Source: Phycisphaera sp. (GTDB taxonomy: Bacteria > Planctomycetota > Phycisphaerae > Phycisphaerales > UBA1924). Taken from it: a DNA stretch of 64,000 bases. The stretch lies in assembly GCA_025916675.1 (NCBI GenBank), contig CP098402.1, positions 739,205 to 803,204 of the forward strand, in the 5' to 3' direction. The notes beneath the pieces were generated by a model. The model worked only from the letters and a program-made list of their open reading frames with translations. It was not told the origin of the DNA and searched no databases. The translations under genes were made by a program, and so were the position numbers. This document shows positions 1 through 64,000 of the stretch, one piece after another; the first letter of the stretch is position 1, and each line of letters opens with the position of its first letter.

Positions 1-566
1 GCTACTCGCGGGCCAGCGGCATCCCCTACCGCGAGGCCATCGTACCCAACCGCTACGTCGGGCGCACGTTCATCAAGCCCACCCAGCAAGAACGCGAGAC
101 CGCTGTACGGTTGAAACTCAACGTCATCGCCGAGCTCGTGCGCGGCAAACGGGTGATCGTGGTCGACGACTCGGTCGTCCGCGGCACGACCACACGCCTC
201 AAGATGCGGCAGATCTACGACGCCGGCGCGGCCGAGGTCCATCTGCGGATTAGCTGCCCGCCCATCCGCCATCCGTGCTTTTTCGGCGTTGACTTCGCCC
301 ACCGCGACCAGCTCATCGCCAACGGCCGCACGGTCGAGGACATCCGCGAGTACCTGGGCGTTGACAGCCTGCACTTCCTGTCCCTCAACGGAATGCTCGC
401 CTGCGCCAAGCACGACCCCAAGCGGTACTGCACCGCCTGCTGGAGCGGCGACTACCGCATCGACGTCGAGCACCCGACGACCGACACGTTCGTGGAGCCC
501 CAGCAGGAGCGCATGTTCGACATGGCACCCGTGCCGGCACCGGGCACCAACGGGCTCGGGCGGTAG
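1..566 (+). CDS. purF: Amidophosphoribosyltransferase, C-terminal part (5' end outside window)
   Basis: This is the C-terminal part of glutamine PRPP amidotransferase, which makes 5-phosphoribosylamine in the first committed step of purine synthesis. The reading frame is open from base 3 and stops with TAG at 564-566, leaving about 187 residues. The visible part holds the motif RYVGRTFIKPTQQER, the PRPP-binding loop VIVVDDSVVRGTT and the conserved Cys region near LNGMLACAKH, all typical of the phosphoribosyltransferase domain of PurF. The N-terminal glutaminase domain lies upstream of the window. An internal ATG at 111 is not the true start because the homology runs through it. The next gene begins 3 bases after the stop, so the two are probably translationally coupled. 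Confidence 0.93.
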   Translation, partial: YSRASGIPYREAIVPNRYVGRTFIKPTQQERETAVRLKLNVIAELVRGKRVIVVDDSVVRGTTTRLKMRQIYDAGAAEVHLRISCPPIRHPCFFGVDFAHRDQLIANGRTVEDIREYLGVDSLHFLSLNGMLACAKHDPKRYCTACWSGDYRIDVEHPTTDTFVEPQQERMFDMAPVPAPGTNGLGR

Positions 567-569
567 GCG

Positions 570-1337
570 ATGCGCGGGCGCGAGCATCGCCCGGCGATCC
601 TCTTGCCGGTGCTGGTGTTCCTGTCGCTCGGCTTGGTGTGCGCGTACGCGTCGTCGGTGGTCACCGTGCTGATCCCCGATCGGGGCCAATTCACCCCACG
701 AACAAGCTCACGCCATGACCTGGACGGCGACCAGTCGATCTACGTGTTCACGGTCCGGCGGCCGGGATACAGCCTCATGGCCGTGACGGGCCCGATTGAA
801 AGCTACGCGGCCGACATGCTCGACGAGCAACGGAGCCAGCCAATCCCGCTGCGACCGGGCGACCCGCGGCCCGGTTGGCTGCGGCGGTCATCGATCGAAA
901 ACCCACAGAATTCCAGGGGCATCGCCGCGGGCTGGCCGTTCTTGTGCGTGTGGGGTCGCACCGATACCAACGTGAATCACGAACTGAGAAGTGTGCATAC
1001 CGGCTTGTCGCACGTGACCGTCCGCAAGGCTCGTCGCGCGTTCCCGTGGCTACCGCTGCTGCCCGGTCTGATCGCGAACACGGTGATCTATGCGAGCCCG
1101 ATGCTCATGCTGTGGTACGCGGGCGTGTGGGCGCACCGACGGTGGAGGCGATGGCGTGGGCGGTGCCCCAACTGCGCCTACCCAATGCAGAACGGCGTCG
1201 ATCCATGCCCCGAATGCGGGATGCCGCTTCAGCCGACAGCGGCCGGTTCGAGCATCGACTCGGACACGTCCTCGACATCATCACGCCAGACCACCTCGAC
1301 CTTGACATCGAAGAGCTCAAGCAAGGACGACAAGTGA
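570..1337 (+). CDS. Membrane protein with C-terminal zinc ribbon, function unknown
   Basis: 255-residue protein that I do not recognise beyond its architecture. A membrane segment lies at about residues 9-29 and a second at about 163-187. It is followed by a basic stretch (RRWRRWRGR) and a zinc ribbon, CPNC...CPEC, at about residues 198-215. Planctomycetes encode many such short membrane proteins with a CPxCGY/CPECG ribbon. The tail is Ser/Thr-rich. The ATG lies 3 bases after the purF stop, so it is probably read from the purF transcript. Its last 109 bases overlap the 3' end of the convergent DUF4230-like gene, which is a large overlap. The ribbon lies upstream of that overlap, so the gene could be shorter only if the stop assignment is wrong. 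Function cannot be inferred. Confidence 0.6.
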   Translation: MRGREHRPAILLPVLVFLSLGLVCAYASSVVTVLIPDRGQFTPRTSSRHDLDGDQSIYVFTVRRPGYSLMAVTGPIESYAADMLDEQRSQPIPLRPGDPRPGWLRRSSIENPQNSRGIAAGWPFLCVWGRTDTNVNHELRSVHTGLSHVTVRKARRAFPWLPLLPGLIANTVIYASPMLMLWYAGVWAHRRWRRWRGRCPNCAYPMQNGVDPCPECGMPLQPTAAGSSIDSDTSSTSSRQTTSTLTSKSSSKDDK

Positions 1338-1912
1338 CGCGCGACGCTCCGCTTCGCCTCAGCAAGGTACTTGGGCTCCTTGCTCTCGTACAGCGTGGCC
1401 GCGTCGCGCTGGGCAGCAGCCATGAGTTCGGTCTGCCGCTCGGCGGTCATCGGGATCACGTCGAACAGGCCCAGCACGCGCCCGTGCTGGATGTCGTAGG
1501 GCGTGACATCCGAGAGGCGTAGCGTGCCGTCGATCTCGGGCAGCACCACGCGGAAGCGGTTGATGCCCACCTGCTCGATGTCGCCATCCTCGATACGGGT
1601 CAGATCGATGGAGTACTGCTTCTCGAAGTGGAAGATCATCGCGACCTTCGCCTGGCTGAGCAGCAGCGGGGGCATCCACTGAAAGCCGCGAGACGCGGTC
1701 GCGATCTCCTTGACCATCACCTCCAGGCCCACGAGCCGTCCTACCGAGCGCACACGCTCGGCCAGCACGATGGTCTGGTCGACCTTGCCCGGCTCTTCGA
1801 GCTTGCGCTTCCGCCCGGCGCGATGGCGCAGGACCGTGAAGATGGCCGCTGCCAGCAAGACCCCGGCGACGAAGGTAACGGCGATGAGGCCCAAAATTTC
1901 AAGAATGCCCAT
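1229..1912 (-). CDS. DUF4230-like membrane-anchored protein
   Basis: 227 residues. An N-terminal membrane segment (about residues 4-27) is followed by a basic stop-transfer stretch (RHRAGRKRK), so the rest probably lies on one face of the membrane. The body resembles the DUF4230 family: a beta-rich part with a stretch like VGINRFRVVLPEIDG, then a helical part with SVARHLSSLLELF. The family has no established function. The start has an AAGGA ribosome site just upstream. The 3' end overlaps the convergent zinc-ribbon gene by 109 bases. The family assignment rests on pattern recognition only; the N-terminal anchor is clear. Confidence 0.6.
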   Translation of the reverse strand: MGILEILGLIAVTFVAGVLLAAAIFTVLRHRAGRKRKLEEPGKVDQTIVLAERVRSVGRLVGLEVMVKEIATASRGFQWMPPLLLSQAKVAMIFHFEKQYSIDLTRIEDGDIEQVGINRFRVVLPEIDGTLRLSDVTPYDIQHGRVLGLFDVIPMTAERQTELMAAAQRDAATLYESKEPKYLAEAKRSVARHLSSLLELFDVKVEVVWRDDVEDVSESMLEPAAVG

Positions 1913-1963
1913 GTGATGTCCTTGGGAGAAAAAGCTCCAGCATTTCGATGGAGAGTGCTGGTG

Positions 1964-2641
1964 CTAGGAAGCGGCAGACCCTTCGGGGGTGCCCGCATCC
2001 ATCGCCATCTCGAAGGGCCGCACCAGGAGATGCACGCCAGCCGCCGTCAGGATCATGAAGACCACGAACAGCACCAGAGCCGCGGCACTCGCCGTAAAAC
2101 CACCCATAGAGAGCAACCATTCCCGGAACGGCTTCGCAGGCCCGATAAAACTCGACACCGCGATACCGCCGCCGAGCATAAGGAAGACCGAGCCCATCAC
2201 GATCCGCCTCCAGCCATCCCGGCTCGGTCCGATTACCAGCCACGCGGCGTAGAGCCCCAGGGCACCGGCGATAACCAGGCGAACGCCCAGCATTGGCACG
2301 AGCAGCCCAGAGCCGAGCGTGCTGCGTCCCGCCACGGTGCTGAGGAAGCCGGACACGGCAATGCAGCCAGCAGCGGTCGCCAAGGCCATGGGCACGCTGG
2401 ACTTCTGCTTGCCAATGCCAACCGCGACAGCGATGAGGCCACCACCGATCACGATCGGCTCGAACAGCAGCATGGCCCAGATCAGTTGGTCCACGGAGAA
2501 GCTGGCCAGGAACAGGCCTAACAGGCCCGATAACACTAAGGCGACTCCTCCGACGGTGATCGCTGGATTGGCCTTGCTCTTGCTGGGCATACGTTCATTA
2601 TCGGCAGGATCTGCCGGCACATCCTGCTCAGAGTTGTCCAT
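1964..2641 (-). CDS. Multi-pass membrane protein, function unknown
   Basis: About 225 residues from the chosen ATG at 2641 (MDNSEQDVPADPADNE). The frame stays open to 2731, but the extra 30 residues are Arg/Pro-rich and look non-coding, and a later ATG (MPSKSKAN) at 2590 is also possible. Five or six hydrophobic segments follow an acidic soluble N-terminus, separated by short loops such as GKQKSS and GPSRDGWRR. No motif identifies a family. It reads in the same direction as the DUF4230-like gene 51 bases downstream and may be cotranscribed with it. It is divergent from fliD, about 100 bases away. Confidence 0.55.
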   Translation of the reverse strand: MDNSEQDVPADPADNERMPSKSKANPAITVGGVALVLSGLLGLFLASFSVDQLIWAMLLFEPIVIGGGLIAVAVGIGKQKSSVPMALATAAGCIAVSGFLSTVAGRSTLGSGLLVPMLGVRLVIAGALGLYAAWLVIGPSRDGWRRIVMGSVFLMLGGGIAVSSFIGPAKPFREWLLSMGGFTASAAALVLFVVFMILTAAGVHLLVRPFEMAMDAGTPEGSAAS

Positions 2642-2677
2642 TCGGGGGAATCGCACTCGATTTCGGATCGCTTTCGG

Positions 2678-2686
2678 GCCGATAGG
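2678..2686 (+). promoter_or_regulatory. Possible sigma-28-like -10 element upstream of fliD
   Basis: GCCGATAGG matches the first seven bases of the FliA/sigma-28 -10 consensus GCCGATAA and sits about 57 bases before the fliD start. The same nine bases recur just before fliS. No good TAAA -35 element is visible at the expected distance, so this is tentative. Confidence 0.25.
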
Positions 2687-2742
2687 CCTGCTGGTGGCAG
2701 TGGTGGGGACGATCGGTCTCCGAGCGGGCAAGGAGGTCTGCG

Positions 2743-5595
2743 ATGGGTGGTATTACGTCTGGAATCGGCCTGGCCAGCGGTCTGGATACGGCCTCGATTA
2801 TCCAGCAGTTGCTCTCACTTGAAGCGCGGCCCAAACTGCTCGCCCAGCAGCGGCTGAGCAACATCAAGGTCCAGCAGACCGCCTACCTGGACATCAACTC
2901 GCGCCTGCAGAATCTGCGCAGCATGGTGAGTTCGCTGCGCACCCAGCCGGTGTTTGACGCTAAAAGCGCGACCAGTTCAGACGAGAGCATCCTGACTGCC
3001 ACGGCTTCTGCTGGCGCCGCCGCCGGTTCGTACACCTTCCTGGTCGATCGCCTCGTGAGCACCGAGCAGTGGCTGACCCGCGGCTTCTCGTCGGCCGACG
3101 ACGTGCCGGTGGGTGCCGACGCGTTCACCTTCGAGGGTGCCGAGGCCCGGCTCGACCGTGACACGGCCCTGGCCGACCTGAACGGCGGCAACGGCATCAC
3201 CCGCGGCAAGATCCGCATCTCCGACGGTACCGACACGGCCGAGGTTGATCTGTCGAAGGCGGCCACCGTCAACGAAGTGCTCGACGCGATCAACGCCGCG
3301 GACATCGGCGTGACGGCCAAGGTGCGCGACGGCGGCTTCGTGCTCGTCGCGGCTTCGGGCGATGGCAGCGACATCACCCTCGAGAACGCCGGGTCCGAAG
3401 AAGTCATCGAGTCACTCGGGTTGGCGACCGGCGCGGCCGTGCTCAGCGACGAGGTCGTCGGCTCAAGCGTGTATGCACTGACCGAGGCGACGCCGCTGTC
3501 CGTGCTCAACGACGGCAACGGCGTGTTCGCCAACACCATCATCGGCCAGACCGCCGACTTCACGATCACCGTGAACGGCGACGATTACAAGGTTCGATTG
3601 GGCGAGTTGTACGACCCCGATGCCGGAGAGGGCGAAGACCCGCTGCTCGAGGGCAAGGCCGCCACCGTGGGCGACGCGCTCGACCGAATCAATGATGCAC
3701 TAAGCGATACCGACGTTGTCGCTCGTTTGAACGCCGAAGGCAACGGGTTCGAGCTCTTCGACTCGGTGGGCACTAACACGATCGCTCTGGCCGAGACCAC
3801 CGGGCTGGTCGGGAGTGCTCTGGAAGACCTGGGTTTCACTGAAGGATCCACGATCGGCACGGTGCAGGGCGGCCAAGTGCTGGCCGGCATGAACAGCACG
3901 TTGCTGTCGGGCCTGAAGGGCTCGGCAGAAAATCTGGGTGATGGCCTGCTACAGATCCAGGCGCGCGATGGCACCTTCATCAATATCACCATCAACGATC
4001 TAGATACCGATTTCAACGGCCTCCTCGAGCAACTCCAGGACCAGATCGACCCGAGCAAGATCACCGTCGAACTCGACGAGATGGGCACGGGCCTCCGATT
4101 CACCGACGTCTCGGGCGGCACCGGCAACCTCTCGATCAGTGGCTCGGGCACCGCAGACGACACCGCCGTCGCACTGGGTATCAAAACGGAAGCCGGTGGG
4201 GTTGCGTCGAACGTTTTCACCGGCGACCGCATCCAGCGTCAGTACGTCGGCCTCAACACCCTGGTGGCCGATCTGAATGGCGGCAAGGGCATCGGAACGG
4301 GCACGTTCCGCGTGATCGACGCCAACGCGAAGTCCCACGAGGTCGAGATCAACGGCGACGTGCGCACCGTCGCAGATCTGCTCCGAGCCATCGATTCCGC
4401 CATAGAGGGCGATGACATCACGGTCCGGATCAACGACAACGGCGACGGGTTCGTCCTCGAAGACACCAGCGGTGGAGCTGGCAAGCTCATCATCGAGGAC
4501 GTCAGCGGCTCGGTCGCGTCGGCCCTGAACATCGAGGGCGAGGCGGCCAGCGCAGCCGAGAATTTCATCGTGGGCAGCTATGAGACGACCATCGAGTTTG
4601 ATCCGGATGACTCACTCCGCGACGTGATGACCAAGATCAACGAAGCGGGCGTGGGCGTGACGGCCTCGATCCTCAACGAGGGCGTGGGTGCCAACCCCTT
4701 CCGTCTGAGCCTCACCGCGCGCGATTCGGGTGTCGCCGGCCGCACGCTGATCGACACCGGCGGGTTCGATCTCGGGCTCACGCAACTGCAGGAAGGCCAG
4801 GACGCTAAGGCGTTCTTCGGCTCGAGCGATCCGGCCAAGGCCGTGCTCGTCACCAGCTCGAGCAACACCATCACCGACGTCTTCGAGGGCCTGACGCTCA
4901 ACCTGCAATCGGCCAGCGACGAGGCGGTCACGATCAACGTCGCCAGCGACCGCAGCGAGCTCGAGACCAAGATCGAAGATTTTGTCACGGCGTTCAACGA
5001 GACGCTCGACCGCATCGACTTCCAGAGCCGCTTCGACGAGGAAACCGAAGCGCGCGGCCCGCTGCTGGGCGACAGCACGCTCATCGGCCTCAAGAACGCA
5101 TTGGTCCGCACCGTCCTGGGCGGGCCTCAGAATGTCTCGGGCCGGTTCAGCAACCTCAGCCAGGTGGGCCTGACGCTCGGCGATGGTGCCCGGCTCGAAC
5201 TCGACAAGGACAAGCTCCGCGAGGCCATCGAGCAGGATCCGCAAGCCGTCGAAGACCTGCTGATCGCTCGTGAGATCGACCAGTCGGGCGGCAAGACCGT
5301 TCTGGACAGTGGCATCGAAGTGACCAACCCCCTGGCCCGCGAGACCTTCTCGTCGCTGGGCGTGTTCGCCCGCATCGAGGAACTCAGCAAGACCTACATC
5401 GACTCGGTCGACGGTGTGCTGACCGCCCGCGGCCGGGCCTTGGACAACCAGGTCCAGCTCCAGGAAGACCGCATCGCGTTCTTCGACCTCAAGCTGGCCG
5501 ACAAACGGACCCGGCTTGAGCGGGAGTTCGCGTCGCTCGAGGGCATCATCAGCAACTTCCAGGCCCAGCAGGCGGCCCTCGCCTCTCTGGGATGA
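2743..5595 (+). CDS. fliD: Flagellar filament cap protein FliD (HAP2), enlarged
   Basis: 950 residues, against the usual 400-650. The N-terminus (GITSGIGLASGLDTASIIQQL) is diagnostic of the FliD N-terminal domain, which sits at the filament tip and helps flagellin fold. The C-terminal domain is also recognisable from about residue 690 to the end, with coiled-coil-forming tails (LQEDRIAFFDLKLADKRTRLE). Between them lie about four to five copies of a roughly 100-residue unit that starts near residues 146, 255, 383, 511 and 610. Each copy has the pattern (L)NGGxGI...VNEVLDAINxADIGVTAxV...GFVL, which resembles the flagellin-IN motif. A strong AGGAGG ribosome site lies at 2731-2736. fliS follows 48 bases downstream, the standard pairing. 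Confidence 0.93.
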   Translation: MGGITSGIGLASGLDTASIIQQLLSLEARPKLLAQQRLSNIKVQQTAYLDINSRLQNLRSMVSSLRTQPVFDAKSATSSDESILTATASAGAAAGSYTFLVDRLVSTEQWLTRGFSSADDVPVGADAFTFEGAEARLDRDTALADLNGGNGITRGKIRISDGTDTAEVDLSKAATVNEVLDAINAADIGVTAKVRDGGFVLVAASGDGSDITLENAGSEEVIESLGLATGAAVLSDEVVGSSVYALTEATPLSVLNDGNGVFANTIIGQTADFTITVNGDDYKVRLGELYDPDAGEGEDPLLEGKAATVGDALDRINDALSDTDVVARLNAEGNGFELFDSVGTNTIALAETTGLVGSALEDLGFTEGSTIGTVQGGQVLAGMNSTLLSGLKGSAENLGDGLLQIQARDGTFINITINDLDTDFNGLLEQLQDQIDPSKITVELDEMGTGLRFTDVSGGTGNLSISGSGTADDTAVALGIKTEAGGVASNVFTGDRIQRQYVGLNTLVADLNGGKGIGTGTFRVIDANAKSHEVEINGDVRTVADLLRAIDSAIEGDDITVRINDNGDGFVLEDTSGGAGKLIIEDVSGSVASALNIEGEAASAAENFIVGSYETTIEFDPDDSLRDVMTKINEAGVGVTASILNEGVGANPFRLSLTARDSGVAGRTLIDTGGFDLGLTQLQEGQDAKAFFGSSDPAKAVLVTSSSNTITDVFEGLTLNLQSASDEAVTINVASDRSELETKIEDFVTAFNETLDRIDFQSRFDEETEARGPLLGDSTLIGLKNALVRTVLGGPQNVSGRFSNLSQVGLTLGDGARLELDKDKLREAIEQDPQAVEDLLIAREIDQSGGKTVLDSGIEVTNPLARETFSSLGVFARIEELSKTYIDSVDGVLTARGRALDNQVQLQEDRIAFFDLKLADKRTRLEREFASLEGIISNFQAQQAALASLG

Positions 5596-5628
5596 TCCTG
5601 ATTCGGACTCAATCCTCCGACCGAGGCA

Positions 5629-5637
5629 GCCGATAGG
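5629..5637 (+). promoter_or_regulatory. Possible sigma-28-like -10 element just before fliS
   Basis: The same GCCGATAGG as upstream of fliD. Its end overlaps the AGGAG ribosome site (5635-5639) of fliS, so a start from it would give a nearly leaderless message. The coincidence of two copies in front of two flagellar genes is the only support. Confidence 0.2.
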
Positions 5638-5643
5638 AGAGCC

Positions 5644-6099
5644 ATGCCACCCGAATCGGCCATGTCGTACCTCCGCTCCCAGGTCATGAGTGCCACTCCG
5701 ACGGAGCTGCGTTTGCTCTTGCTCGATGGGGCCATCCGCTTCGCCTACCAGGGCAAGCAGGGCCTGATCGACAAGAACTATGAGCAGAGCTTCGAGGGCA
5801 TCAGCCAGTGCCGGGCCATAGTCACCGAGTTGGCGGTGGGCGTGAATCGTGAGGTCGATCCCGACCTGTGCGACCGGGTGACCAGCCTGTTCATGTTCAT
5901 GTTCAGCGAGCTGACCGAAGCGAGCATGCAGAAGGACCCCGAGCGCATCCAGGGCGTCATCGAGCTTCTGGAGTTCGAGCGTGAGACATGGAAACTGGCC
6001 ATGGACCGCGTGAAGCAGGACAAGACCGAGGCCCAAGCAGCCAGCAAGCCAGCGGCGACTGTCGAGCACCAGTCGGGCTCACTCAGCGTGCAGGCGTAA
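5644..6099 (+). CDS. fliS: Flagellin export chaperone FliS
   Basis: 151 residues, close to the family size of about 130. FliS binds the C-terminus of flagellin in the cytoplasm and stops it polymerising before export. The N-terminal pattern YLRSQVMSATPTELRLLLLDGAIRFA is the family signature (Y..Q...s..p.eL...LydgAi), and the rest is all-helical. The tail after about residue 135 is Ala/Gln-rich and not conserved. An AGGAG ribosome site lies at 5635-5639. It directly follows fliD, as in most flagellar operons. The last 17 bases overlap the 3' end of the convergent holB gene. Confidence 0.9.
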   Translation: MPPESAMSYLRSQVMSATPTELRLLLLDGAIRFAYQGKQGLIDKNYEQSFEGISQCRAIVTELAVGVNREVDPDLCDRVTSLFMFMFSELTEASMQKDPERIQGVIELLEFERETWKLAMDRVKQDKTEAQAASKPAATVEHQSGSLSVQA

Positions 6100-7174
6100 G
6101 CGACGCCGCAGCGAGTTGCTCGGTCAGCACCTCATACGCAAACTTGGGTTGCACGTCTCGCGCCAAGAAGCCCGAGCACGCCGCGATCGCCTCGAGGGCT
6201 TCGGGCCCGAGCTGACCGTTGCGCAGATGCCCTCGCGCCCACGTGGCAATCACGCCTAGAGCCAAGCCGTGGGCCGTCCGATTCGCCGCGTCCTTGCTCG
6301 CGGCGGGGTGGGCCTTCACCCACGCTTCGGACCACTCGCTCGCGAGCTTCACGCACGCCTCGGCCAGCGAACCATCATCCCGCCCAGCTGCGGCGCTCTC
6401 GGCCAGCGGCTGGATGATCTCGGGCCAGCTCGCGACACCGGTGCTCAGCATGAGGTCGGCCATGCCGGGAGAGCCGTCTGCCAAGCGGAGCACGTTCGAG
6501 CGTTCCTCGTCGCCGATCGTGCCGCGGCCCTCGAGCCATCGCCGCATCGAGTCGTCGTCGAGCGGCCCCAGTCGCAGCCCCTGGCACCGGCTGTGGATCG
6601 TTGGCAGCAGGTCGTGGGGCCGATCGGCCACCAGGATGATGACCGTCCGCGGCGGCGGCTCCTCGAGCGTCTTGAGCAGGTGGTTCTGGCCCTCGCGCGC
6701 GAGCAGGTGGGCCTCGTCGATCACGCACACTTTCGCCGCGAGCCCTCCCGGCAGGCTCGACGTGCGCGCGACGGCGGGATCGAAGAACTCGCGCAGCAGG
6801 TCGATCGAGATGTTGCGCTGCTTGCGTTTCCGCACGTCGGCCTCGGCGCTGTACGAGGCCAATTCCTTGGAGATCAGCGTGAGATCTGGGTGGGCACCGG
6901 CCGCCAGGAGCTCCCGGGCTTCGTCGCGGTCCGGGCCCGGCTCGGGCGGCGTCAGCAGGGCGGCACCAAACGCCAGGGCGAGCGTCCGCTTGCCTACGCC
7001 CGCTGGCCCCTGGAACATCCACGCGTGCGGCACGCGGCCGGCCTCCAGCGTCTTGCGAAGGAACGCCACGGCGTCGTCGTGCCCCAGCACATCGTCGAGC
7101 GAACCAGCGGCCACCGCCCGCTCGGGCAGCGGATCGGTCTCTCGAACGGCGGCTTTTCGCTTGCGTTTGGCCAT
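6083..7174 (-). CDS. holB: DNA polymerase III clamp-loader subunit delta prime
   Basis: 363-residue AAA+ protein. The Walker A motif GPAGVGKRT lies at about residues 56-64, the Walker B region VCVIDEAHLL at about 160, and the SRC motif (IHSRCQ) at about 203. The SRC motif is the arginine-finger motif of clamp-loader subunits. These fit delta prime, which helps load the sliding clamp at the replication fork. The N-terminal 20 residues are basic and unconserved. The start lies 30 bases after the sthA stop, so it is probably the last gene of the long atp-pgk-sthA-holB transcript. A distinct DnaX-type zinc module is not visible, which favours delta prime over tau/gamma. Confidence 0.85.
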   Translation of the reverse strand: MAKRKRKAAVRETDPLPERAVAAGSLDDVLGHDDAVAFLRKTLEAGRVPHAWMFQGPAGVGKRTLALAFGAALLTPPEPGPDRDEARELLAAGAHPDLTLISKELASYSAEADVRKRKQRNISIDLLREFFDPAVARTSSLPGGLAAKVCVIDEAHLLAREGQNHLLKTLEEPPPRTVIILVADRPHDLLPTIHSRCQGLRLGPLDDDSMRRWLEGRGTIGDEERSNVLRLADGSPGMADLMLSTGVASWPEIIQPLAESAAAGRDDGSLAEACVKLASEWSEAWVKAHPAASKDAANRTAHGLALGVIATWARGHLRNGQLGPEALEAIAACSGFLARDVQPKFAYEVLTEQLAAASLTPAR

Positions 7175-7204
7175 GCCGAGGGAGGCTAGGCCGCAGCGGG
7201 TGGA

Positions 7205-8617
7205 TCAGGTGCTGCGCAGCCGGTTCCGCCCGTTCAACGCCGCCACCTTGTAACACTCGGCCAGCGTCGGGTAGTTGAACACCGTGTGGATGAAGTAGTC
7301 CAGCGTGCCCCCAAGGGCCATGACGGCCTGGCCGATGTGGACGATCTCGGTGGCGCCAGCACCGATGACGTGGACGCCCAAAATATGCTGGGTCTCCTGG
7401 TGGATCAGCAGCTTGAGCATGCCGAGCTCGTCACCCAGGAGTTGGCCCCGGGCGATCTCGTCGTACTGGGCCACGCCCGATTCGAACGGGATGTTCTCCT
7501 CGGTCAGCTCCTGCTCGGTCTTGCCCACCATCGAGATCTCGGGGATGGCATACACGCCGTAGGGCAGCGTGCGTGAGTCCTCGGGCAGTTGCAGGCCAAA
7601 CATGTGGCACGCCGCGTGGCGGCCCTGCTCCATGCTCGTGCTGGCCAGGGCCGGGAAGCCCACGACGTCGCCCGCGGCGTACACGTGCTCGACGGCGGTC
7701 TGGTAGTGCTCGTCGACCTCGATTCGCCCGCGCTTGTCGGCGGAGAGCCCGGCGGCCTGCAGGTTCAGTTCTGCCGTACTGCCCTGGCGGCCGACGCAAT
7801 ACAGAAGGCAATCCGCCCTCAGCGTCTTGCCGCTCTCGAGCAAGACCTCGGCCATCTGGGCGTTTCCGCTGCGGGCTAGGTCGGGCGGATCGATGACCGA
7901 GATGCTCACCGCCTTCTCGCCCAGGCGTAGCGTCATGCCCCGCTTGCGAAGGTGGAACTGGAGCGCCTCGGTGATCTCCTTGTCGACAAAGCCCAGCAAC
8001 TCGTTGCGCCCCTCGATGAGCGTGACGCGCACGCCCAGGGCCGTCAGCATCGAGGCGTACTCCGTTCCGATCACCCCGCCGCCGATGACGAGCATCGTGG
8101 CGGGCAGGTAGTCCAGCCGCAGCAGCTCGTCGCTCGTGATGACGTTCTGCCCGTCGAACGGGATGTTGTCCGGGCGGGCCGGGCTCGCGCCCACGCCGAT
8201 AAGGAACTTGTCGGCCTTGACCTCCGACACGTTCGCCCCCGACACGCGCACGGTGTGCGGGTCGACAAAAGAGGCCTCGCCATATGCCACGTCGATGCCG
8301 TTGGACGCGAAGTGGCCGGCGACCTTCTTGACCTCGTGGCGGATGACGCCATTGGCCGCGTCGAGCAGGCCGGCGAACGACTTGCTACGGGCCGACATGA
8401 AGTCGTTCTCGGTCGGCAGCAGGCTCTTGTTGCCGCTGGTGCCCAGGATGGCCTCGCGCAACGCCTTGCTGGGGATGGTGCCGGTGTTGACCGCGACGCC
8501 GCCCACCTCGCCGAAGCGCTCGATCACGCACACGCGCTTGCCGACCTTGGCCGACTGGATCGCCGCCCGTTGGCCTGCTGGGCCGCTGCCGATCACGCAA
8601 AGGTCGTAGGTGCCCAT
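7205..8617 (-). CDS. sthA: Soluble (Si-specific) pyridine nucleotide transhydrogenase
   Basis: 470 residues, the expected size (E. coli SthA has 466). SthA is a soluble flavoprotein that exchanges reducing equivalents between NADPH and NAD. The FAD-binding motif VIGSGPAGQRAA is at the N-terminus, the NAD(P) motif VIGGGVIGTEYASM near residue 180, and the second FAD motif VYAAGDVVGFPALAS near 305. The C-terminal NYPTLAECYKVAALNG is characteristic of SthA. The TGTIPSKALREA region lacks the redox-active Cys pair of lipoamide dehydrogenases, again as in SthA. The frame extends upstream to 9226, but that part is a shadow of pgk. The ATG at 8617 (MGTYDLCVIG) is the homologous start. It lies 53 bases downstream of pgk. 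Confidence 0.93.
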   Translation of the reverse strand: MGTYDLCVIGSGPAGQRAAIQSAKVGKRVCVIERFGEVGGVAVNTGTIPSKALREAILGTSGNKSLLPTENDFMSARSKSFAGLLDAANGVIRHEVKKVAGHFASNGIDVAYGEASFVDPHTVRVSGANVSEVKADKFLIGVGASPARPDNIPFDGQNVITSDELLRLDYLPATMLVIGGGVIGTEYASMLTALGVRVTLIEGRNELLGFVDKEITEALQFHLRKRGMTLRLGEKAVSISVIDPPDLARSGNAQMAEVLLESGKTLRADCLLYCVGRQGSTAELNLQAAGLSADKRGRIEVDEHYQTAVEHVYAAGDVVGFPALASTSMEQGRHAACHMFGLQLPEDSRTLPYGVYAIPEISMVGKTEQELTEENIPFESGVAQYDEIARGQLLGDELGMLKLLIHQETQHILGVHVIGAGATEIVHIGQAVMALGGTLDYFIHTVFNYPTLAECYKVAALNGRNRLRST

Positions 8618-8670
8618 GTCTGCATCTTCCCCAGTCTTGCCAACGGGGAGAAGCGGCCCGTCAGGCGTGT

Positions 8671-9873
8671 TTATGCGGTCTTGTCGAGCACCTCGATGGC
8701 CTCGAAGCGCTTGCCCTCGAGCATCTCCACCGAGGCCCCGCCACCGGTGGACACATGGGTGATATCGGTCGCTAGGCCCATCGCATCCAGTGCGGCCGCA
8801 GAATCGCCGCCACCCACTATCGTGGTCGCCCCATCGCGGGTGGCCCGCACAAGGGTTTCGGCCACCGTACGCGTGCCCTTGTCGGCACCGGGCCACTCGA
8901 AGATGCCCATGGGACCATTCCACAGCACCGACTTCGCGCCGGCGATGCGTGACACGTACAACTCGGCTGTTTTGGGTCCGATATCGACAGCGACCGCGTT
9001 GTCGGGGATGCGCTCCTCGGCTCGGGTGGGGGCACCATGATCGAACTTGTCTGCCACCATGTGGTCGATCGGCAGCAGCAAATCGACGCCCGCCGCCTTG
9101 GCCGCCGCCATCGCGCTTTCGGCGGTCGAAACGTGATCTTCCTCGACTAGGCTCGTACCCGTGGGATCGCCCTTGGCGCTCATGAACGTGTAGGCCATCG
9201 CCCCGCCGATGAGCATCGCGTCGCACTTAGGCAGTAGGTGCTCGATCGCGCCGATCTTGCTCGACACTTTCGCGCCACCGAGAATCACCACCATCGGCCG
9301 CGCCGGGTTGGCGACCGCTTCGCTCAGGAATGCCAATTCCTTCTCGACCAATAAACCCGCGACCTTGGGCTTGTCAACCATCGCGCGCGGCACGGCGACC
9401 ATCGACGCATGGGCCCGGTGGCACGTGCCGAACGCGTCGTTGACGTATAGATCTCCGTACGCCGCCAGCTTGGCCGCGAACCCGGCGTCGCCGTCCTTCT
9501 CGGCCTTGTGGAACCGCAGGTTCTCCAACAGGATCACACCGCCGGGCTTGAGCTTCTCAACAGCCTTGGCGGCGTCTTGGTCAACACAGTCCTTCGAGGG
9601 AAACGCGACGGGCCGGCCGAGTAACTCCGAAAGATGGCCTGCGACGGGTTCGAGCGAGAACCGCTCCTCGTACCCCTCGCCCTCGGGCCGGCCCATGTGG
9701 CTCATCAGCACGACGCTGCCGCCGCGGTCGAGCACGCTCCTGATGGTGGGGAGGGCCGATCGGATGCGGCGATCATCGGAGATCGCGCCGCCGTCCATGG
9801 GCACGTTGAAGTCCACGCGGACAAGGGCCCGCTGGCCGTCCACGGGGGTCTGGTCGATGGTCCGCGTTGGCAT
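8671..9873 (-). CDS. pgk: Phosphoglycerate kinase
   Basis: 400 residues, the normal length for bacterial PGK, which interconverts 1,3-bisphosphoglycerate and ADP with 3-phosphoglycerate and ATP in glycolysis. The signature RVDFNVPMDGGAISDDRRI (substrate-binding region), the loop LMSHMGRPEG, the hinge and nucleotide motifs NGPMGIFEWP, and the C-terminal GGGDSAAA are all present. It starts 21 bases after the atpH stop, so it is probably cotranscribed with the F0 genes of ATP synthase, and sthA follows at 53 bases. Linking pgk to an atp cluster is unusual but makes metabolic sense. Confidence 0.96.
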   Translation of the reverse strand: MPTRTIDQTPVDGQRALVRVDFNVPMDGGAISDDRRIRSALPTIRSVLDRGGSVVLMSHMGRPEGEGYEERFSLEPVAGHLSELLGRPVAFPSKDCVDQDAAKAVEKLKPGGVILLENLRFHKAEKDGDAGFAAKLAAYGDLYVNDAFGTCHRAHASMVAVPRAMVDKPKVAGLLVEKELAFLSEAVANPARPMVVILGGAKVSSKIGAIEHLLPKCDAMLIGGAMAYTFMSAKGDPTGTSLVEEDHVSTAESAMAAAKAAGVDLLLPIDHMVADKFDHGAPTRAEERIPDNAVAVDIGPKTAELYVSRIAGAKSVLWNGPMGIFEWPGADKGTRTVAETLVRATRDGATTIVGGGDSAAALDAMGLATDITHVSTGGGASVEMLEGKRFEAIEVLDKTA

Positions 9874-9894
9874 TGGGGTGCCCCTCGAAAGAAA

Positions 9895-10539
9895 TCAGGC
9901 GTCGTCTGGCGTCTGGTCTTCAGTCTCGGCGTTCGCGTCGATCATCTCGCCAACGCGAGCCCGAACCCGGGCCGCGCCGTCCTGGCCCAGTTGGTCGCGC
10001 ATGCGGCGTAGGCGCGTCGCGATGGAGCCGTCCACCAGCCGGTCACCAAACCGCAGCTTGAGCCCGCCGATCATGGCCGGGTCGTTGCGATGGTGCGCCA
10101 CGACCTCCTTGTCGAGCGCGGCAGCCAACCGGTCGCGGATGGTGCTCAGGTCGGCCGAACTGATCGGCCCGGCGGTGTGGACGTCGATCTCAAGGCGGCC
10201 GAACGCCTCCTGTGCCTTCTCGTGGAAGGCCTGGATCATCGACGGCAGGCGTCCGAGCCGGTCCTTGTCGTTCAGAACCAGCAAGAACGTCAGCGTGCGG
10301 GTGCTGACCTTGCCCTCCAGGATCTTGCGAAGCGACGCCGCACGGCTTCTGGCGGGCAGCACCTGCGAAGCCAGGAACTCGTTGAACGCCGCGTCCTGGC
10401 GCGCCATCTCGAGGATGGCGTCGAGCTCGTCGAGGGTCTCCTGGACGGCAGCATCACCACCGGCCTTCTGGCAGACCTCGAACAGGCTCGTGGCGTAGAC
10501 CTCCGACAGCGCGTCGGGCGGGGTTTCGAGAAGCGGCAT
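9895..10539 (-). CDS. atpH: ATP synthase F1 delta subunit
   Basis: 214 residues, somewhat longer than the usual 180. The delta (OSCP) subunit ties the F1 head to the peripheral stalk. The six-helix N-terminal domain is visible (YATSLFEVCQKAG...). The C-terminal signature is clear: DPAMIGGLKLRFGDRLVDGSI, matching the family pattern dp.LiGGl.v.igd...D.Si. The last 15-20 residues form an acidic tail. It is preceded 35 bases upstream by atpF and followed 21 bases downstream by pgk instead of the expected atpA. This is the only F1 gene in the window. Confidence 0.92.
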   Translation of the reverse strand: MPLLETPPDALSEVYATSLFEVCQKAGGDAAVQETLDELDAILEMARQDAAFNEFLASQVLPARSRAASLRKILEGKVSTRTLTFLLVLNDKDRLGRLPSMIQAFHEKAQEAFGRLEIDVHTAGPISSADLSTIRDRLAAALDKEVVAHHRNDPAMIGGLKLRFGDRLVDGSIATRLRRMRDQLGQDGAARVRARVGEMIDANAETEDQTPDDA

Positions 10540-10574
10540 GCCTGGGGACTCCCGGGTGCGGAAGGAAGAAAAAC

Positions 10575-11195
10575 CTAGTTGTTCGAGGCCTTCCGGCCCG
10601 ACTCGAACTCGCTGAGTGCTTGCTCAACCAGGCGGGTCTGGTCCTGCTCGCTCACCTCGCGCTCGAGGATCTTGCTGGCCATGAGCGTGGCCAGGCGGGC
10701 CGACTCGGCGTACAGCTCATTCACGGCAACGCGCCGGGCGGCGTCGATGTCGCGCTGGGCACGCTCACGCATCCGTGCGATCTCCGCGTCGGCCTTCGAG
10801 CGCAGCTCAGCGGTGAACTCGGCCTGGCGGGCCTTGGTGTCGGCCAAGATACGCTGGGCCTCGCCGCGAGCCTCGGTGAGCTGGCTCTCGTAGCGCTCCT
10901 TCATCGCGTCGGCCTCGGCCAGCGCGCGCTTGGAGGCCTCGAGGCCCTCGAGGATCTTGCGATCACGCTCCTCGAGCCCCTTGGCGACCGGCGGCCAGGC
11001 GAACTTCCACAGGATGAAGAACACGATGCCGAACACCAGCAGGGCGGCGATCATCATCGGCACGCCTTGCTTGATGCCGGGGATCACCGTGCCCTTTTTA
11101 CCGGCTTCATCGGCGGCCATCGCGATGGCGGGCAGCAGGAGGACGGCCGCCGATGCGACCATCCCCGAGCTCGATTGAATCAGTGAACGTCGCAT
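10575..11195 (-). CDS. atpF: ATP synthase F0 b subunit, with signal-peptide-like extension
   Basis: 206 residues from the ATG at 11195. An earlier in-frame ATG at 11216 reads through GAGGAGG, which is clearly the ribosome site for 11195. The b subunit forms the peripheral stalk. The conserved membrane segment is PMMIAALLVFGIVFFILWKF, followed by the hallmark PPVAKGLEERDRKI and a long charged helix. Before the membrane segment there is an extra signal-peptide-like stretch, MRRSLIQSSSGMVASAA...AIAMA-ADE, with a plausible cleavage site. The c subunit upstream has a similar extension. The gene sits between atpE and atpH in standard order. Confidence 0.92.
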   Translation of the reverse strand: MRRSLIQSSSGMVASAAVLLLPAIAMAADEAGKKGTVIPGIKQGVPMMIAALLVFGIVFFILWKFAWPPVAKGLEERDRKILEGLEASKRALAEADAMKERYESQLTEARGEAQRILADTKARQAEFTAELRSKADAEIARMRERAQRDIDAARRVAVNELYAESARLATLMASKILEREVSEQDQTRLVEQALSEFESGRKASNN

Positions 11196-11248
11196 CGCGA
11201 CCTCCTCTGCGCGCACCGAGGCTCTCGGTGCGATAGCGAGCGGCAGAC

Positions 11249-12673
<1,425 letters not shown>

Positions 12674-12674
<1 letters not shown>

Positions 12675-13162
12675 CAACGCGTGCCTCCACTCGTGCGATC
12701 TACCGAAGCCGGGTCTACCGAAGCCAGGTCAACCGGAACCGTCTGGTGCTCGCGGAAGCTCTTGAGGGCCATCCCACAATCGACGGCGACCGCCGTGAGC
12801 CCGCCCGCCAGCATGGCGAACCACAAACCGAGCCCCATCGTTGGCGCGGCGAACGCCAAAGCAATGCCAGACACGATCAAAACCATCAAACGGATGGTGG
12901 AAAGGGCAAGCCAGGCCATCCCGGCGGTTGTCACGCGATAGGGCCCTGTGAGGGTTGCCGCGCCCCAGGCCAGCACCCACGAGCCCGTGAGCAGGCCCGC
13001 GGCCACCACACCGCCCATTAGCGAGTCGCCCTCGGCCCCGGCGGCCAGCGCCAGGCCCGCACCGAACGCCGACGCCACGATGGACGCGGCGATGCCAATA
13101 CCCGTGGCCTTGGGGCCATACAGGGGGATATGGGCGGTGTTGTCGGGCGTGTTCTGGGTCAT
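12674..13162 (-). CDS. AtpI-like membrane protein at head of atp operon
   Basis: 162 residues from the ATG at 13162 (MTQNTPDNTAHIPL). The frame runs to 13252, but the first 30 residues are Pro/Arg-rich and lack a ribosome site. Four hydrophobic segments are visible, with PYRVTTAGMAWLALSTIRLM in the middle, and the C-terminus is soluble and Ser/Thr-rich. Its position directly upstream of atpB, with a one-base stop/start overlap, is that of AtpI, a helper for c-ring assembly or Mg2+ supply. The sequence itself is too divergent for me to identify, so the name rests on position. Confidence 0.6.
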
Positions 13163-13340
13163 GCTCAGAGATTCCGGGATTGGGCCTGCCGGTGGCTCCG
13201 GCGAGGGGGCGTAAGAGTAGCGGGCATGGGGGCATTTTGCGAGCCGACGCAACTCCGACGGGCGACCGTTCGTGGCGTATCCTCGCTCTCGTGCCCGGGC
13301 TCCGGGGAGATTCTTCGGTGGGGTGAACTATGGAGAGCAC

Positions 13341-14282
13341 ATGACCGACGCCACGGCGGGGCCCATCTCGAAGCTTCGTGACAACATCGCCTCGGTGTTC
13401 ATGGGCAACCCCAAGGCCGTCGACCGCGTCCTGCGCACGATGCTGGCCGGCGGGCACCTGCTGATCGAGGACGTCCCGGGCGTGGGCAAGACGGTGCTGG
13501 CCGGGGCCATCGCGCGGAGCGTGGAGGCCAAGCTGGCGCGGGTGCAGATGACCCCCGACCTCTTGCCCAGCGATATTTTGGGTGTGAGCATCTATGACCG
13601 CGAGCGGGGCGAGTTCAGCTTCAAGCCAGGGCCGATCTTCGCCAACATCGTGCTGGCCGACGAGATCAACCGGACCACGCCGCGCACGCAGACGGCGTTG
13701 CTCGAGGCCATGAGCGAGGCGACCGTGTCGATCGACGGCGTCAGCCACCCGCTGCCCAAGCCCTTCATGGTCATCGCCACGCAGAACCCGTATGACTTCG
13801 AGGGCACCTACCTGCTGCCCGAGAACCAACTCGACCGTTTCCTGATGCGCACTCGATTGGGCTACCCCGACCCCAAGACCGAGGTGCAGGTGCTCGAGCG
13901 TCGGCCGGCCAGCAATGCGCTGCCGCAGCTCCGGCCTGTGATGCCGCTGGAAACGCTGATCGAACTGCAGCAGAAGGCCAGCGCCGTGCGGGTGGACGCG
14001 AAGATCCTCGAGTATGTCGTCGCGATCGCCGGCGCGACGCGCCGCTCGCCCGACCTGCGGCTTGGCCTTTCGCCCCGCGGCGCGCTCGCGCTCACGCAGG
14101 TCGCCCGCGCCACGGCGCTGATCGACGGCCGCGACTACGTGGTGCCCGAGGACGTGCTGGACAACATCATGCCCGTGGTCGCCCACCGCCTGATTATTCG
14201 GGGCGGGCTCGAGCAGAGCGACGGGCGCGAGGCCGAGAGCATCCTCGACGGGATCATCCAGGGGGTCGAGGCGCCGACGTAA
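13341..14282 (+). CDS. MoxR-family AAA+ ATPase
   Basis: 313 residues from the ATG at 13341 (MTDATAGPIS), which has GGAGAG just upstream. MoxR ATPases act as chaperones, often helping metal-cofactor or von Willebrand-domain proteins. The Walker A motif is DVPGVGKTVLA at about residue 45. Walker B is IVLADEINRTTPRTQ near 105, followed by the family sensor ATQNPYDFEGTYLLPE. The C-terminal lid holds SPRGALALTQVARA. The expected DUF58 and vWA genes are not next to it; the next gene is on the other strand. It lies divergently from the atp operon. Confidence 0.92.
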   Translation: MTDATAGPISKLRDNIASVFMGNPKAVDRVLRTMLAGGHLLIEDVPGVGKTVLAGAIARSVEAKLARVQMTPDLLPSDILGVSIYDRERGEFSFKPGPIFANIVLADEINRTTPRTQTALLEAMSEATVSIDGVSHPLPKPFMVIATQNPYDFEGTYLLPENQLDRFLMRTRLGYPDPKTEVQVLERRPASNALPQLRPVMPLETLIELQQKASAVRVDAKILEYVVAIAGATRRSPDLRLGLSPRGALALTQVARATALIDGRDYVVPEDVLDNIMPVVAHRLIIRGGLEQSDGREAESILDGIIQGVEAPT

Positions 14283-14316
14283 GTTTGGTTGTCTAGAACG
14301 CCCCGGCCAAGCGAAA

Positions 14317-14346
14317 GCGGCGGACGGGCCCGTGCCCATCCGCCGC
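14317..14346 (-). terminator. Hairpin between convergent moxR and fibronectin-like genes
   Basis: The 8-base arms GCGGCGGA and TCCGCCGC (14317-14324 and 14339-14346) pair across a 14-base GC-rich loop. On the minus strand it is followed by TTTC only, so it is a weak candidate terminator for the 14374-15135 gene, possibly bidirectional. Confidence 0.4.
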
Positions 14347-14373
14347 GAGAAGGATCGAGATGTTCGAACTGAT

Positions 14374-15135
14374 TCAGCCTGCCTTATCGGCGCCCTTGGC
14401 GGTCTGGGCGTCCTTGAGGGCCTGGGCGTCTTCGATGGTCAGGCCATCGCCATCGGTGGCGCTAGCGGTCGAACCGGCCGACGAACCCGAACCGGTGCCC
14501 ATGAAGAACGGCACCGGCGAGCACCACTCGCTCAGCACGCCGTTGGTCAGCTTGGTGCGGATGCGGTAGCGCACCTCGTCCAGACCGGTGGGCACGGCAT
14601 GGTCCAGCCAGGCCTTCTCGGTGCTGGTGGTGGCGTACTGCCACGGCCCGGCGATGCCGCCGCTGACGAGCTGACGCTCGATGATGAACACCGAGCCGCC
14701 GCTCTTGTTGGCCTTGAACGTGACCTCCAACGCGCCGTCGGTGGTGCTGGTGATCGTGACCTGGGCGGGGATGGGCGCCTCGACGCGGGGCGTGCCCGGC
14801 TTGGGCGGGTCGATCTGGGCCCGGGCGTAGACGTCCGGGTCGCCGCTGGTCTTGGCGAAGCCGTCGATGATCTCGATGTCGCCGCCCACCATGGCGCGGG
14901 CGGCGGCCAGGGCGGTGTCCTTCTCGACGCGGGCGGCCTTCTTCAGGGCCACCAGGTCGCGCATCGATTGGTACTTTTCGTCAAGGTCGGCCGATAAGGC
15001 CGCCAGATCCGCCACTTGGGTTGGTGTCAGGCCGATGCTGGGCGGGGTGCCCTGCCCGCCGCTCCAGATGACGACGTGCTCGGCCAGCCAGGGGACGAAC
15101 TCGGCCTCGGTGCGAGGCACTCTCTCGTTTGCCAT
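14374..15135 (-). CDS. Fibronectin-III-like protein, paralogue of the 31588-32274 gene
   Basis: 253 residues from the ATG at 15135 (MANERVPRTEAEF). An upstream extension to 15255 has no support. The N-terminal part has the motif VIWSGGQGTPPSIGLTPTQV and then a helical region, followed by ARAQIDPPKP. The second half is beta-rich, like a fibronectin type III fold, with LDEVRYRIRTKLTNG and WCSPVPFFMG. A low-complexity acidic tail follows. The same order of motifs occurs in the gene at 31588-32274, so the two are paralogues. There is no signal peptide or membrane segment. Function is unknown; the fold suggests protein or ligand binding. Confidence 0.6.
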   Translation of the reverse strand: MANERVPRTEAEFVPWLAEHVVIWSGGQGTPPSIGLTPTQVADLAALSADLDEKYQSMRDLVALKKAARVEKDTALAAARAMVGGDIEIIDGFAKTSGDPDVYARAQIDPPKPGTPRVEAPIPAQVTITSTTDGALEVTFKANKSGGSVFIIERQLVSGGIAGPWQYATTSTEKAWLDHAVPTGLDEVRYRIRTKLTNGVLSEWCSPVPFFMGTGSGSSAGSTASATDGDGLTIEDAQALKDAQTAKGADKAG

Positions 15136-15343
15136 GTGCGAATCTCCCGGGCCCGGCTTCACGGGCCGTTGCGCGCTCGACCGAACCGGTGCCGGCCATG
15201 GTGCGGTCTTCGGCGGTTGGCGATCGCGTCGTGAGCATTGGGGAGGCTCGGGCACAAAAAGATCCGCCGCGCGGTCCGGTTGTGCGGCCTGGGGGGAGGC
15301 GGGCGTGGGGCCGCAGGGCGTGATGGGACGCTAGAGCAATGAA

Positions 15344-15367
15344 ACGGGCCCGCGTGAGCGGGCCCGT
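15344..15367 (-). terminator. Strong hairpin after the 15395-17344 dockerin gene
   Basis: Perfect 10-base arms, ACGGGCCCGC and GCGGGCCCGT, are separated by GTGA. The hairpin lies 28 bases beyond the stop. On the minus strand it is followed by TTCATTGCT, which is only a modest T-run. Confidence 0.55.
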
Positions 15368-15394
15368 GGGGGTGAAACGAGGTTGCCGATCCGC

Positions 15395-17344
15395 TTACGG
15401 CCCGGTCGCCTTGTCGTAGGCGTCCAGGTAGTTGGCCATGTCGGTCGCATCAACCACGCCATCGGCGTCGGTGTCGGCGCGAGCGTCTTCCTGCAAGAAC
15501 AGGTTGTTATACATCACCATGTCATCTATCTCGGTGAAGCCGTTGGAGTTCATGTCGGTCTGGAAGCAGAAGGGCGTGCTGGCCTTACGGAAAAGCCACA
15601 CGTCGCGGATGAAGGTTGACGACGTGGCATCCTCGTCTACCAGCGTGTGGGTCGACCACAGCCAGTTGCACGCGCCAGCGCCAGTGGCCGGGTTCGGATC
15701 GAATTGCAGGTCCGCGTACAACGCCCAGCGGTCCCCAAGATAACCCCCGCTTGGTCCCGTGCGCAGCGTCGTGGTGCTCGTAATGGCATGGCTGCTGTTG
15801 AATCGTGCCCGGCGGATCTCCTGCTCGTCGGTCGAACTCGAGTACGTGTACTCGATCGTCATCAGCCCGCCCGTGGAGACACCAAGCACGGGGTGGTAAC
15901 AGTGGCCGCCTTCCACCTCGATACGGCCGGCATCAACGATGGTCGGCCGCCAATCCTCCGACAGAATATCGGCATCGTGGAACGGCTCATAACCCTGGCT
16001 GATCGGGTCGGTATCGGGCACCTTCGGATCGATAACATACCACTGCACGACCCAGTGGTCGTCGGCACTGCCAGTCCCATCATCGGGAAGAACTGCATGC
16101 ACCGCGAACACACGCGGATTGCCAGCAGCATCCTCGGTAAGGATGGCCGAGGTGAACATGTCTTCTTCGACCGTCGGGGAGAACACGGCGGCGGCGGGGT
16201 CATCCGCGGAAGTCGGGCGGAAGAACTCAAGCCCGTAGCTGCTCAGGCCCATGTCGAGGACTTCCCAGCCCTGCGGCGAGGAAACAACCTCTTCGAGACG
16301 CTGACGCACTTCCCATCGTGGCGGTCCTACTTCGGGATTGGGCTCGAAGAACAGACCTTTGATGCGGATGGAGTCTTGGAGAGTGCCCGAGCCTGTGCCA
16401 TCGGTGCTGACCATCAGCGTCACGTTGTCATACTGCTCGTAGGGCTCCTGGGCGATCTTGGCCTGCACCGAGACGTCCTCGATGATGGGTCTGCCAAGCA
16501 TGCGAATGGAGATGAAATCGTTTTCCGTGGGGCGCCCGCCGTTGATGAACTCGACCGGGCCCGTCGGCCCCTGGTATTCGCGGGGGATGATGTAGATGAA
16601 CTGCTGGAAGGGCGTGACGTCGTCCACTGCACACAGCCCATGGCTCGAAAACGCCACGATCACCGCACGTTCGTCGAAGCCGAGAGAGGGGAATCGGATT
16701 GTGTCTTCGGTAGGGCGGTGATTGACATCAAATGGAGCGCCCCGAAACGAGTTTATGGCGCCACTCTTGAAATCGAAGGCGATGCCGCCGTTGCCGTCGG
16801 TGCCCTCGGTGGTGTTGCCCGTGTAGTACCACCAGTGCTCGTCGGAGAGTGTGTCCAGCACGTCCATCGGCATGAAGCCGTCCGGATCGCCGCTCACGGC
16901 CATATGCACTTGCTGCACGCACTGCCAGTTGATGCCAATTTCCGGGTTGAACCCCCAGGTCTCGGAATACAGCATCCACAGGCGCTCGCTGATCGGGTCG
17001 TAGTCGGCCTGTCCGTGCTGTAGCACCCGGGGTGTCCCGCCGATGGCGTCCATGTCGGCGGGCGCAAACGGGAACGCCGGGTCGGTGATGGGGTTGGTGC
17101 CAGCGTACGGGAGCGAACCCGTCCAGAAGCGAGAGTCCAGCACGCTTGCGGATTTGTCGTAGAGCCGGATGCCATGGGGCCCGGCCACGATCGCGGTAAG
17201 TTCACCCACCGCGATGTTCGGGGCCGTGCTCTGGACGGCGTCGTAGTCCCCATCTTCAGGGTCGTTCACAAGTTGGCCCTGACCCAGGGCTAATCCGGAG
17301 ATGCCAAGAAGGCATAGGGCAACAGTTGCTCTGGACACAGGCAT
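15395..17344 (-). CDS. Secreted dockerin-repeat protein, function unknown
   Basis: 649 residues from the ATG at 17344, with an AGGA site upstream. A clear signal peptide (MPVSRATVALCLLGISGLALG) is followed by a long beta-rich body that I do not recognise. It has many Trp/Tyr-rich strands and resembles a sialidase or propeller-type beta structure only loosely. The C-terminus has two EF-hand-like dockerin segments: DMNSNGFTEIDDMVMYNNLF and DTDADGVVDATDMANYLDAY. These are closer to classical type I dockerins than to the FDFL type of its neighbours, and there is no terminal Cys. It is probably exported and anchored through the dockerin; no cohesin is seen in the window. Confidence 0.7.
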   Translation of the reverse strand: MPVSRATVALCLLGISGLALGQGQLVNDPEDGDYDAVQSTAPNIAVGELTAIVAGPHGIRLYDKSASVLDSRFWTGSLPYAGTNPITDPAFPFAPADMDAIGGTPRVLQHGQADYDPISERLWMLYSETWGFNPEIGINWQCVQQVHMAVSGDPDGFMPMDVLDTLSDEHWWYYTGNTTEGTDGNGGIAFDFKSGAINSFRGAPFDVNHRPTEDTIRFPSLGFDERAVIVAFSSHGLCAVDDVTPFQQFIYIIPREYQGPTGPVEFINGGRPTENDFISIRMLGRPIIEDVSVQAKIAQEPYEQYDNVTLMVSTDGTGSGTLQDSIRIKGLFFEPNPEVGPPRWEVRQRLEEVVSSPQGWEVLDMGLSSYGLEFFRPTSADDPAAAVFSPTVEEDMFTSAILTEDAAGNPRVFAVHAVLPDDGTGSADDHWVVQWYVIDPKVPDTDPISQGYEPFHDADILSEDWRPTIVDAGRIEVEGGHCYHPVLGVSTGGLMTIEYTYSSSTDEQEIRRARFNSSHAITSTTTLRTGPSGGYLGDRWALYADLQFDPNPATGAGACNWLWSTHTLVDEDATSSTFIRDVWLFRKASTPFCFQTDMNSNGFTEIDDMVMYNNLFLQEDARADTDADGVVDATDMANYLDAYDKATGP

Positions 17345-17495
17345 GGTTGAAGTCCTATTGACTCGAGAAATGATCACGTTGTTCCTCTGTACGGGTCAAT
17401 GTGGGGTCTGATGCGTTAAACCACGGTGTTTGGGGCATTTTCTTTGCCACATTTGTGCAAGTCCCCTTGCATCAACGGCTTGGATCGGTCAGAAT

Positions 17496-18884
17496 ATGGG
17501 CATGTTCCGATCCCTCGCCGTGACGTGTGCCGCCATTCTTGCTACGTTCGCCTCAGCCGACGAGGGGTGTGAGCCCCAGCGGGTTGTTTCGCCGCCAGTC
17601 ACACACACAACCGGTTTCGGAGGCTCAGCCGCGACCAACGGGCGGTTCTGGTTCGTGAGCGATGCTCAGGCCCGAATTGGCTGCTGCACCACCGGGGCCG
17701 TCTATGTCTACGAGGATATCGAGGGCAGGCTCGTCCACACACAGACACTGGTGCCTCACGACGCGGCCTCGTTTGACATGTTCGGCACGTGGCTCGACGC
17801 CGACGGCGATCGCCTCGTCGTAGGCTCGTACAACACCGGATGGCCAACAACAACCGGCCGAGGTGGCGGCTTCGTGTACGAGTTCGACGGCGACGAGTGG
17901 GTCGAGACCGCGAGGCTGGTGCCGCCGTTGTTGTTCAGGGGAATAGGTTGGGGAACATTCGTCGTTCTCGATGGCGACACAGTTGTCGTGTCTCCGATTT
18001 TTACTCTCCAGAAACACATCTACACGCGAGGTATCGACGGTTGGGAAATGAGCCAGACTATCGAGGCACCCGATGGCCTGCCTAGCTCAGCATCCTTCGG
18101 TGCGATCACCGCATTGAAGGACAACTGGCTGTTTGCCAGCGCCGTCCGGGACAGTTCCCTCATTCGCGACGGCGGCTCGGTCTATGTGTTCCGCCGGGAT
18201 GCGGATGGAGAATTCGAGTTTACGCAAAAGATCCTCCCGCCCGAGCCTTACATCGACAATCGCGAGTTCGGCGATTGGATCGCCTTCGATGGCCGAACCC
18301 TGGCGATCTCGGCCCGTCGAGTCGAGCGGGAATTCGAGTTCCAGGGAGCCGTGTTCATCTACGAACTGGAAGGCGACCAGTGGGTGATGCGCCAGGAGTT
18401 AAACCACAGCAACCCAGAAGAGGGTGACGAATTGGGCCACCGCATGGCTCTCACTGGTGATCTTCTACTCGCTCGTACCAATCGTAACGGCAGCGACCCG
18501 GGCCACGACGGCACCGTGCTGCGTTTCGAGCGTGACGCCGACGGCCGGTGGCACGAGGTCGGACAACTCGTGCCGAATCCATTCAGCTACGCGGGTTTCT
18601 ACGGCGTCTCGATCGCGACCGATGGCCAGCACACGCTCGTCGGAGCACCCGAAGACCACGCCGGCGGCACCTCGTGGCCCGGCGCGGCCTACTTCTTCGA
18701 CCTCACCTGCGGCGACTGCGAAGCCGACCTCGACGCCGACGGCACCCTCACCATCTTCGACTTCCTGACGTTCCTCAACCTCTTCCAAGACGGCGACGCA
18801 ACCGCCGACTTCGACGGCGACGGCGAGCTGACCCTCTTCGACTTCCTGGCGTTCCAGACGGCGTTTGATGCGGGGTGTGAGTGA
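17496..18884 (+). CDS. Secreted FG-GAP-like repeat protein with GC-type dockerin
   Basis: 462 residues from the ATG at 17496; the ATG at 17502 is equally possible. The signal peptide is MFRSLAVTCAAILATFASA. The body has about six repeats of a strand pattern such as GGSVYVFRRDADGEF and GGFVYEFDGDEW, each followed by LxxxxxFGxxxxLDGD. This resembles the FG-GAP/integrin-type beta-propeller common in planctomycete secreted proteins. The C-terminus has two copies of the dockerin motif, DLDADGTLTIFDFLTFLNLF and DFDGDGELTLFDFLAFQTAF, ending in DAGCE. It lies alone, divergent from the previous dockerin gene by about 150 bases. Confidence 0.75.
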   Translation: MGMFRSLAVTCAAILATFASADEGCEPQRVVSPPVTHTTGFGGSAATNGRFWFVSDAQARIGCCTTGAVYVYEDIEGRLVHTQTLVPHDAASFDMFGTWLDADGDRLVVGSYNTGWPTTTGRGGGFVYEFDGDEWVETARLVPPLLFRGIGWGTFVVLDGDTVVVSPIFTLQKHIYTRGIDGWEMSQTIEAPDGLPSSASFGAITALKDNWLFASAVRDSSLIRDGGSVYVFRRDADGEFEFTQKILPPEPYIDNREFGDWIAFDGRTLAISARRVEREFEFQGAVFIYELEGDQWVMRQELNHSNPEEGDELGHRMALTGDLLLARTNRNGSDPGHDGTVLRFERDADGRWHEVGQLVPNPFSYAGFYGVSIATDGQHTLVGAPEDHAGGTSWPGAAYFFDLTCGDCEADLDADGTLTIFDFLTFLNLFQDGDATADFDGDGELTLFDFLAFQTAFDAGCE

Positions 18885-18888
18885 AGAA

Positions 18889-19011
18889 AGGCATCGGGCA
18901 CTGGGCATAGGGCATCGGGGAAGAGAAGAGGAAGAGGGCAATCCGCAATTGGTCCGGAAACGATGCCGTTCCTCCGGCTCTTTCCTATTGCCAATTGCCA
19001 ATTTCCACTCT
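18889..19011. repeat. G-rich decamer repeat with inverted partner, copy 1
   Basis: Just after the dockerin gene stop there are four degenerate copies of GGGCAT(C/A)GGG-type decamers (18890-18920). A partner rich in TATTGCC and AATTGCC follows near 18984-19004, the reverse sense of the same motif. A close relative sits after the CPBP gene at 23866-23944. It looks like a dispersed intergenic repeat or folded transcript end. Confidence 0.5.
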
Positions 19012-19110
19012 TCAGCGGTCCGCCGCCGCTCCCGCCCGTGATTCCCGGACCGTCCGGATAGCAAAACCGCCCTGGCGCCCCCCCAGCCCCGATCGCGTCG
19101 GCGCAGCGCA

Positions 19111-19310
19111 ATTCTGTGGATCCACAAACTTCCGCTGCGCTAGCGCAGAACTATTCTGTGGATCCACAAACTTCCGCTGCGCTAGCGCAGAACTGTTCTG
19201 TGGATCCACAAACTCCCGCCGCGCTCGCGCAGAATTGTTCTGTGGATCCACAAACTCCCGCTGCGCTCGCGCAGAATTGTGTTGTGGATCCACAAACTCC
19301 CGCCGCGCGT
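19111..19310. repeat. Array A: five 42-base units, palindromes every 21 bases
   Basis: Five tandem units start at 19111, 19153, 19195, 19237 and 19279, exactly 42 bases apart. Each has the perfect palindrome TGTGGATCCACA centred after unit base 10. In units 1-2 a second palindrome, CTGCGCTAGCGCAG, is centred after base 31, so palindrome centres fall exactly 21 bases apart. A third, weaker dyad (CAGAA-N3-TTCTG) spans each unit junction. Units 1 and 2 are identical; later units diverge by single bases and the last decays. All frames stay open because 42 is a multiple of 3, giving a 14-residue peptide repeat that is probably not translated. It lies between the 3' ends of a dockerin gene and ppc. 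Confidence 0.9.
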
Positions 19311-19461
19311 CCGCGGGCTTCCCCGGGCGATGCACGAGGCCCCGCCGCGGGCGGGGCGGGCGAGGGGGATTCTCGGACGCCCCAGTCCTTCGAGCCCTTC
19401 GTGCCCTTCGCGTTGAACATAAGAACGCCCGGGCTGGCGGCCGGGCCTCGTTGGGAAGGCC
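19311..19461. other. Non-coding tail after array A
   Basis: GC-rich stretch between array A and the ppc stop. It contains CCTTCGAGCCCTTCGTG and CCCTTCGCGTT, a short C/T-rich repeat that reappears near 37364-37384. No gene is seen. Confidence 0.4.
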
Positions 19462-22128
<2,667 letters not shown>

Positions 22129-22194
22129 GCGGCATTGTTCGGCCGCCGCGCACGAAAAACGCCCCGCTGGTTTCTCAACCGGGGGCGTCATCAA

Positions 22195-22268
22195 CACGGG
22201 TGTAGGGATTCGAACCCCAAACCTCCTGATCCGTAGTCAGGTGCTCTATCCAATTGAGCTACACCCGC
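22195..22268 (-). tRNA. tRNA-Arg (anticodon ACG)
   Basis: A complete cloverleaf can be folded. The acceptor arms GCGGGTG and CACCCGT pair (with one G-U at the end). The D arm is GCTC...GAGC, the anticodon stem is CCTGA/TCAGG with loop CTACGGA (anticodon ACG, reading CGU and, after deamination, CGC/CGA), and the T arm is TGGGG-TTCGAAT-CCCTA. The discriminator is G and the CCA end is not encoded. It lies 66 bases upstream of the ppc start on the same strand. Confidence 0.95.
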
Positions 22269-22305
22269 AACGACTCGCTGGGTCTGGCCCGGCGAGTCGA
22301 GGGCG

Positions 22306-22335
22306 ATAGTAGCACCGGTGGCCGGGGTGTGACAA
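22306..22335 (-). promoter_or_regulatory. Sigma-70-like promoter for tRNA-Arg
   Basis: On the minus strand TTGTCA (22335-22330), an 18-base spacer and TACTAT (22311-22306) match the -35 and -10 consensus well. Transcription would start near 22300, about 30 bases before the tRNA. Confidence 0.5.
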
Positions 22336-22424
22336 TGGGAGGCGGTGGGCTGGTGGGTGGCCTTGGGTTTGGGCTCGGGCGGTTGGCGCGGGCGGGATTG
22401 CTTGGATTGACGAGGGTGGGGGGC

Positions 22425-22453
22425 TTGATTGGGGGGGGCGTGGGCGTCATAAT
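22425..22453 (+). promoter_or_regulatory. Sigma-70-like promoter upstream of rpsT, G8 spacer
   Basis: TTGATT (22425-22430), a 17-base spacer and CATAAT (22448-22453). The spacer begins with eight consecutive G (22431-22438). The start would lie about 210 bases before rpsT, leaving a long GC-rich leader in which I see no other feature. The rest of the 22269-22670 gap is G-rich and holds no gene. Confidence 0.45.
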
Positions 22454-22670
22454 TCACCCACTCCACGGGGGCTGTGGCGGGCGGTTGTCGCCGCTTGGCA
22501 CGGCCGTGGGGGCCCGCCCGGACCGACTCTCAGCGGATTGGCACGCTCGATGGTGCCGGCTGTGGGGTCTGGGTTCGGCCTAGACTTGTCTCGGCTCCAC
22601 GAAACTGGCCAATGGCTCGGCAGGATCGGTCCCATCGAGGGTCGGTCTCCCGGAGAGGAATGGATCGCAC

Positions 22671-22946
22671 ATGGCTCACACCGTCTCTGCCCGCAAGCGC
22701 AACCGACAGAACCTCCGCCACCGCGCCCGCAACCGCTGGCGCCTGCAGGCCATGCGCGCCGCGATCAAAGACTTTAACGACAAGCTGGCCCACGGCTCGG
22801 TCGATGAGGCCAAGGCGGCCTTCCTGGTCGTGCAGAAGGTGCTGGATCGCACCGCCTCGAAGGGCGTGATCCACCCGAATCAGGCGTCTCGCCGCAAGAG
22901 CCGCCTGAACGCGAGGCTGAAGGCCCGTGTTCTTTCGGGCAACTGA
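22671..22946 (+). CDS. rpsT: 30S ribosomal protein S20
   Basis: 91 residues, the standard length. S20 binds 16S rRNA early in small-subunit assembly. The N-terminus MAHTVSARKRNRQNLRHRARNR is the Lys/Arg-rich S20 signature. The C-terminal half has KGVIHPNQASRRKSRLNARL, matching the conserved KG.Ihkn.AaRkKSRL motif. A GAGAGGA ribosome site lies upstream. It is monocistronic, with a strong terminator 26 bases downstream and a possible promoter at 22425. Confidence 0.96.
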   Translation: MAHTVSARKRNRQNLRHRARNRWRLQAMRAAIKDFNDKLAHGSVDEAKAAFLVVQKVLDRTASKGVIHPNQASRRKSRLNARLKARVLSGN

Positions 22947-22971
22947 GCGAAGCGACAAGCAGTCACTGATC

Positions 22972-23001
22972 AAGCCCGCCGCATTTTGGCGGGCTTTTTG
23001 T
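22972..23001 (+). terminator. Intrinsic terminator of rpsT
   Basis: AAGCCCGCC (22972-22980) pairs with GGCGGGCTT (22988-22996) across a 7-base loop, followed by TTTTGTTTCTT. A textbook hairpin plus U-run. Confidence 0.85.
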
Positions 23002-23031
23002 TTCTTCCGTAGCACGGTTTACCATCGCACC

Positions 23032-23862
23032 ATGCCGAGACAGGGCAAAGCACGGACGACGAGCCGGGCTCGTGACCATCACCGGCGCGAGCCCGACCTG
23101 TGCCAGGGCCCTGCCCTGGCCGAGTACGCCCGCGCGTCGCGGTCGCCGTTGCACATCCTGGCGTTCTTGCTGCCGCTAATCGTGATCTACGAGGTCGGCT
23201 TGGCCATGCGACACGAGGAACTCGCCCAGACCGGCGGCGTTCGTGCGTGGGTGCTGCTGGCCCAGGCGATGGAGGGGCTGGGCGTGTCGGCGTCGACGGT
23301 GGTGGGGTACTCGCTGCCGGCGGCGGTGGTAATTGTTGTGCTGCTGCTGTGGCATGTGTTCGAGAAGCGGCGGTGGCGGCTGCGGCCGATGGTGGTGCCG
23401 CTGATGTTCGCCGAGGCGGTGGCGTGGATGGTGCCGCTGCTGCTGTTCGCGGGTGTGGTGACGCGGATCAGCGAGCCGGCGCCGGCCTCCACGCCCCCGC
23501 TTGTCCCCGCGAGCCTCGACGCCCTGGGCCACCTGAGCTGGCAGGCTCGGCTGGTGATCGCCATCGGGGCAGGGCTGTACGAGGAATTGCTCTTCCGCAT
23601 GGCCCTGCTCGCCCTGCTGCACGCGGTGCTGGCCGACCTGTGCAAGCTGGGGCCAAAGGTGGTGGTGGCCATCGGACTGCCCATCTCGGCGGCCGCGTTC
23701 ATGCTGTACCACGACGTGGGCGTGCTCACCTGGCCGGCGTTGTTGTACCTGGTGGGCGGGTTGTACCTGGGGGCGATCTACCTGCTGCGGGGCTTCGGGC
23801 TGGCGGTCGGGGCGCACGCGTGTTATAACACGACGGTGCTGGTGTTGCTGGGGCCGGCGTAG
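23032..23862 (+). CDS. CPBP-family intramembrane glutamic endopeptidase
   Basis: 276 residues from the ATG at 23032 (MPRQGKARTTSRARD); the frame upstream passes through the rpsT terminator. It is a multi-pass membrane protein with about seven segments. The Rce1/CPBP motifs are visible: YEELLFRMALL (the EExxxR-type catalytic Glu pair with Arg), then HDVGV and GAHACYN in later helices. Family members cleave prenylated or peptide substrates in the membrane, or serve bacteriocin immunity; the substrate here is unknown. The N-terminal 40 residues are basic and soluble. Confidence 0.85.
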   Translation: MPRQGKARTTSRARDHHRREPDLCQGPALAEYARASRSPLHILAFLLPLIVIYEVGLAMRHEELAQTGGVRAWVLLAQAMEGLGVSASTVVGYSLPAAVVIVVLLLWHVFEKRRWRLRPMVVPLMFAEAVAWMVPLLLFAGVVTRISEPAPASTPPLVPASLDALGHLSWQARLVIAIGAGLYEELLFRMALLALLHAVLADLCKLGPKVVVAIGLPISAAAFMLYHDVGVLTWPALLYLVGGLYLGAIYLLRGFGLAVGAHACYNTTVLVLLGPA

Positions 23863-23865
23863 GGG

Positions 23866-23944
23866 CGGGGCAATGGGCAATAGGCAATGGGGCAGAGGCG
23901 GAGGGTAGTGGTCTTTCCGAACCCATTGCCCATTGCCTCTTCTC
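23866..23944. repeat. G-rich decamer repeat with inverted partner, copy 2
   Basis: GGCAATGGG / GCAATAGGC / AATGGGGCAG-type repeats at 23866-23895 are followed by the inverted partner CCCATTGCCCATTGCC at about 23922-23937. The arms can form a long hairpin between two convergent genes. It is related to copy 1 at 18889-19011. Confidence 0.55.
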
Positions 23945-24866
23945 ACGGGCACCCCGCGTCGAAGGCGTTCTGGAAGGCCAGGAAGTCGAACAGCGTGAGG
24001 CTGCCGTCGCCGTCGAGGTCGGCGGCCAGGTCGCCGGCGTCGAAGAGGTTCTGGAAGCACAAGAAGTCGAAGAGGTCGAGGCTCCCGCTGAGGTCGCAAT
24101 CGGCGTCGCAAGGGCGGATGATCGCCGTGTCGTAGATCCTCACCTGATCGATGGTGCCCAGGAACTCGTCGTTGGCTCCCGTGGTCGGGCTGCCACTAAA
24201 GCGGCCGCGTCCACCGATCGATAGCTCGAAATCGTTCTGGGCCGTCGAGCCGAAGCCCGCGGGGATGCGCACGACCGCCTCGATGACGCCATCGATAGCC
24301 ATGGCCAAGCGGTCATCCACACGGACGGCAACCACTTCGTGCGCCCGCCCGTCGTTGACCGGTGTCACGCTGCGCAGCCCCACGCCCAGCACGCCATCCG
24401 CCGAGATCGAGAACGTGGCCACGCCGTCGTCCCGGCGCACCGTGAGGGCCCAGCCATCATCGGAGCCCGACTTCTCCTTGTTCACGACGAACCGTCCGCC
24501 CTCGGCACCCGGCTCGGTGTTGGACGTTACGACCGTCACCGCGATGGAAAAGTCACCGTCCGCCAGGTCGAAGGCGTCCTCATCGCCCAGTGGGCGGACC
24601 TGCCCATCACCGGTGCTGTCGAAGCCCAGCGCGAGCCCGCCCATGAACGGGACGAACTCGATGCCCCCGCCGATCTGTCCGTCGTAGGCGGGGCCCAGCG
24701 TGCCCAGATTGGCGGTCGGGCGCAGGCCATCATCGAAGTCGTAGTGCAGGATGGGGTCGGCACCCTGCCCCAGCGCGGATGCCGCGCACGCCAGTAGGCC
24801 GGCGGCGGCCAGCAGCCGGGCGGTGGGGACGGCCGGGGGGGCCACGAGGTCTTGGATCCGGGGCAT
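23943..24866 (-). CDS. Secreted LamG-like protein with GC-type dockerin
   Basis: 307 residues from the ATG at 24866 (MPRIQDLVAPP), with a good AGGAG upstream. The signal peptide is ARLLAAAGLLACAASALG. Residues about 35-245 resemble a LamG/concanavalin-A-like jelly roll: ILHYDFDDG at the start, WALTVRRDDGVATFSISADG in the middle, and the family ending EFLGTIDQVRIYDTAI. The C-terminal dockerin pair is DCDLSGSLDLFDFLCFQNLF and DLDGDGSLTLFDFLAFQNAF, ending DAGCP. Probably a cell-surface carbohydrate-binding or adhesive protein. Array B fills the 5' region. Confidence 0.8.
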   Translation of the reverse strand: MPRIQDLVAPPAVPTARLLAAAGLLACAASALGQGADPILHYDFDDGLRPTANLGTLGPAYDGQIGGGIEFVPFMGGLALGFDSTGDGQVRPLGDEDAFDLADGDFSIAVTVVTSNTEPGAEGGRFVVNKEKSGSDDGWALTVRRDDGVATFSISADGVLGVGLRSVTPVNDGRAHEVVAVRVDDRLAMAIDGVIEAVVRIPAGFGSTAQNDFELSIGGRGRFSGSPTTGANDEFLGTIDQVRIYDTAIIRPCDADCDLSGSLDLFDFLCFQNLFDAGDLAADLDGDGSLTLFDFLAFQNAFDAGCP

Positions 24867-24922
24867 GGAGATTCTCCTGGCCGCCAGCATACCCGAAACC
24901 GGCCCCGCACGCAAGCCGAAAT

Positions 24923-25174
24923 GTGGCGGTTCGGAAGGGTTCCGCGGTAGCTCCGAGGGTCCCGGTGGCGGTTCCCAGGCCCCCGGCGGTTGTTCCGAGG
25001 CGTTCTGTCATGGATCCGAACCATTCCGCGGCTGTCCGGCAGCCTCCGGAAGTTCTTCTGGAGCATTCCGAAGCTGTTCTAAAGGCTTGCGAAGCTGTCC
25101 CGGACGATTCTGTTGTTGTTCCGGAGGATTCTGAACTTCGTTTACGCGGACCTTGGGGCCGTTCTCGGACGCAC
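24923..25174. repeat. Array B: at least ten degenerate 21-base units
   Basis: Units begin at 24923, 24944, 24965, 24986, 25007, 25028, 25049, 25070, 25091 and 25112 with no slippage; two more decayed units can be traced to 25174. The most constant part is GTTCCGGA near unit bases 7-14, then TTCC or TTCT at the unit end, so short TTCC/GGAA dyads recur at about 10-11 and 21 bases. Individual units differ at a third to a half of positions, so the register is kept although the sequence is not. It lies just upstream of the LamG-dockerin gene (minus) and of tRNA-Glu (plus). Confidence 0.8.
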
Positions 25175-25302
25175 TTTGCGCAGGTCGTGCGCGGTCTGGC
25201 GGGGTGGCCGGAGAAATGTGGCGTGGCCGCGGGCGGCTCGTGGTTGGCGTTGGCGGCGGTTTGCTTGTGGGCTCGCTCGGGCGGTCGTCCGCCTCCAGCC
25301 GG

Positions 25303-25331
25303 TTGACCGCGACCCACATCGCTGGTAGCGT
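25303..25331 (+). promoter_or_regulatory. Promoter for tRNA-Glu
   Basis: TTGACC (25303-25308), a 17-base spacer and TAGCGT (25326-25331). The start would fall near 25338, about 22 bases before the tRNA. Confidence 0.5.
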
Positions 25332-25359
25332 TGCCTCTGGCGTTTTCGTTTTGCCGACT

Positions 25360-25434
25360 GGCCCCATCGTCTAGTCTGGTCCAGGACGCCAGGTTCTCAT
25401 CCTGGAAACCCGGGTTCGAATCCCGGTGGGGTCA
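25360..25434 (+). tRNA. tRNA-Glu (anticodon CTC)
   Basis: The cloverleaf folds fully. Acceptor GGCCCCA pairs with TGGGGTC, the anticodon stem is CCAGG/CCTGG with loop TTCTCAT (anticodon CTC, reading GAG), and the T arm is CCGGG-TTCGAAT-CCCGG. The discriminator is A and no CCA is encoded. The last 3 bases overlap the stop codon of the convergent XapX-type gene. Confidence 0.95.
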
Positions 25435-25656
25435 TTCGCCCGCGGCGGTCTCAGGACTGTCGCGGGTTTCTTCTTGGGACGGCGGCTCGACCTGGGGCGG
25501 CAGCAGGCCGTCGGCTGCCAGGTAGCCCAGGGTGACGGCCAGCACTAAGACCGCCCCGATCAGGCGGTTGGGGGCGGGCACGGGGATGTCGATCCAGCGG
25601 CAGAAGGCGCCCAGGGCGAAGGCCAGGGCGACGCCGGCGATGGTCTTGATGAGCAT
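25432..25656 (-). CDS. XapX/DUF1427-type small membrane protein
   Basis: 74 residues with two membrane helices, residues 2-18 and 33-50, separated by the diagnostic turn CRWIDIPVPAPNRLIG. That turn matches the XapX (DUF1427) pattern r....vPsPaPp.l.g. The C-terminal 20 residues are acidic and soluble. The family is found near xanthosine-utilisation genes but has no proven function. A GGAGAG ribosome site precedes the ATG. Its stop codon lies inside the 3' end of tRNA-Glu. Confidence 0.75.
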   Translation of the reverse strand: MLIKTIAGVALAFALGAFCRWIDIPVPAPNRLIGAVLVLAVTLGYLAADGLLPPQVEPPSQEETRDSPETAAGE

Positions 25657-25844
25657 GGGGCTCTCCTCTATGGGATGGTGGCTCAGCAGGCTGATGGGCG
25701 GCAGGCGGGAGACCCGCAGATTGCGGCCGCCGGGGGGTCGGAATCCGGGGTTGTCCGATCTATGATCGGCCCTTTACGCGAGCCGACCGTGACAAGCCGG
25801 CCAGGTTGATCGCCGCAGAATCTCGTACAGAGGGATCCCGTTCC

Positions 25845-28691
25845 ATGCCCGTATCATCGATGCCGTCGCTGCCCCCCCTGCCCATTACCCTGGGGGCCAT
25901 CAGCGACATCCCCGCACCGTACTACGTCGCCCCGATTGCCGGCGTGGCCGCCATCGCCACGGCGATCTACCTGCGCGGCAGCGTCATGAGCAAGCCCGAG
26001 GGCGAGGGCGAGACGGTCCGCATCGCCCAGGCCGTCCGCGACGGCGCGATGGCCTACCTCAAGAGCCAGTACAAGGTCGTGGGCATCGTGTTCGTGCTGC
26101 TCATCGCCGTGCTGGGGCTGATGGTCTGGGGCAAGCTCGAGCCCGTGTGGGCCATGGTGGGCGTGCCCATCGCCGGCTTCCTGAGCGGCCTGTGCGGCTG
26201 GTTCGGCATGCGGATGGCGACCAACGCCAGCGCCCGGACCGCCACGGCGTGCCAGACGAGTTTGAACGATGGGCTGACCGTTGCCTTCCGCTCGGGCGCC
26301 GTCATGGGCCTGACGTGCGTGGGCGTGGCGATCCTTGACCTGAGCTTCTGGTACTTCTTCTTCATCGGGTTTGGCGACAAGCTCGGGGCGTTCAGCCTGT
26401 CCGAGCCGGGCAACCGCGAGGGCCTGCTGGCCGCGATGGTGACGGTCCTGATCTCCTTCAAGATGGGCGCGTCGCTCCAGGCCCTGTTCGCCCGGGTGGG
26501 CGGCGGCATCTTTACCAAGGCGGCCGACGTGGGTGCCGACCTTGTCGGCAAGGTCGAGGCCGGCATCCCCGAGGACGACGCGCGGAACCCGGCGACCATC
26601 GCCGACAACGTTGGTGATAACGTCGGCGACGTGGCGGGCATGGGCGCCGACCTGTACGAGAGCTACTACTCGAGCATCATCGCCGCCATCGCCCTTGGCG
26701 TGTCGGCGGCCTTTAGCGTGACGGTCCTCCGCGGCATGGAGGGCGGCTTCGACCTGGCCATGAAGGTCGGCACGCTGCCGATCGTGCTGGCCGGCGTGGG
26801 CATCATCGCCTCGATCATCGGCGTGTTCGCCGTCAGGACGAAGGAAGACGCGGGCTTCAAGGACCTGCTCAAGAGCCTGCACAAGGGCGTGTGGCTCTCG
26901 TCGTTCCTGCTGCTGGTCGCCGCGTTCGGCGTGCCGTTCCTGCTGCTTGGTGACGCCGAGACGGCCCGCGTGCTGGGCGTGAAGTGGTGGCAGTTCGGCG
27001 GGTCGATCTCGGCCGGCCTCATCAGTGGCCTGGTGATCGCCTGGTGGACCGAGTATTGCACCAGCTACGAGCACCCACCCACCAAACGCATCGCGGCCCA
27101 GGCCATCACCGGGCCGGCGACGGTCATCATCACTGGCATCGCCGAGGGCATGAAGAGCACGTGGCTGTCGATCTTCGCGGTCGTGGTCGCCATCCTCGTG
27201 GCCTTCGGTGTCGCGGGCGGCAACGAGAACCTGTTGATGGGTTTGTACGGCGTGGGTATCGCGGCCGTGGGTATGCTGGCGACGCTGGGCATTACGCTGG
27301 CGACCGACGCGTACGGCCCGATCGCCGACAACGCGGGCGGCAACGCGGAAATGAGCGGCCAGCCTCCCGAGGTGCGCGAGCGCACCGACCTGCTCGACTC
27401 GATCGGCAACACGACGGCCGCCACGGGCAAGGGTTTTGCCATCGGCTCGGCCGCGCTGACCGCGCTGGCCCTGCTGGCGGCGTACGTGCAGGTGGTGCAG
27501 TACCACGTGAACAAGCAGACGACGAACTTTGCCAAGGAGCAAGCGGCGCTGGTGAGCACCGCCGGCCCGGGCACCTACGCGGTGTACGAGGGCCACCGCC
27601 GCTTTGGCATCTTCACGCAAGACGAGGACAACGAGACGACGTACACCGGCGGCGCGCTCGTGCTGGACAACTTCCAGTTCGACGAGATGGGCGACCAGGG
27701 CGACCTGCCCAAGAACGAGATCATGGACCAGTTCCTGCGGGGCGACTCCTTCGCGGTGAGCTGGGCGGGCGAGGGGACCGACCTGCGGCTGCAGCGGAAC
27801 CTCACGCTCACCGGGGGCATCACCCACGGTGATCATGTGCACGACGGCATCGAGCTGCGCGTGGTCAACACCAGGCAGGTCTCGATCTCGGACGTGCTGC
27901 TGTTCTACAACGTCTCGATGACCAGCCCGACGCTGCTGGGCGGGCTGTTCATGGGCGTGATGCTGACCTTCCTCTTCTGCGCCCTGACCATGGACGCGGT
28001 GGGCAAGGCCGCCAACGTCATGATGCAGGAGTGCCGCCGCCAGTTCGGCGAGATGCGGACCCTGTTCCGCAAGCAGGGCATGAGCGAGGAGGACATCGCC
28101 AACCCGCAGAGCTGGCCGACGCAGGTCGGCTCGGGCACCGAGACCTACCCCGATTACGCCCGCTGCGTGACCATTGCCACCAACGGTGCGCTCAAGGAAA
28201 TGGTGCTACCGAGCATCCTGGCGGTCGTCGTGCCCGTGGCGACGGGCATGATCCTGGGCGTCAGCGGCGTGATGGGGCTGCTCGCGGGCGGGCTGATTAC
28301 GGGCTTCGCGGTGGCGGTCTTTATGGCCAACGCCGGCGGCGCGTGGGACAACGCCAAGAAGCTGCTGGAGAGCTACGGCCGCATCACCGCGACCGACGCG
28401 CTCAACGATGCGGCCCAGCGTGAGAAGATCCCCGAGGTGATCCGTGGCGACATCCTCATCCGCGCCAAGGAGATGGTCGCGGCCGGCCACGGCGACGAGT
28501 GCGTCTACGGCAAGGGCAGCGACGACCACAAGGCCACCGTCGTGGGCGACACCGTGGGCGACCCCTTCAAGGACACCAGCGGCCCATCGCTGAACATCCT
28601 GATTAAGTTGCTCTCGTCGGTGGCGGTGGTGTTTGCTGGGTTGGTGGTGAAGTTTGCCCCGGCGATCGGCGCCGCGCTCGGCCTGAGTTGA
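25845..28691 (+). CDS. hppA: Membrane-bound ion-translocating pyrophosphatase, with large insert
   Basis: 948 residues from the ATG at 25845 (MPVSSMPSLPP), with GAGGGA upstream; the usual length is 650-800. It couples pyrophosphate hydrolysis to H+ or Na+ export. The catalytic motifs are intact: DVGADLVGKVEAGIPEDD, DNVGDNVGDVAGMGADL, and near the C-terminus GDPFKDTSGPSLNILIKL. GNTTAATGKGFAIGSA has Ala where K+-independent enzymes have Lys, so a K+-dependent type is predicted. About 130 soluble residues (about 547-680) are inserted between two helices and include GTYAVYEGHRRFGIF and DLRLQRNLTLTGG. The insert has no recognisable domain. The gene is monocistronic with a strong terminator. Confidence 0.94.
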   Translation: MPVSSMPSLPPLPITLGAISDIPAPYYVAPIAGVAAIATAIYLRGSVMSKPEGEGETVRIAQAVRDGAMAYLKSQYKVVGIVFVLLIAVLGLMVWGKLEPVWAMVGVPIAGFLSGLCGWFGMRMATNASARTATACQTSLNDGLTVAFRSGAVMGLTCVGVAILDLSFWYFFFIGFGDKLGAFSLSEPGNREGLLAAMVTVLISFKMGASLQALFARVGGGIFTKAADVGADLVGKVEAGIPEDDARNPATIADNVGDNVGDVAGMGADLYESYYSSIIAAIALGVSAAFSVTVLRGMEGGFDLAMKVGTLPIVLAGVGIIASIIGVFAVRTKEDAGFKDLLKSLHKGVWLSSFLLLVAAFGVPFLLLGDAETARVLGVKWWQFGGSISAGLISGLVIAWWTEYCTSYEHPPTKRIAAQAITGPATVIITGIAEGMKSTWLSIFAVVVAILVAFGVAGGNENLLMGLYGVGIAAVGMLATLGITLATDAYGPIADNAGGNAEMSGQPPEVRERTDLLDSIGNTTAATGKGFAIGSAALTALALLAAYVQVVQYHVNKQTTNFAKEQAALVSTAGPGTYAVYEGHRRFGIFTQDEDNETTYTGGALVLDNFQFDEMGDQGDLPKNEIMDQFLRGDSFAVSWAGEGTDLRLQRNLTLTGGITHGDHVHDGIELRVVNTRQVSISDVLLFYNVSMTSPTLLGGLFMGVMLTFLFCALTMDAVGKAANVMMQECRRQFGEMRTLFRKQGMSEEDIANPQSWPTQVGSGTETYPDYARCVTIATNGALKEMVLPSILAVVVPVATGMILGVSGVMGLLAGGLITGFAVAVFMANAGGAWDNAKKLLESYGRITATDALNDAAQREKIPEVIRGDILIRAKEMVAAGHGDECVYGKGSDDHKATVVGDTVGDPFKDTSGPSLNILIKLLSSVAVVFAGLVVKFAPAIGAALGLS

Positions 28692-28730
28692 GTTCCCGCC
28701 GGGCGGCTTCGGTCGCAATTCCGACACTCC

Positions 28731-28765
28731 ACCGGCCCGCGGTACGCTGCGGGCCGGTCTTTTTG
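28731..28765 (+). terminator. Intrinsic terminator of hppA
   Basis: ACCGGCCCGC (28731-28740) pairs with GCGGGCCGGT (28749-28758) across 8 bases, then CTTTTT. Confidence 0.85.
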
Positions 28766-28922
28766 TAAGAAAAATTTTATTTAGAAATTTCAGTTAGCCC
28801 TTGATGCATCGCTGGGTCGCGTGCGACCGAACTCGGTTCGGACCCGCTTCCAGGCATACGGCGGAGACCGGGGCGACGTTGCCTCTGGCGCTGTCGTACG
28901 CCCGCACGCGAAGGAGATGACG

Positions 28923-30530
28923 ATGTCAAAGACTCGATTCAGTATCGCACGCACCGCAACGGGCATGACGGCCGCGGCCGCCATCGTTGCCGCTGCGGGC
29001 GCGGCCGCGCTGATGACGCCCGCAACGCTCGCTTCGAGCCACAGCGATGCGCCGCTGATCAAGCAGGACCCCCAGGCCAACCTCACCGACGTGTACGCGT
29101 TCGTGGGCACCAAGTACGACGATCCGAGCGTCGAGGTGCTCAACGTGATCGCCAACGTCCGGCCCTTTTCCGAGCCGGGCGATGGCCCGCACTACGAGCG
29201 GTTCGCCGACGATGCGCGGTACAGCCTACACGTCACCAACCCGACCAGCGGCGAGACGCTCATCCGCTACGACTTCACGTTCTCGGCCGTCGACGGGGGC
29301 CTCAAGAACCCGAATACGATCCTCAGCTACGGGCTGGGCACCGAGCCCGGGGCGATCATGGAGATCGGCGACGCCCGGCAGAACTTCACCCAGACATACG
29401 AGGTCGAGCGCTTCGACTCGGCCGGCTCGGCCACGATCGTTGCCGATGCGGCCGTCGCGCCGCCCAACCCCGGCAACCGGGTGACGCCGCTGTACAACGA
29501 CGCCGACGGGTTCGCCATCTCGGGTGCCCGCTCGCTCGACGAACTCGACGGCTACACCCGGCAGGCCATAACCAATGGCGCCGACGGGACGACGTTCTTC
29601 GCCGGCCCGCGTGACGACAGCTTCTTTGCCGACATCCCCGGCGTGTTCGACCTGCTCAACCCCCGCATCCTCGATCGCAACGGCGACCTGGGCGACGGGC
29701 TGGGCCAGGACGGCGACGGCGTGGACGGCTTCAAGGGCTTCAACGTGCTCACGGTTGCCGTCCAGATCCCGCTGAGCGACCTGCCCCAGTTGCCCTACTC
29801 CGACGCGTTCTTCGGCGATCAGGTGGGCGTGGGCGTGTTCGCCTCGGTCAGCCGCCGCCAGTTCACCGAGCGCGTGGCCGGCGACGAGTTCCGCTCCACC
29901 GGGCCTTGGGTGCAGGTGAACCGTCTGGGCAACCCACTGTTTAATGAGGCGCTCGTCGCTCTGGCCGACAAGGACCGGTTCAACGCGACCGATCCTGTCG
30001 ACGACGCCCAATTCGCCACGTATGCCGAGAATTCCGAGCTGGCGACGCTGATCAACCTGGTGTACGGCACCGACTTTGCAACCAGCGGCCGCGCCGACCT
30101 CGTGGCGGTGTTCATCCCCGACGTGCTCCGCGTGGCGACGACCACGGGTCCGGTCCGCTTGTCGGGCGACGACGGGTTCAGTCGCCTGGGCTTCATCGGC
30201 GGCGACGTGACCGCCGACATGGGCGGCGTCTCGAGCGGCTGGCCCAACGGGCGGCGCTTCGGCGACGACGTCATCGACATCGCTCTCACGGCGGTCGCCA
30301 GCGGCCCGGATTACAGCGCCATCACGCTGGTGGGCGACAACATTCCCGGCAACGACCTGGCGTACAACGGCGTGTTCCCCTACGCCGCCACGCCGCACGC
30401 GGGCAGTGCCAATAGCAAGGACAAGGTGCTGACCGACTTCGAGATCGCCGACATCGATGAGGATGGCGAGATCACGATCTTCGACGTGCTCGAGTTCTTC
30501 AACATCTGGGAGCGCGCTGGCGCGTTCTGA
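28923..30530 (+). CDS. Secreted DUF4331 protein with C-terminal dockerin-like repeat
   Basis: 535 residues from the ATG at 28923; AGGAG at 28912-28916 fits this codon and not the ATG at 28917. The N-terminus is a signal peptide (TGMTAAAAIVAAAGAAALMTPATLA). It is followed directly by the DUF4331 signature SSHSDAPLIKQDPQANLTDVYAFVG. The rest of DUF4331 follows (RPFSEPGDGPHYERFADDARYSLHV, DGFKGFNVLTVAVQIPL). The last 35 residues add a single dockerin-like hand, DIDEDGEITIFDVLEFFNIW. DUF4331 proteins are exported and of unknown function. A DUF4198 gene follows 81 bases downstream, probably in the same functional unit. Confidence 0.88.
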   Translation: MSKTRFSIARTATGMTAAAAIVAAAGAAALMTPATLASSHSDAPLIKQDPQANLTDVYAFVGTKYDDPSVEVLNVIANVRPFSEPGDGPHYERFADDARYSLHVTNPTSGETLIRYDFTFSAVDGGLKNPNTILSYGLGTEPGAIMEIGDARQNFTQTYEVERFDSAGSATIVADAAVAPPNPGNRVTPLYNDADGFAISGARSLDELDGYTRQAITNGADGTTFFAGPRDDSFFADIPGVFDLLNPRILDRNGDLGDGLGQDGDGVDGFKGFNVLTVAVQIPLSDLPQLPYSDAFFGDQVGVGVFASVSRRQFTERVAGDEFRSTGPWVQVNRLGNPLFNEALVALADKDRFNATDPVDDAQFATYAENSELATLINLVYGTDFATSGRADLVAVFIPDVLRVATTTGPVRLSGDDGFSRLGFIGGDVTADMGGVSSGWPNGRRFGDDVIDIALTAVASGPDYSAITLVGDNIPGNDLAYNGVFPYAATPHAGSANSKDKVLTDFEIADIDEDGEITIFDVLEFFNIWERAGAF

Positions 30531-30611
30531 TTAAATTCATCTCTCATACCCCTGTCGCGACGCGTTGACGCGCCTCGCGGCAATTTACAACACCCATCGA
30601 AGGAACACCCC

Positions 30612-31475
30612 ATGCGCACATTCCAGATCATCGCCGCCCTTTCTGTCATCCTTGCCAGTGCCGTGTTGGCGAGTGCCCACGAGTTCTGGGTCCGCCCAGG
30701 CCAGTTCACGGTTACGCAGGGCGAGTTGGGTCGCTTCTACCTCATGCACGGCCACCGCTTCGACGGCGAGTTCGTGCCCCGCAACGAGCCGTACGTCGAG
30801 CGATTCGAGTTGCTCGCTTCGGACGGCAGCCAGCGCATTATGGGCCGGCACGGCCAGTCTACGAATGTCGCCCGTTTCGCCACGCCCGGCACCAATGTCG
30901 TGGTCTACGAGAGCCGTGAGGTTCTCAGCGAACTCGGTCCCGAGCGGTTCGCGGCGTATCTCGAAGAGGAGGGCCTCGACCACATCGCCCGCCAGCGCGA
31001 GCAGCTCGGCGAGACCGACGAGGTTGGCGTCGAGATGTACGTCCGGTGCGCCAAGGCGCTCGTGAGCGTTTCCGCCGGCGGCGAGGCCACACCCGCCGGG
31101 TTGACCGACCAGGTCGCGGGCCTGCCGATGGAGATCGTGCTCCAGCCGTTGGAGCACGTCGAGGTCGGGCATACGGCGAGGGTCCGTGTGCTCTACGACG
31201 GCAAGCCGCTGGCCGACGCCCGCCTGACCGCGGAGTCCGAGGCTCGCGTGCGGGCCGAGCCCGACGCCGACACCACCGGCCAAACGATCATCCACACCGA
31301 CGCCGACGGCTACGCCAGCTTCGAACTCGACCGGGCCGGCCCCTGGATGGTCACCGGCCTGCACATGTTCCGCACCGACGATCGCGACGACGCGGATTGG
31401 AAGAGCTATTGGGCGTCGCTGACGTTCAGCGTGCCAGTGGGCGACGCGGTGGCGGCCAAGACCCCGGCCGGCTGA
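30612..31475 (+). CDS. Secreted DUF4198 protein
   Basis: 287 residues with an AAGGA site upstream and a signal peptide (IIAALSVILASAVLASA). The mature protein opens with HEFWVRPGQFTVTQGE, the typical start of DUF4198 (AHe.wl.p........G). It has histidines in MHGHRF and ends with a beta-domain containing LYDGKPLADARLTAE and TDADGYASFELDRAGPWMVTG, as in this family of periplasmic metal-related proteins. Ni or Co binding is proposed for relatives; here it is inference. It sits directly after the DUF4331 gene. Confidence 0.8.
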   Translation: MRTFQIIAALSVILASAVLASAHEFWVRPGQFTVTQGELGRFYLMHGHRFDGEFVPRNEPYVERFELLASDGSQRIMGRHGQSTNVARFATPGTNVVVYESREVLSELGPERFAAYLEEEGLDHIARQREQLGETDEVGVEMYVRCAKALVSVSAGGEATPAGLTDQVAGLPMEIVLQPLEHVEVGHTARVRVLYDGKPLADARLTAESEARVRAEPDADTTGQTIIHTDADGYASFELDRAGPWMVTGLHMFRTDDRDDADWKSYWASLTFSVPVGDAVAAKTPAG

Positions 31476-31508
31476 AGCGAGCACGCTCGGAACGCCGCCG
31501 CCCCAAAT

Positions 31509-31563
31509 GGCAACGGGCCACCGTGAGCGTCGCGCTCAGGGTCGCCCGGCGGCTTCCGTTGCC
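31509..31563. terminator. Nested hairpin between convergent genes
   Basis: The outer arms GGCAACGG and CCGTTGCC (31509-31516, 31556-31563) enclose the inner hairpin GAGCG-TCG-CGCTC. There is no T-run on either side, so termination is uncertain. Confidence 0.3.
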
Positions 31564-31587
31564 CTCGGTTGTTGATCCGGGCCCGCG

Positions 31588-32274
31588 TTACGCCGCTTCG
31601 GCGGCCGCCATCGGCCCGCCCTCGCTGCCCTGGCTGCCGAAGTTGAAGGGCACCGGCGTGCTCCACTCGCTGGCCTGGTTGTTGGGCAAGACGGCGCGGA
31701 CGCGGTACTCCACGCGGCGCAGGCCGCGGGGCACGCTGGGGTCGGTGTACATCTTGTCGCCCGTGACGGCGATGGTCGCCCACTCGCCCTCCTGGCCCTC
31801 AGCGTCGGTGGTGATGCGCTGGATCTCGAAGACCGAGCCGGCGGCGGTGACCTTGAAGCTCAGCCGCAGCGTGCCGTCGGGGAAGCTCACCAGGTCGAGC
31901 TCGACCGGCTTGGGCGGCGCGGCCCGGGGCGAGGGCGGCTTGGGCGGGTCGATCTGGGCCCGGGTGTAGACGCCGGGGTCGTCGGTGGTCTTGAAGTACG
32001 CGTCGATGGTGGCCATGGTGCTGCCGATCTGGGCGAGCAGCACGTCGAAGGCGTCGTTCTTGTTTTCGGTGCTGCTGCGCGAGGCGCTCAGGGCCGCCGT
32101 CTGCTCCGAGAAAGCCGTTTCAGCGCTCGTGACGGCATTGTCAAAGGAGACGAGCTGGGCTGCGCTCAACCCGATGTCGGGCGGGCCACTCTGGCCACCG
32201 GCCCACACGGTGGCGTGCTGGCGTGCCCAGGCGAGGAGGAGCGATTCCTTGCGGGGGTAGCGGTCTGAAGCCAT
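31588..32274 (-). CDS. Fibronectin-III-like protein, paralogue of the 14374-15135 gene
   Basis: 228 residues from the ATG at 32274 (MASDRYPRKESLLLAWARQ). It shares with the 14374-15135 protein the N-terminal motif TVWAGGQSGPPDIGLSAAQL, then a helical segment, YTRAQIDPPKP, and a fibronectin-like second half (RVEYRVRAVLPNNQASEWSTPVPF). Identity is moderate and length similar, so this is an old duplication or two members of a larger family. There is no signal peptide. The tail is Gly/Ala-rich. It lies at the left edge of the AT-richer island and is convergent with the DUF4198 gene. Confidence 0.6.
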   Translation of the reverse strand: MASDRYPRKESLLLAWARQHATVWAGGQSGPPDIGLSAAQLVSFDNAVTSAETAFSEQTAALSASRSSTENKNDAFDVLLAQIGSTMATIDAYFKTTDDPGVYTRAQIDPPKPPSPRAAPPKPVELDLVSFPDGTLRLSFKVTAAGSVFEIQRITTDAEGQEGEWATIAVTGDKMYTDPSVPRGLRRVEYRVRAVLPNNQASEWSTPVPFNFGSQGSEGGPMAAAEAA

Positions 32275-33903
32275 GGCCGATTCTCCGATGCGTCGTGCCC
32301 CATACGACGTGCCGGCCCCAATGCCGGCGTGCCGCTCGTGGGCGGTTCCAGTGTGGTCTGGAGGGATCATCGGGGTTGTGCGGGGGCGGCTTGAGTTGGG
32401 ATCAAGGATTTTGTGAAGATTGCCAGGAATGTGGCCTCGGAGGCCGGGAAGAGGGGATCGCCACAGAGGCAGGGAGGGAAGATGAGCTGGCGGTTGCGCT
32501 CCGTCCGAGCCGCGTGGGTGAACACGCGGCCTCGAGGTGATCACATCACATTAACACCGCCTGCACGCCCTCTCTGCCAGGCCGGTCGCAAAGGTCACAG
32601 TGACAATCAACCAGGGTGACAAAAGTCCAGTTTTGCTCTTTGGGGTCGTTGTTGGCCTCTGGAGCCCAGAAGCGTGGGTACTGGTTCACCGGTGCGATCG
32701 ATCAGGACTGCCTGATGAGTATCGCGGCTCGCATGCCACCTGTCGCTCGTCGCGTACACCGACCACGTTCTCTCCCCCATTGCCCTACGGTGATCAAGCC
32801 CCACGCCCTTGCCTCTAACGGAGCAACCCGCGCCACTTTGCAGCCTGTTGGGCGAAACACCGGCCGGAGCCCACACCGAATCAGGAGGCAACTATCGTGG
32901 ATGGTGTGAGGCAGCTTATATTCTAATATGCTGCGAGATGCACCACTCAAGTTAAAACAAGACCGCATGCCCACTTCCGGCACACGGTCTTCGTGTACTA
33001 GCCGATGTTACGGCATCCACCTGGTGGGAGTGAGTCAAATGGTCACTATAAACCAGGAAAAGCTGCCCATGACGCACACGCCCACGCTCAAAACGAAAAG
33101 CGACGACATCGACATCGAATGCACTTCCATGGTTAACGCTTGGCCAATTCTCGAAAGCATTGTTGACTCCTTTCGGAGTGATAAACGCTTCGTTGTCACG
33201 GCCGGATGAGTACAACTGCCTGTGCCGAAAAACGGCCCCGGTGTCGCCAGCGTTGCACAATGCGCGCGGGCCTATCGCAGTTGATCGGAGTTGCATTCCG
33301 TACTGATGGGCCCGCGATCAGCTTTCTTGCTTGGCGAGAATCATGCTTCGCGACATTCGCTGTAAGCGATCGCGATCTCGTTAAACGAGAATCCCAGGGT
33401 GCATACACAATGCGCATCAGGTTGAGACTCGCATTCGGTCCAGAACACCGAGGAGATCGAGCGGGTCGGATTTCTACCCGAAATTCTCTGAAACTCGATC
33501 GCCGGAGCCTTATGCTCCCATACCCGAATATTTCCCGATCTTGCAAAATACGTCGTCCACACCACTCACGGTAGGGTCGTGTTCGCACCTCTCGGCCCCG
33601 AGTTACTCAAACTAATTGCGGCTAAGTCCCGAATAAAAACTGATTCAATCGCACACAGCACGGCCGTTGGTAGTGTGAATCGAGAGCATTCCAGACCTTG
33701 TGATCGTCGGCGTTGGATTGTCGCCTCTGTGCTTCAAACAGAGGGCTGTGTGTTCGAGGGCACCGCGATCAAAGCAGGCAGTTTGCACGAGATACGGACA
33801 TCTCAACATGTTGTTCGTACTATGGGCGGGCTTTCAAGCCGCTAATATTGCTCCAAACAGCGGCGGTTTGCAGCCAAAATGCGACTCATAGGGAGATATG
33901 CCC
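32275..33903. other. Gene-poor left part of AT-richer island
   Basis: About 1.6 kb without a convincing gene. From about 32540 the base composition falls visibly compared with both flanks, and codon-like third-position GC bias disappears. Near 32453 there is CCACAGAGGCAGGGAGG, reminiscent of the CCTCTGTGCCTCTGTGG element at 37335. Short open frames at 33039-33209, 33579-33845 and 33196-33588 (minus) do not resemble known proteins; the region may hold decayed genes. No transposase, integrase or clear direct repeat at the edges was found. Confidence 0.5.
33039..33209 (+). CDS. Small open frame in island, doubtful
   Basis: 56 residues (MVTINQEKLPMTHTPTL...), with GGGAG about 9 bases before the ATG. 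The second half (ESIVDSFRSDKRFVVTAG) has a protein-like composition. No family is recognised. It reads in the same direction as the GAF-like gene 700 bases downstream. It may be a remnant of a larger gene. Confidence 0.25.
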   Translation: MVTINQEKLPMTHTPTLKTKSDDIDIECTSMVNAWPILESIVDSFRSDKRFVVTAG

Positions 33904-36447
33904 ATGCCAGAGCGAATCCCACACGCTGAGCTAGTTCGTCCGTCGGTAGACGCTCTTGTTGACTTGATCAAACTCCGGCTGCGAAGCGATCTAAACGATG
34001 ACGAGATCGCGGCAGCTGTCGTCGAGTATAAGCGTTTGCACAGAAAGCCTTCTGGTACCGGTAGGGCCAGCAAGTCAGGCCAGCACTTCTACGACAAGTG
34101 GGCGAGACCTCCCAGAGGAGAAAGCGAACGCACACAACGCCAAGCAACACTTGAGGATCTTGAGAAAGATATGCGACTCCTGGGAATCGATACCTGGATT
34201 GGCTGGGCCAACATGGGCAGCTTCCATGCTCATCGCTTGCTAAGTCGATTGATCGGCAAGTTGGGCGCCGTTTCCGGTGCCCACGCAAACGCTGGTCCAC
34301 GTGAGAGGCTTCGGGGAGCGTTTCTGGCATTTTCCGAAGAGGTCCGGACTGGACTGGACCTGCGACAGTCGGAGCTGAACTCGATAGCGCCACAAGGCGC
34401 TGATGATCACGGAGAATGCACGATCGAAGGCGCGTCAGGCCAAGCACCATTCGTTGACAACGATCTCGCGTGCGAGTTGCTAGACGTGGCGTACGTTTGG
34501 AATGCCGCTGCCCGACGTTTTGAATTATTGTACAGCAGGGGATTGAGACATCCTGCCGTTGTGGATGGGATTCGTTCACTCAGCAGTGCGGTTGGCCGAG
34601 TGGCGAGACCAACGAGCGAACAGAATAAAGGGCTTGTATTTGAGATAGATCTTGACTTTCCGAGCATGAGCCCCGCTGAGATGGAAGGCGAGCAGCAAAT
34701 ATTTGAGAATCGCACTTGGCCGTACAGTCGTACAAGAATGCCATTTGCTGCCCGCGAGGAGATCCATCGGACATTTGTGTTTCGTACTTCTTGGGTGTGT
34801 CCGGATAGGCAATTGCAAGAAGCTCAGCTCTTTCTCAGTTTTCGCGTCAAGGAGTGTGATGACGATTTGCTAGATCAGCTCAAGCTCGATCTGGAACCTG
34901 CTGCGAAGTACTTGGCCGGGTGGATCCAGTACGAGGCCCTTGGATGCGACGAAAGCCGCCCCCCGTTAGTACCACAAAATGCGCGCCGGCACGTGTTTCG
35001 CAACATTCGTGAGGCATTAACGGCGAAGCACCTCGATAATGCCGCCACGGCGTTGGCAGGGGCCTTCAGTCAGTTGGTGCCGTTCGACGACGGTGAATAC
35101 TCCGTGTCCGTGCATTGGGTGTTGCCCGTGGTTCAGAGCTCAATGATCTTCGCAGCAAATGACCATGCGGACGAGAACTCCGAAGTCCCCGAATCAGGCG
35201 AAACCGGTGATAATGATATTGCCGAGTTCACCCCCCCGCCAGCTTTGGGGGGCATTCCGCGCGCGCGCCCAGGCTCTGTGTGGATCGATCCGACAAGCAA
35301 GGAAGTGTGTTTCTGTACTGATGGAACAGAGCACGGAGTACATCGGGAACTCGCAGACATTGTGTGGCTCTCGGCATTATCTGATAGCCGTTACGTTGTT
35401 CAATTCCAGAGTGGCAGCCACATCCCCCCAGCGGCCAACGAACCAAAGTACGAGAATGTCGCAGCCGACGAAGCACAGCAAGAGCTCATCGAGGAGTGTC
35501 GGCCGCTCAAGAGCATGATACCGGTGGATAGCGGGCTGGTCGGGTCTGGATTGTCCGTTCAGGCAGCGGCCTGGGGCTCTGCAATCTTCTATCCCGATTT
35601 ACGCACCGCCCAGGAAGCGAGCGATCCGCTTGCTTCCCTAAGCGAAGTGTGTCGCTACGACGACGAAGTACGATGGCCAACGGGATGGGAACTTGCAATG
35701 CCCATACGTCGCCTTGCGCCTCCAGATATGCCTCGGACCACAGGACTCCCATCCCTCGCTGTTGTAGATGTCGAAGCAAAGAACGCGGACATAGCGACGG
35801 ATGCTGCTCGGGAAGACGATGCGTTCTTGTTATCAATCGACGCGGCCGCCCGACTCTACTCAGCGTTTGACTACTTCCGTTCCTCGCCGAGCAGGAGTGA
35901 GGTGCTGTGGGAACGCACCTGGAAGTTCTGCCTTGGGTTGCTCGGGACAGAGAGGGTCGTGACAACACGATCTGCTGTATTTACCGAACTTACAAAGTGG
36001 TTGGTCGAGTCTTCAGGTTTGAAAAACCTGACATGCGCGACGGTGCTTTGCTCTGAAGCCAATACTGGTCCGCGGAGAGTATGGCATCTCAGCGAGAGGC
36101 TTGTCACAGATGACACGTCGCGCGATGCATGGCGTGTGCGGCTCGGGGATTGGCAAGAGCGAGGAATAAGTAGTTCGATTATCGCCGAACAGGCTGCCCG
36201 CGGTCGAGTTGCGGTGTATTGCACAGATTGTGAGGTAGGGTTACTCGCACAGAAGTCCGATTTTCCTGAGGAGCTTGCAATCCGAAGTGTTTACGCCCAG
36301 CCAATCATCTCGCATATGCAACTTGATCTGCACGGCGTCCTATTGCTTGGGTGGCCTGGCCAAAGCCCGGAACAAGAAATGCTTCAAGATCTGCTCTCTC
36401 GCTTGTGCTATGTCATCGGATCGATTGATGCCATCGTAACTGAGTGA
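33904..36447 (+). CDS. Large orphan protein with three GAF-like domains
   Basis: 847 residues from the ATG at 33904, which is 8 bases after GGGAG; the ATG at 33898 lies too close to that site. No membrane segment or signal peptide. Residues about 1-170 are charged and helical. Three regions have the strand-helix pattern of GAF sensor domains: about 185-350 (VWNAAARRFELLYSRGLRHP), about 375-640 (VDSGLVGSGLSVQAAAWGSAIFY) and about 655-845, which ends VYAQPIISHMQLDLHGVLLLGW then a helix. GAF domains bind small molecules, but no kinase, cyclase or DNA-binding output domain is attached. Codon use is much less GC-biased than the flanks, which suggests recent transfer. The GAF assignment is by eye only. 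Confidence 0.6.
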   Translation: MPERIPHAELVRPSVDALVDLIKLRLRSDLNDDEIAAAVVEYKRLHRKPSGTGRASKSGQHFYDKWARPPRGESERTQRQATLEDLEKDMRLLGIDTWIGWANMGSFHAHRLLSRLIGKLGAVSGAHANAGPRERLRGAFLAFSEEVRTGLDLRQSELNSIAPQGADDHGECTIEGASGQAPFVDNDLACELLDVAYVWNAAARRFELLYSRGLRHPAVVDGIRSLSSAVGRVARPTSEQNKGLVFEIDLDFPSMSPAEMEGEQQIFENRTWPYSRTRMPFAAREEIHRTFVFRTSWVCPDRQLQEAQLFLSFRVKECDDDLLDQLKLDLEPAAKYLAGWIQYEALGCDESRPPLVPQNARRHVFRNIREALTAKHLDNAATALAGAFSQLVPFDDGEYSVSVHWVLPVVQSSMIFAANDHADENSEVPESGETGDNDIAEFTPPPALGGIPRARPGSVWIDPTSKEVCFCTDGTEHGVHRELADIVWLSALSDSRYVVQFQSGSHIPPAANEPKYENVAADEAQQELIEECRPLKSMIPVDSGLVGSGLSVQAAAWGSAIFYPDLRTAQEASDPLASLSEVCRYDDEVRWPTGWELAMPIRRLAPPDMPRTTGLPSLAVVDVEAKNADIATDAAREDDAFLLSIDAAARLYSAFDYFRSSPSRSEVLWERTWKFCLGLLGTERVVTTRSAVFTELTKWLVESSGLKNLTCATVLCSEANTGPRRVWHLSERLVTDDTSRDAWRVRLGDWQERGISSSIIAEQAARGRVAVYCTDCEVGLLAQKSDFPEELAIRSVYAQPIISHMQLDLHGVLLLGWPGQSPEQEMLQDLLSRLCYVIGSIDAIVTE

Positions 36448-36474
36448 CTGACAGTATTACGGTCAACGGGAGTG

Positions 36475-36505
36475 TGGGCACGACGTGACAGTGATGTTGT
36501 GCCCA
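36475..36505 (+). terminator. Hairpin after the GAF-like gene
   Basis: TGGGCACGAC (36475-36484) pairs with GTTGTGCCCA (36496-36505) with one G-U pair across 11 bases, 28 bases after the stop. The T-run is weak. Confidence 0.45.
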
Positions 36506-36831
36506 GCTTGCGTTTCATACGAAGCATCAGTTGTCTGTTTGAACCATCACCTCACCAGCGCGATACTTACCGCGCCGCAATAAACAAAACTTTTCTTGTG
36601 CTTGCCGAGCATCTGGAGTGTGTGAGTATTCGAGGGGGTAGGATGCGAACTGACACCATGAGAGTAATCCAGCGGTCGTTCGTCACAGAACCTACGAAGC
36701 CACTTGCTGTCGAGAACCCCGCCTTCTTTGCCCAAATGGTTGGATACTGAACGCAAACCGAACACTTAGCGCCCCCTGATAACCCGCCCGCTCCCCGATT
36801 CCCGGCCCGCGAGGCCCATTCCCGCCCACGG
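36506..36831. other. Right edge of the island, no gene seen
   Basis: An open frame from a GTG at 36472 to 36750 (92 residues) has no recognisable features and is probably chance. The composition returns to GC-rich near 36775, immediately before array C. Confidence 0.4.
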
Positions 36832-37083
36832 CCGGACCAAGATAACTCCTTGCCAGAATCATTCTGGCAATCGCACGAGCCGTTCTGGCAGCGTCCAGAG
36901 CCATGCTGACAGCACCCAGAAATGTTCTGGCTATCGCACGAGGACCCCGGGCGACAGCCAGAATGTCCCGGGCGATCGCATGGGGGCCTCTGGCGGCATC
37001 CGGAACGGCTCGGGCCATCGCGCGAGAAGCCCAGGCGATCGCACCCGAGGTGCGGGCGGCGGCCGGCGCTCGGGCGTTGGTAT
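36832..37083. repeat. Array C: ten to twelve 21-base units
   Basis: Units start at 36853, 36874, 36895, 36916, 36937, 36958, 36979, 37000, 37021 and 37042; decayed units can be read at 36832 and 37063. The best unit opens with CCAGAATCATTCTGG, a 15-base inverted repeat, and ends with AATCG. Where a unit ends in GATCG and the next begins with CA or CG, the palindrome GCGATCGC (or a near match) spans the junction. The dyad centres are about 11 and 21 bases apart. It lies between the island and smpB. Confidence 0.85.
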
Positions 37084-37432
37084 TGTGCGTTCGGCGGGCT
37101 CTTGGACGTTCGACGCTCTGGCGGAGCGCCCCTGAAGACAGGGTCGCTGCGCCAGAGCTGCCCCAAGGTGGGTTGTTCTTGAGCGGTCGCTGCGCTCCCT
37201 TGCGGCCTGCCGGCCGGGCCCTTGCGGGCCGCGCCTCCGCATGCGCCGGCGCCCGAAGACTGGCTTGGCGGATGCTGCGTCGCCTGGGCGGTCGTTCGCA
37301 CTTGTCCCTCTTTCCTCCGCTTTCCGCCTCTGTGCCTCTGTGGTAAATCCCCCTCTTCTTCAATCCCTTCGCGACCTTCGCGTTCAAAAACTCCGAAGGC
37401 CGGGGGCTCACGCCGCCACCTACCATGCCCCC
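37084..37432. other. Non-coding leader region of smpB with dispersed short repeats
   Basis: GC-rich DNA with GCGGTCGCTGCGCTCCC-like palindromic bits, then CCTCTGTGCCTCTGTGG at about 37335-37351 and CCTTCGCGACCTTCGCG at about 37367-37383. These two short direct repeats occur widely in intergenic DNA of planctomycetes and relatives, by my recollection. No gene is seen. Confidence 0.45.
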
Positions 37433-37930
37433 ATGGCCAAGAAGCGCAAGCCACGCCCCGTCATGATCGAGAACCGCAAGGCGCGGCACGAGTATGACAT
37501 CCTCGACACGCTGGAGGTCGGCATCCGCCTGCTGGGCAGCGAGGTCAAGAGCATCCGCGACGGCAAGGTGTCGCTGGCCGAGGGGTACGTGCGGGCCGAG
37601 GCGGTGCCGGCGACGCTCGAGCTCTTCTCGGTGAACATCGCCGAGTACCCGCCCGCCCAGGGGCACCAGCACATCCCCACGCGCGTGCGCACACTGCTGG
37701 CCCACAAGCGCGAGATCGTCAAGCTCGCCAAGGCCAGCGACGAGAAGGGCATCACCCTCATCCCGCTGCGGTTGTACTTCCAGGGCCCCTACGCCAAGCT
37801 CGAGGTCGCCCTCGCCCGCGGCCGGGGCAAGGTCGACAAGCGGCACGCCATCGCCGACCGCGAGATGAAGCGCGAGCTCGACCGCTCGATGAAGAGCCGG
37901 CTCAAGGGCGGCTCGGGCGTGGTGGGCTAG
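37433..37930 (+). CDS. smpB: SsrA-binding protein SmpB
   Basis: 165 residues from the ATG at 37433 (MAKKRKPRPV). SmpB carries tmRNA to stalled ribosomes for trans-translation. The signature NRKARHEYDILDTLEVGIRLLGSEVKSIRDGKVSLAEGY is present (in three parts: NRKARHEYDI, GIRLLGSEVKSIRDG, KVSLAEGY). So is the later LIPLRLYFQGPYAKLEVALARG and the basic tail KVDKRHAIADREMKRELDR. The ssrA gene itself is not in the window. The long frame upstream to 37241 runs through repeat DNA and is not part of the protein. Confidence 0.96.
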   Translation: MAKKRKPRPVMIENRKARHEYDILDTLEVGIRLLGSEVKSIRDGKVSLAEGYVRAEAVPATLELFSVNIAEYPPAQGHQHIPTRVRTLLAHKREIVKLAKASDEKGITLIPLRLYFQGPYAKLEVALARGRGKVDKRHAIADREMKRELDRSMKSRLKGGSGVVG

Positions 37931-38167
37931 ACCTCGGGCGTACGAAAACGAACCGGGTTTCCGTCGCACTCGCGTCGTCGAGCTGTCGTGCGCGACGCAT
38001 CGCCGACATGATCTTGGGAAATCTGGGCAATCACGCGTGACCGGGCAATACGGGCGACGCTGTGGACCTGGGTGCGGCTTTTCGTGCCCCCGGCCGGTCC
38101 GGGATAGCCGGGCCGGCCGGCAATGTTTGGCATCCCGTGCCAGAGCGCGGGCAATGGAGTGAGAGTC

Positions 38168-39226
38168 ATGCTGAAAACCGAGCTGAGGAACGTATTGAGA
38201 TCATCCGTCGCGGGCCTCGTTTTGGCCTCGGGCGGCCTGCTGGCCGCGCCCGCCACGACGCACGCCCAGAACCGCATCGAGTGCTTCGCCGACTTCGATA
38301 AGAGCGGCAGCCTGGACATCTTCGACTTCCTGGGGTTCCAGAACGCCTTCGCCGCGGGAGACCTGCGCGCCGACTGCGACCTCGATGGCAGGCTGACCAT
38401 CTTCGACTTCCTGTGCTTCCAGAACGCGTTCGCCGAGGGCCAGCGGTTCGGCTGCCCGGCGTTCAAGTTCGACGACGTGCCCGATCGGATCCGCGCCGGC
38501 CAGCAGATCGAGATCACCGGCGACTTCCCCCAGGACCTGGAACCCGAGGACATCTGCATCGGGTTCCGCCCGATGATCGAGGAAGACTTCGTCCCCACCG
38601 TGGGCCTGCGGGTGCACCGGTTGACCACCGATCGCATCGTCGCAACGGTGCTGCCGTTCGAGGAACGCCTGATCGGCCCGGCCCAGCTCATGGTCTTCGC
38701 CGGAGAGGGCGACATCATCCCCAAGGGCGGCCTGAGCTTCCCCGAATGGGAACTGCAGGGCGAGATGTGGGGCTGGCGGCAGGCGCAGACCATCCCCACC
38801 CGTGGCCCGGTGATCGAGCTGGTGCCCGGCTTCCTGTCGACCGTTCTTGTTGCCGGCACGACGCTGCCGGGCAACGCCGGCAACCGCCAGCCCTGGAGCC
38901 GGACCATCGAGGCCGGCGAGAGCCTGGACATCTGCAGCCGCATGTGGGCCGCCGATGATCCCTGCCGCCACCCCGACACCGGCGTGTACACCTGGACGGC
39001 GCTGAGCGACCAGAACGTGCGCCAGACGGCCCGCGCGATCGCGGCGGCCATCGAGGCGATGTATCTCGCCGTGCCGCCCGCGGGCGACTGCGACGAGCCC
39101 ATCGAGGTGATCGCCGACGCGATTCGCATCACCGACGACTTCTACGAGATCCGCATCACGTTCACCGATGGCGCGCTCATCGATCCCGTTGGCTTCCCGT
39201 GGTGCCAGAGCGTCTGCGTCAACTGA
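38168..39226 (+). CDS. Secreted protein with N-terminal GC-type dockerin
   Basis: 352 residues from the ATG at 38168 (MLKTELRNVLRSSVAG). A signal peptide ends near THAQ. The dockerin pair comes first, directly after the signal: DFDKSGSLDIFDFLGFQNAF and DCDLDGRLTIFDFLCFQNAF. Other members in this window have it at the C-terminus. The rest (about 250 residues) starts with a region like an IPT/TIG or Ig fold (FKFDDVPDRIRAGQQIEITGDF) and continues without a recognised family. A terminator follows. Confidence 0.7.
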   Translation: MLKTELRNVLRSSVAGLVLASGGLLAAPATTHAQNRIECFADFDKSGSLDIFDFLGFQNAFAAGDLRADCDLDGRLTIFDFLCFQNAFAEGQRFGCPAFKFDDVPDRIRAGQQIEITGDFPQDLEPEDICIGFRPMIEEDFVPTVGLRVHRLTTDRIVATVLPFEERLIGPAQLMVFAGEGDIIPKGGLSFPEWELQGEMWGWRQAQTIPTRGPVIELVPGFLSTVLVAGTTLPGNAGNRQPWSRTIEAGESLDICSRMWAADDPCRHPDTGVYTWTALSDQNVRQTARAIAAAIEAMYLAVPPAGDCDEPIEVIADAIRITDDFYEIRITFTDGALIDPVGFPWCQSVCVN

Positions 39227-39294
39227 CGCGGTGACGATCCAAATACCCCCTCGTGGTTGCGACGCGGCGGGAGCGGCGCGTCGGCCACGAGTTC

Positions 39295-39330
39295 GCGGCC
39301 CCCAACATGGCGTGGGGGGCCGCTCTTTTT
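39295..39330 (+). terminator. Intrinsic terminator of the 38168-39226 gene
   Basis: GCGGCCCCC (39295-39303) pairs with GGGGGCCGC (39315-39323) across 11 bases, then TCTTTTT. Confidence 0.8.
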
Positions 39331-39375
39331 GATTGGACCGCGTTCGCGAGGATCCGCACCCACCAGGCCGGCGGG

Positions 39376-40014
39376 TTAGAACTCCGCCCCCGCGAGCCAC
39401 TCGCTCGGCAACGCCCCGAGCGCCTGGGCGATGGCCAGCAGGCTCTCCAGGCTCGGCAGGTGCGCCCCCCGTTCGATGCTGCTGAGCTGGCTCACGCTCA
39501 CGCCCGAGGCCTCGCTCAGGTCCTTGAGCGTCCAGTCCCGCGCCGAACGGGTGAGCCTGATCTGCCGGCCGAGCGCCGCGCGCAGCTTGTCCTGCGGGCG
39601 GACGCCCAGGGAGTACTCGGCGGCCGCTTGGGCCAGGACCCGTTTGAGTTCGGCCGGCTCGAACGGCTTGGTGACGTAGTCGAACACCTGCTTCTTGAAC
39701 GTCTGCCGCATCGAGTCCATCGTGGGGTGGCCCGTGATGACGATCACGCACAGGCGCTCCCACCGGGTTCTCAGTTCGGCCAGCACGTCCTCGCCGCGGA
39801 TCTTGCCCATGTTGATGTCCAGGAGCACGACCTCGGGTAGCTGCGCTTCGCACGCTTCGTACAACCCGGCGGGCGTCGCCACGGCCCGCACCTCGTGCCC
39901 GCCGTCGGCGAGCAGGCCGGCGAGGTACTCCCGGAAGTCGGCGTCGTCGTCGAGCGCGACGATGCTCAGGCTCGGGGGCGCGGGCGGTGGTGGGGGCTGG
40001 TCGGGCGTGGCCAT
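39376..40014 (-). CDS. Response regulator with XRE-type DNA-binding domain
   Basis: 212 residues. The N-terminal 14 residues are Pro-rich. A receiver domain follows: acidic pocket ALDDDADF, phospho-acceptor Asp in VVLLDINMG, Thr in VIVITGHP and Lys in FDYVTKPFEP. The C-terminal domain is an XRE/Cro helix-turn-helix (LGRQIRLTRSARDWTLKDLSEASGVSVSQLSSIERG, given here as one region at about 147-182). REC joined to XRE is much less common than REC-OmpR or REC-LuxR. There is no histidine kinase beside it. It is 93 bases downstream of tig on the same strand, but a terminator lies between. Confidence 0.85.
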   Translation of the reverse strand: MATPDQPPPPPAPPSLSIVALDDDADFREYLAGLLADGGHEVRAVATPAGLYEACEAQLPEVVLLDINMGKIRGEDVLAELRTRWERLCVIVITGHPTMDSMRQTFKKQVFDYVTKPFEPAELKRVLAQAAAEYSLGVRPQDKLRAALGRQIRLTRSARDWTLKDLSEASGVSVSQLSSIERGAHLPSLESLLAIAQALGALPSEWLAGAEF

Positions 40015-40044
40015 GGCACGAGGGTAGATCGGTCAGCCGACGAA

Positions 40045-40073
40045 AAAGAAGCCGCGTGCTTCCACACGCGGCT
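40045..40073 (-). terminator. Intrinsic terminator of tig
   Basis: AGCCGCGTG and CACGCGGCT (40050-40058, 40065-40073) pair across 6 bases. On the minus strand they are followed by TCTTTTTC. Confidence 0.8.
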
Positions 40074-40107
40074 CGTTCGGATCAGTCTAGGGCGGGAAAC
40101 TCGCGGA

Positions 40108-41478
40108 TCAGGCCGTCGCCTCGACGTCCTTCTCGTTGTAGTCCTCGGCCTTCACGTCGGTGACCTTGGCCTTCTCGACGATGGCGTCCAGGGTCTTGTG
40201 CTCGCGGATCTGGAGGAAGATGCTCTGGATGCGGCCGCCCTGGACCAGCTCCTGGAACAACTGCTCGGGGCGGGCACCGCGCTCGAAGGCCATCTCGGCC
40301 ACGCGCTGGCGGGCCTCGTTCTCGGAGACCTGCACGTCCATGTCCTCGGCCACGCGGTTGAGGATGAAGAACAGCTTCAGGTTCTGCCGGGCCTCGGCGG
40401 CCGACGCGGCCCGGAGCTGGCCGATGTGGCTCTCGATCTCCATCTCGTCCATGCCGCGGTACATCAGCTCCATACGCCGACGCTCCATCGCGCGGCCGGC
40501 CTGCTGGGCGGTCAAACGCTCGGGAAGCTCGAAGTCGACCTTCTCCAACAGGTACTTGGCCACCTGCTGGCGGACGGCGGTCGCCTGCTGCACCTTGGTG
40601 CGTTGCTCCAGGCGCTCGCGCAGGCGGCCCTTGAGCTCGTCCTCGTTCTCCAGGCCGAAGCGGGTGAGCAGCTCGGCACGGTCGAGCGGGACGATCTTGT
40701 CGATCGCGGTCACCTCGAAGGTGATCGTCAGGTCCTTCTCGCGGATGGCCTCGACCTCGTGCTGCTCGGGGCCCTTGGCCTTGATGGTCTTCGTCTCGCC
40801 GACCTTCGGCAGGCCGAGTTGCTTGCCCAGGTCGTCGACCATGACGCCCAGCACCATGCCCTGGCCCCCATCGGGGGGCGTCTGCACGACCGCGCCCTCG
40901 ATGTTGTAATGCTCGGTGCCCTCGGCGTCGATCATCTTGGCGTTGCCGGTCAGGTAGTCGCCCTTCTCGCTGCTGTCGTGGCTCTCCAGCGTGCCCTCGT
41001 TGAGGCAGATCTTGGTGAGCTCCTCCTCGACGCGCTCGTCGGATACCTCGATCATGGGCCGCTTGAGCTCGAGCCCCTCGAGCTTGGGCAGGTCGAACTC
41101 GGGCTGGACTTCGACGTCGAGCCCGAACTTCAGGTCCTTGCCCTGCTCGAGCTCGATGTCGCCCATCTGCGTCCCGAAGGGGTCGCCGATGACCTTGAGC
41201 TCGCTCTTCTCGATCGCCTGCTGATAGGCCTCGGCCACGATCTGGTTGCGGGCCTCGTTCTTGATGTTCGAGCCGAATCGCTTCTCGACCAGCGCCTTGG
41301 GAGCGCGGCCGCGGCGGAAGCCGGGCAACTCGGCCTCTTCCAGGATCGTGTCGACCGACGTGCGCAGGCGATCGTCGACCGTCGAGGCGGCCACCTCGAT
41401 CTCCAACCGCTTGCGGCTGGGACCACTGTCGGTGACGGTGTAGTTCTTCAAGATGTCCGCTTGTGCGGTGTCGGCCAT
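40108..41478 (-). CDS. tig: Trigger factor
   Basis: 456 residues, the usual size. Trigger factor is a ribosome-bound chaperone with prolyl isomerase activity. The ribosome-binding loop is PGFRRGRAPK (family GFRxGxxP), near residue 54. An FKBP-like middle domain follows at about 165-260, with the stretch GMVLGVMVDDLGKQL. The long helical C-terminal arms include RERLEQRTKVQQATAVRQQ. The partner clpP/clpX genes usually found next to tig are not here. The start has no strong ribosome site but is supported by homology. Confidence 0.94.
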   Translation of the reverse strand: MADTAQADILKNYTVTDSGPSRKRLEIEVAASTVDDRLRTSVDTILEEAELPGFRRGRAPKALVEKRFGSNIKNEARNQIVAEAYQQAIEKSELKVIGDPFGTQMGDIELEQGKDLKFGLDVEVQPEFDLPKLEGLELKRPMIEVSDERVEEELTKICLNEGTLESHDSSEKGDYLTGNAKMIDAEGTEHYNIEGAVVQTPPDGGQGMVLGVMVDDLGKQLGLPKVGETKTIKAKGPEQHEVEAIREKDLTITFEVTAIDKIVPLDRAELLTRFGLENEDELKGRLRERLEQRTKVQQATAVRQQVAKYLLEKVDFELPERLTAQQAGRAMERRRMELMYRGMDEMEIESHIGQLRAASAAEARQNLKLFFILNRVAEDMDVQVSENEARQRVAEMAFERGARPEQLFQELVQGGRIQSIFLQIREHKTLDAIVEKAKVTDVKAEDYNEKDVEATA

Positions 41479-41900
41479 GATGGGGCTCCGAGAGACCAGG
41501 TCGTGCTGATTCGGGTGTGATTCGCCATCACGATCCGCCGAATCGGCGGAGCGCGAAGGGGAGTATAGCGACCGCGGGAAGGCCCGCAGTGTTCAAACCC
41601 GTTGTCCGAGGCCGCGACCCGTCCAAATTCGGCATAATTTTTGTACCCCGACTTGCCCGCGTCGGCCGGGGCATCCCCGCGATGCCCGATGCGGAACCCC
41701 CTGATGGCCAGATCCGACAAACCGGCCCTGGCGTCCAATGGAGGCCGTTGGCGGGCACAAACCGGAGAATCGGGCGCCAATCGGCCGGCGACGGGCGTTG
41801 CGGAACGAGGGATCCCAGCGTGCGAGTATTCCGCATGGCCGCCGCCGAACACACGCGGACGGCCACACCAAACACGTTCCCCCGAAGGAGGACACCCGCC
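41479..41900. other. Divergent intergenic region between tig and the fasciclin gene
   Basis: 420 bases that must hold both promoters. An AT-rich patch (GGCATAATTTTTGTACC, about 41631-41647) is the most promoter-like part. A GGAAC at 41802 with GTATT at 41826 was considered as an ECF-type promoter but the spacing is too long. No gene is seen. Confidence 0.35.
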
Positions 41901-42923
41901 ATGACTCGCACTACCGCTCGCAAGACTTCCGCTCTGACTATCGCCGCTGTTGCTGGTCTCGCCACAGCCGCGCTCGCGATGGGCACCAACGGCAACAAGA
42001 CCGGCCAGTCCGGATCGTGCCAGGCCGCCCAGACGGCGTGCGGCTCGAACGACCAGGACGCGCAGGGCGCAGTCACGATGGTGGCGTTGGACTCGCACGC
42101 CGCCGAGGGCACGATCGTCGAGGTCGCGTCCGAGGCCGGCCAGTTTAACACCCTGCTGGCCGCCGCCAAGGCCGCGGGCCTAGCCGGGGCGCTGGGCAGC
42201 AGCGGCCCGTTCACCGTGTTCGCCCCGACCGATGAGGCGTTCGCCAAGCTGGGCCAGAACACCATCAACGACCTGCTCAAGCCAGAGAACAAGCAGAAGC
42301 TGGCCAGCATCCTGTCCTATCACGTCGTCAGCGGTGAACTGCCGGCCAAGAAGGTCATCGGCAGCAACGACGCCACCACCCTCAACGGCCAGCGCATCGA
42401 CTTCAAGGCGACGAGCAAGGGGGCCTACGTCGACAACGCTCGCATCATCGCCACCGACATCGACGCCAGCAACGGCGTGATCCACGTCATCGACAGCGTG
42501 ATCATGCCGCAGAGCAAGAATCTGGTGGAGATCGCTACGAGCGACGGCCGCTTCAGCATCCTGGCCAAGGCCATCGAGGCCGCGGGCCTGGTCGACGCCG
42601 TCACCGGCGACGCCCCGCTGACCGTGTTCGCGCCCACCGACGCGGCGTTCCAGAAGCTTCCCGCCGGCACGCTCGAGCATCTCCTCAAGCCAGAAAACCG
42701 CGACACGCTGGTCAACATCCTGACCTACCACGTCGTCTCGGGCCGCGTGTACGCCCGTGACGCGGTAGGCGCCCAGCGAGCCACCTCACTTCAGGGGGGG
42801 CAGGTTCGTGTTGGTATCGACAACGGCCGCCTGACCATCAACGACGCGAATGTCGTCAACAGCGATATTGAGGCCAGCAACGGCGTGATCCACGTCATCG
42901 ACACGGTGATCCTGCCCGACTGA
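41901..42923 (+). CDS. Secreted protein with two fasciclin (FAS1) domains
   Basis: 340 residues from the ATG at 41901, with a strong AAGGAGG at 41885-41891. The signal peptide is SALTIAAVAGLATAALA. Two FAS1 domains follow. In the first, GPFTVFAPTDEAFAKL and LSYHVVSGELPAKKV are the H1 and YH motifs. In the second they are APLTVFAPTDAAFQKL and LTYHVVSGRVYARDA. Both end with SNGVIHVID(S/T)VI(M/L)P. FAS1 domains mediate adhesion. A 60-residue Gly/Ser/Gln linker with two Cys precedes them. It is monocistronic with a hairpin downstream. Confidence 0.92.
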   Translation: MTRTTARKTSALTIAAVAGLATAALAMGTNGNKTGQSGSCQAAQTACGSNDQDAQGAVTMVALDSHAAEGTIVEVASEAGQFNTLLAAAKAAGLAGALGSSGPFTVFAPTDEAFAKLGQNTINDLLKPENKQKLASILSYHVVSGELPAKKVIGSNDATTLNGQRIDFKATSKGAYVDNARIIATDIDASNGVIHVIDSVIMPQSKNLVEIATSDGRFSILAKAIEAAGLVDAVTGDAPLTVFAPTDAAFQKLPAGTLEHLLKPENRDTLVNILTYHVVSGRVYARDAVGAQRATSLQGGQVRVGIDNGRLTINDANVVNSDIEASNGVIHVIDTVILPD

Positions 42924-43004
42924 TCCATCTCTCTCTTCTGGTCCAATTGGATGCGGCGTCCCCAAGGAATGTCGCATTCCAATACCCCCACCCGCCGTGC
43001 GGCG

Positions 43005-43023
43005 AAAGCCCGCGGCGGGCTTT
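43005..43023 (+). terminator. Hairpin after the fasciclin gene
   Basis: AAAGCCCG and CGGGCTTT pair across CGG, followed by ACG only. A second small hairpin, GGAATG-TCG-CATTCC, lies just upstream at 42965-42979. Confidence 0.5.
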
Positions 43024-43078
43024 ACGTATCTCGGAAGCCCCACCTTGGTTTTGCCTTCGGTCGGGGAACACTCGGCCT

Positions 43079-43837
43079 ATGTTCAACGTGATGGAACTCG
43101 TTCGTGATGATGTTGGTGCGCTGGTCCTGACCGAGTCGGGATCGCTGCAACTGCGCTGGATCGTGTGCGTCGGCCGAAACTATGCGGCCCATGCCAAGGA
43201 GATGGCCGCAGCGCAGGCCGCCACGAAGCCCTCTGGCAACGCCGAGCATCCGACCATCTTCGCCAAGAGCCCCGCCTCGGTCATACTGCACGAGGACGAG
43301 ATCGCCATCCCCCGATGCTGCCTCGACGAGGCCACCGGCGGGCCGCAGGTCGACTACGAGGGTGAGCTTGCCGTCATTATCGGCACGCCCGCGCGCGACG
43401 TGGCCCATGATGAAGCCCTCGACCACGTGCTGGGCTACTGCTGCGCCAACGACGTCTCGGCCCGCTGGTGGCAGAAGCACGGGGCCGGCGGCCAGTTCGT
43501 GCGCGGCAAGAGCTTCGATACCTTCTGCCCCTTAGGCCCCCAGGTCATCCCCGCCAGCCGCGTCAGCGACCCGGCCACCCTCACCCTCACGACTCGCCTG
43601 AACGGCGAGGTGGTGCAACAGACCTCGACGGCCGACATGGTCTACACCGTCGCCGACATCATCCACCGCCTCAGCCAGGGCGCGACGCTGCCGGCGGGCA
43701 CGGTGATCCTCACCGGCACCCCCTCGGGCGTGGGCGCGGCCCGCACCCCGCCGCGATACCTCGAGGCTGGTGATCTCGTGGAAGTCGAGATCGACCGCAT
43801 CGGCACGCTGCGCAATCGTGTGACGCTGGCGGGGTAA
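43079..43837 (+). CDS. Fumarylacetoacetate hydrolase family protein
   Basis: 252 residues from the ATG at 43079 (MFNVMELVRD). The FAH family holds hydrolases and decarboxylases of 2-oxo acids such as acylpyruvate. WIVCVGRNYAAHAKEM is the N-terminal signature. PTIFAKSPASVILHEDEI follows. The metal-binding acidic residues are in QVDYEGELAVIIG and CCANDVSARWWQ, and the family ending TGTPSGVGAARTPPRYLEAGD is present. The short length is closer to the acylpyruvase (FAHD1/YcgM) branch than to true fumarylacetoacetase. The substrate cannot be set from sequence. Confidence 0.88.
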   Translation: MFNVMELVRDDVGALVLTESGSLQLRWIVCVGRNYAAHAKEMAAAQAATKPSGNAEHPTIFAKSPASVILHEDEIAIPRCCLDEATGGPQVDYEGELAVIIGTPARDVAHDEALDHVLGYCCANDVSARWWQKHGAGGQFVRGKSFDTFCPLGPQVIPASRVSDPATLTLTTRLNGEVVQQTSTADMVYTVADIIHRLSQGATLPAGTVILTGTPSGVGAARTPPRYLEAGDLVEVEIDRIGTLRNRVTLAG

Positions 43838-43853
43838 GGATGGCAGCGTGCCC

Positions 43854-44681
43854 TCAGCACCCAGTCTGGAACTGGTTGAAGAACGCCAGGAAGTCGAAGA
43901 TGTCCAGTCGTCCGTCGTAGAACACGTCCGCACGCACGTCGCCCGCGTCGAACAGCGTCTGGAACTCCAGGAAGTCGAAGACCGTCAGGTCGCCATCACC
44001 GTCGAGATCGGCTGCGCACGAGAGCAGCCACGTGAATTCCCGTGCGATTGTTCCAGAGGTTGCTCCCCAGTTGTCCCACTGCTGGCCGTTGACTAGGACC
44101 CTTCCGTCACCCGAGATCATCGCTGCGGCAGGACCTCCATCCTCGAACGTCCTTGTAACAAAGGAGCTAATCCCAGGCACAAGAATGTCGCCGTAGTCAG
44201 GTATGAGCCATTCAGATGCAGCATCGATGAACCCCGCGCCAGCAACGGAAGGGTGCGTCGGCTGGGGCGCACGAAGATTCGGCAGCGGCAGCTCCAGCTC
44301 CACCACCGCCTCCAGCCCCAGCAGATCCAGGTACCGGTCCGACGCCTGATCCAACTCGGCCATCTGGAAGTGCAGCTTGCCACCGCGGACCACGTGCGAT
44401 TCCAGCTCGGTCAGGATCGCGTCTTCCAACGCGGGCTGGAACAGGTCGAGCGACCGCACGATCACCAGCTCAAAAGAGCCCGATTGCAACTCATCGAGGA
44501 AGTCGTCCTGACGCACCGTCACCGTCGTCTCGTCCTGCAAGCCTAGATCGATGATCGCGCCCGTGAAGTACGGGAACTCCAAGTCGCCGAAGCGGCCGAA
44601 CAAGATGCGCTCCGCCGACGCTAGCGGCGCCCACGCTAGCACGGCGACCGCCACCATCCCGAACACCCAGGCACGTCCCAT
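43854..44681 (-). CDS. Secreted protein with C-terminal GC-type dockerin
   Basis: 275 residues from the ATG at 44681 (MGRAWVFGM), with GGAAGG upstream and a signal peptide ending ASA. The frame is open upstream through array D to 44921, but the signal peptide fixes the start. The middle (residues about 25-200) has no recognised family; it includes FELVIVRSLDLFQPALEDAIL and GGKLHFQMAELDQASD, reminiscent of a GATase-like or ThuA-like Rossmann fold. The C-terminal dockerin pair is DLDGDGDLTVFDFLEFQTLF and VFYDGRLDIFDFLAFFNQFQTGC, with one metal ligand position changed in the second hand. Confidence 0.7.
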   Translation of the reverse strand: MGRAWVFGMVAVAVLAWAPLASAERILFGRFGDLEFPYFTGAIIDLGLQDETTVTVRQDDFLDELQSGSFELVIVRSLDLFQPALEDAILTELESHVVRGGKLHFQMAELDQASDRYLDLLGLEAVVELELPLPNLRAPQPTHPSVAGAGFIDAASEWLIPDYGDILVPGISSFVTRTFEDGGPAAAMISGDGRVLVNGQQWDNWGATSGTIAREFTWLLSCAADLDGDGDLTVFDFLEFQTLFDAGDVRADVFYDGRLDIFDFLAFFNQFQTGC

Positions 44682-44772
44682 ATCAGCCACCTTCCGATGC
44701 ACGCTCCCCGTGGTCCGTACACGCGCCCGGGCCGGGGCGTTGCGGCCCGCTCCGGGCGATGGAGTCCTCCCA
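44682..44772. other. Leader between dockerin gene and array D
   Basis: GC-rich, with no motif recognised beyond the ribosome site of the minus-strand gene. Confidence 0.3.
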
Positions 44773-44877
44773 GCGGGCACCGAGACGAGTTCAGTGGGCA
44801 CTGAGGTCTTCTCAGTGGGCACGGATGTCTTCTCAGTGGGCACTGACACGAGCTCAGTGGACACTGAGACGACCGCC
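44773..44877. repeat. Array D: five 21-base units
   Basis: Units start at 44773, 44794, 44815, 44836 and 44857. Each begins with GTGGGCAC or a close variant (GCGGGCAC, GTGGACAC), and units 1-4 end with TTCA or CTCA. The near-palindrome TCAGTGGGCACTGA therefore spans the unit junctions, and a weaker TGA...TCA dyad lies midway. Translated in one minus frame this gives a repeated SVPTE heptad, in frame with but upstream of the dockerin gene start. Confidence 0.88.
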
Positions 44878-45188
44878 GATCCCCGCTGGGAGGCCCGCAG
44901 GGGCGAAGTCCCGATCATCATGCGAACACGGCCTTCCCGGGCTCACCCCACCGCCCGACGAGCGCGAACCGGTGTCGCGGTGGGCGCTCGGGAGCACGGG
45001 CTGCCCAATAGGAACTCCCGCGACCAAAGTCGCGATCTGCCTACGCCCGGGGCCTGAACCGATTCCTATAATGTCACGCCTGCCGAGCGCTGGGGCCGAT
45101 GGATCGCCCTATGCGGAGCACCCGTAGCCATAGTTCCATGGGGGACGCCGCGGAGGCTGGCCATGTCCTTGAGGAGGGCGCCCCGGCA
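44878..45188. other. Non-coding region before mreB
   Basis: About 310 bases. It contains TTCCTATAATGTCACG (45061-45076), whose CCTATAATG resembles a -10 element for mreB, but no clear -35 element was found. GAGGAGG at 45171-45177 is the likely ribosome site of mreB. Confidence 0.35.
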
Positions 45189-46262
45189 GTGCGGTATCTC
45201 GATCGTGTTACAAGTCTGTTCAGTGTCGACATGGGCATCGACCTCGGCACGTGCAACACCCTCGTCGCCGTCCGCGGCCAGGGCATCGTGCTCAACGAGC
45301 CCAGCGTGGTCGCCGTGCGCAAGGGCACCAACGAGGTCCTCAAGAACGGCCAGGCCGTCGGCTGGATGGCCAAGGAGATGCTCGGTAAGACGCCCGGCTC
45401 GATCGCGGCGGTGCGGCCTCTGAAAGACGGCGTCATCAGCGACTTCCAGATCACCGAGGCCATGCTGGGCTACTTCATCAACAAGGTGAACAAGCTGACC
45501 CGCAACTGGGGCTTCATCGGCCCGCGCGTCGTCATCAGCGTGCCCAGTGGTATTACCGCCGTCGAGAAGCGGGCCGTCTTCGATAGCGCCGAGCACGCGG
45601 GTGCGCGGCGGACGTACCTGCTCGAAGAGCCCGTGGCTGCCGCCATCGGCGCTGGGCTGCCCGTGGCCGAGCCGACGGCGAGCATGATCGTCGACATCGG
45701 CGGCGGCACGACCGAGGTGGCCGTCATGTCGCTGGCCGACATCGCCGTGTGCGAGAGCGTGCGCGTGGCCGGCGACGACATGGACGAGGCCATCATCAAC
45801 CACATGCGCCGCACGTACAACCTGATGATCGGCGAGCAGACCGCCGAGCGGATCAAGATCGAGCTGGGCTCGGCGGCCCCTGTGGGTGGGAGTGGCGGCG
45901 AAGAGGGCACCATCGAGGTGCGCGGCCGCGACATGATTAGCGGCCTGCCCCGCAAGGCCACCATCACCAGCGAGGAGATCCGCGAGGCCCTCAGCGAGCC
46001 CATCGGCCAGATCATCGAGACCGTGACCCGCACGCTCGAGAAGGTCGAGCCCGAACTGGCCGCCGACCTGGTCGAGAACGGCATCATGCTCGCCGGCGGC
46101 GGGGCGTTGCTCCGCGGTTTGCCCGAGGTGCTCCGCAAGGCGACCGGGCTCGAGTGCATCCTGGCCGACGATCCGCTGACCTGCGTGGCCCGGGGCACGG
46201 CGATCTACCTCGAGCACATCGAGGAGTGGAAGGCCACCCTCGAGAACGACATCGACGTCTGA
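45189..46262 (+). CDS. mreB: Rod-shape determining actin homologue MreB
   Basis: 357 residues from a GTG at 45189, 11 bases after GAGGAGG; the frame extends to an ATG at 45099, but that adds 30 unconserved residues. MreB polymerises under the membrane and directs lateral wall synthesis. The actin-fold motifs are visible: phosphate 1 in DMGIDLGTCNTLVAV, phosphate 2 in MIVDIGGGTTEVAVMSL, connect/adenosine in MLAGGGALLRGLPEVL, and the MreB-specific EEPVAAAIGAGLPV. mreC follows after 39 bases. Its presence fits recent evidence that planctomycetes have peptidoglycan. Confidence 0.94.
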   Translation: MRYLDRVTSLFSVDMGIDLGTCNTLVAVRGQGIVLNEPSVVAVRKGTNEVLKNGQAVGWMAKEMLGKTPGSIAAVRPLKDGVISDFQITEAMLGYFINKVNKLTRNWGFIGPRVVISVPSGITAVEKRAVFDSAEHAGARRTYLLEEPVAAAIGAGLPVAEPTASMIVDIGGGTTEVAVMSLADIAVCESVRVAGDDMDEAIINHMRRTYNLMIGEQTAERIKIELGSAAPVGGSGGEEGTIEVRGRDMISGLPRKATITSEEIREALSEPIGQIIETVTRTLEKVEPELAADLVENGIMLAGGGALLRGLPEVLRKATGLECILADDPLTCVARGTAIYLEHIEEWKATLENDIDV

Positions 46263-46301
46263 TCGGGCCGACCTCCCTGGGGCGACTTTTCTGGGACGAC
46301 A

Positions 46302-47204
46302 TTGGCCGGACCACTCTCCAAACGACCGAGCGCCCGAACGCTGCTGCGTGCCACGCTGGTGGCGCTGTTCTTGCTCTCGGTCGTGCCCATGCGTTTCACG
46401 CGGTGGACCACCGGCTTTTCCGACGTCGCCGTCACGGTGTCGGCGCCGGTGAGCAACGCCGTGCGCTGGGTGGCCGACCCGCTGACGCGGCCCTTCCGCC
46501 GCGGCGCGGACCCCGCGCTGGCCGAGCAGTACCTGCAGGAGCTGGAGGTCTCGCGTCAGCGGGCCCTCGACATGGAATTGAAGGTGCGTGAGCTGCAGCG
46601 GCGCGTCGAAGAGTTGCAGCGTGGCGCCGCCATGACGCCCGAGCTGGGCGTCCGCCAGATCGCCGCCCCGGTCATCGGCCGGTTCACCGAGGCGTCCAGC
46701 TCTGCCCTCCAGGTCCGCGCCGGCGGCGGGCGGGGCGTGGTCGAAAACGCGGTGGCCGTCGTCGAGGGCCTGCAGCTCCTCGGCAGGGTCGAGCGCGTCA
46801 CCAGCGCCTGGTGCGTGGTGCGTCCCATCACCGACAAGGCGGCCGGCGGCCTGATGGCGCTCGTGATGACCGGCGAGCAGTTGGACAGCGGGATCACGTG
46901 CCGGCTCGAGCCGATCGGTGGCGGCTTGCTGCGTGGCCCCGCGACGTGGGAGTGGAACGAAGCGCAAGCCGGCCCGATCGAGATCGCCGTCGGCATGACC
47001 GTTCGGCTGCGCGACGACACGTGGCCGCGCAGCGCCCAGATGCTCATCGTGGGCGAGGTTACCGCCGTCGATCCGGCGCCCGACGAGCCCACGCGCACCA
47101 TTGTGACCGTGACGCCCACCGTCACGCTGCAGCGCGTCAGCGAGGTCGTGCTCCGTGTGCCGATCGATCCCCAAACCGAGCCGAACGAGGATGGCACGCC
47201 ATGA
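46302..47204 (+). CDS. mreC: Rod-shape determining protein MreC
   Basis: 300 residues from a TTG at 46302; no ATG or clear ribosome site precedes the first conserved part, so the start is uncertain. It has one N-terminal membrane segment (LLRATLVALFLLSVVPM), a coiled coil at about residues 68-105 (YLQELEVSRQRALDMELKVREL), then the two beta-barrel domains with VIGRFTEASSSALQVRAG and GLQLLGRVERV. MreC scaffolds the elongasome. The stop overlaps the mreD start (ATGA), so the two are coupled. Confidence 0.85.
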   Translation: MAGPLSKRPSARTLLRATLVALFLLSVVPMRFTRWTTGFSDVAVTVSAPVSNAVRWVADPLTRPFRRGADPALAEQYLQELEVSRQRALDMELKVRELQRRVEELQRGAAMTPELGVRQIAAPVIGRFTEASSSALQVRAGGGRGVVENAVAVVEGLQLLGRVERVTSAWCVVRPITDKAAGGLMALVMTGEQLDSGITCRLEPIGGGLLRGPATWEWNEAQAGPIEIAVGMTVRLRDDTWPRSAQMLIVGEVTAVDPAPDEPTRTIVTVTPTVTLQRVSEVVLRVPIDPQTEPNEDGTP

Positions 47205-47761
47205 ACTGGCCCGTGTTTGCCATCTTCGCCTACCTCTTGCTCGGGTTGGAACGCGGCCTGCGCGACGCGCTGGCCATTGGCCCGATCCAGCCCAGCTTCC
47301 TGCTGGCCTTTGGCGCGTACATCGCGCTGAGCGCCCCGCCCATGCACGCCGTGTGGGCCTGCCTCGTGCTCGGGCTCACGCTCGACCTCACGGGCGGCTG
47401 GCCCATGCTCGGCAATTCGGCCCAGCCGCTCATCGGTCCATACGCATTGGGCGGCGTGCTGATGGCCCAGGTCATCCTGACGCTTCGTGGCAAGCTCGTG
47501 CGCCACCACTTGGCCACGCTCTCGGTGCTCACGTTCTTTGGGGTCATCGCGGCCCAGATCGTCGTCGTCGCCCTGCTGAGCATCCAGAAGCTCACCGGCG
47601 AACCGCTCGCTTTTGAGCCCGGACGGGAGTTGCTCGTACGCCTCGGCTCAGCCGGCTACACCGCGGTGCTGGCCGTGCCGCTGGGGCTGCTGCTCATCGC
47701 CGCCGCGCCACTGCTTGGCTTTGCGAACAACAGCCCCCGCGCCTGGCAGCGACGGACATAG
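47201..47761 (+). CDS. mreD: Rod-shape determining protein MreD
   Basis: 186 residues from the ATG at 47201, inside the 4-base ATGA overlap with mreC. It has five to six membrane helices with small loops (LDLTGGWPMLGNSAQPLIGPYALGG is the central conserved stretch, at about 66-90). MreD is poorly conserved, so position after mreC carries much of the assignment. The gene ends 20 bases before the next one. Confidence 0.8.
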   Translation: MNWPVFAIFAYLLLGLERGLRDALAIGPIQPSFLLAFGAYIALSAPPMHAVWACLVLGLTLDLTGGWPMLGNSAQPLIGPYALGGVLMAQVILTLRGKLVRHHLATLSVLTFFGVIAAQIVVVALLSIQKLTGEPLAFEPGRELLVRLGSAGYTAVLAVPLGLLLIAAAPLLGFANNSPRAWQRRT

Positions 47762-47781
47762 CAGACGCGTAACGTGACGCC

Positions 47782-48897
47782 ATGAAGCTCATCCTCTTCG
47801 ACGATGGCAAGGGCGAACTTTCGCCGCTCACAGACGTCCGCCCGGCCTTCGACGTTCGCACCGGCGCGTGGACCGCTCTCGAACGCTGGGCCGATATCGG
47901 CATGACGCCGGCGTGCCTGCTCGTGCCCAAATATCAGGCCGACCTCGCGCGCGACCTGTACCCCAAGACGCCCGTAAACGACACGCCACCGAGGGGCGCC
48001 GTGCTCGTCAACGGCCGCTGGCCGCTGGCCGCCGAGCAGGCCGAGACGATCGCCGAACTCGAAGAATGCCACGCGCTGACGCACGATGGCACGATTCTTG
48101 CCGCCCGTGTCGGCGATGGTGGGGGAGATCCGCTCGATCCCGATTCGTACACGGCGAAGGACCACGACGGCCCGATCCTCGACCGCTGCTGGCACGTGCG
48201 CACCCATCGCGACGCCTGTATCGCTTACGACCTCTCGCGCATGGCCCCGGCCAAGGGCGTGGTCGTTCGAGAAGGCGCGAACGTCGCCGAGAGCGCCGTG
48301 CTGGACGCCAGCAACGGCGCGATCGTCATCGACAAGAACGCCCGCGTCGGCCACCACGCCGTCATCCTTGGCCCCGCGTACATCGGCCCGGGCTCGACGG
48401 TCATCGAGCACGCCACCATCCGCCCCAACACCGCCATCGGCCCGGTCTGCAAGGTCGGCGGCGAGATCACCGGCGTCATCTTCCAGGGCTACACCAACAA
48501 GGCCCACGAGGGCTTCCTGGGCGATTCGTACGTCGGCAAGTGGGTCAACCTGGGGGCGGGCACGACCAACAGCAACCTGCTCAACACCTACGGCCCGGTC
48601 GTCATCGACCGCCAGCGCACCGGCGAGACCTTCATGGGCTGCGTGCTGGGCGACCACGTGCGCACCGCCATCGGTACGCGCATCATGACCGGTGCCGTCG
48701 TGGGCACGGGCACCATGTGGGCGGCCAGCAAGCCGATCATCGGCCGTATTGGCCCGATGCGCTGGTCGACCGATGCGGGCGAGAAGCCCTACCGCCCCGA
48801 GAAGTTCCTCGAGGTCGCCATCGCCGCCATGGCCCGGCGTGACGCAAGGCCGACACCCGCCGAACAGGCGAGATTTATTGAGCTCGTGGGCCAATAA
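47782..48897 (+). CDS. GlmU-like sugar-1-phosphate uridylyl/acetyltransferase
   Basis: 371 residues. The N-terminus MKLILFDDGKGELSPLTDVRPAFDVRTG matches the alternative GlmU family (TIGR03991 type) found in Bacteroidetes and planctomycetes. The degenerate nucleotidyltransferase part is followed at about residue 160-330 by a left-handed beta helix with hexapeptide repeats (AVILGPAYIGPGSTVIEHATIRPNTAIGPVCKVGG, in several coils). The C-terminal part includes LGAGTTNSNLLNTYGPV, as in GlmU-type acetyltransferases. It would supply UDP-GlcNAc for peptidoglycan, which fits its place 20 bases after mreD. Confidence 0.82.
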   Translation: MKLILFDDGKGELSPLTDVRPAFDVRTGAWTALERWADIGMTPACLLVPKYQADLARDLYPKTPVNDTPPRGAVLVNGRWPLAAEQAETIAELEECHALTHDGTILAARVGDGGGDPLDPDSYTAKDHDGPILDRCWHVRTHRDACIAYDLSRMAPAKGVVVREGANVAESAVLDASNGAIVIDKNARVGHHAVILGPAYIGPGSTVIEHATIRPNTAIGPVCKVGGEITGVIFQGYTNKAHEGFLGDSYVGKWVNLGAGTTNSNLLNTYGPVVIDRQRTGETFMGCVLGDHVRTAIGTRIMTGAVVGTGTMWAASKPIIGRIGPMRWSTDAGEKPYRPEKFLEVAIAAMARRDARPTPAEQARFIELVGQ

Positions 48898-48951
48898 CGC
48901 TAGCATCGGTCGGGCGTTTGCGGTAACTTAGGAGCAGAAGGGGAACCCGCC

Positions 48952-49638
48952 ATGCGTCTGACCGTTGCCGCTATCGTGCTTGCCTCCACCTCCGTCGCGT
49001 TGGTTCAGACCGAGTCGTACACGATCGAGATCCAGGTCGATCGGCCGGTGCTGGAGCCGGGCGAGTTTGCGCGTGTGATCCTGGCTCCGGCGTTCGACAC
49101 CAGCCGAGACTGGGCGATGGCTGCGGTCAGCTTCGACCTTGCCGCCCCGAGGATGGGTGAGGGCATTTCCGGTCTCTCAGGCATGCCGCCATGGGACTCG
49201 ATGCCATCGTCGCCGATCCGCTGCGACATTGGCCTGTGCGGATTCCTGGCAGGCCAGCTCAACTTTCCGGCGGCGGACATCTACGCCGATCCGAGCAGCC
49301 CATTGCCGGCCTTCGAGTTCTCATACATGGCACCGGACGTATCCGAGCCTGCCGAAGTCGTGTTCGAGACCAGAACCAATAGATTCGATGTGTATCCCGA
49401 CCGCGAGAGCAGCGTGTCCGCCTCCCGCCTCGACGAATTCACTGAAGGCAGCGCCACCATCCTCGTCGTCCCCTGCCGCGCCGACTTCGACCTCGACGGC
49501 GAGCTCAATATCTTCGACTTCCTCGCCTTCCAGAATGCCTTCGTCACGGGCGACCCGATGGCCGACTTCGACTTCGACGGCGAGCTGACCCTGTTCGACT
49601 TCCTGGCCTTCCAGAACCGCTTCGACCAGGGCTGCTGA
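48952..49638 (+). CDS. Secreted protein with C-terminal GC-type dockerin
   Basis: 228 residues; signal peptide MRLTVAAIVLASTSVALVQ. The middle 150 residues start with a strand region (YTIEIQVDRPVLEPGEFARVIL) that resembles a cohesin-like or NEAT-like beta sandwich of other planctomycete dockerin proteins, but no family is certain. The C-terminal pair is DFDLDGELNIFDFLAFQNAF and DFDFDGELTLFDFLAFQNRF, ending DQGC. It is the cleanest example of the repeat in this window. It stands 54 bases after the GlmU-like gene but is probably an independent unit. Confidence 0.75.
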   Translation: MRLTVAAIVLASTSVALVQTESYTIEIQVDRPVLEPGEFARVILAPAFDTSRDWAMAAVSFDLAAPRMGEGISGLSGMPPWDSMPSSPIRCDIGLCGFLAGQLNFPAADIYADPSSPLPAFEFSYMAPDVSEPAEVVFETRTNRFDVYPDRESSVSASRLDEFTEGSATILVVPCRADFDLDGELNIFDFLAFQNAFVTGDPMADFDFDGELTLFDFLAFQNRFDQGC

Positions 49639-49710
49639 CAGTCCTACGGAAGACCCAAACTGCCAGTCTGGAACGATTCCAAGCCTCAATTCCGGGCCCT
49701 ATGCTGTCCC

Positions 49711-50109
49711 ATGCACCTACGCCACAGCGACCATGACCATGGGCCCAAGGAGGTCCCCGTCAAGTTCATCCTGGAAGATCCAGAGGCCCTCACCGGTTCC
49801 GAGCGCGAGGAGTGGGAAGTGCTGGCCGCCAAGGGTGAGCACCTGCTCGAGGTCGCCATCGACAACGGCATCAACATCGAGCACGCCTGCGGCGGCGTGT
49901 GCGCTTGCTCAACGTGCCACGTGTACATCGAGAAGGGCATGGACGAGGTGACCGAGGCCACCGAGGCCGAGGAAGACCGCGTCGAGGAGGCCCCAGGCCT
50001 GCAGATGAACAGCCGGCTGAGCTGCCAGTGCGAGATCGAGGGCGACGGGCCCATCACGGTCCGGGTTCCCGCGTGGAACCGCAACGCCGTCAAGGAAGTA
50101 CCGCACTAG
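49711..50109 (+). CDS. fdx: 2Fe-2S ferredoxin, adrenodoxin/ISC type
   Basis: 132 residues. The cluster-binding motif is IEHACGGVCACSTCHVYIEKG, with a fourth Cys in SRLSCQCEIEG; this C-X5-C-X2-C-Xn-C pattern with CGG and STCH is that of the ISC-type/adrenodoxin ferredoxins, which deliver electrons for Fe-S cluster assembly. The N-terminus has a His-rich start (MHLRHSDHDHG) and an insertion GSEREEWEVLAAKG. The isc genes are not adjacent. The gene is convergent with the pterin dehydratase. Confidence 0.9.
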   Translation: MHLRHSDHDHGPKEVPVKFILEDPEALTGSEREEWEVLAAKGEHLLEVAIDNGINIEHACGGVCACSTCHVYIEKGMDEVTEATEAEEDRVEEAPGLQMNSRLSCQCEIEGDGPITVRVPAWNRNAVKEVPH

Positions 50110-50138
50110 CTCTACACGGATTGGTTGTGCTGGTCCGG

Positions 50139-50477
50139 TCAGGCCGTGGCTGCCGCGATCGCATCGGACGCTTGATCGGCGAAGGCCGCCAGATCGAAGT
50201 CTTTGACCGTGATGCCACCGGCGTCGTGGGTCGACACCGTTAGGGTTACCTTCGAGTAGCGGATCAGCAAGTCGGGGTGGTGCTGCACACGCTCGGCTTC
50301 TTCGGCCACCTCGTTTACAAAGCGGATCGAGGCCCGGAAATCCGCGAACTCGAACGTCCGCTGGATCTCACCACCCACCTCGGTCCACTCGGGGTGGTGC
50401 GTCAGGCGATCCTTCACCTCGGCTTCGGAGAGCTTCTCCATAGGGCAGTACTCCATCGATCCGGTTACGGGGGCCAT
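50139..50477 (-). CDS. Pterin-4a-carbinolamine dehydratase
   Basis: 112 residues from the ATG at 50477 (MAPVTGSMEYCPMEKLSE), preceded by GGAGG at 5 bases. The enzyme dehydrates 4a-hydroxytetrahydropterin and is also found where no aromatic hydroxylase exists. The signature EEAERVQHHPDLLIRYSKV followed by STHDAGGITVKDFDLA contains the active-site histidines. No phenylalanine hydroxylase gene is nearby, so its partner is unknown. Confidence 0.92.
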   Translation of the reverse strand: MAPVTGSMEYCPMEKLSEAEVKDRLTHHPEWTEVGGEIQRTFEFADFRASIRFVNEVAEEAERVQHHPDLLIRYSKVTLTVSTHDAGGITVKDFDLAAFADQASDAIAAATA

Positions 50478-50574
50478 CGAATCCTCCGAGGGCCTGCCCG
50501 CCGGGCCCCAACGGTAGCGCCCGGGGCCGACGAACCAACCCGCCCCCAACGGCAACCCTACAAATCCGCCTCAG

Positions 50575-51522
50575 ATGAGCGCCCAACCGCCCGAGATCAC
50601 GCGTCTGGCCCCCTCGCCCACCGGGGCGCTGCACCTGGGCAACGCGCGGACCTTCGTGGTCAACTGGATCCTCGCGCGCCGGCATGGCTGGTGTGTGGTG
50701 ATGCGCATCGAGGACCTCGACGGCCCGCGCGTCAAGCCCGAGGCGATCGATCAGACCTTGGAGACGCTCCGCTGGCTGGGCCTCGACTGGGACGGCGGGC
50801 CCTCGATCCAGAGCCACGACCTGGAGCCGCACGCTCGAGCCATGGATGCCCTGGCCCGTGCGGCACTGGCGTACCCCTGCGAACTCACTCGGACAGAGAT
50901 CGCAGCCGCGGCTTCGGCTCCGCACGCGGGCGATGCCGCCCCGGCCGCCGTCACGCGACCAGCACGCTTAGAGGCCTCGCGATTTGAGAACCGTGAGACC
51001 AACTGGCGTTTCGCGACCCCGGCCACACCGGTCACCATCGACGACGCCTTCTCAGGTAGCACCACACCCAACCTGTCCGAAGACGCCGGCGATTTTGTCA
51101 TCTGGACCAAGCGCGGCATGCCCGCGTACCAGCTCGCCGTCGTGGTCGACGACGCACGCCAGGGCGTCACCCAGGTCGTGCGAGGCGACGACCTTCTGCC
51201 CTCGGCGGCCCGCCAGGTGCTGCTCTACCAGGCCTTGGGCTTCTCACCCTTGCCCACCTACACGCACCTGCCTCTGGTCCTTGGTCCCGATGGCCGCCGC
51301 CTGGCCAAGCGCCACGGCGACAGCCGCCTGACCACTTATCAGCGGCATGGCGTGCCCGTCGAGCGCATCCTGGGCTTGCTGGCCCACTGGTCGCTGCGGG
51401 GCCAGCCCCGGATTCCCATCGAGCTGGCCGAGTTCACCAGCCGCCTCGACGTCGATACCATGCCCCGCGGGCCAGCCCGCTTCACGCCGGAGGATGACGC
51501 ATGGCTTCTCGGACGATCCTGA
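50575..51522 (+). CDS. gluQ: Glutamyl-Q tRNA(Asp) synthetase, zinc motif largely lost
   Basis: 315 residues, the length of GluQRS, which lacks the anticodon-binding domain of GluRS and adds Glu to queuosine in tRNA-Asp. The HIGH-type motif is RLAPSPTGALHLGNARTF, and the KMSKS-type motif is GRRLAKRHGD. ERILGLLAHWSLRG is near the C-terminus. The zinc-binding region usually has C-x-C...Y...C; here only YPCELTRTEI remains, followed by an Ala/Pro-rich stretch. The C-terminus overlaps the DUF192 gene by 22 bases. Confidence 0.85.
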   Translation: MSAQPPEITRLAPSPTGALHLGNARTFVVNWILARRHGWCVVMRIEDLDGPRVKPEAIDQTLETLRWLGLDWDGGPSIQSHDLEPHARAMDALARAALAYPCELTRTEIAAAASAPHAGDAAPAAVTRPARLEASRFENRETNWRFATPATPVTIDDAFSGSTTPNLSEDAGDFVIWTKRGMPAYQLAVVVDDARQGVTQVVRGDDLLPSAARQVLLYQALGFSPLPTYTHLPLVLGPDGRRLAKRHGDSRLTTYQRHGVPVERILGLLAHWSLRGQPRIPIELAEFTSRLDVDTMPRGPARFTPEDDAWLLGRS

Positions 51523-52004
51523 TCGCACTCTTTGCTTTGGTCTCGGTTCTGATGGGCGGTTGTGTACCGGGCGAGGCCGTCTCCAACGACGTCGAGACCA
51601 TTACGATCAACGACCAGACGTTCTTCATGGAGGTTGCCGCCACCGATGCGAAGCGTTTTAAGGGCTTGGGCGGGCGTGAGCTCGTCGAGGACGATGGGGG
51701 CATGATCTTCATCTTCCCCCGGCCCCGCGTGCTCGGCTTCGTCATGCGGGACTGCCTCGTGCCGATCGATATCGCCTTTCTCGACCAGTTTGGTACCGTC
51801 GTGCAGACCCATGAGATGCCCGTCGAGCTTCCCGACCCCGGTGAGAGCCGAGAGGACTACCTGGCCGGTTTGACCACCTACTCCAGCAACGCTGCCGCGA
51901 TGTTCGCCTTGGAGTTCAAGGCGGGCAAGCTCCGAGAACTTGGCCTCGAACGGGGCGATAAGATCGATCTCGACACGACTCGCCTCCAGCAGATGGCCCG
52001 CTAG
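51501..52004 (+). CDS. DUF192 lipoprotein
   Basis: 167 residues. The N-terminus has a lipoprotein signal, IALFALVSVLMGGC, so it is probably lipid-anchored after export. DUF192 follows: VEVAATDAKRFKGLGGRELVEDDGGMIFIFPRPRVLGFVMRDCLVPIDIAFLD holds the family's MF.F......FWM.nt..pLDi.F pattern, with Arg-Asp in place of the usual Asn-Thr. The family is widespread and of unknown function. The ATG lies within the end of gluQ. Confidence 0.85.
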   Translation: MASRTILIALFALVSVLMGGCVPGEAVSNDVETITINDQTFFMEVAATDAKRFKGLGGRELVEDDGGMIFIFPRPRVLGFVMRDCLVPIDIAFLDQFGTVVQTHEMPVELPDPGESREDYLAGLTTYSSNAAAMFALEFKAGKLRELGLERGDKIDLDTTRLQQMAR

Positions 52005-52066
52005 GCCGATACCTCCTCCAGAGGCGCTCCCGCCACGGCTGGTGGTGCGCCCGCGGAGGGCGTCGC

Positions 52067-53335
52067 GTGGCCGTACCGAGCATCATCCTCGCAAGCTCAG
52101 ACCCCGCCGGCGACCCCGCGCGGACGCTCTGGAAGAACATCTGTGACGCCTGGGGTCCGCGTGTTCCTGAGGCCGACCCTATCGACGTGGGTGACCTCGC
52201 CGACGCGCTCATTGCCCAGAGCGAGGGTCAGGATGGGCCGCGCGTGCAGGCTGTCCTGGTGCTGCTCGACGAGGGCACGCCCACGGCAACACTCATTGCC
52301 CTGGCCCACCTGCTGCACGACGCCCAGGCGTTCGGCTTCGTCATGATGCCGGGCATGCCCGCCGAAGTGCAGGAACAGATCAGCGGTGGGGGGCTCGTGG
52401 GCGTCGACGGCGACCACCCGCCGCAGGCCATCGCCACGGGGCTCCGTGCCCTCTTCGGCCGGCAAGAGTCGGTCGAGGAGATGCAGCGCGAGCTGCGCAT
52501 CCTCAGCAGCGCCCAGGGTGGCGTACGCCAGGAAATGGACCGCATGCACGAGGAACTCAACCTCGCCGCGGTGATCCAGCAGGAACTGCTGCCCGCCGAG
52601 CTCCCCGAAGCCGAAGGCCTGGAGTTTGGCGTCATGTTCCGCCCGGCGACGTACGTCAGCGGAGACATCTACGACGTCGCGCGCCTCGACGACGACCGGA
52701 TGTGGTTCTTCGTGGCCGACGCCGTGGGTCATGGCGTGCCCGCGGCGCTGCTGACGATGGTCATCTCGCGCAGCCTGCGCGGCGGCGCGGGCACCCGCAC
52801 GCCCGCCGAGGCCGTGACCGCCCTGAACGCCGATCTCGTTCGTGCCCAGCGCGGCCGCTCGCGGTTCGCCACGGCGGTGTGCGGCACGATCAACATCCGC
52901 ACACGCGAGGTTACGCTGTGTACCGCGGGTCACCCGCCGGCGCTCATTCTCGGGGGTAAAGAACAACGCACCGTCGAATCGGGCGGGGCGCTCCTGGGCG
53001 TATTCGAGGGCGAGCCCTACGAGCAAACGAGCTTTATCCTTGAACAAGGCGAGACCCTCTTGCTCTATAGCGACGGCTACGAGACCGCCTTCCCCGATGC
53101 CGAAGAGGCATCCAAGGGCACGACCGACGGCAAGCTCGACACCGAGGCCTATCTCAAAGAGTTCGCCGGCCTGCCGTGGATTGGGAGCCGCGAAGGGGCT
53201 TGCACGGCCGACGCCATGCGCACGCTGGCCGAGCGCGTTGATTGTCAGGCCGGTTCGCTGCATCAGCAGGACGACCTGACCCTGGTGGCGATTGCCGCGT
53301 TGCCCAAAACCAAGGCGCGCAAGCGCGCGGCGTGA
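52067..53335 (+). CDS. RsbU/SpoIIE-type PP2C serine phosphatase
   Basis: 422 residues from a GTG at 52067, which is preceded by GGAGGGC. Residues about 1-120 look like a degenerate receiver or sensor domain with no obvious phospho-Asp. A helix at about 140-175 (EEMQRELRILSSAQGGVRQEMD) leads to the phosphatase. NLAAVIQQELLPAELPE, then FRPATYVSGDIYDV and FVADAVGHGVPAALLT give the metal-binding Asp of SpoIIE-type phosphatases. The late motif is QQDDLTLVAI. Such enzymes act in partner-switching control of sigma factors; no anti-sigma gene is adjacent. Confidence 0.9.
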   Translation: MAVPSIILASSDPAGDPARTLWKNICDAWGPRVPEADPIDVGDLADALIAQSEGQDGPRVQAVLVLLDEGTPTATLIALAHLLHDAQAFGFVMMPGMPAEVQEQISGGGLVGVDGDHPPQAIATGLRALFGRQESVEEMQRELRILSSAQGGVRQEMDRMHEELNLAAVIQQELLPAELPEAEGLEFGVMFRPATYVSGDIYDVARLDDDRMWFFVADAVGHGVPAALLTMVISRSLRGGAGTRTPAEAVTALNADLVRAQRGRSRFATAVCGTINIRTREVTLCTAGHPPALILGGKEQRTVESGGALLGVFEGEPYEQTSFILEQGETLLLYSDGYETAFPDAEEASKGTTDGKLDTEAYLKEFAGLPWIGSREGACTADAMRTLAERVDCQAGSLHQQDDLTLVAIAALPKTKARKRAA

Positions 53336-53342
53336 GTTCGAT

Positions 53343-53945
53343 CTAGCTCTCGAAGCTCCCTGCAAAGCTATCCATCACCCGCGGCCACGCCTTGGTGAAG
53401 TACTCGTGGACCTGGCCCCACTGTTCGCTTGAGCCGAAGCCCAGGTGGGTGAGCTCTACTCGCGTGCCGTCCTCGACCTTCTCAAAAATCACGACCACGC
53501 GGCTGCGCTTCTCGCGTACTTCGGGGAACGTCGGCGGCGCGTTCCACTCGAAGCTTAGCATCCGCTGCGGCAAATAGCTCAGGATCTTGCACCCCTCCGA
53601 GCCACGCTGCCCCTCGGGTAGTTGCATCGCGAAGTAGACCTCGAAGGGCCCGCCCACACGGAGCTCGACGGTGTTGTTCTCTGTGAGGAAGCTGCCGACA
53701 CCCTCGCTCGTTGTCCATTTGTCCCAGCACGCTTTCGGAGAGGCGGCCACCACCCGGGTTTCCACGATCTGCCGGTCGGTCGGCTTCGTTTCGTGCAGCC
53801 CGCCGTCGATGGTGAGGTCTCCGGTTCCGCTGTTGGGTTCAGCCATCATTGCCCCTTGGGGGTCGCCGGCTGGCCCCATCGCCAGCACCACCAACCCTAC
53901 GCCCAGACCGGCAACCACCGCTACGCCCTGTACCAACCTGCCCAT
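53343..53945 (-). CDS. Exported or membrane-anchored SRPBCC (AHSA1-like) protein
   Basis: 200 residues from the ATG at 53945, with AAGGAG upstream. Unlike most SRPBCC proteins it begins with a hydrophobic export signal or anchor (LVQGVAVVAGLGVGLVVLAMG). The rest is an AHSA1-type fold: ETRVVAASPKACWDKWTTSEGV, RVGGPFEVYF, LSFEWNAPPTFPEVREKRSRVVV and HLGFGSSEQWGQVHEYFTKAWPRVMDSF. AHSA1 relatives bind hydrophobic ligands; an extracytoplasmic copy is unusual. It ends 8 bases from the stop of the phosphatase gene. Confidence 0.8.
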   Translation of the reverse strand: MGRLVQGVAVVAGLGVGLVVLAMGPAGDPQGAMMAEPNSGTGDLTIDGGLHETKPTDRQIVETRVVAASPKACWDKWTTSEGVGSFLTENNTVELRVGGPFEVYFAMQLPEGQRGSEGCKILSYLPQRMLSFEWNAPPTFPEVREKRSRVVVIFEKVEDGTRVELTHLGFGSSEQWGQVHEYFTKAWPRVMDSFAGSFES

Positions 53946-54090
53946 TGCACGCACTCCTTGCTGGGTCCGTCCTTGTCCCAGGGCCGAGCCGCCGCGATGG
54001 GCCCGGCTTTTGCCAACTGCCCTCCCCCAACGCATGGAGTCGCGGGCGGATTCGACCCGTCTCCTTGTTGTTGGTGGTACAGTCCGCCGC

Positions 54091-55838
54091 ATGTCAGGGG
54101 GGCACCCAAAACCCGATCCAAACCCCACGAGCAAGAGGCTGACAGGTAGCTTCGCGCTGCTCGTGGCCTGCTTGGCGCTATGGGTACTGGCAGGCGCGTT
54201 CTATGCCGGTGATATCGGCAAGACCCGCGATGACTACACCTGGCGGTCAACGACCCCGCAACAGGTAGTGTCGCGGTCGCGGACCTCTGGCGTTTGCCAC
54301 TCTTCTGGCGCCCGATCTCGCTCGTTCTCGTCCGCCATCTTGTGAGCCTGACGTGGGATGCCCCGTGGATTGCCAACTTGCTGACCGCCCTGAGCCACGG
54401 CGTGCTCGCGCTGGCCGTGTGGCGATGGTTCCGTACGCTCGGATTCTCGCTCGGTGCGGGTGTGGCGGCGATGGTCCTGCTCACGCTGCCGATGGCATAC
54501 GACGTCATGCACTGGCCGACCGCGATGCCCACCGCTTTGGCCGGGCTGTGCGCGGTCGCTGTTGCCCGTCTCTCGATGTCGGCACCAACGACGGAACGCA
54601 AGATTGCGAATGCCCTGGGCGTCGCTCTGCTCACGTTCGTCGCGTGCTGCCTCAACGAGCAGGCCGTCGCGTGCATGGGTGCCGTGGCACTATTGCCTCT
54701 GGCGACGACCCAGGCCCTACGTCGGCGACTGGCCGCAGCCGCGACGACTGTTCTAGCCGTCGGGCTGCCATCCCTTGGGTACATCCTGCTGGTAAGGCTG
54801 ACGGCGCCGAGCACCCACCGGGGTGGTACGTCCACGCTCGTCTCGCCCGCACGTTGGCTGGAGCGCGGGGGGAGGGTGTTCGAACAGTCATGGAGCCAAC
54901 TCCTCGGGCCGTATGGCAGAGATCTCACGCTGGGCGGTCTCGAAGTAGGTCTGCCAAGCCTCGGCATCGTGGGGGTCGTGCTCCTGGTTGTGGCCGTGGC
55001 GGCGGGTTTCGTGTGGGTGTGGCGTTCGGCTCCACGGGTTCCCACCGAGGATCGCTCGCCCGCCTTGTTGTGGCTCGCGGTCTTCGGGCTCGCGTGGTTT
55101 GTCCTGGGTCTGGTTCCGTTCGTTGTGGTGCAGACCGGCCCGATCGAGGCTCGGCATGTCTACCTGCCGATAGTGGGGCTGCTCTTGGTGGCACTTGTGG
55201 TGTGTCGCGTCACTGGGCGCACGCTGCCGGTTCGTCTCACCCGAACCATTGGCGCGATGGCGGCGAGCGTTGTCGTGCTCTGGTCGTGTGTTGCTGCTGT
55301 GTCGCTCGTGGGCATCCAGACCACACTGCGCGATCGGTATCAGATGGACATGGCCGAAGCGAAGGCCATCGCCGCCCTCTATCCCGATCCGGCACCAGGA
55401 TCGGTTTTCGTGATCGCCCGTGCCGCGTGGCGCGAGGCCGACACGGGCCGGTCGCACTACGACATGCGATTCTGGAGTGCCTGGCAGATGGACCACATGG
55501 CTACCGCCGTGCTCCGGCATGAGTTTGGCCATGACGACATCTACGCCAAGCACCGCTTCTCGATCGCTCTCGGCGCGCCCGCGTCGGAGTTCTCTGCCAA
55601 AGGCTGGACCGTTGGGCTCTCCGATGGTCCGGCCTGGGACGGCGGCCGCCTGCCGCCGGGCCTTATCGAGTGGGATCGCCTGCTCGTCCTCCGGATCGAG
55701 GATGATGGCTCGGTCGTGCCCATCGACCGCCTCGCGCTGATTCGCCAAGAACAGCCGGCCGAGGTCGTTCCCCTGCCGGCGGTGCAAGTCCGGAATCTCG
55801 AGCCGCCGCCGAAACGCTTCGACGTCAGGCTCCGCTGA
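54091..55838 (+). pseudogene. GT-C-like multi-pass membrane protein with one-base frameshift
   Basis: Two overlapping frames appear to be one gene. From the ATG at 54091, frame 1 gives a membrane segment (LLVACLALWVLAGAFYAG) and DIGKTRDDYT. At about 54240 the sense continues in another frame as LAVNDPATGSVAVADLWRLPLFWRPISLV, and then to 55838. One missing C in TACACCTGG would explain it. The joined protein has a DD motif in the first outer loop and about ten membrane helices, like GT-C glycosyltransferases, with a soluble C-terminal 130 residues. The downstream frame has an ATG at 54294, so a truncated protein is possible. A sequencing error is as likely as a real mutation. Confidence 0.6.
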
Positions 55839-55844
55839 GCGTGC

Positions 55845-56675
55845 TCAGCCTTCGGCCAGCTTCTTGAGTTTCTGCAGCCCGTCCTGCCAGCCCTCCTCGA
55901 AGCCGGCGGGCAGATCGTCGTCGAACTCCCCAGCCATGCGGTGCTCGATGCTCACGCGGGTGCCGTTGCCGGCGGCCTCGAAGGCGATGGTCATGTTGGC
56001 GATGAAGGCGTTGGGCATCGTGCAGTCGCCGCGCATCCGCACCTTGCGGCCGGGCTTGAGCATCGTGATCGTGCCGATGACGTTGTGGTCGGACGTGCCG
56101 TCCGGGTGGGCGGTCTCGATGTAGAAGTGCCCGCCGATCTTGCGCTCGGCCTTGGTCGTCTGGGTCTTGCGGCTCTCCTCGCTCTCGTAGAACCAATCGT
56201 TGGGGCGATCGAAGAACAGGTCGTAGACCTTCATGGGCGGGGCGTCGATGGTGATCTCGGTCTGGACCACGCTGGCGGACATGTTGATCGTGTCGGTCGG
56301 CACTGGCGAATCCTCCTGGCTCTCTGCGAGCCTTTGCAGCCCGACGAGCGAACCGGCCCATCGGTCTTGGTATCTGCTCACCCATCGCTCGTACACCCTG
56401 CGCAGGGGTACCGCGTTGAGATAATTCCACTTCTGGCGCCCCTCCTTTCGCGACACGACCAGCCCGGCGGCCTCGAGCACCGACAGGTGCTTCATCACCG
56501 CGAACCGAGTGAGCGCAGGGAACGCGCCGGCGAGGTCGCCCGTGCTGGCGCGGCTCTCGCGTAAGAGGTCCAGGATGGCCCGCCGCGTCGGGTCGCTCAG
56601 GGCCTTCCACACATCATCAATCTCTGCTGAATCGGGATGGGCCGATTCGGGAGTCGTGGGGGGCGGTGCCTCCAT
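55845..56675 (-). CDS. ArsR-type regulator fused to SRPBCC (AHSA1) domain
   Basis: 276 residues. Residues about 18-115 are an ArsR-family winged helix: DVWKALSDPTRRAILDLLRE, RFAVMKHLSVLEAAGLVVSRKEGRQKWNYLN, without the metal-binding ELCVCD motif. After a linker (DSPVPTDTIN), residues about 130-275 are an AHSA1-like SRPBCC fold, EITIDAPPMKVYDLFFDRPNDWF to FEEGWQDGLQKLKKLAEG. In other bacteria these are often two neighbouring genes; here they are one. The SRPBCC part may sense a hydrophobic ligand (inference). It starts 18 bases after the dinB stop, so the two form an operon. Confidence 0.87.
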   Translation of the reverse strand: MEAPPPTTPESAHPDSAEIDDVWKALSDPTRRAILDLLRESRASTGDLAGAFPALTRFAVMKHLSVLEAAGLVVSRKEGRQKWNYLNAVPLRRVYERWVSRYQDRWAGSLVGLQRLAESQEDSPVPTDTINMSASVVQTEITIDAPPMKVYDLFFDRPNDWFYESEESRKTQTTKAERKIGGHFYIETAHPDGTSDHNVIGTITMLKPGRKVRMRGDCTMPNAFIANMTIAFEAAGNGTRVSIEHRMAGEFDDDLPAGFEEGWQDGLQKLKKLAEG

Positions 56676-56693
56676 GCGTCACGCACCCAGCGA

Positions 56694-57212
56694 TCAGAAC
56701 AGCGGAGGCATGCCGAACACCCGGCGTGCCGCGCTCATCTGGCCCGCGTGGAACGCCTCGTGCGAGGCGAGCGAGCCCATCAGCATGATGCGATCCTGGG
56801 CGAATTGGGTCATGCCCCCCGTCAGGGGTTCGTTGAGTTCGCTCTCGCTCAGGCCGCTCAGCCAGGCCACGACGGCCGCTCGCGAGCGGGCCAGCCCGTC
56901 GAGCAACTCCTCACGCGACGGGTGCCCCTTGGCTCCCGGCTTGCACACGCTGCCGCCCTTGAACATCTCGTGCCACTCGGTGCTCAGCACCGGCTCGCCG
57001 CCGCCGAGCTGTGCCCGGATCATGTCGTCGGTCACGGCGATGTGGCCGATGTTCCACGCGGCGTGGTTGCCGCCCTCGCAAGGCACCTCGTAGAACTTGT
57101 CGTCGGGCGTGGCCTTGGCCATTTCGGTGAGCAGCATCCGGCCCCATTCCATATTGCGGAGGCCGTCGCGGACGTGGCTGAAAGACTGGGCTGCTGACGG
57201 TGCGTCGGGCAT
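56694..57212 (-). CDS. DinB-family protein
   Basis: 172 residues from the ATG at 57212 (MPDAPSAAQSFSHV), with GGAG upstream. DinB/YfiT proteins are four-helix bundles with a three-His metal site. The histidines are in NHAAWNIGHIAVTDDMI and LMGSLASHEAFHAGQMSAARR. Members include thiol-dependent S-transferases using bacillithiol or mycothiol. Directly upstream of the arsR-SRPBCC fusion; both are probably controlled from the dyad at 57274. Confidence 0.85.
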   Translation of the reverse strand: MPDAPSAAQSFSHVRDGLRNMEWGRMLLTEMAKATPDDKFYEVPCEGGNHAAWNIGHIAVTDDMIRAQLGGGEPVLSTEWHEMFKGGSVCKPGAKGHPSREELLDGLARSRAAVVAWLSGLSESELNEPLTGGMTQFAQDRIMLMGSLASHEAFHAGQMSAARRVFGMPPLF

Positions 57213-57273
57213 GGTGTGGCTCCGTATGTGAGAATTGTTTGTCAAATCCTGGCTAGCGACCCCGCCAGCCAAT

Positions 57274-57293
57274 ATGTGACCATATGGTAACAT
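57274..57293. promoter_or_regulatory. 20-base inverted repeat, probable operator of the dinB-arsR operon
   Basis: ATGTGACCAT and ATGGTAACAT form a dyad with one mismatched pair, centred about 71 bases upstream of the dinB start. Length and symmetry suit an ArsR dimer, and the downstream operon encodes one. It also lies 97 bases before the gspE start on the other strand. Confidence 0.55.
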
Positions 57294-57389
57294 GAATCCG
57301 CCCCGTGTCAACCCAATAACCACAAAAACCTGACTCGGGCTGTCCAGGCCGTTACGACGGGCCCGGCGGGCAATACACTCCCCGTAGAG

Positions 57390-59081
57390 ATGGGAATCGG
57401 CACCGTACTACTCGACCACGGGGTCATCACCCAGCCCCAACTGGACGACGCCCTCGCCCAGCAGCGGGCGACCGGAGAGCGCCTCGACCGGGTGCTCGTC
57501 CGCATGGGCGTGGTGGACGCCGATCAGGTCCTCCAGGCCATCGGCGACCAATTCCACCTCGACGTGGTCGACCTCGACACGACCGACGTTGAGTCCTCGG
57601 TGCTCCAGACCCTTCCGGCCAGCCTGGTGCAGAAGCAACGCTGCGTGCCCATCCGCCAAGAGCACGGCATCCTCACCGTTGCCACCAGCGACCCCTTCGA
57701 GCTCAGCGTGCTCGACGAGCTGCGCCTGCTCACCGGCTACAGCATCGAGTTGGTGCTGGCCGACGACGACGGCCTCCAGCGGTTCATCCGCGCCAACTAC
57801 GGCGTGGGCTCGGACACGCTCGATGCGCTCTCGGCCGAGGCGGGCGTCGAGGTCAAGACTAAGGGCGACGAAGACGAGATCGAGCAGGCCCAGGAAGCCA
57901 GCGTCATCAAGCTGGTCAACGACATCCTGCTCGAGGCCGTCCGTGAGCGAGCCACCGACGTCCACATCGAGCCGTACGAGCACCGCCTGATCGTCCGCTA
58001 CCGCATCGACGGCGTGCTCCAACGCGCGAACGTGCCCGAGTCGATCAACCGTTTCTCGGCGGCGATCATCAGCCGCCTGAAGATCATGGCCAACATGAAC
58101 ATCGCCGAGAAGCGCAAGCCGCAGGACGGCCGCATCGCCCTCAAGCAGCGGCTGCCCGACCAGAGCGGCCGCATGGTGCTGCAAGAGTTCGACCTGCGCG
58201 TGAGCGTCATCCCGATGCTCTTCGGCGAGGGCGTCGTACTGCGCATCCTGAACAAGAGCGCCGTGCTGATGGAACTCTCCGACCTGGGCATGCCCGAGTG
58301 GATCCAGAAGGGCTGGTACGGGCTCATCGAGCGGCCCTACGGCATCCTCCTGGTTACCGGGCCGACTGGGTCGGGCAAGTCGACCACGCTGTACGCCTCG
58401 CTCAACCGCATCGTGAGCGAGGAGATCAAGGCTATCACCGTCGAGGATCCGGTTGAGTATCACGTGGGCGGGGTCAACCAGATTCAGGTAAATACGAAGG
58501 TGGGCCTGACGTTCTCCGCGGGCTTACGCAGCATCCTGCGTCACGACCCCGACGTCGTGATGATCGGTGAGATCCGCGACAAGGAGACCGCTGAGACGGC
58601 AGTGCAAGCGTCGCTCACGGGCCACCTCGTGTTCAGCACGCTGCACACGAACGACTCACCGGGTGCCATGACTCGCCTGCTTGACATGGGCGTCGAGCCC
58701 TTCCTGGTGAGTTCGAGCGTCGAGGGTGTGCTGGCCCAGCGGCTCGTCCGCCGCGTGTGCAAGCACTGCGCCACGGCCTACACACCCGACGCCACCGACC
58801 TCCCGCCAGGGTTCGATCCCGAAGGCGATGGGACCTTGACCCGGGGCGCGGGCTGCCGCGAGTGCCGCCAGAGCGGGTATCGTGGCCGCGTGGGCCTGTA
58901 CGAGTTGCTCAAGAGCAGCGACCGCCTACGCGACGACATCATGCACGGCCGCAGCGCCGGCGACATCGCCAAGCACGCGCTCAAGGACGGCACGCTCCAA
59001 CGCATGAGCCTGGACGGCTTCGCCAAGGCCCGCGCAGGCGCGACGACCATCTCCGAGGTCATGCGCGTGCTTACCGTCTGA
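57390..59081 (+). CDS. Type II secretion / type IV pilus assembly ATPase (GspE/PilB)
   Basis: 563 residues. The N-terminal T2SSE domain (about 1-150) has LLDHGVITQPQLDDALAQQ. The ATPase has Asp and His boxes around SDPFEL, ATDVHIEPYEHRLIVRYRIDG, Walker A GPTGSGKSTTLYASL near residue 322, Walker B DPDVVMIGEIRDKETAE, and HTNDSPGAMTRLLDMG. The zinc tetracysteine motif is intact: CKHC and CREC. It drives pseudopilus or pilus assembly. The partner genes (gspF, gspG/pilA) are not adjacent, so GspE versus PilB cannot be decided. Confidence 0.92.
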   Translation: MGIGTVLLDHGVITQPQLDDALAQQRATGERLDRVLVRMGVVDADQVLQAIGDQFHLDVVDLDTTDVESSVLQTLPASLVQKQRCVPIRQEHGILTVATSDPFELSVLDELRLLTGYSIELVLADDDGLQRFIRANYGVGSDTLDALSAEAGVEVKTKGDEDEIEQAQEASVIKLVNDILLEAVRERATDVHIEPYEHRLIVRYRIDGVLQRANVPESINRFSAAIISRLKIMANMNIAEKRKPQDGRIALKQRLPDQSGRMVLQEFDLRVSVIPMLFGEGVVLRILNKSAVLMELSDLGMPEWIQKGWYGLIERPYGILLVTGPTGSGKSTTLYASLNRIVSEEIKAITVEDPVEYHVGGVNQIQVNTKVGLTFSAGLRSILRHDPDVVMIGEIRDKETAETAVQASLTGHLVFSTLHTNDSPGAMTRLLDMGVEPFLVSSSVEGVLAQRLVRRVCKHCATAYTPDATDLPPGFDPEGDGTLTRGAGCRECRQSGYRGRVGLYELLKSSDRLRDDIMHGRSAGDIAKHALKDGTLQRMSLDGFAKARAGATTISEVMRVLTV

Positions 59082-59088
59082 GACGGTT

Positions 59089-60252
59089 CTACTCGATCGT
59101 GATCTTCACGACGCCCCGGTCGACCGAATCGTCGACCTCGAACGCCAGCGTGCCCCCGCCAACGGCCGACGCGACACCCGCGGGCAGCGCCAGCACGCCA
59201 CGCTGGCCCTCGACCTCGAACCCTGAGTTGGCAAGCGTGGCCTTGACGGCTTCGATGAGCCGGACCGTCTCGATGCCCTGACGCACCGGGGTGCTCACCT
59301 CGACGCGGAGCCCATCGCCCTCGGTGCGCGAAACCGACCAATCCATCGCGATCTCGACGGCTTGGATGATCCCGCGCAGCCGCCCGCCGTTGACGCTCAT
59401 CCACTCCTGGAACTTTTTAGCGAACGCTTCGCGGGGCCCGTCTTCGAGCGCGACCGCGTAGGCCCGCAGCCCGGCGTCGAACACCGCGGGCCAGCGCACG
59501 CCAACCTCGCCGCCAGCCGCGGGCGCTGGGCCGGTGCGGGTGGAGACGTCCTCGGGAACCAACGCCCGGCTCGAGTACGCCAGCCGCACTGGGCCCGATT
59601 CGGGCACATGCACATGGACCTTGCGCGCGTTGGCCAGCCCGGTGACTGAGACGACGCGGCGGGCCGGGCCATCGGCGAGCGACTGCGGCCAGGCGCGGCG
59701 GAGGTTCTCGAGGTCGAGCATGAGCTCCAGCCCGTCGCTCCCTTCGCCACTGTGGGACTCGAACGTAGTGGCCACCGCCGTCAAGGCCTCGGCGATCGCT
59801 GGGGCTCCAAGTACGGGTTCGTCATCGCGCTGGTAGAGCATGTAGGTGTAGCCGAAGCCGGCCCACCAGCGGACGTTGCCGGTCTGGCCGTCGCTCTCGC
59901 CCAGTGCGCCCGGCGTGGCAACGGCGACAACCGGCGCGCCGTCTTCGATGTCCAGCAAGGCGATTGTTGTGCCCGGTGCGGAGCACGCTTCGAGCATGAC
60001 GCGCACGACGGCTGCGATGCTCTCGCCATCGTTGAACGACCCGAACGCGTCCAGCCCCGCCAGCGCCGTGCGGAAGCGGGCAGGCTCGGCCCCGGGCAGT
60101 TCGTGGTCCCCGTGCACGATGAGCCCGGCCAGCGGGGAGGGTGCGAGCGGTTGTTCGGTCGTTGGTTCGGTCGTCGGGGCGTCCTGCCCCAGCGTTGAAC
60201 TCGCCATGAGCGTGAGGATTGGGAGCAACGCCAGCAATGCCATTCGCTTCAT
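59089..60252 (-). CDS. Secreted protein of unknown function
   Basis: 387 residues from the ATG at 60252 (MKRMALLALLP), with the signal peptide ending near STLGQ. The frame upstream to 61290 lies antisense to the glycosyltransferase gene and is not used. The mature protein begins with a Thr/Glu/Pro-rich stretch, then an alpha/beta body with no recognised family (ALLDIEDGAPVVAVATPGALG, GLELMLDLENLRRAWPQSLADG, RVVSVTGLANARKVHVHV). It lies between, and convergent with, the gspE gene. No function can be inferred. Confidence 0.65.
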   Translation of the reverse strand: MKRMALLALLPILTLMASSTLGQDAPTTEPTTEQPLAPSPLAGLIVHGDHELPGAEPARFRTALAGLDAFGSFNDGESIAAVVRVMLEACSAPGTTIALLDIEDGAPVVAVATPGALGESDGQTGNVRWWAGFGYTYMLYQRDDEPVLGAPAIAEALTAVATTFESHSGEGSDGLELMLDLENLRRAWPQSLADGPARRVVSVTGLANARKVHVHVPESGPVRLAYSSRALVPEDVSTRTGPAPAAGGEVGVRWPAVFDAGLRAYAVALEDGPREAFAKKFQEWMSVNGGRLRGIIQAVEIAMDWSVSRTEGDGLRVEVSTPVRQGIETVRLIEAVKATLANSGFEVEGQRGVLALPAGVASAVGGGTLAFEVDDSVDRGVVKITIE

Positions 60253-60312
60253 GCCCACAGCATAGAGCCCCTGTGGTGACCACTCACCGGCCCGCCGCCG
60301 ATACACTGCCCC

Positions 60313-61410
60313 GTGGAGCCCCAAGCCAGCGAGCCGCAGCGCATCCTCATCATCCGCCCCAGCGCCCTGGGGGACGTCTGCCGCAGCGTGCCGGTGCTGG
60401 CCGCCCTGCGGGCCCGCTGGCCCCACGCGAGGATCGACTGGCTGGTCCAAGACGCCTTTGCCGACGCCGTGGCCGCCCATCCGGCCCTCAGCGAGATCGT
60501 TCCTTTCCCCCGGCGGGAGCTCTCGCCCCTGGCGCGCCCAGACAAGCTGCTGGCCGCCGTGAAGTGGGGCAACCGGCTCCGCCATCGCCGCTACGACCTC
60601 GTGATCGACTGCCAGGGCCTCATGCGGAGCGGCCTGATGACCCTTGCCACGATGGCCACGATTCGCCTTGGTGCTGCCGATGCCCGGGAGCTGGCCCCCC
60701 TGGCCTACACCCGCCGGGTGCCGGCGACCCACGACATGCACGCGGTCGACCGCATGCTGGCCCTCGCCCAGGCGGCCGTCGATACGTTCGGTGCCACCGA
60801 GTCGATCGCTGCCCCGGACATGCGGCTGTATACGACAGCCGAAGCGCGGGCCAAGGCGGAGAGATCGCTGACGATCGCTGGCGGGGCCCCGATCATCGTG
60901 CTCGCGCCCACAAGCCGCTGGCCGGCCAAGCAGTGGCCCGACGACCGCTTCGCGCAACTCGCCCTCGCATTGCTCAACGAGACCGATGCCACACTGGCCA
61001 TCGTCGGCGGCCCGGGCGAGCAAGCCCAGTGCGAGCGCACCCGCGCCCTGAGCTACCACAACCCCCGGGTCATCGACTTGGTCGGCCAGACCGGCATCGG
61101 CGAGCTCATGGCGATCATTCAGCGCTCGGCCTTGGTCGTCGCCAACGATTCGGCCGTCCTGCACATGGCCGTGGGCTTCGATCGGCCCCTGGTCGCCCTG
61201 TTCGGGCCGACGCTCACCAGCCTGGTCGGCCCCTACCAGCGTGCGGGCGACGTGCTCCAGCACGAGTCTCCCGCCCACGCTAGTGCGCACAAGAACGCCG
61301 CGAATGCGAGCATGATGCGCGCGATCGCGGCGGATGAGGCCATCGAGGCGGCCTTGGATCGCCTCAAAGTGCCTGGGCTCAGCCGTTCTTCTGCGCGAAG
61401 TCTTGCATGA
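60313..61410 (+). CDS. Glycosyltransferase family 9 (heptosyltransferase-like)
   Basis: 365 residues from a GTG at 60313. GT9 enzymes add heptose to the LPS core. The signature RILIIRPSALGDVCRSVPVLAALRARWPHARIDWLV is clear (read as RILIIRPSALGDV plus ALRARWPHARIDWLV). The acceptor/donor region LAPTSRWPAKQWPDDRFAQLA and the C-terminal nucleotide-sugar site VVANDSAVLHMAVGFDRPLVALFGPT are present. The last 32 bases overlap the 3' end of convergent serC. No other LPS gene is adjacent. Confidence 0.92.
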   Translation: MEPQASEPQRILIIRPSALGDVCRSVPVLAALRARWPHARIDWLVQDAFADAVAAHPALSEIVPFPRRELSPLARPDKLLAAVKWGNRLRHRRYDLVIDCQGLMRSGLMTLATMATIRLGAADARELAPLAYTRRVPATHDMHAVDRMLALAQAAVDTFGATESIAAPDMRLYTTAEARAKAERSLTIAGGAPIIVLAPTSRWPAKQWPDDRFAQLALALLNETDATLAIVGGPGEQAQCERTRALSYHNPRVIDLVGQTGIGELMAIIQRSALVVANDSAVLHMAVGFDRPLVALFGPTLTSLVGPYQRAGDVLQHESPAHASAHKNAANASMMRAIAADEAIEAALDRLKVPGLSRSSARSLA

Positions 61411-62500
61411 ACTGGGCCAGCGCCTGGCAGCCCGAGGCCGGGAACGCGTTGTAGATGCTCGCGCGGATGCCGCCCACCGAGCGGTGGCCCTTGAGCCCGT
61501 CGAAGCGGTTGGTCTGGGCCTCGCTCAAGAACTTCTTGTTCAGGTCGTCGCTCGGGCAGTTGAACGTGATGTTCATCATCGAGCGGCTGCCGGTCTTGGC
61601 GTGGGGCTTGTAAAAGCCCGCGTCCAGCACGTCGTAGATCGCCTGGGCCTTCGCGGCATTCCGCACGGCCATGCCCTGCAGGCCGCCGTTCTCCAGGATC
61701 CACTCGAACACCACGCCCATGACGTACACGCCGAACACGGGAGGCGTGTTGTAGCGGCTGTCGTTCTCGGCGTGGGTCTTGTACATGCCCATGCTGGGCA
61801 GCGTGCGCTCGCAGCGCTCGGCGATGTCCTTACGCATGATGACCAGCACCACGCCGCTGGGGCCCAGGTTCTTCTGAGCGCCGGCATAGATGATGCCGTA
61901 CTTGCTCACGTCGATCGGCTTGCTGAAGATGTCGCTCGACGCGTCGCACACCAGGAACGAGCCATCGGGGCACCTGGGTTCGGCGCTGAACTCGGTACCG
62001 AAGATCGTGTTGTTGCTGGTAAAGTGCAGGTAAGCCGGCTTGTCGGAGTTCTTGATGTCGGTGGGGATGTGGTCGAAGTTGCTGTCCTCGCTGCTGGCGG
62101 CGACGTTGACGTTGCCGTACAGCTTGGCCTCCTTGATGGCCTTCTTCGACCATGCGCCGGTATTGATGTAGTCGGCCGTGCCGCCGTCGGGCAGGTAGTT
62201 GCCCGGGACCATCGAGAACTGCGTCGACGCGCCGCCCTGTACGTACATGACCACGTAATCATCGGGAATGTTCGCCAGCTTGCGGCAGGCCGCCTCGGTG
62301 CGCTCCCACACACCATCGACCACGGGCCCCCGGTGGCTGTGCTCCATGATGCCGATGCCGCTACCGTCGATGTCCCAGATGTCCTGCTGCACACGCCGGA
62401 TCACGGCCTCGGGCAGTGCCGCCGGGCCGGCCGAGAAGTTGTGCGTGCCGCGCGTGTTCTCCGAACCCGTGAGCGTGCCTTGCGTTGCCGATGCCGTCAT
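61379..62500 (-). CDS. serC: Phosphoserine aminotransferase
   Basis: 373 residues from the ATG at 62500, with GAGGAGG just upstream. SerC converts 3-phosphohydroxypyruvate to phosphoserine in serine synthesis and also works in pyridoxal synthesis. The N-terminal NFSAGPAALPEAVI is diagnostic. EHSHRG, QGGASTQFSMVPGNYL, the PLP-lysine in YGIIYAGAQKNLGPSGVVLVI, and the end motif GHRSVGGIRASIYNA are all seen. It follows serA by 56 bases, so serA-serC form an operon. The frame upstream to 62890 is antisense-like read-through of serA. Confidence 0.96.
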   Translation of the reverse strand: MTASATQGTLTGSENTRGTHNFSAGPAALPEAVIRRVQQDIWDIDGSGIGIMEHSHRGPVVDGVWERTEAACRKLANIPDDYVVMYVQGGASTQFSMVPGNYLPDGGTADYINTGAWSKKAIKEAKLYGNVNVAASSEDSNFDHIPTDIKNSDKPAYLHFTSNNTIFGTEFSAEPRCPDGSFLVCDASSDIFSKPIDVSKYGIIYAGAQKNLGPSGVVLVIMRKDIAERCERTLPSMGMYKTHAENDSRYNTPPVFGVYVMGVVFEWILENGGLQGMAVRNAAKAQAIYDVLDAGFYKPHAKTGSRSMMNITFNCPSDDLNKKFLSEAQTNRFDGLKGHRSVGGIRASIYNAFPASGCQALAQFMQDFAQKNG

Positions 62501-62556
62501 CGTATGAGCCTCCTCTTGCGATCCATCTGGGTGTTGGTTCTGTGTTGGGTGTGCTG

Positions 62557-63540
62557 TCAGGCGGGCTGGAGCGCGTTGACCATGTTGATGAACTGGCCGG
62601 TCTTCTGGTACTCGGTCACGATCCGCACCGTCTCCTGGGCCACGGCCTGCTGGGCCTGGTCGGTCGAGGCCCCGCAGTGGTGCGAACAACACACGCTCGG
62701 GTTGCCGGCCAGCGAGGTCTCGAACGCCTCGTTGGGCGTTCCGGGCTGGTTCTGGTACACGTCGGTGCCGGCGCGCAGGCCCTTGGTCTTGATCGCGTCG
62801 AGCAGGGCCGCCTCGTCCACCAGCGTGCCGCGCGCGGTGTTGATGAAGTACGCCCCATCCTTCATCGCGCCAAAGAACGACGCGTCGCACATGCCCTTGG
62901 TCTCGGGCGTGGCCGCAACGTGGACGCTCACTACGTCGGCGTCGCCCAGCAGCTTCCTCAGGTCGTCCTGGCTGCTGCCACCAAAACGCACGCCCATCTG
63001 CTCGGCGCTCTGCGGCGTCAGACTGCGAGACCAGCCGACCACGTCTATACCAAAGGCGTTGGCCCGCGTGGCGACCTCACGCCCGATGGCGCCCATGCCC
63101 ACCAGCAGCAGCGACAGACCCTTGAGCCCCCTCGCCTTGGCGTATTCCTTCTTATTCCACTGCCCGGTCCGGATCTCGGCGTCCTGGGCGGGCAGGCGGC
63201 GGTCGCAGTTGATGATGTGGCCCATGGCCAGTTCGGCCACTGCCACGGCGTTCATGCCCGGGCAGTTGCACACCGCCACGCCCTTGCCGCTGGCCGCCGC
63301 AGAGTCGACGTTGTCGTGCCCCGCGCCAGCCCGGATGATGCCCTTGAGCGAGCCCTGGCCCTCGATGACCGCCGCGGGCACCTTGGTCGATCGCACAATC
63401 AGGATCTCCGGCCCGTGCGTGGCCAGGGCCTCGGGCAGCGTGTCGGGGCCAAGCCCCGGGTCAACCACAACCTCGCATCCGGCGGCCTTCAGGGCCTGGA
63501 CCCCGGAATCCTCGAATTTGTCGGCAATAAGCACTCGCAC
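62557..63540 (-). CDS. serA: D-3-phosphoglycerate dehydrogenase, short form without ACT domain
   Basis: 327 residues from a GTG at 63540, preceded by AGGAGG at 8 bases; an ATG at 63594 adds an unconserved stretch. It oxidises 3-phosphoglycerate at the start of serine synthesis. The NAD-binding motif LLLVGMGAIGREVATRANAFG, the catalytic Arg region INTARGTLVDEAALLDAI, the Glu region, and the His in CCSHHCGASTDQAQ are visible. It lacks the C-terminal ACT regulatory domain, so feedback by serine through that domain is not expected. First gene of the serA-serC operon. Confidence 0.93.
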   Translation of the reverse strand: MRVLIADKFEDSGVQALKAAGCEVVVDPGLGPDTLPEALATHGPEILIVRSTKVPAAVIEGQGSLKGIIRAGAGHDNVDSAAASGKGVAVCNCPGMNAVAVAELAMGHIINCDRRLPAQDAEIRTGQWNKKEYAKARGLKGLSLLLVGMGAIGREVATRANAFGIDVVGWSRSLTPQSAEQMGVRFGGSSQDDLRKLLGDADVVSVHVAATPETKGMCDASFFGAMKDGAYFINTARGTLVDEAALLDAIKTKGLRAGTDVYQNQPGTPNEAFETSLAGNPSVCCSHHCGASTDQAQQAVAQETVRIVTEYQKTGQFINMVNALQPA

Positions 63541-63618
63541 CGGGCATACCTCCTGAACGCTCGCGAGCCCGCCAAGGGCCCGCGCTGGCATCACCCGAAC
63601 AATAGCGCGTCACCAATG

Positions 63619-63645
63619 AAAACGGCCCGGCACTGGGCCGGGCCG
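63619..63645 (-). terminator. Intrinsic terminator of the partial gene at the right edge
   Basis: CGGCCCGG (63623-63630) pairs with CCGGGCCG (63638-63645). On the minus strand TTTTCATT follows. Confidence 0.7.
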
Positions 63646-63675
63646 AGAGGTTGGTTTGAGGGCGAGACGCCAGGC

Positions 63676-64000
63676 CTAGCGGCCCAACTGGCCGGTGTTG
63701 ATCTCGGTGCCGCCGTAATCGACGCCACGCAAGCCGCCACGTGTCCAGCGGTAGTAGCCGTCGACCGGGGCCGGGCTGCGGGCCTGTGGCTCCCACTGCG
63801 AGGCCGAGGCGTCGAACACGAACCGCATAGCCCGATCTTCGCGGGGGAAGCGTGGATCCCAACCGAGGTTGGAGTCGTCTGTCACACGCTGGCCGGCGGA
63901 CAGATCGAACATGAGCATCGTGATCTTGGCGTCCGGGAAGGCGTAGAACAGCTCCAACTTGCTGTAGCGATCGTTGCTGTCGTGCATGAACACCTTCTGG
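63676..64000 (-). CDS. C-terminal part of an unknown protein (5' end outside window)
   Basis: About 107 residues are visible, open to the window edge; a GTG at 63993 is internal to the open frame and not necessarily the start. Segments such as KLELFYAFPDAKITMLMFDL and RFVFDASASQWEPQAR suggest a beta-rich soluble domain. I do not recognise the family. A terminator follows, so it is the last gene of its transcript. Confidence 0.6.
   Translation of the reverse strand, partial: QKVFMHDSNDRYSKLELFYAFPDAKITMLMFDLSAGQRVTDDSNLGWDPRFPREDRAMRFVFDASASQWEPQARSPAPVDGYYRWTRGGLRGVDYGGTEINTGQLGR

Follow-up and report, generated by a model that had tools for sequence, protein, structure and literature searches.

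In iterons and other arrays of direct-repeat binding sites, spacing near two helical turns puts the sites on one face of the helix, and iterons share one sequence and lie beside a Rep gene. The attC/attI system of integrons, which has a tyrosine integrase, combines accessory genes beside a conserved site with variable palindromic DNA that is recognised by its shape. CRISPR arrays consist of identical repeats and unique spacers. A RAYT (Y1) transposase goes with REP sequences of the GTAG families. REP sequences and BIMEs (the GTAG and CGTC families) are short, dispersed and clustered extragenic palindromes in which dimers of unlike units are possible, and they have been reported in Planctomycetes, according to PMC3733652. 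PARCEL repeats, as PMC2996958 describes them, are tandem repeats with dyad symmetry and varying sequence in accessory or membrane-protein genes; they are 75-nt coding repeats within ORFs and specify a 25-residue motif. The literature compared also included prokaryote satellites (PMC6749651) and planctomycete dockerins (PMC6461901). In the literature searched, in which subscription papers were few, we found no account of 21-bp palindrome arrays with locus-dependent sequence and a common head. The locus analyzed here, array A, is a member of a genus-specific family of dispersed, apparently non-coding elements of this kind, found so far in one planctomycete genus.

Array A and its repeat unit

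The window, the whole stretch of 64,000 nucleotides that was analyzed, corresponds to G000:C1:739205-803204 in a single-contig genome of 3.6 Mb. The core of array A (19112 to 19308, no strand assigned) was delimited by Tandem Repeats Finder as 4.7 copies of a 42-bp unit, equivalent to about nine dyad-symmetric units of 21 bp, and its symmetry exceeded that of 500 column permutations (p = 0.008). The 21-bp register continues more widely, from approximately 19089 to 19340 with degenerate units at the edges, as judged from a listing of units and a periodic hairpin score; this stretch, too, has no strand assigned. A tail module, GGGCGATG...GATTCTCGGACGC (19309 to 19380, + strand), was recognized by eye as common to array A and related arrays of G001, the genome of the genus nearest to this one in the set compared (L040, L041 and L042), and was not seen by eye in the arrays of G006 or G004 that were compared.

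Array A lies between convergent genes, one ending at 18884 and the other at 19462. The gene on its head side (17430 to 18884, + strand; the start may be 17496) encodes an FG-GAP protein with a C-terminal GC-type dockerin (NF041540, E = 6.3e-11; PF14312, E = 1.3e-22). The gene on its tail side (19462 to 22197, - strand) encodes phosphoenolpyruvate carboxylase (ppc; PF00311, E = 1e-220). The spacer after the dockerin gene (18890 to 19010) is filled by runs such as GGGCACTGGGCATAGGGCATCGGG and CAATTGCCAATTTCC, and similar strings occur near an array of G006 (L088). On the ppc side, at 19410 to 19450, there is a bidirectional terminator-like hairpin, AACGAGGCCCGGGC..GCCCGGGCTTTC, several copies of which lie beside arrays (L040:9068-9100; L042:5572-5690); it looks like a separate dispersed repeat.

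An earlier note on this DNA had described array A as two perfect palindromes in alternation. The first, TGTGGATCCACA, does recur every 42 bases in five units (19115, 19157, 19199, 19241 and 19283), and with up to one mismatch it was found five times in the window compared to 0.15 expected from shuffles. The second, CTGCGCTAGCGCAG, is perfect at 19135 and 19177 and has two mismatches at 19219 and one at 19261, so that perfection of both palindromes holds for the first part of the array and not for the rest. In units 1 and 2 the centre of CTGCGCTAGCGCAG is indeed 21 bp from each neighbouring centre of TGTGGATCCACA. These two units had been called identical; in fact they match at 41 of 42 bases, and units 3, 4 and 5 match unit 1 at 37, 38 and 30 of 42 bases. 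The genome-wide search for the palindromes that had been proposed was carried out: the 3.6-Mb genome contains five exact copies of TGTGGATCCACA, all of them in array A, and with up to one mismatch there are three copies of CTGCGCTAGCGCAG in array A and one elsewhere.

The true period is 21 bp, and both palindromes of array A are variants of one dyad-symmetric unit. With array A as the query, related arrays were detected in G001 (E = 1.8e-24) and, more weakly, in G004 and G006. These consist of tandem palindromes every 21 bp with other letters, for example TGCGCCGGCGCA, TGCGGATCCGCA and TTCTGCGCGAGCGCAGAA. The G001 array beside the orthologue of the dockerin gene (L040:9199-9413) contains one TGTGGATCCACA, five CTGCGCTAGCGCAG and one hybrid of the two, TGTGGTAGCGCA. 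Because both palindromes are mixed with a hybrid there, and because likeness is greater at a distance of two units than of one in just 17 of 43 arrays, we interpret the 42-bp alternation in array A as a local higher-order repeat in which two copies of one unit have diverged; the earlier step from two different palindromes to two proteins is not supported. Array A is the extreme of the 43 arrays in this respect, with an excess of two-unit likeness of 0.53 (the next is 0.22).

A second 21-bp dyad array in the window, array B (44771 to 44872, no strand assigned; unit CAGTGGGCACTGAGACGAGCT; Tandem Repeats Finder), has significant symmetry over its four units (p = 0.022). No head was recognized by eye, and array B probably belongs to the same family. 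The GC-dockerin gene beside it (43854 to 44921, - strand; NF041540, E = 1.9e-9) overlaps the array in its longest ORF, and a start at 44657 avoids the overlap. When periods of 15 to 63 were scanned for rows of five hairpins in 464 kb of the same genome (the own genome), period 21 gave eight and period 42 gave four high-scoring positions, the most of all periods; periods 17, 26, 30 and 36 gave one cluster apiece. In 20 evenly spaced 20-kb stretches of the own genome (400 kb) there was no array above the five-hairpin score, which is strict and misses weaker arrays.

Conserved head, unit symmetry and neighbouring genes

A conserved head, GTCCGGATAGCAAAACCGCCCTGGCGCCCCC..., lies at 19046 to 19084 on the + strand, in register with the 21-bp units. 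It was matched at G000:C1:758250-758288 (E = 2.7e-8) by model R1, a sequence-only model built from 13 heads of which that of array A is one; the head alignments held 14 and 13 loci. A five-base run was invariant in the 14 loci first aligned and is not found in all heads identified later. Run on 163 genomes of the family and 251 genomes of the order, the model gave 47 matches at E ≤ 0.001 in six of the 251 genomes. The six are different species of one genus and carry 5 to 11 heads each at this threshold, and a seventh member of the genus, G002, gave one weak match (E = 0.01). Elements of this family combine a conserved head of ~42 bp with some 4 to 24 units of 21 bp in a row, among which length changes are few.

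Arrays were sought in the 320 bp behind each of 49 heads, some of them weaker than E ≤ 0.001, by requiring that 21 be the best of lags 12 to 60 (20, 22 and 42 being set aside) with an identity of at least 0.5. By this test 43 of the 49 heads have an array, as do 30 of the 35 heads that were not used to train the model, compared to 1 of 48 on the upstream control side. Array A is among the six that fail, with a lag-21 identity of 0.45 and its best lag at 42; the others are G6C2 (0.46) and four heads that are weak or lack an array. No comparable array was found at 24 weak-head loci with E of 0.001 to 0.1 (L098-L121; 23 from other genera, which are part of the weak matches outside the genus, and L106 from G002). 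Their lag-21 identity was at best 0.55, compared to 0.63 to 0.89 in six controls from within the genus, and 21 was narrowly the best lag in four of the 24. There was no match in viral contigs searched with one exact head pattern, or in plasmids and phages searched with the array A region. Five of the 49 heads, without a usable array as judged by eye and autocorrelation (own588k-, own1814k, own1432k, G6C14 and G4C4e), were left out of the tests on 44 arrays described below.

What loci and species have in common is the 21-bp period and a dyad symmetry that spans the whole unit, more than the letters. In 38 of 45 arrays the units were more self-complementary about one axis than column-permuted controls (p < 0.05; 500 permutations each), and seven arrays were without significant symmetry; the combined p of about 5e-46 overstates the case because the arrays are related. 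The test was kept from being circular by placing the axis with one part of the unit and measuring pairing in a different part. With the axis taken from the outer pairs, pairing in the central 4 bp was 0.477, compared to 0.278 (sd 0.020) in permuted arrays, and with the reverse split, pairing in the outer part was 0.435, compared to 0.279 (sd 0.012). The symmetry takes in both the central 4 bp and the linkers. The letters vary even within one genome: the eight arrays of the own genome have about six consensus unit types, with 2 of 21 bases differing between the arrays at 415k and 1969k, 3 of 21 between those at 588k and 2007k, and the others far apart. The mean pattern over 45 arrays is YTYYNGGCGCGCCNRRAR, with at most 0.45 bit per position. 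Identity between adjacent units, by fifths of the array from the head, was 0.63, 0.71, 0.66, 0.59 and 0.46 (the last fifth may include sequence outside the array), a profile that fits either a border element or a neutral minisatellite. With symmetry of this extent, the data are compatible with array A being a structured or cruciform-prone DNA element. At two loci of G006 (L043:5126-5256 and L044:4669-4778) a second 21-bp sub-array, with an unpaired-looking core, TGTTTT (CGGCCCATGTTTTGTCCGCGG), lies between the head and the main array.

Among the genes examined, those that the head faces are often accessory, of dockerin and of restriction or defence type, and many of the genes on the tail side are housekeeping genes. 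Flanking genes were predicted by a simple in-house caller that had been trained on a single genome, and individual calls may be wrong. The NCBIfam profile for GC-type dockerins matched 17 of 41 head-side proteins compared to 6 of 40 tail-side proteins (Fisher p = 0.013). By a C-terminal dockerin motif the counts were 19 of 42 on the head side, 5 of 43 on the tail side and 17 of 409 genes in the 464-kb sample of the own genome. Dockerins are also enriched on the tail side, when the profile count there is set against this motif-based background (p = 0.011). In the own genome, GC-type dockerin matches number at least 150, or about one in twenty genes at the gene density of the 464-kb sample. Other head-side genes encode an HNH endonuclease, an Eco57I/BREX-like methylase, HEPN/Toprim, pentapeptide and Sel1 proteins and two Mrr-type nucleases; 4 of 10 head-side genes in one family scan had no family or only beta-helix. 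Tail-side genes include, among the families listed, ppc, gyrA, pheS, smpB, catalase-peroxidase and phosphoglucomutase (pgm). The head-side genes fit the host codon model worse, with a mean of 0.225 per residue compared to 0.276. The HNH protein beside one head (L125:1142-2047) gave a weak match to the HNH part of the IscB and Cas9d models, far below their cut-offs.

Synteny around array A

Array A lies at a synteny breakpoint. Genes 3 to 14282 of the window are collinear with contig C57 of G001, and the block of dockerin gene, head and array follows in both genomes (dockerin proteins 69% identical), preceded by two extra genes in the window and by another dockerin gene in G001. Beyond array A, the window continues with ppc and on to gene 30612. 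Beyond its array, G001 continues with homologues of genes 43079, 41979, 40108, 39376 and 37433, and then with a second dockerin gene, a head, and an array at the end of the contig. The block thus meets ppc in the window and the homologue of gene 43079-43837 in G001.

The run from ppc to gene 30612 is found on contig C128 of G001, which begins within an array. Over 137 bp, the start of C128 has 97.8% identity with the later part of the array on contig C29; the end of C57 matches the earlier part of that array at 96.6% identity over 205 bp. Because these two matches nearly abut, C57 and C128 were probably joined in one array that was collapsed in the assembly. With this join, the segment of the window from 19.4 to 43.8 kb would lie in the opposite orientation to its counterpart in G001, and array A would mark one of its ends. 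That C57, C128 and C29 end in or share near-identical palindrome arrays also makes copy number unreliable in short-read assemblies of the genus.

The region around array A has undergone more than one rearrangement in the genus, and not every change requires an array. In G003, gene 13341 directly adjoins gene 43079, without an array. Array B and its dockerin gene adjoin gene 43079, and G004 and G005 have a dockerin gene, a head and an array with other units on that same side of 43079. In G003 ppc is next to gene 45066, and in G004 and G005 gene 45066 is next to 30612 instead; no head or array was found at these joins. The orientation of the block from ppc to gene 30612 (19462 to 31475) beside gene 45066 thus differs between G003 and the other two, which we read as repeated inversion within the genus. 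Arrays at the own-genome locus 415k, at C50 of G001 and at C4b of G004 share flanks and have visibly different units, so arrays are not always mobile.

Weighing of explanations and comparison with known systems

A unit of 21 bp corresponds to seven codons, and from the head onward several arrays can be translated as open heptads (e.g. KPPWRPQEAF...ELLLTRQ). We therefore asked whether the arrays could encode a heptad protein; a coding repeat is what the earlier note had named as refuting its reading. Both 21 and 42 are divisible by three, and the KPPW frame of the head is free of stops in 18 of 41 arrays (three of 44 lacked an anchor and were left out). Against this, the differences between neighbouring units are even by codon position (1409:1366:1475), with no third-position excess, and stops across the 41 arrays number 45, 60 and 25 in the three forward frames; in the three reverse frames there are 54, 28 and 73. 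Every one of the six frames has stops in some arrays, there is no frame open across the family, and no conserved start codon was seen by eye. The codon-position and stop counts do not support a coding repeat, and we regard it as highly improbable. An RNA element, in which a row of hairpins or a long foldback would be transcribed and would stabilize or terminate transcripts (at array A, those of the ppc strand), seems quite unlikely. Shuffled sequences fold much less well than either strand of array A (z about -10), an outcome to be expected from any palindromic repeat. In 12 arrays hand-picked for good palindromes, wobble mismatches read from head to array were A.C in 77 cases and G.T in 16; the bias was kept in array A (8 vs 3) and in C57b of G001 (12 vs 0), and some heads hold a stem, AAACCGCCC..GGGCGGTTT. 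Over all 44 arrays, however, the totals are close (617 A.C, 576 G.T), G.U pairs in the folds run the opposite way to the wobble lean (344 vs 378), and in 26 of 44 it is the array-to-head strand that has the better fold energy. RNA was therefore no longer taken as the best explanation. The loop and linker are symmetric too, which counts against a simple RNA hairpin, since that would not need them to be self-complementary. The flanking genes have no consistent arrangement of 3' ends, and at the gathering score Rfam matched only two tRNAs in the window and no family overlapping array A. Strand preference over the whole family is slight at most. RNA was kept as a rival because 28 arrays lean the A.C way and 13 the opposite way, with three tied (44 arrays; p = 0.03), and a transcript at array A is conceivable because array A itself leans that way. 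Apparent compensatory changes such as these need control for strand and loop before RNA is claimed.

The explanation we tentatively favour, and consider close to evenly balanced, is that this genus-specific, REP-cluster-like DNA element forms a structured border, prone to recombination, between core genes and accessory genes. With a palindrome every 21 bp, or two helical turns, the element would renew its units through unequal exchange and template switching; accessory genes might be joined to the core at this palindromic DNA and segments rearranged there, much as if the element worked like a REP/BIME cluster. Weighing against such a role, recombination at the arrays rests on one well-resolved breakpoint, borders of accessory genes are prone to rearrangement anyway, and other joins of this region were rearranged without an array. 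The main rival, a neutral palindromic minisatellite, is possible though rather doubtful. Here slippage would set the 21-bp period, quasipalindrome template switching would keep the symmetry while the letters drift, and arrays would survive where accessory genes leave tolerant DNA. Symmetry with little conservation of sequence, little strand bias, the turnover of units at sites with shared flanks, and the fall in adjacent-unit identity from the second fifth to the last are all consistent with this, and the creation and repair of hairpin arms by template switching is reported in PMC8794818. A minisatellite fits less well with a head that is conserved in its 47 matches across six genomes while the arrays change, or with the recurrence of period 21 throughout, and the polarity from head to tail toward accessory and core genes would need a further cause. 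A binding array for one or two sequence-specific dimeric proteins with sites on one face of the helix, as the earlier note had proposed, is very unlikely: perfect dyads exactly two turns apart and the weak common pattern of the 45 arrays speak for it, but the information content of that pattern is low, unit sequences vary widely (though some loci share a consensus), and both palindromes of array A stand side by side with a hybrid in G001. It also seems unlikely, on present evidence, that head and dyad array together form a polar platform for attachment or rearrangement of accessory genes, read by shape and helical phase and not by sequence. If so, the letters would be free to drift at each locus provided that a palindrome came every two turns, and this would be a structure-addressed genomic border unlike integrons, REPs or CRISPR.

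The ~40 arrays in six genomes, each of a different species, keep period and symmetry and leave sequence largely free, and so they separate conserved shape from conserved sequence in DNA. They offer a natural experiment on whether symmetry comes from mutation, by template switching, or from selection. If the border role favoured above is real, the arrays would be a route by which planctomycetes build large repertoires of dockerin surface proteins and defence genes.

The spacing of the arrays near two helical turns resembles that of iterons, but their sequences differ from one array to another, and array A has a dockerin-type gene and ppc as neighbours and not a replication initiator. As in integrons, accessory genes lie beside a conserved site (the head) and variable palindromic DNA; unlike integrons, the arrays have many 21-bp units and not one folded site per gene. 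Their units stand head-to-tail without the spacers of CRISPR. They share tandem repetition, dyad symmetry, varying sequence and an association with accessory genes with PARCEL repeats, and differ from them in being 21 bp long and in showing no coding sign. The arrays also resemble REP sequences and BIMEs, with which they share the features given at the outset, unlike paired units included: they are dispersed extragenic palindromes within the 20-40-bp range (5 to 11 heads per genome, 43 of 49 with an array, no coding sign). They differ in their 21-bp tandem period and their conserved head, and perhaps in having several unit types per genome. The about six consensus types among eight arrays of the own genome may depart from a single sequence family, though genomes with REPs may also contain several, according to PMC3733652. 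By eye, the GTAG/CGTC tag is absent from the foot of the stem in the units of array A, and the head carries CGTCC. Because of this difference in the tag, we file the arrays as a variant of clustered extragenic palindromes and not as REP sequences.
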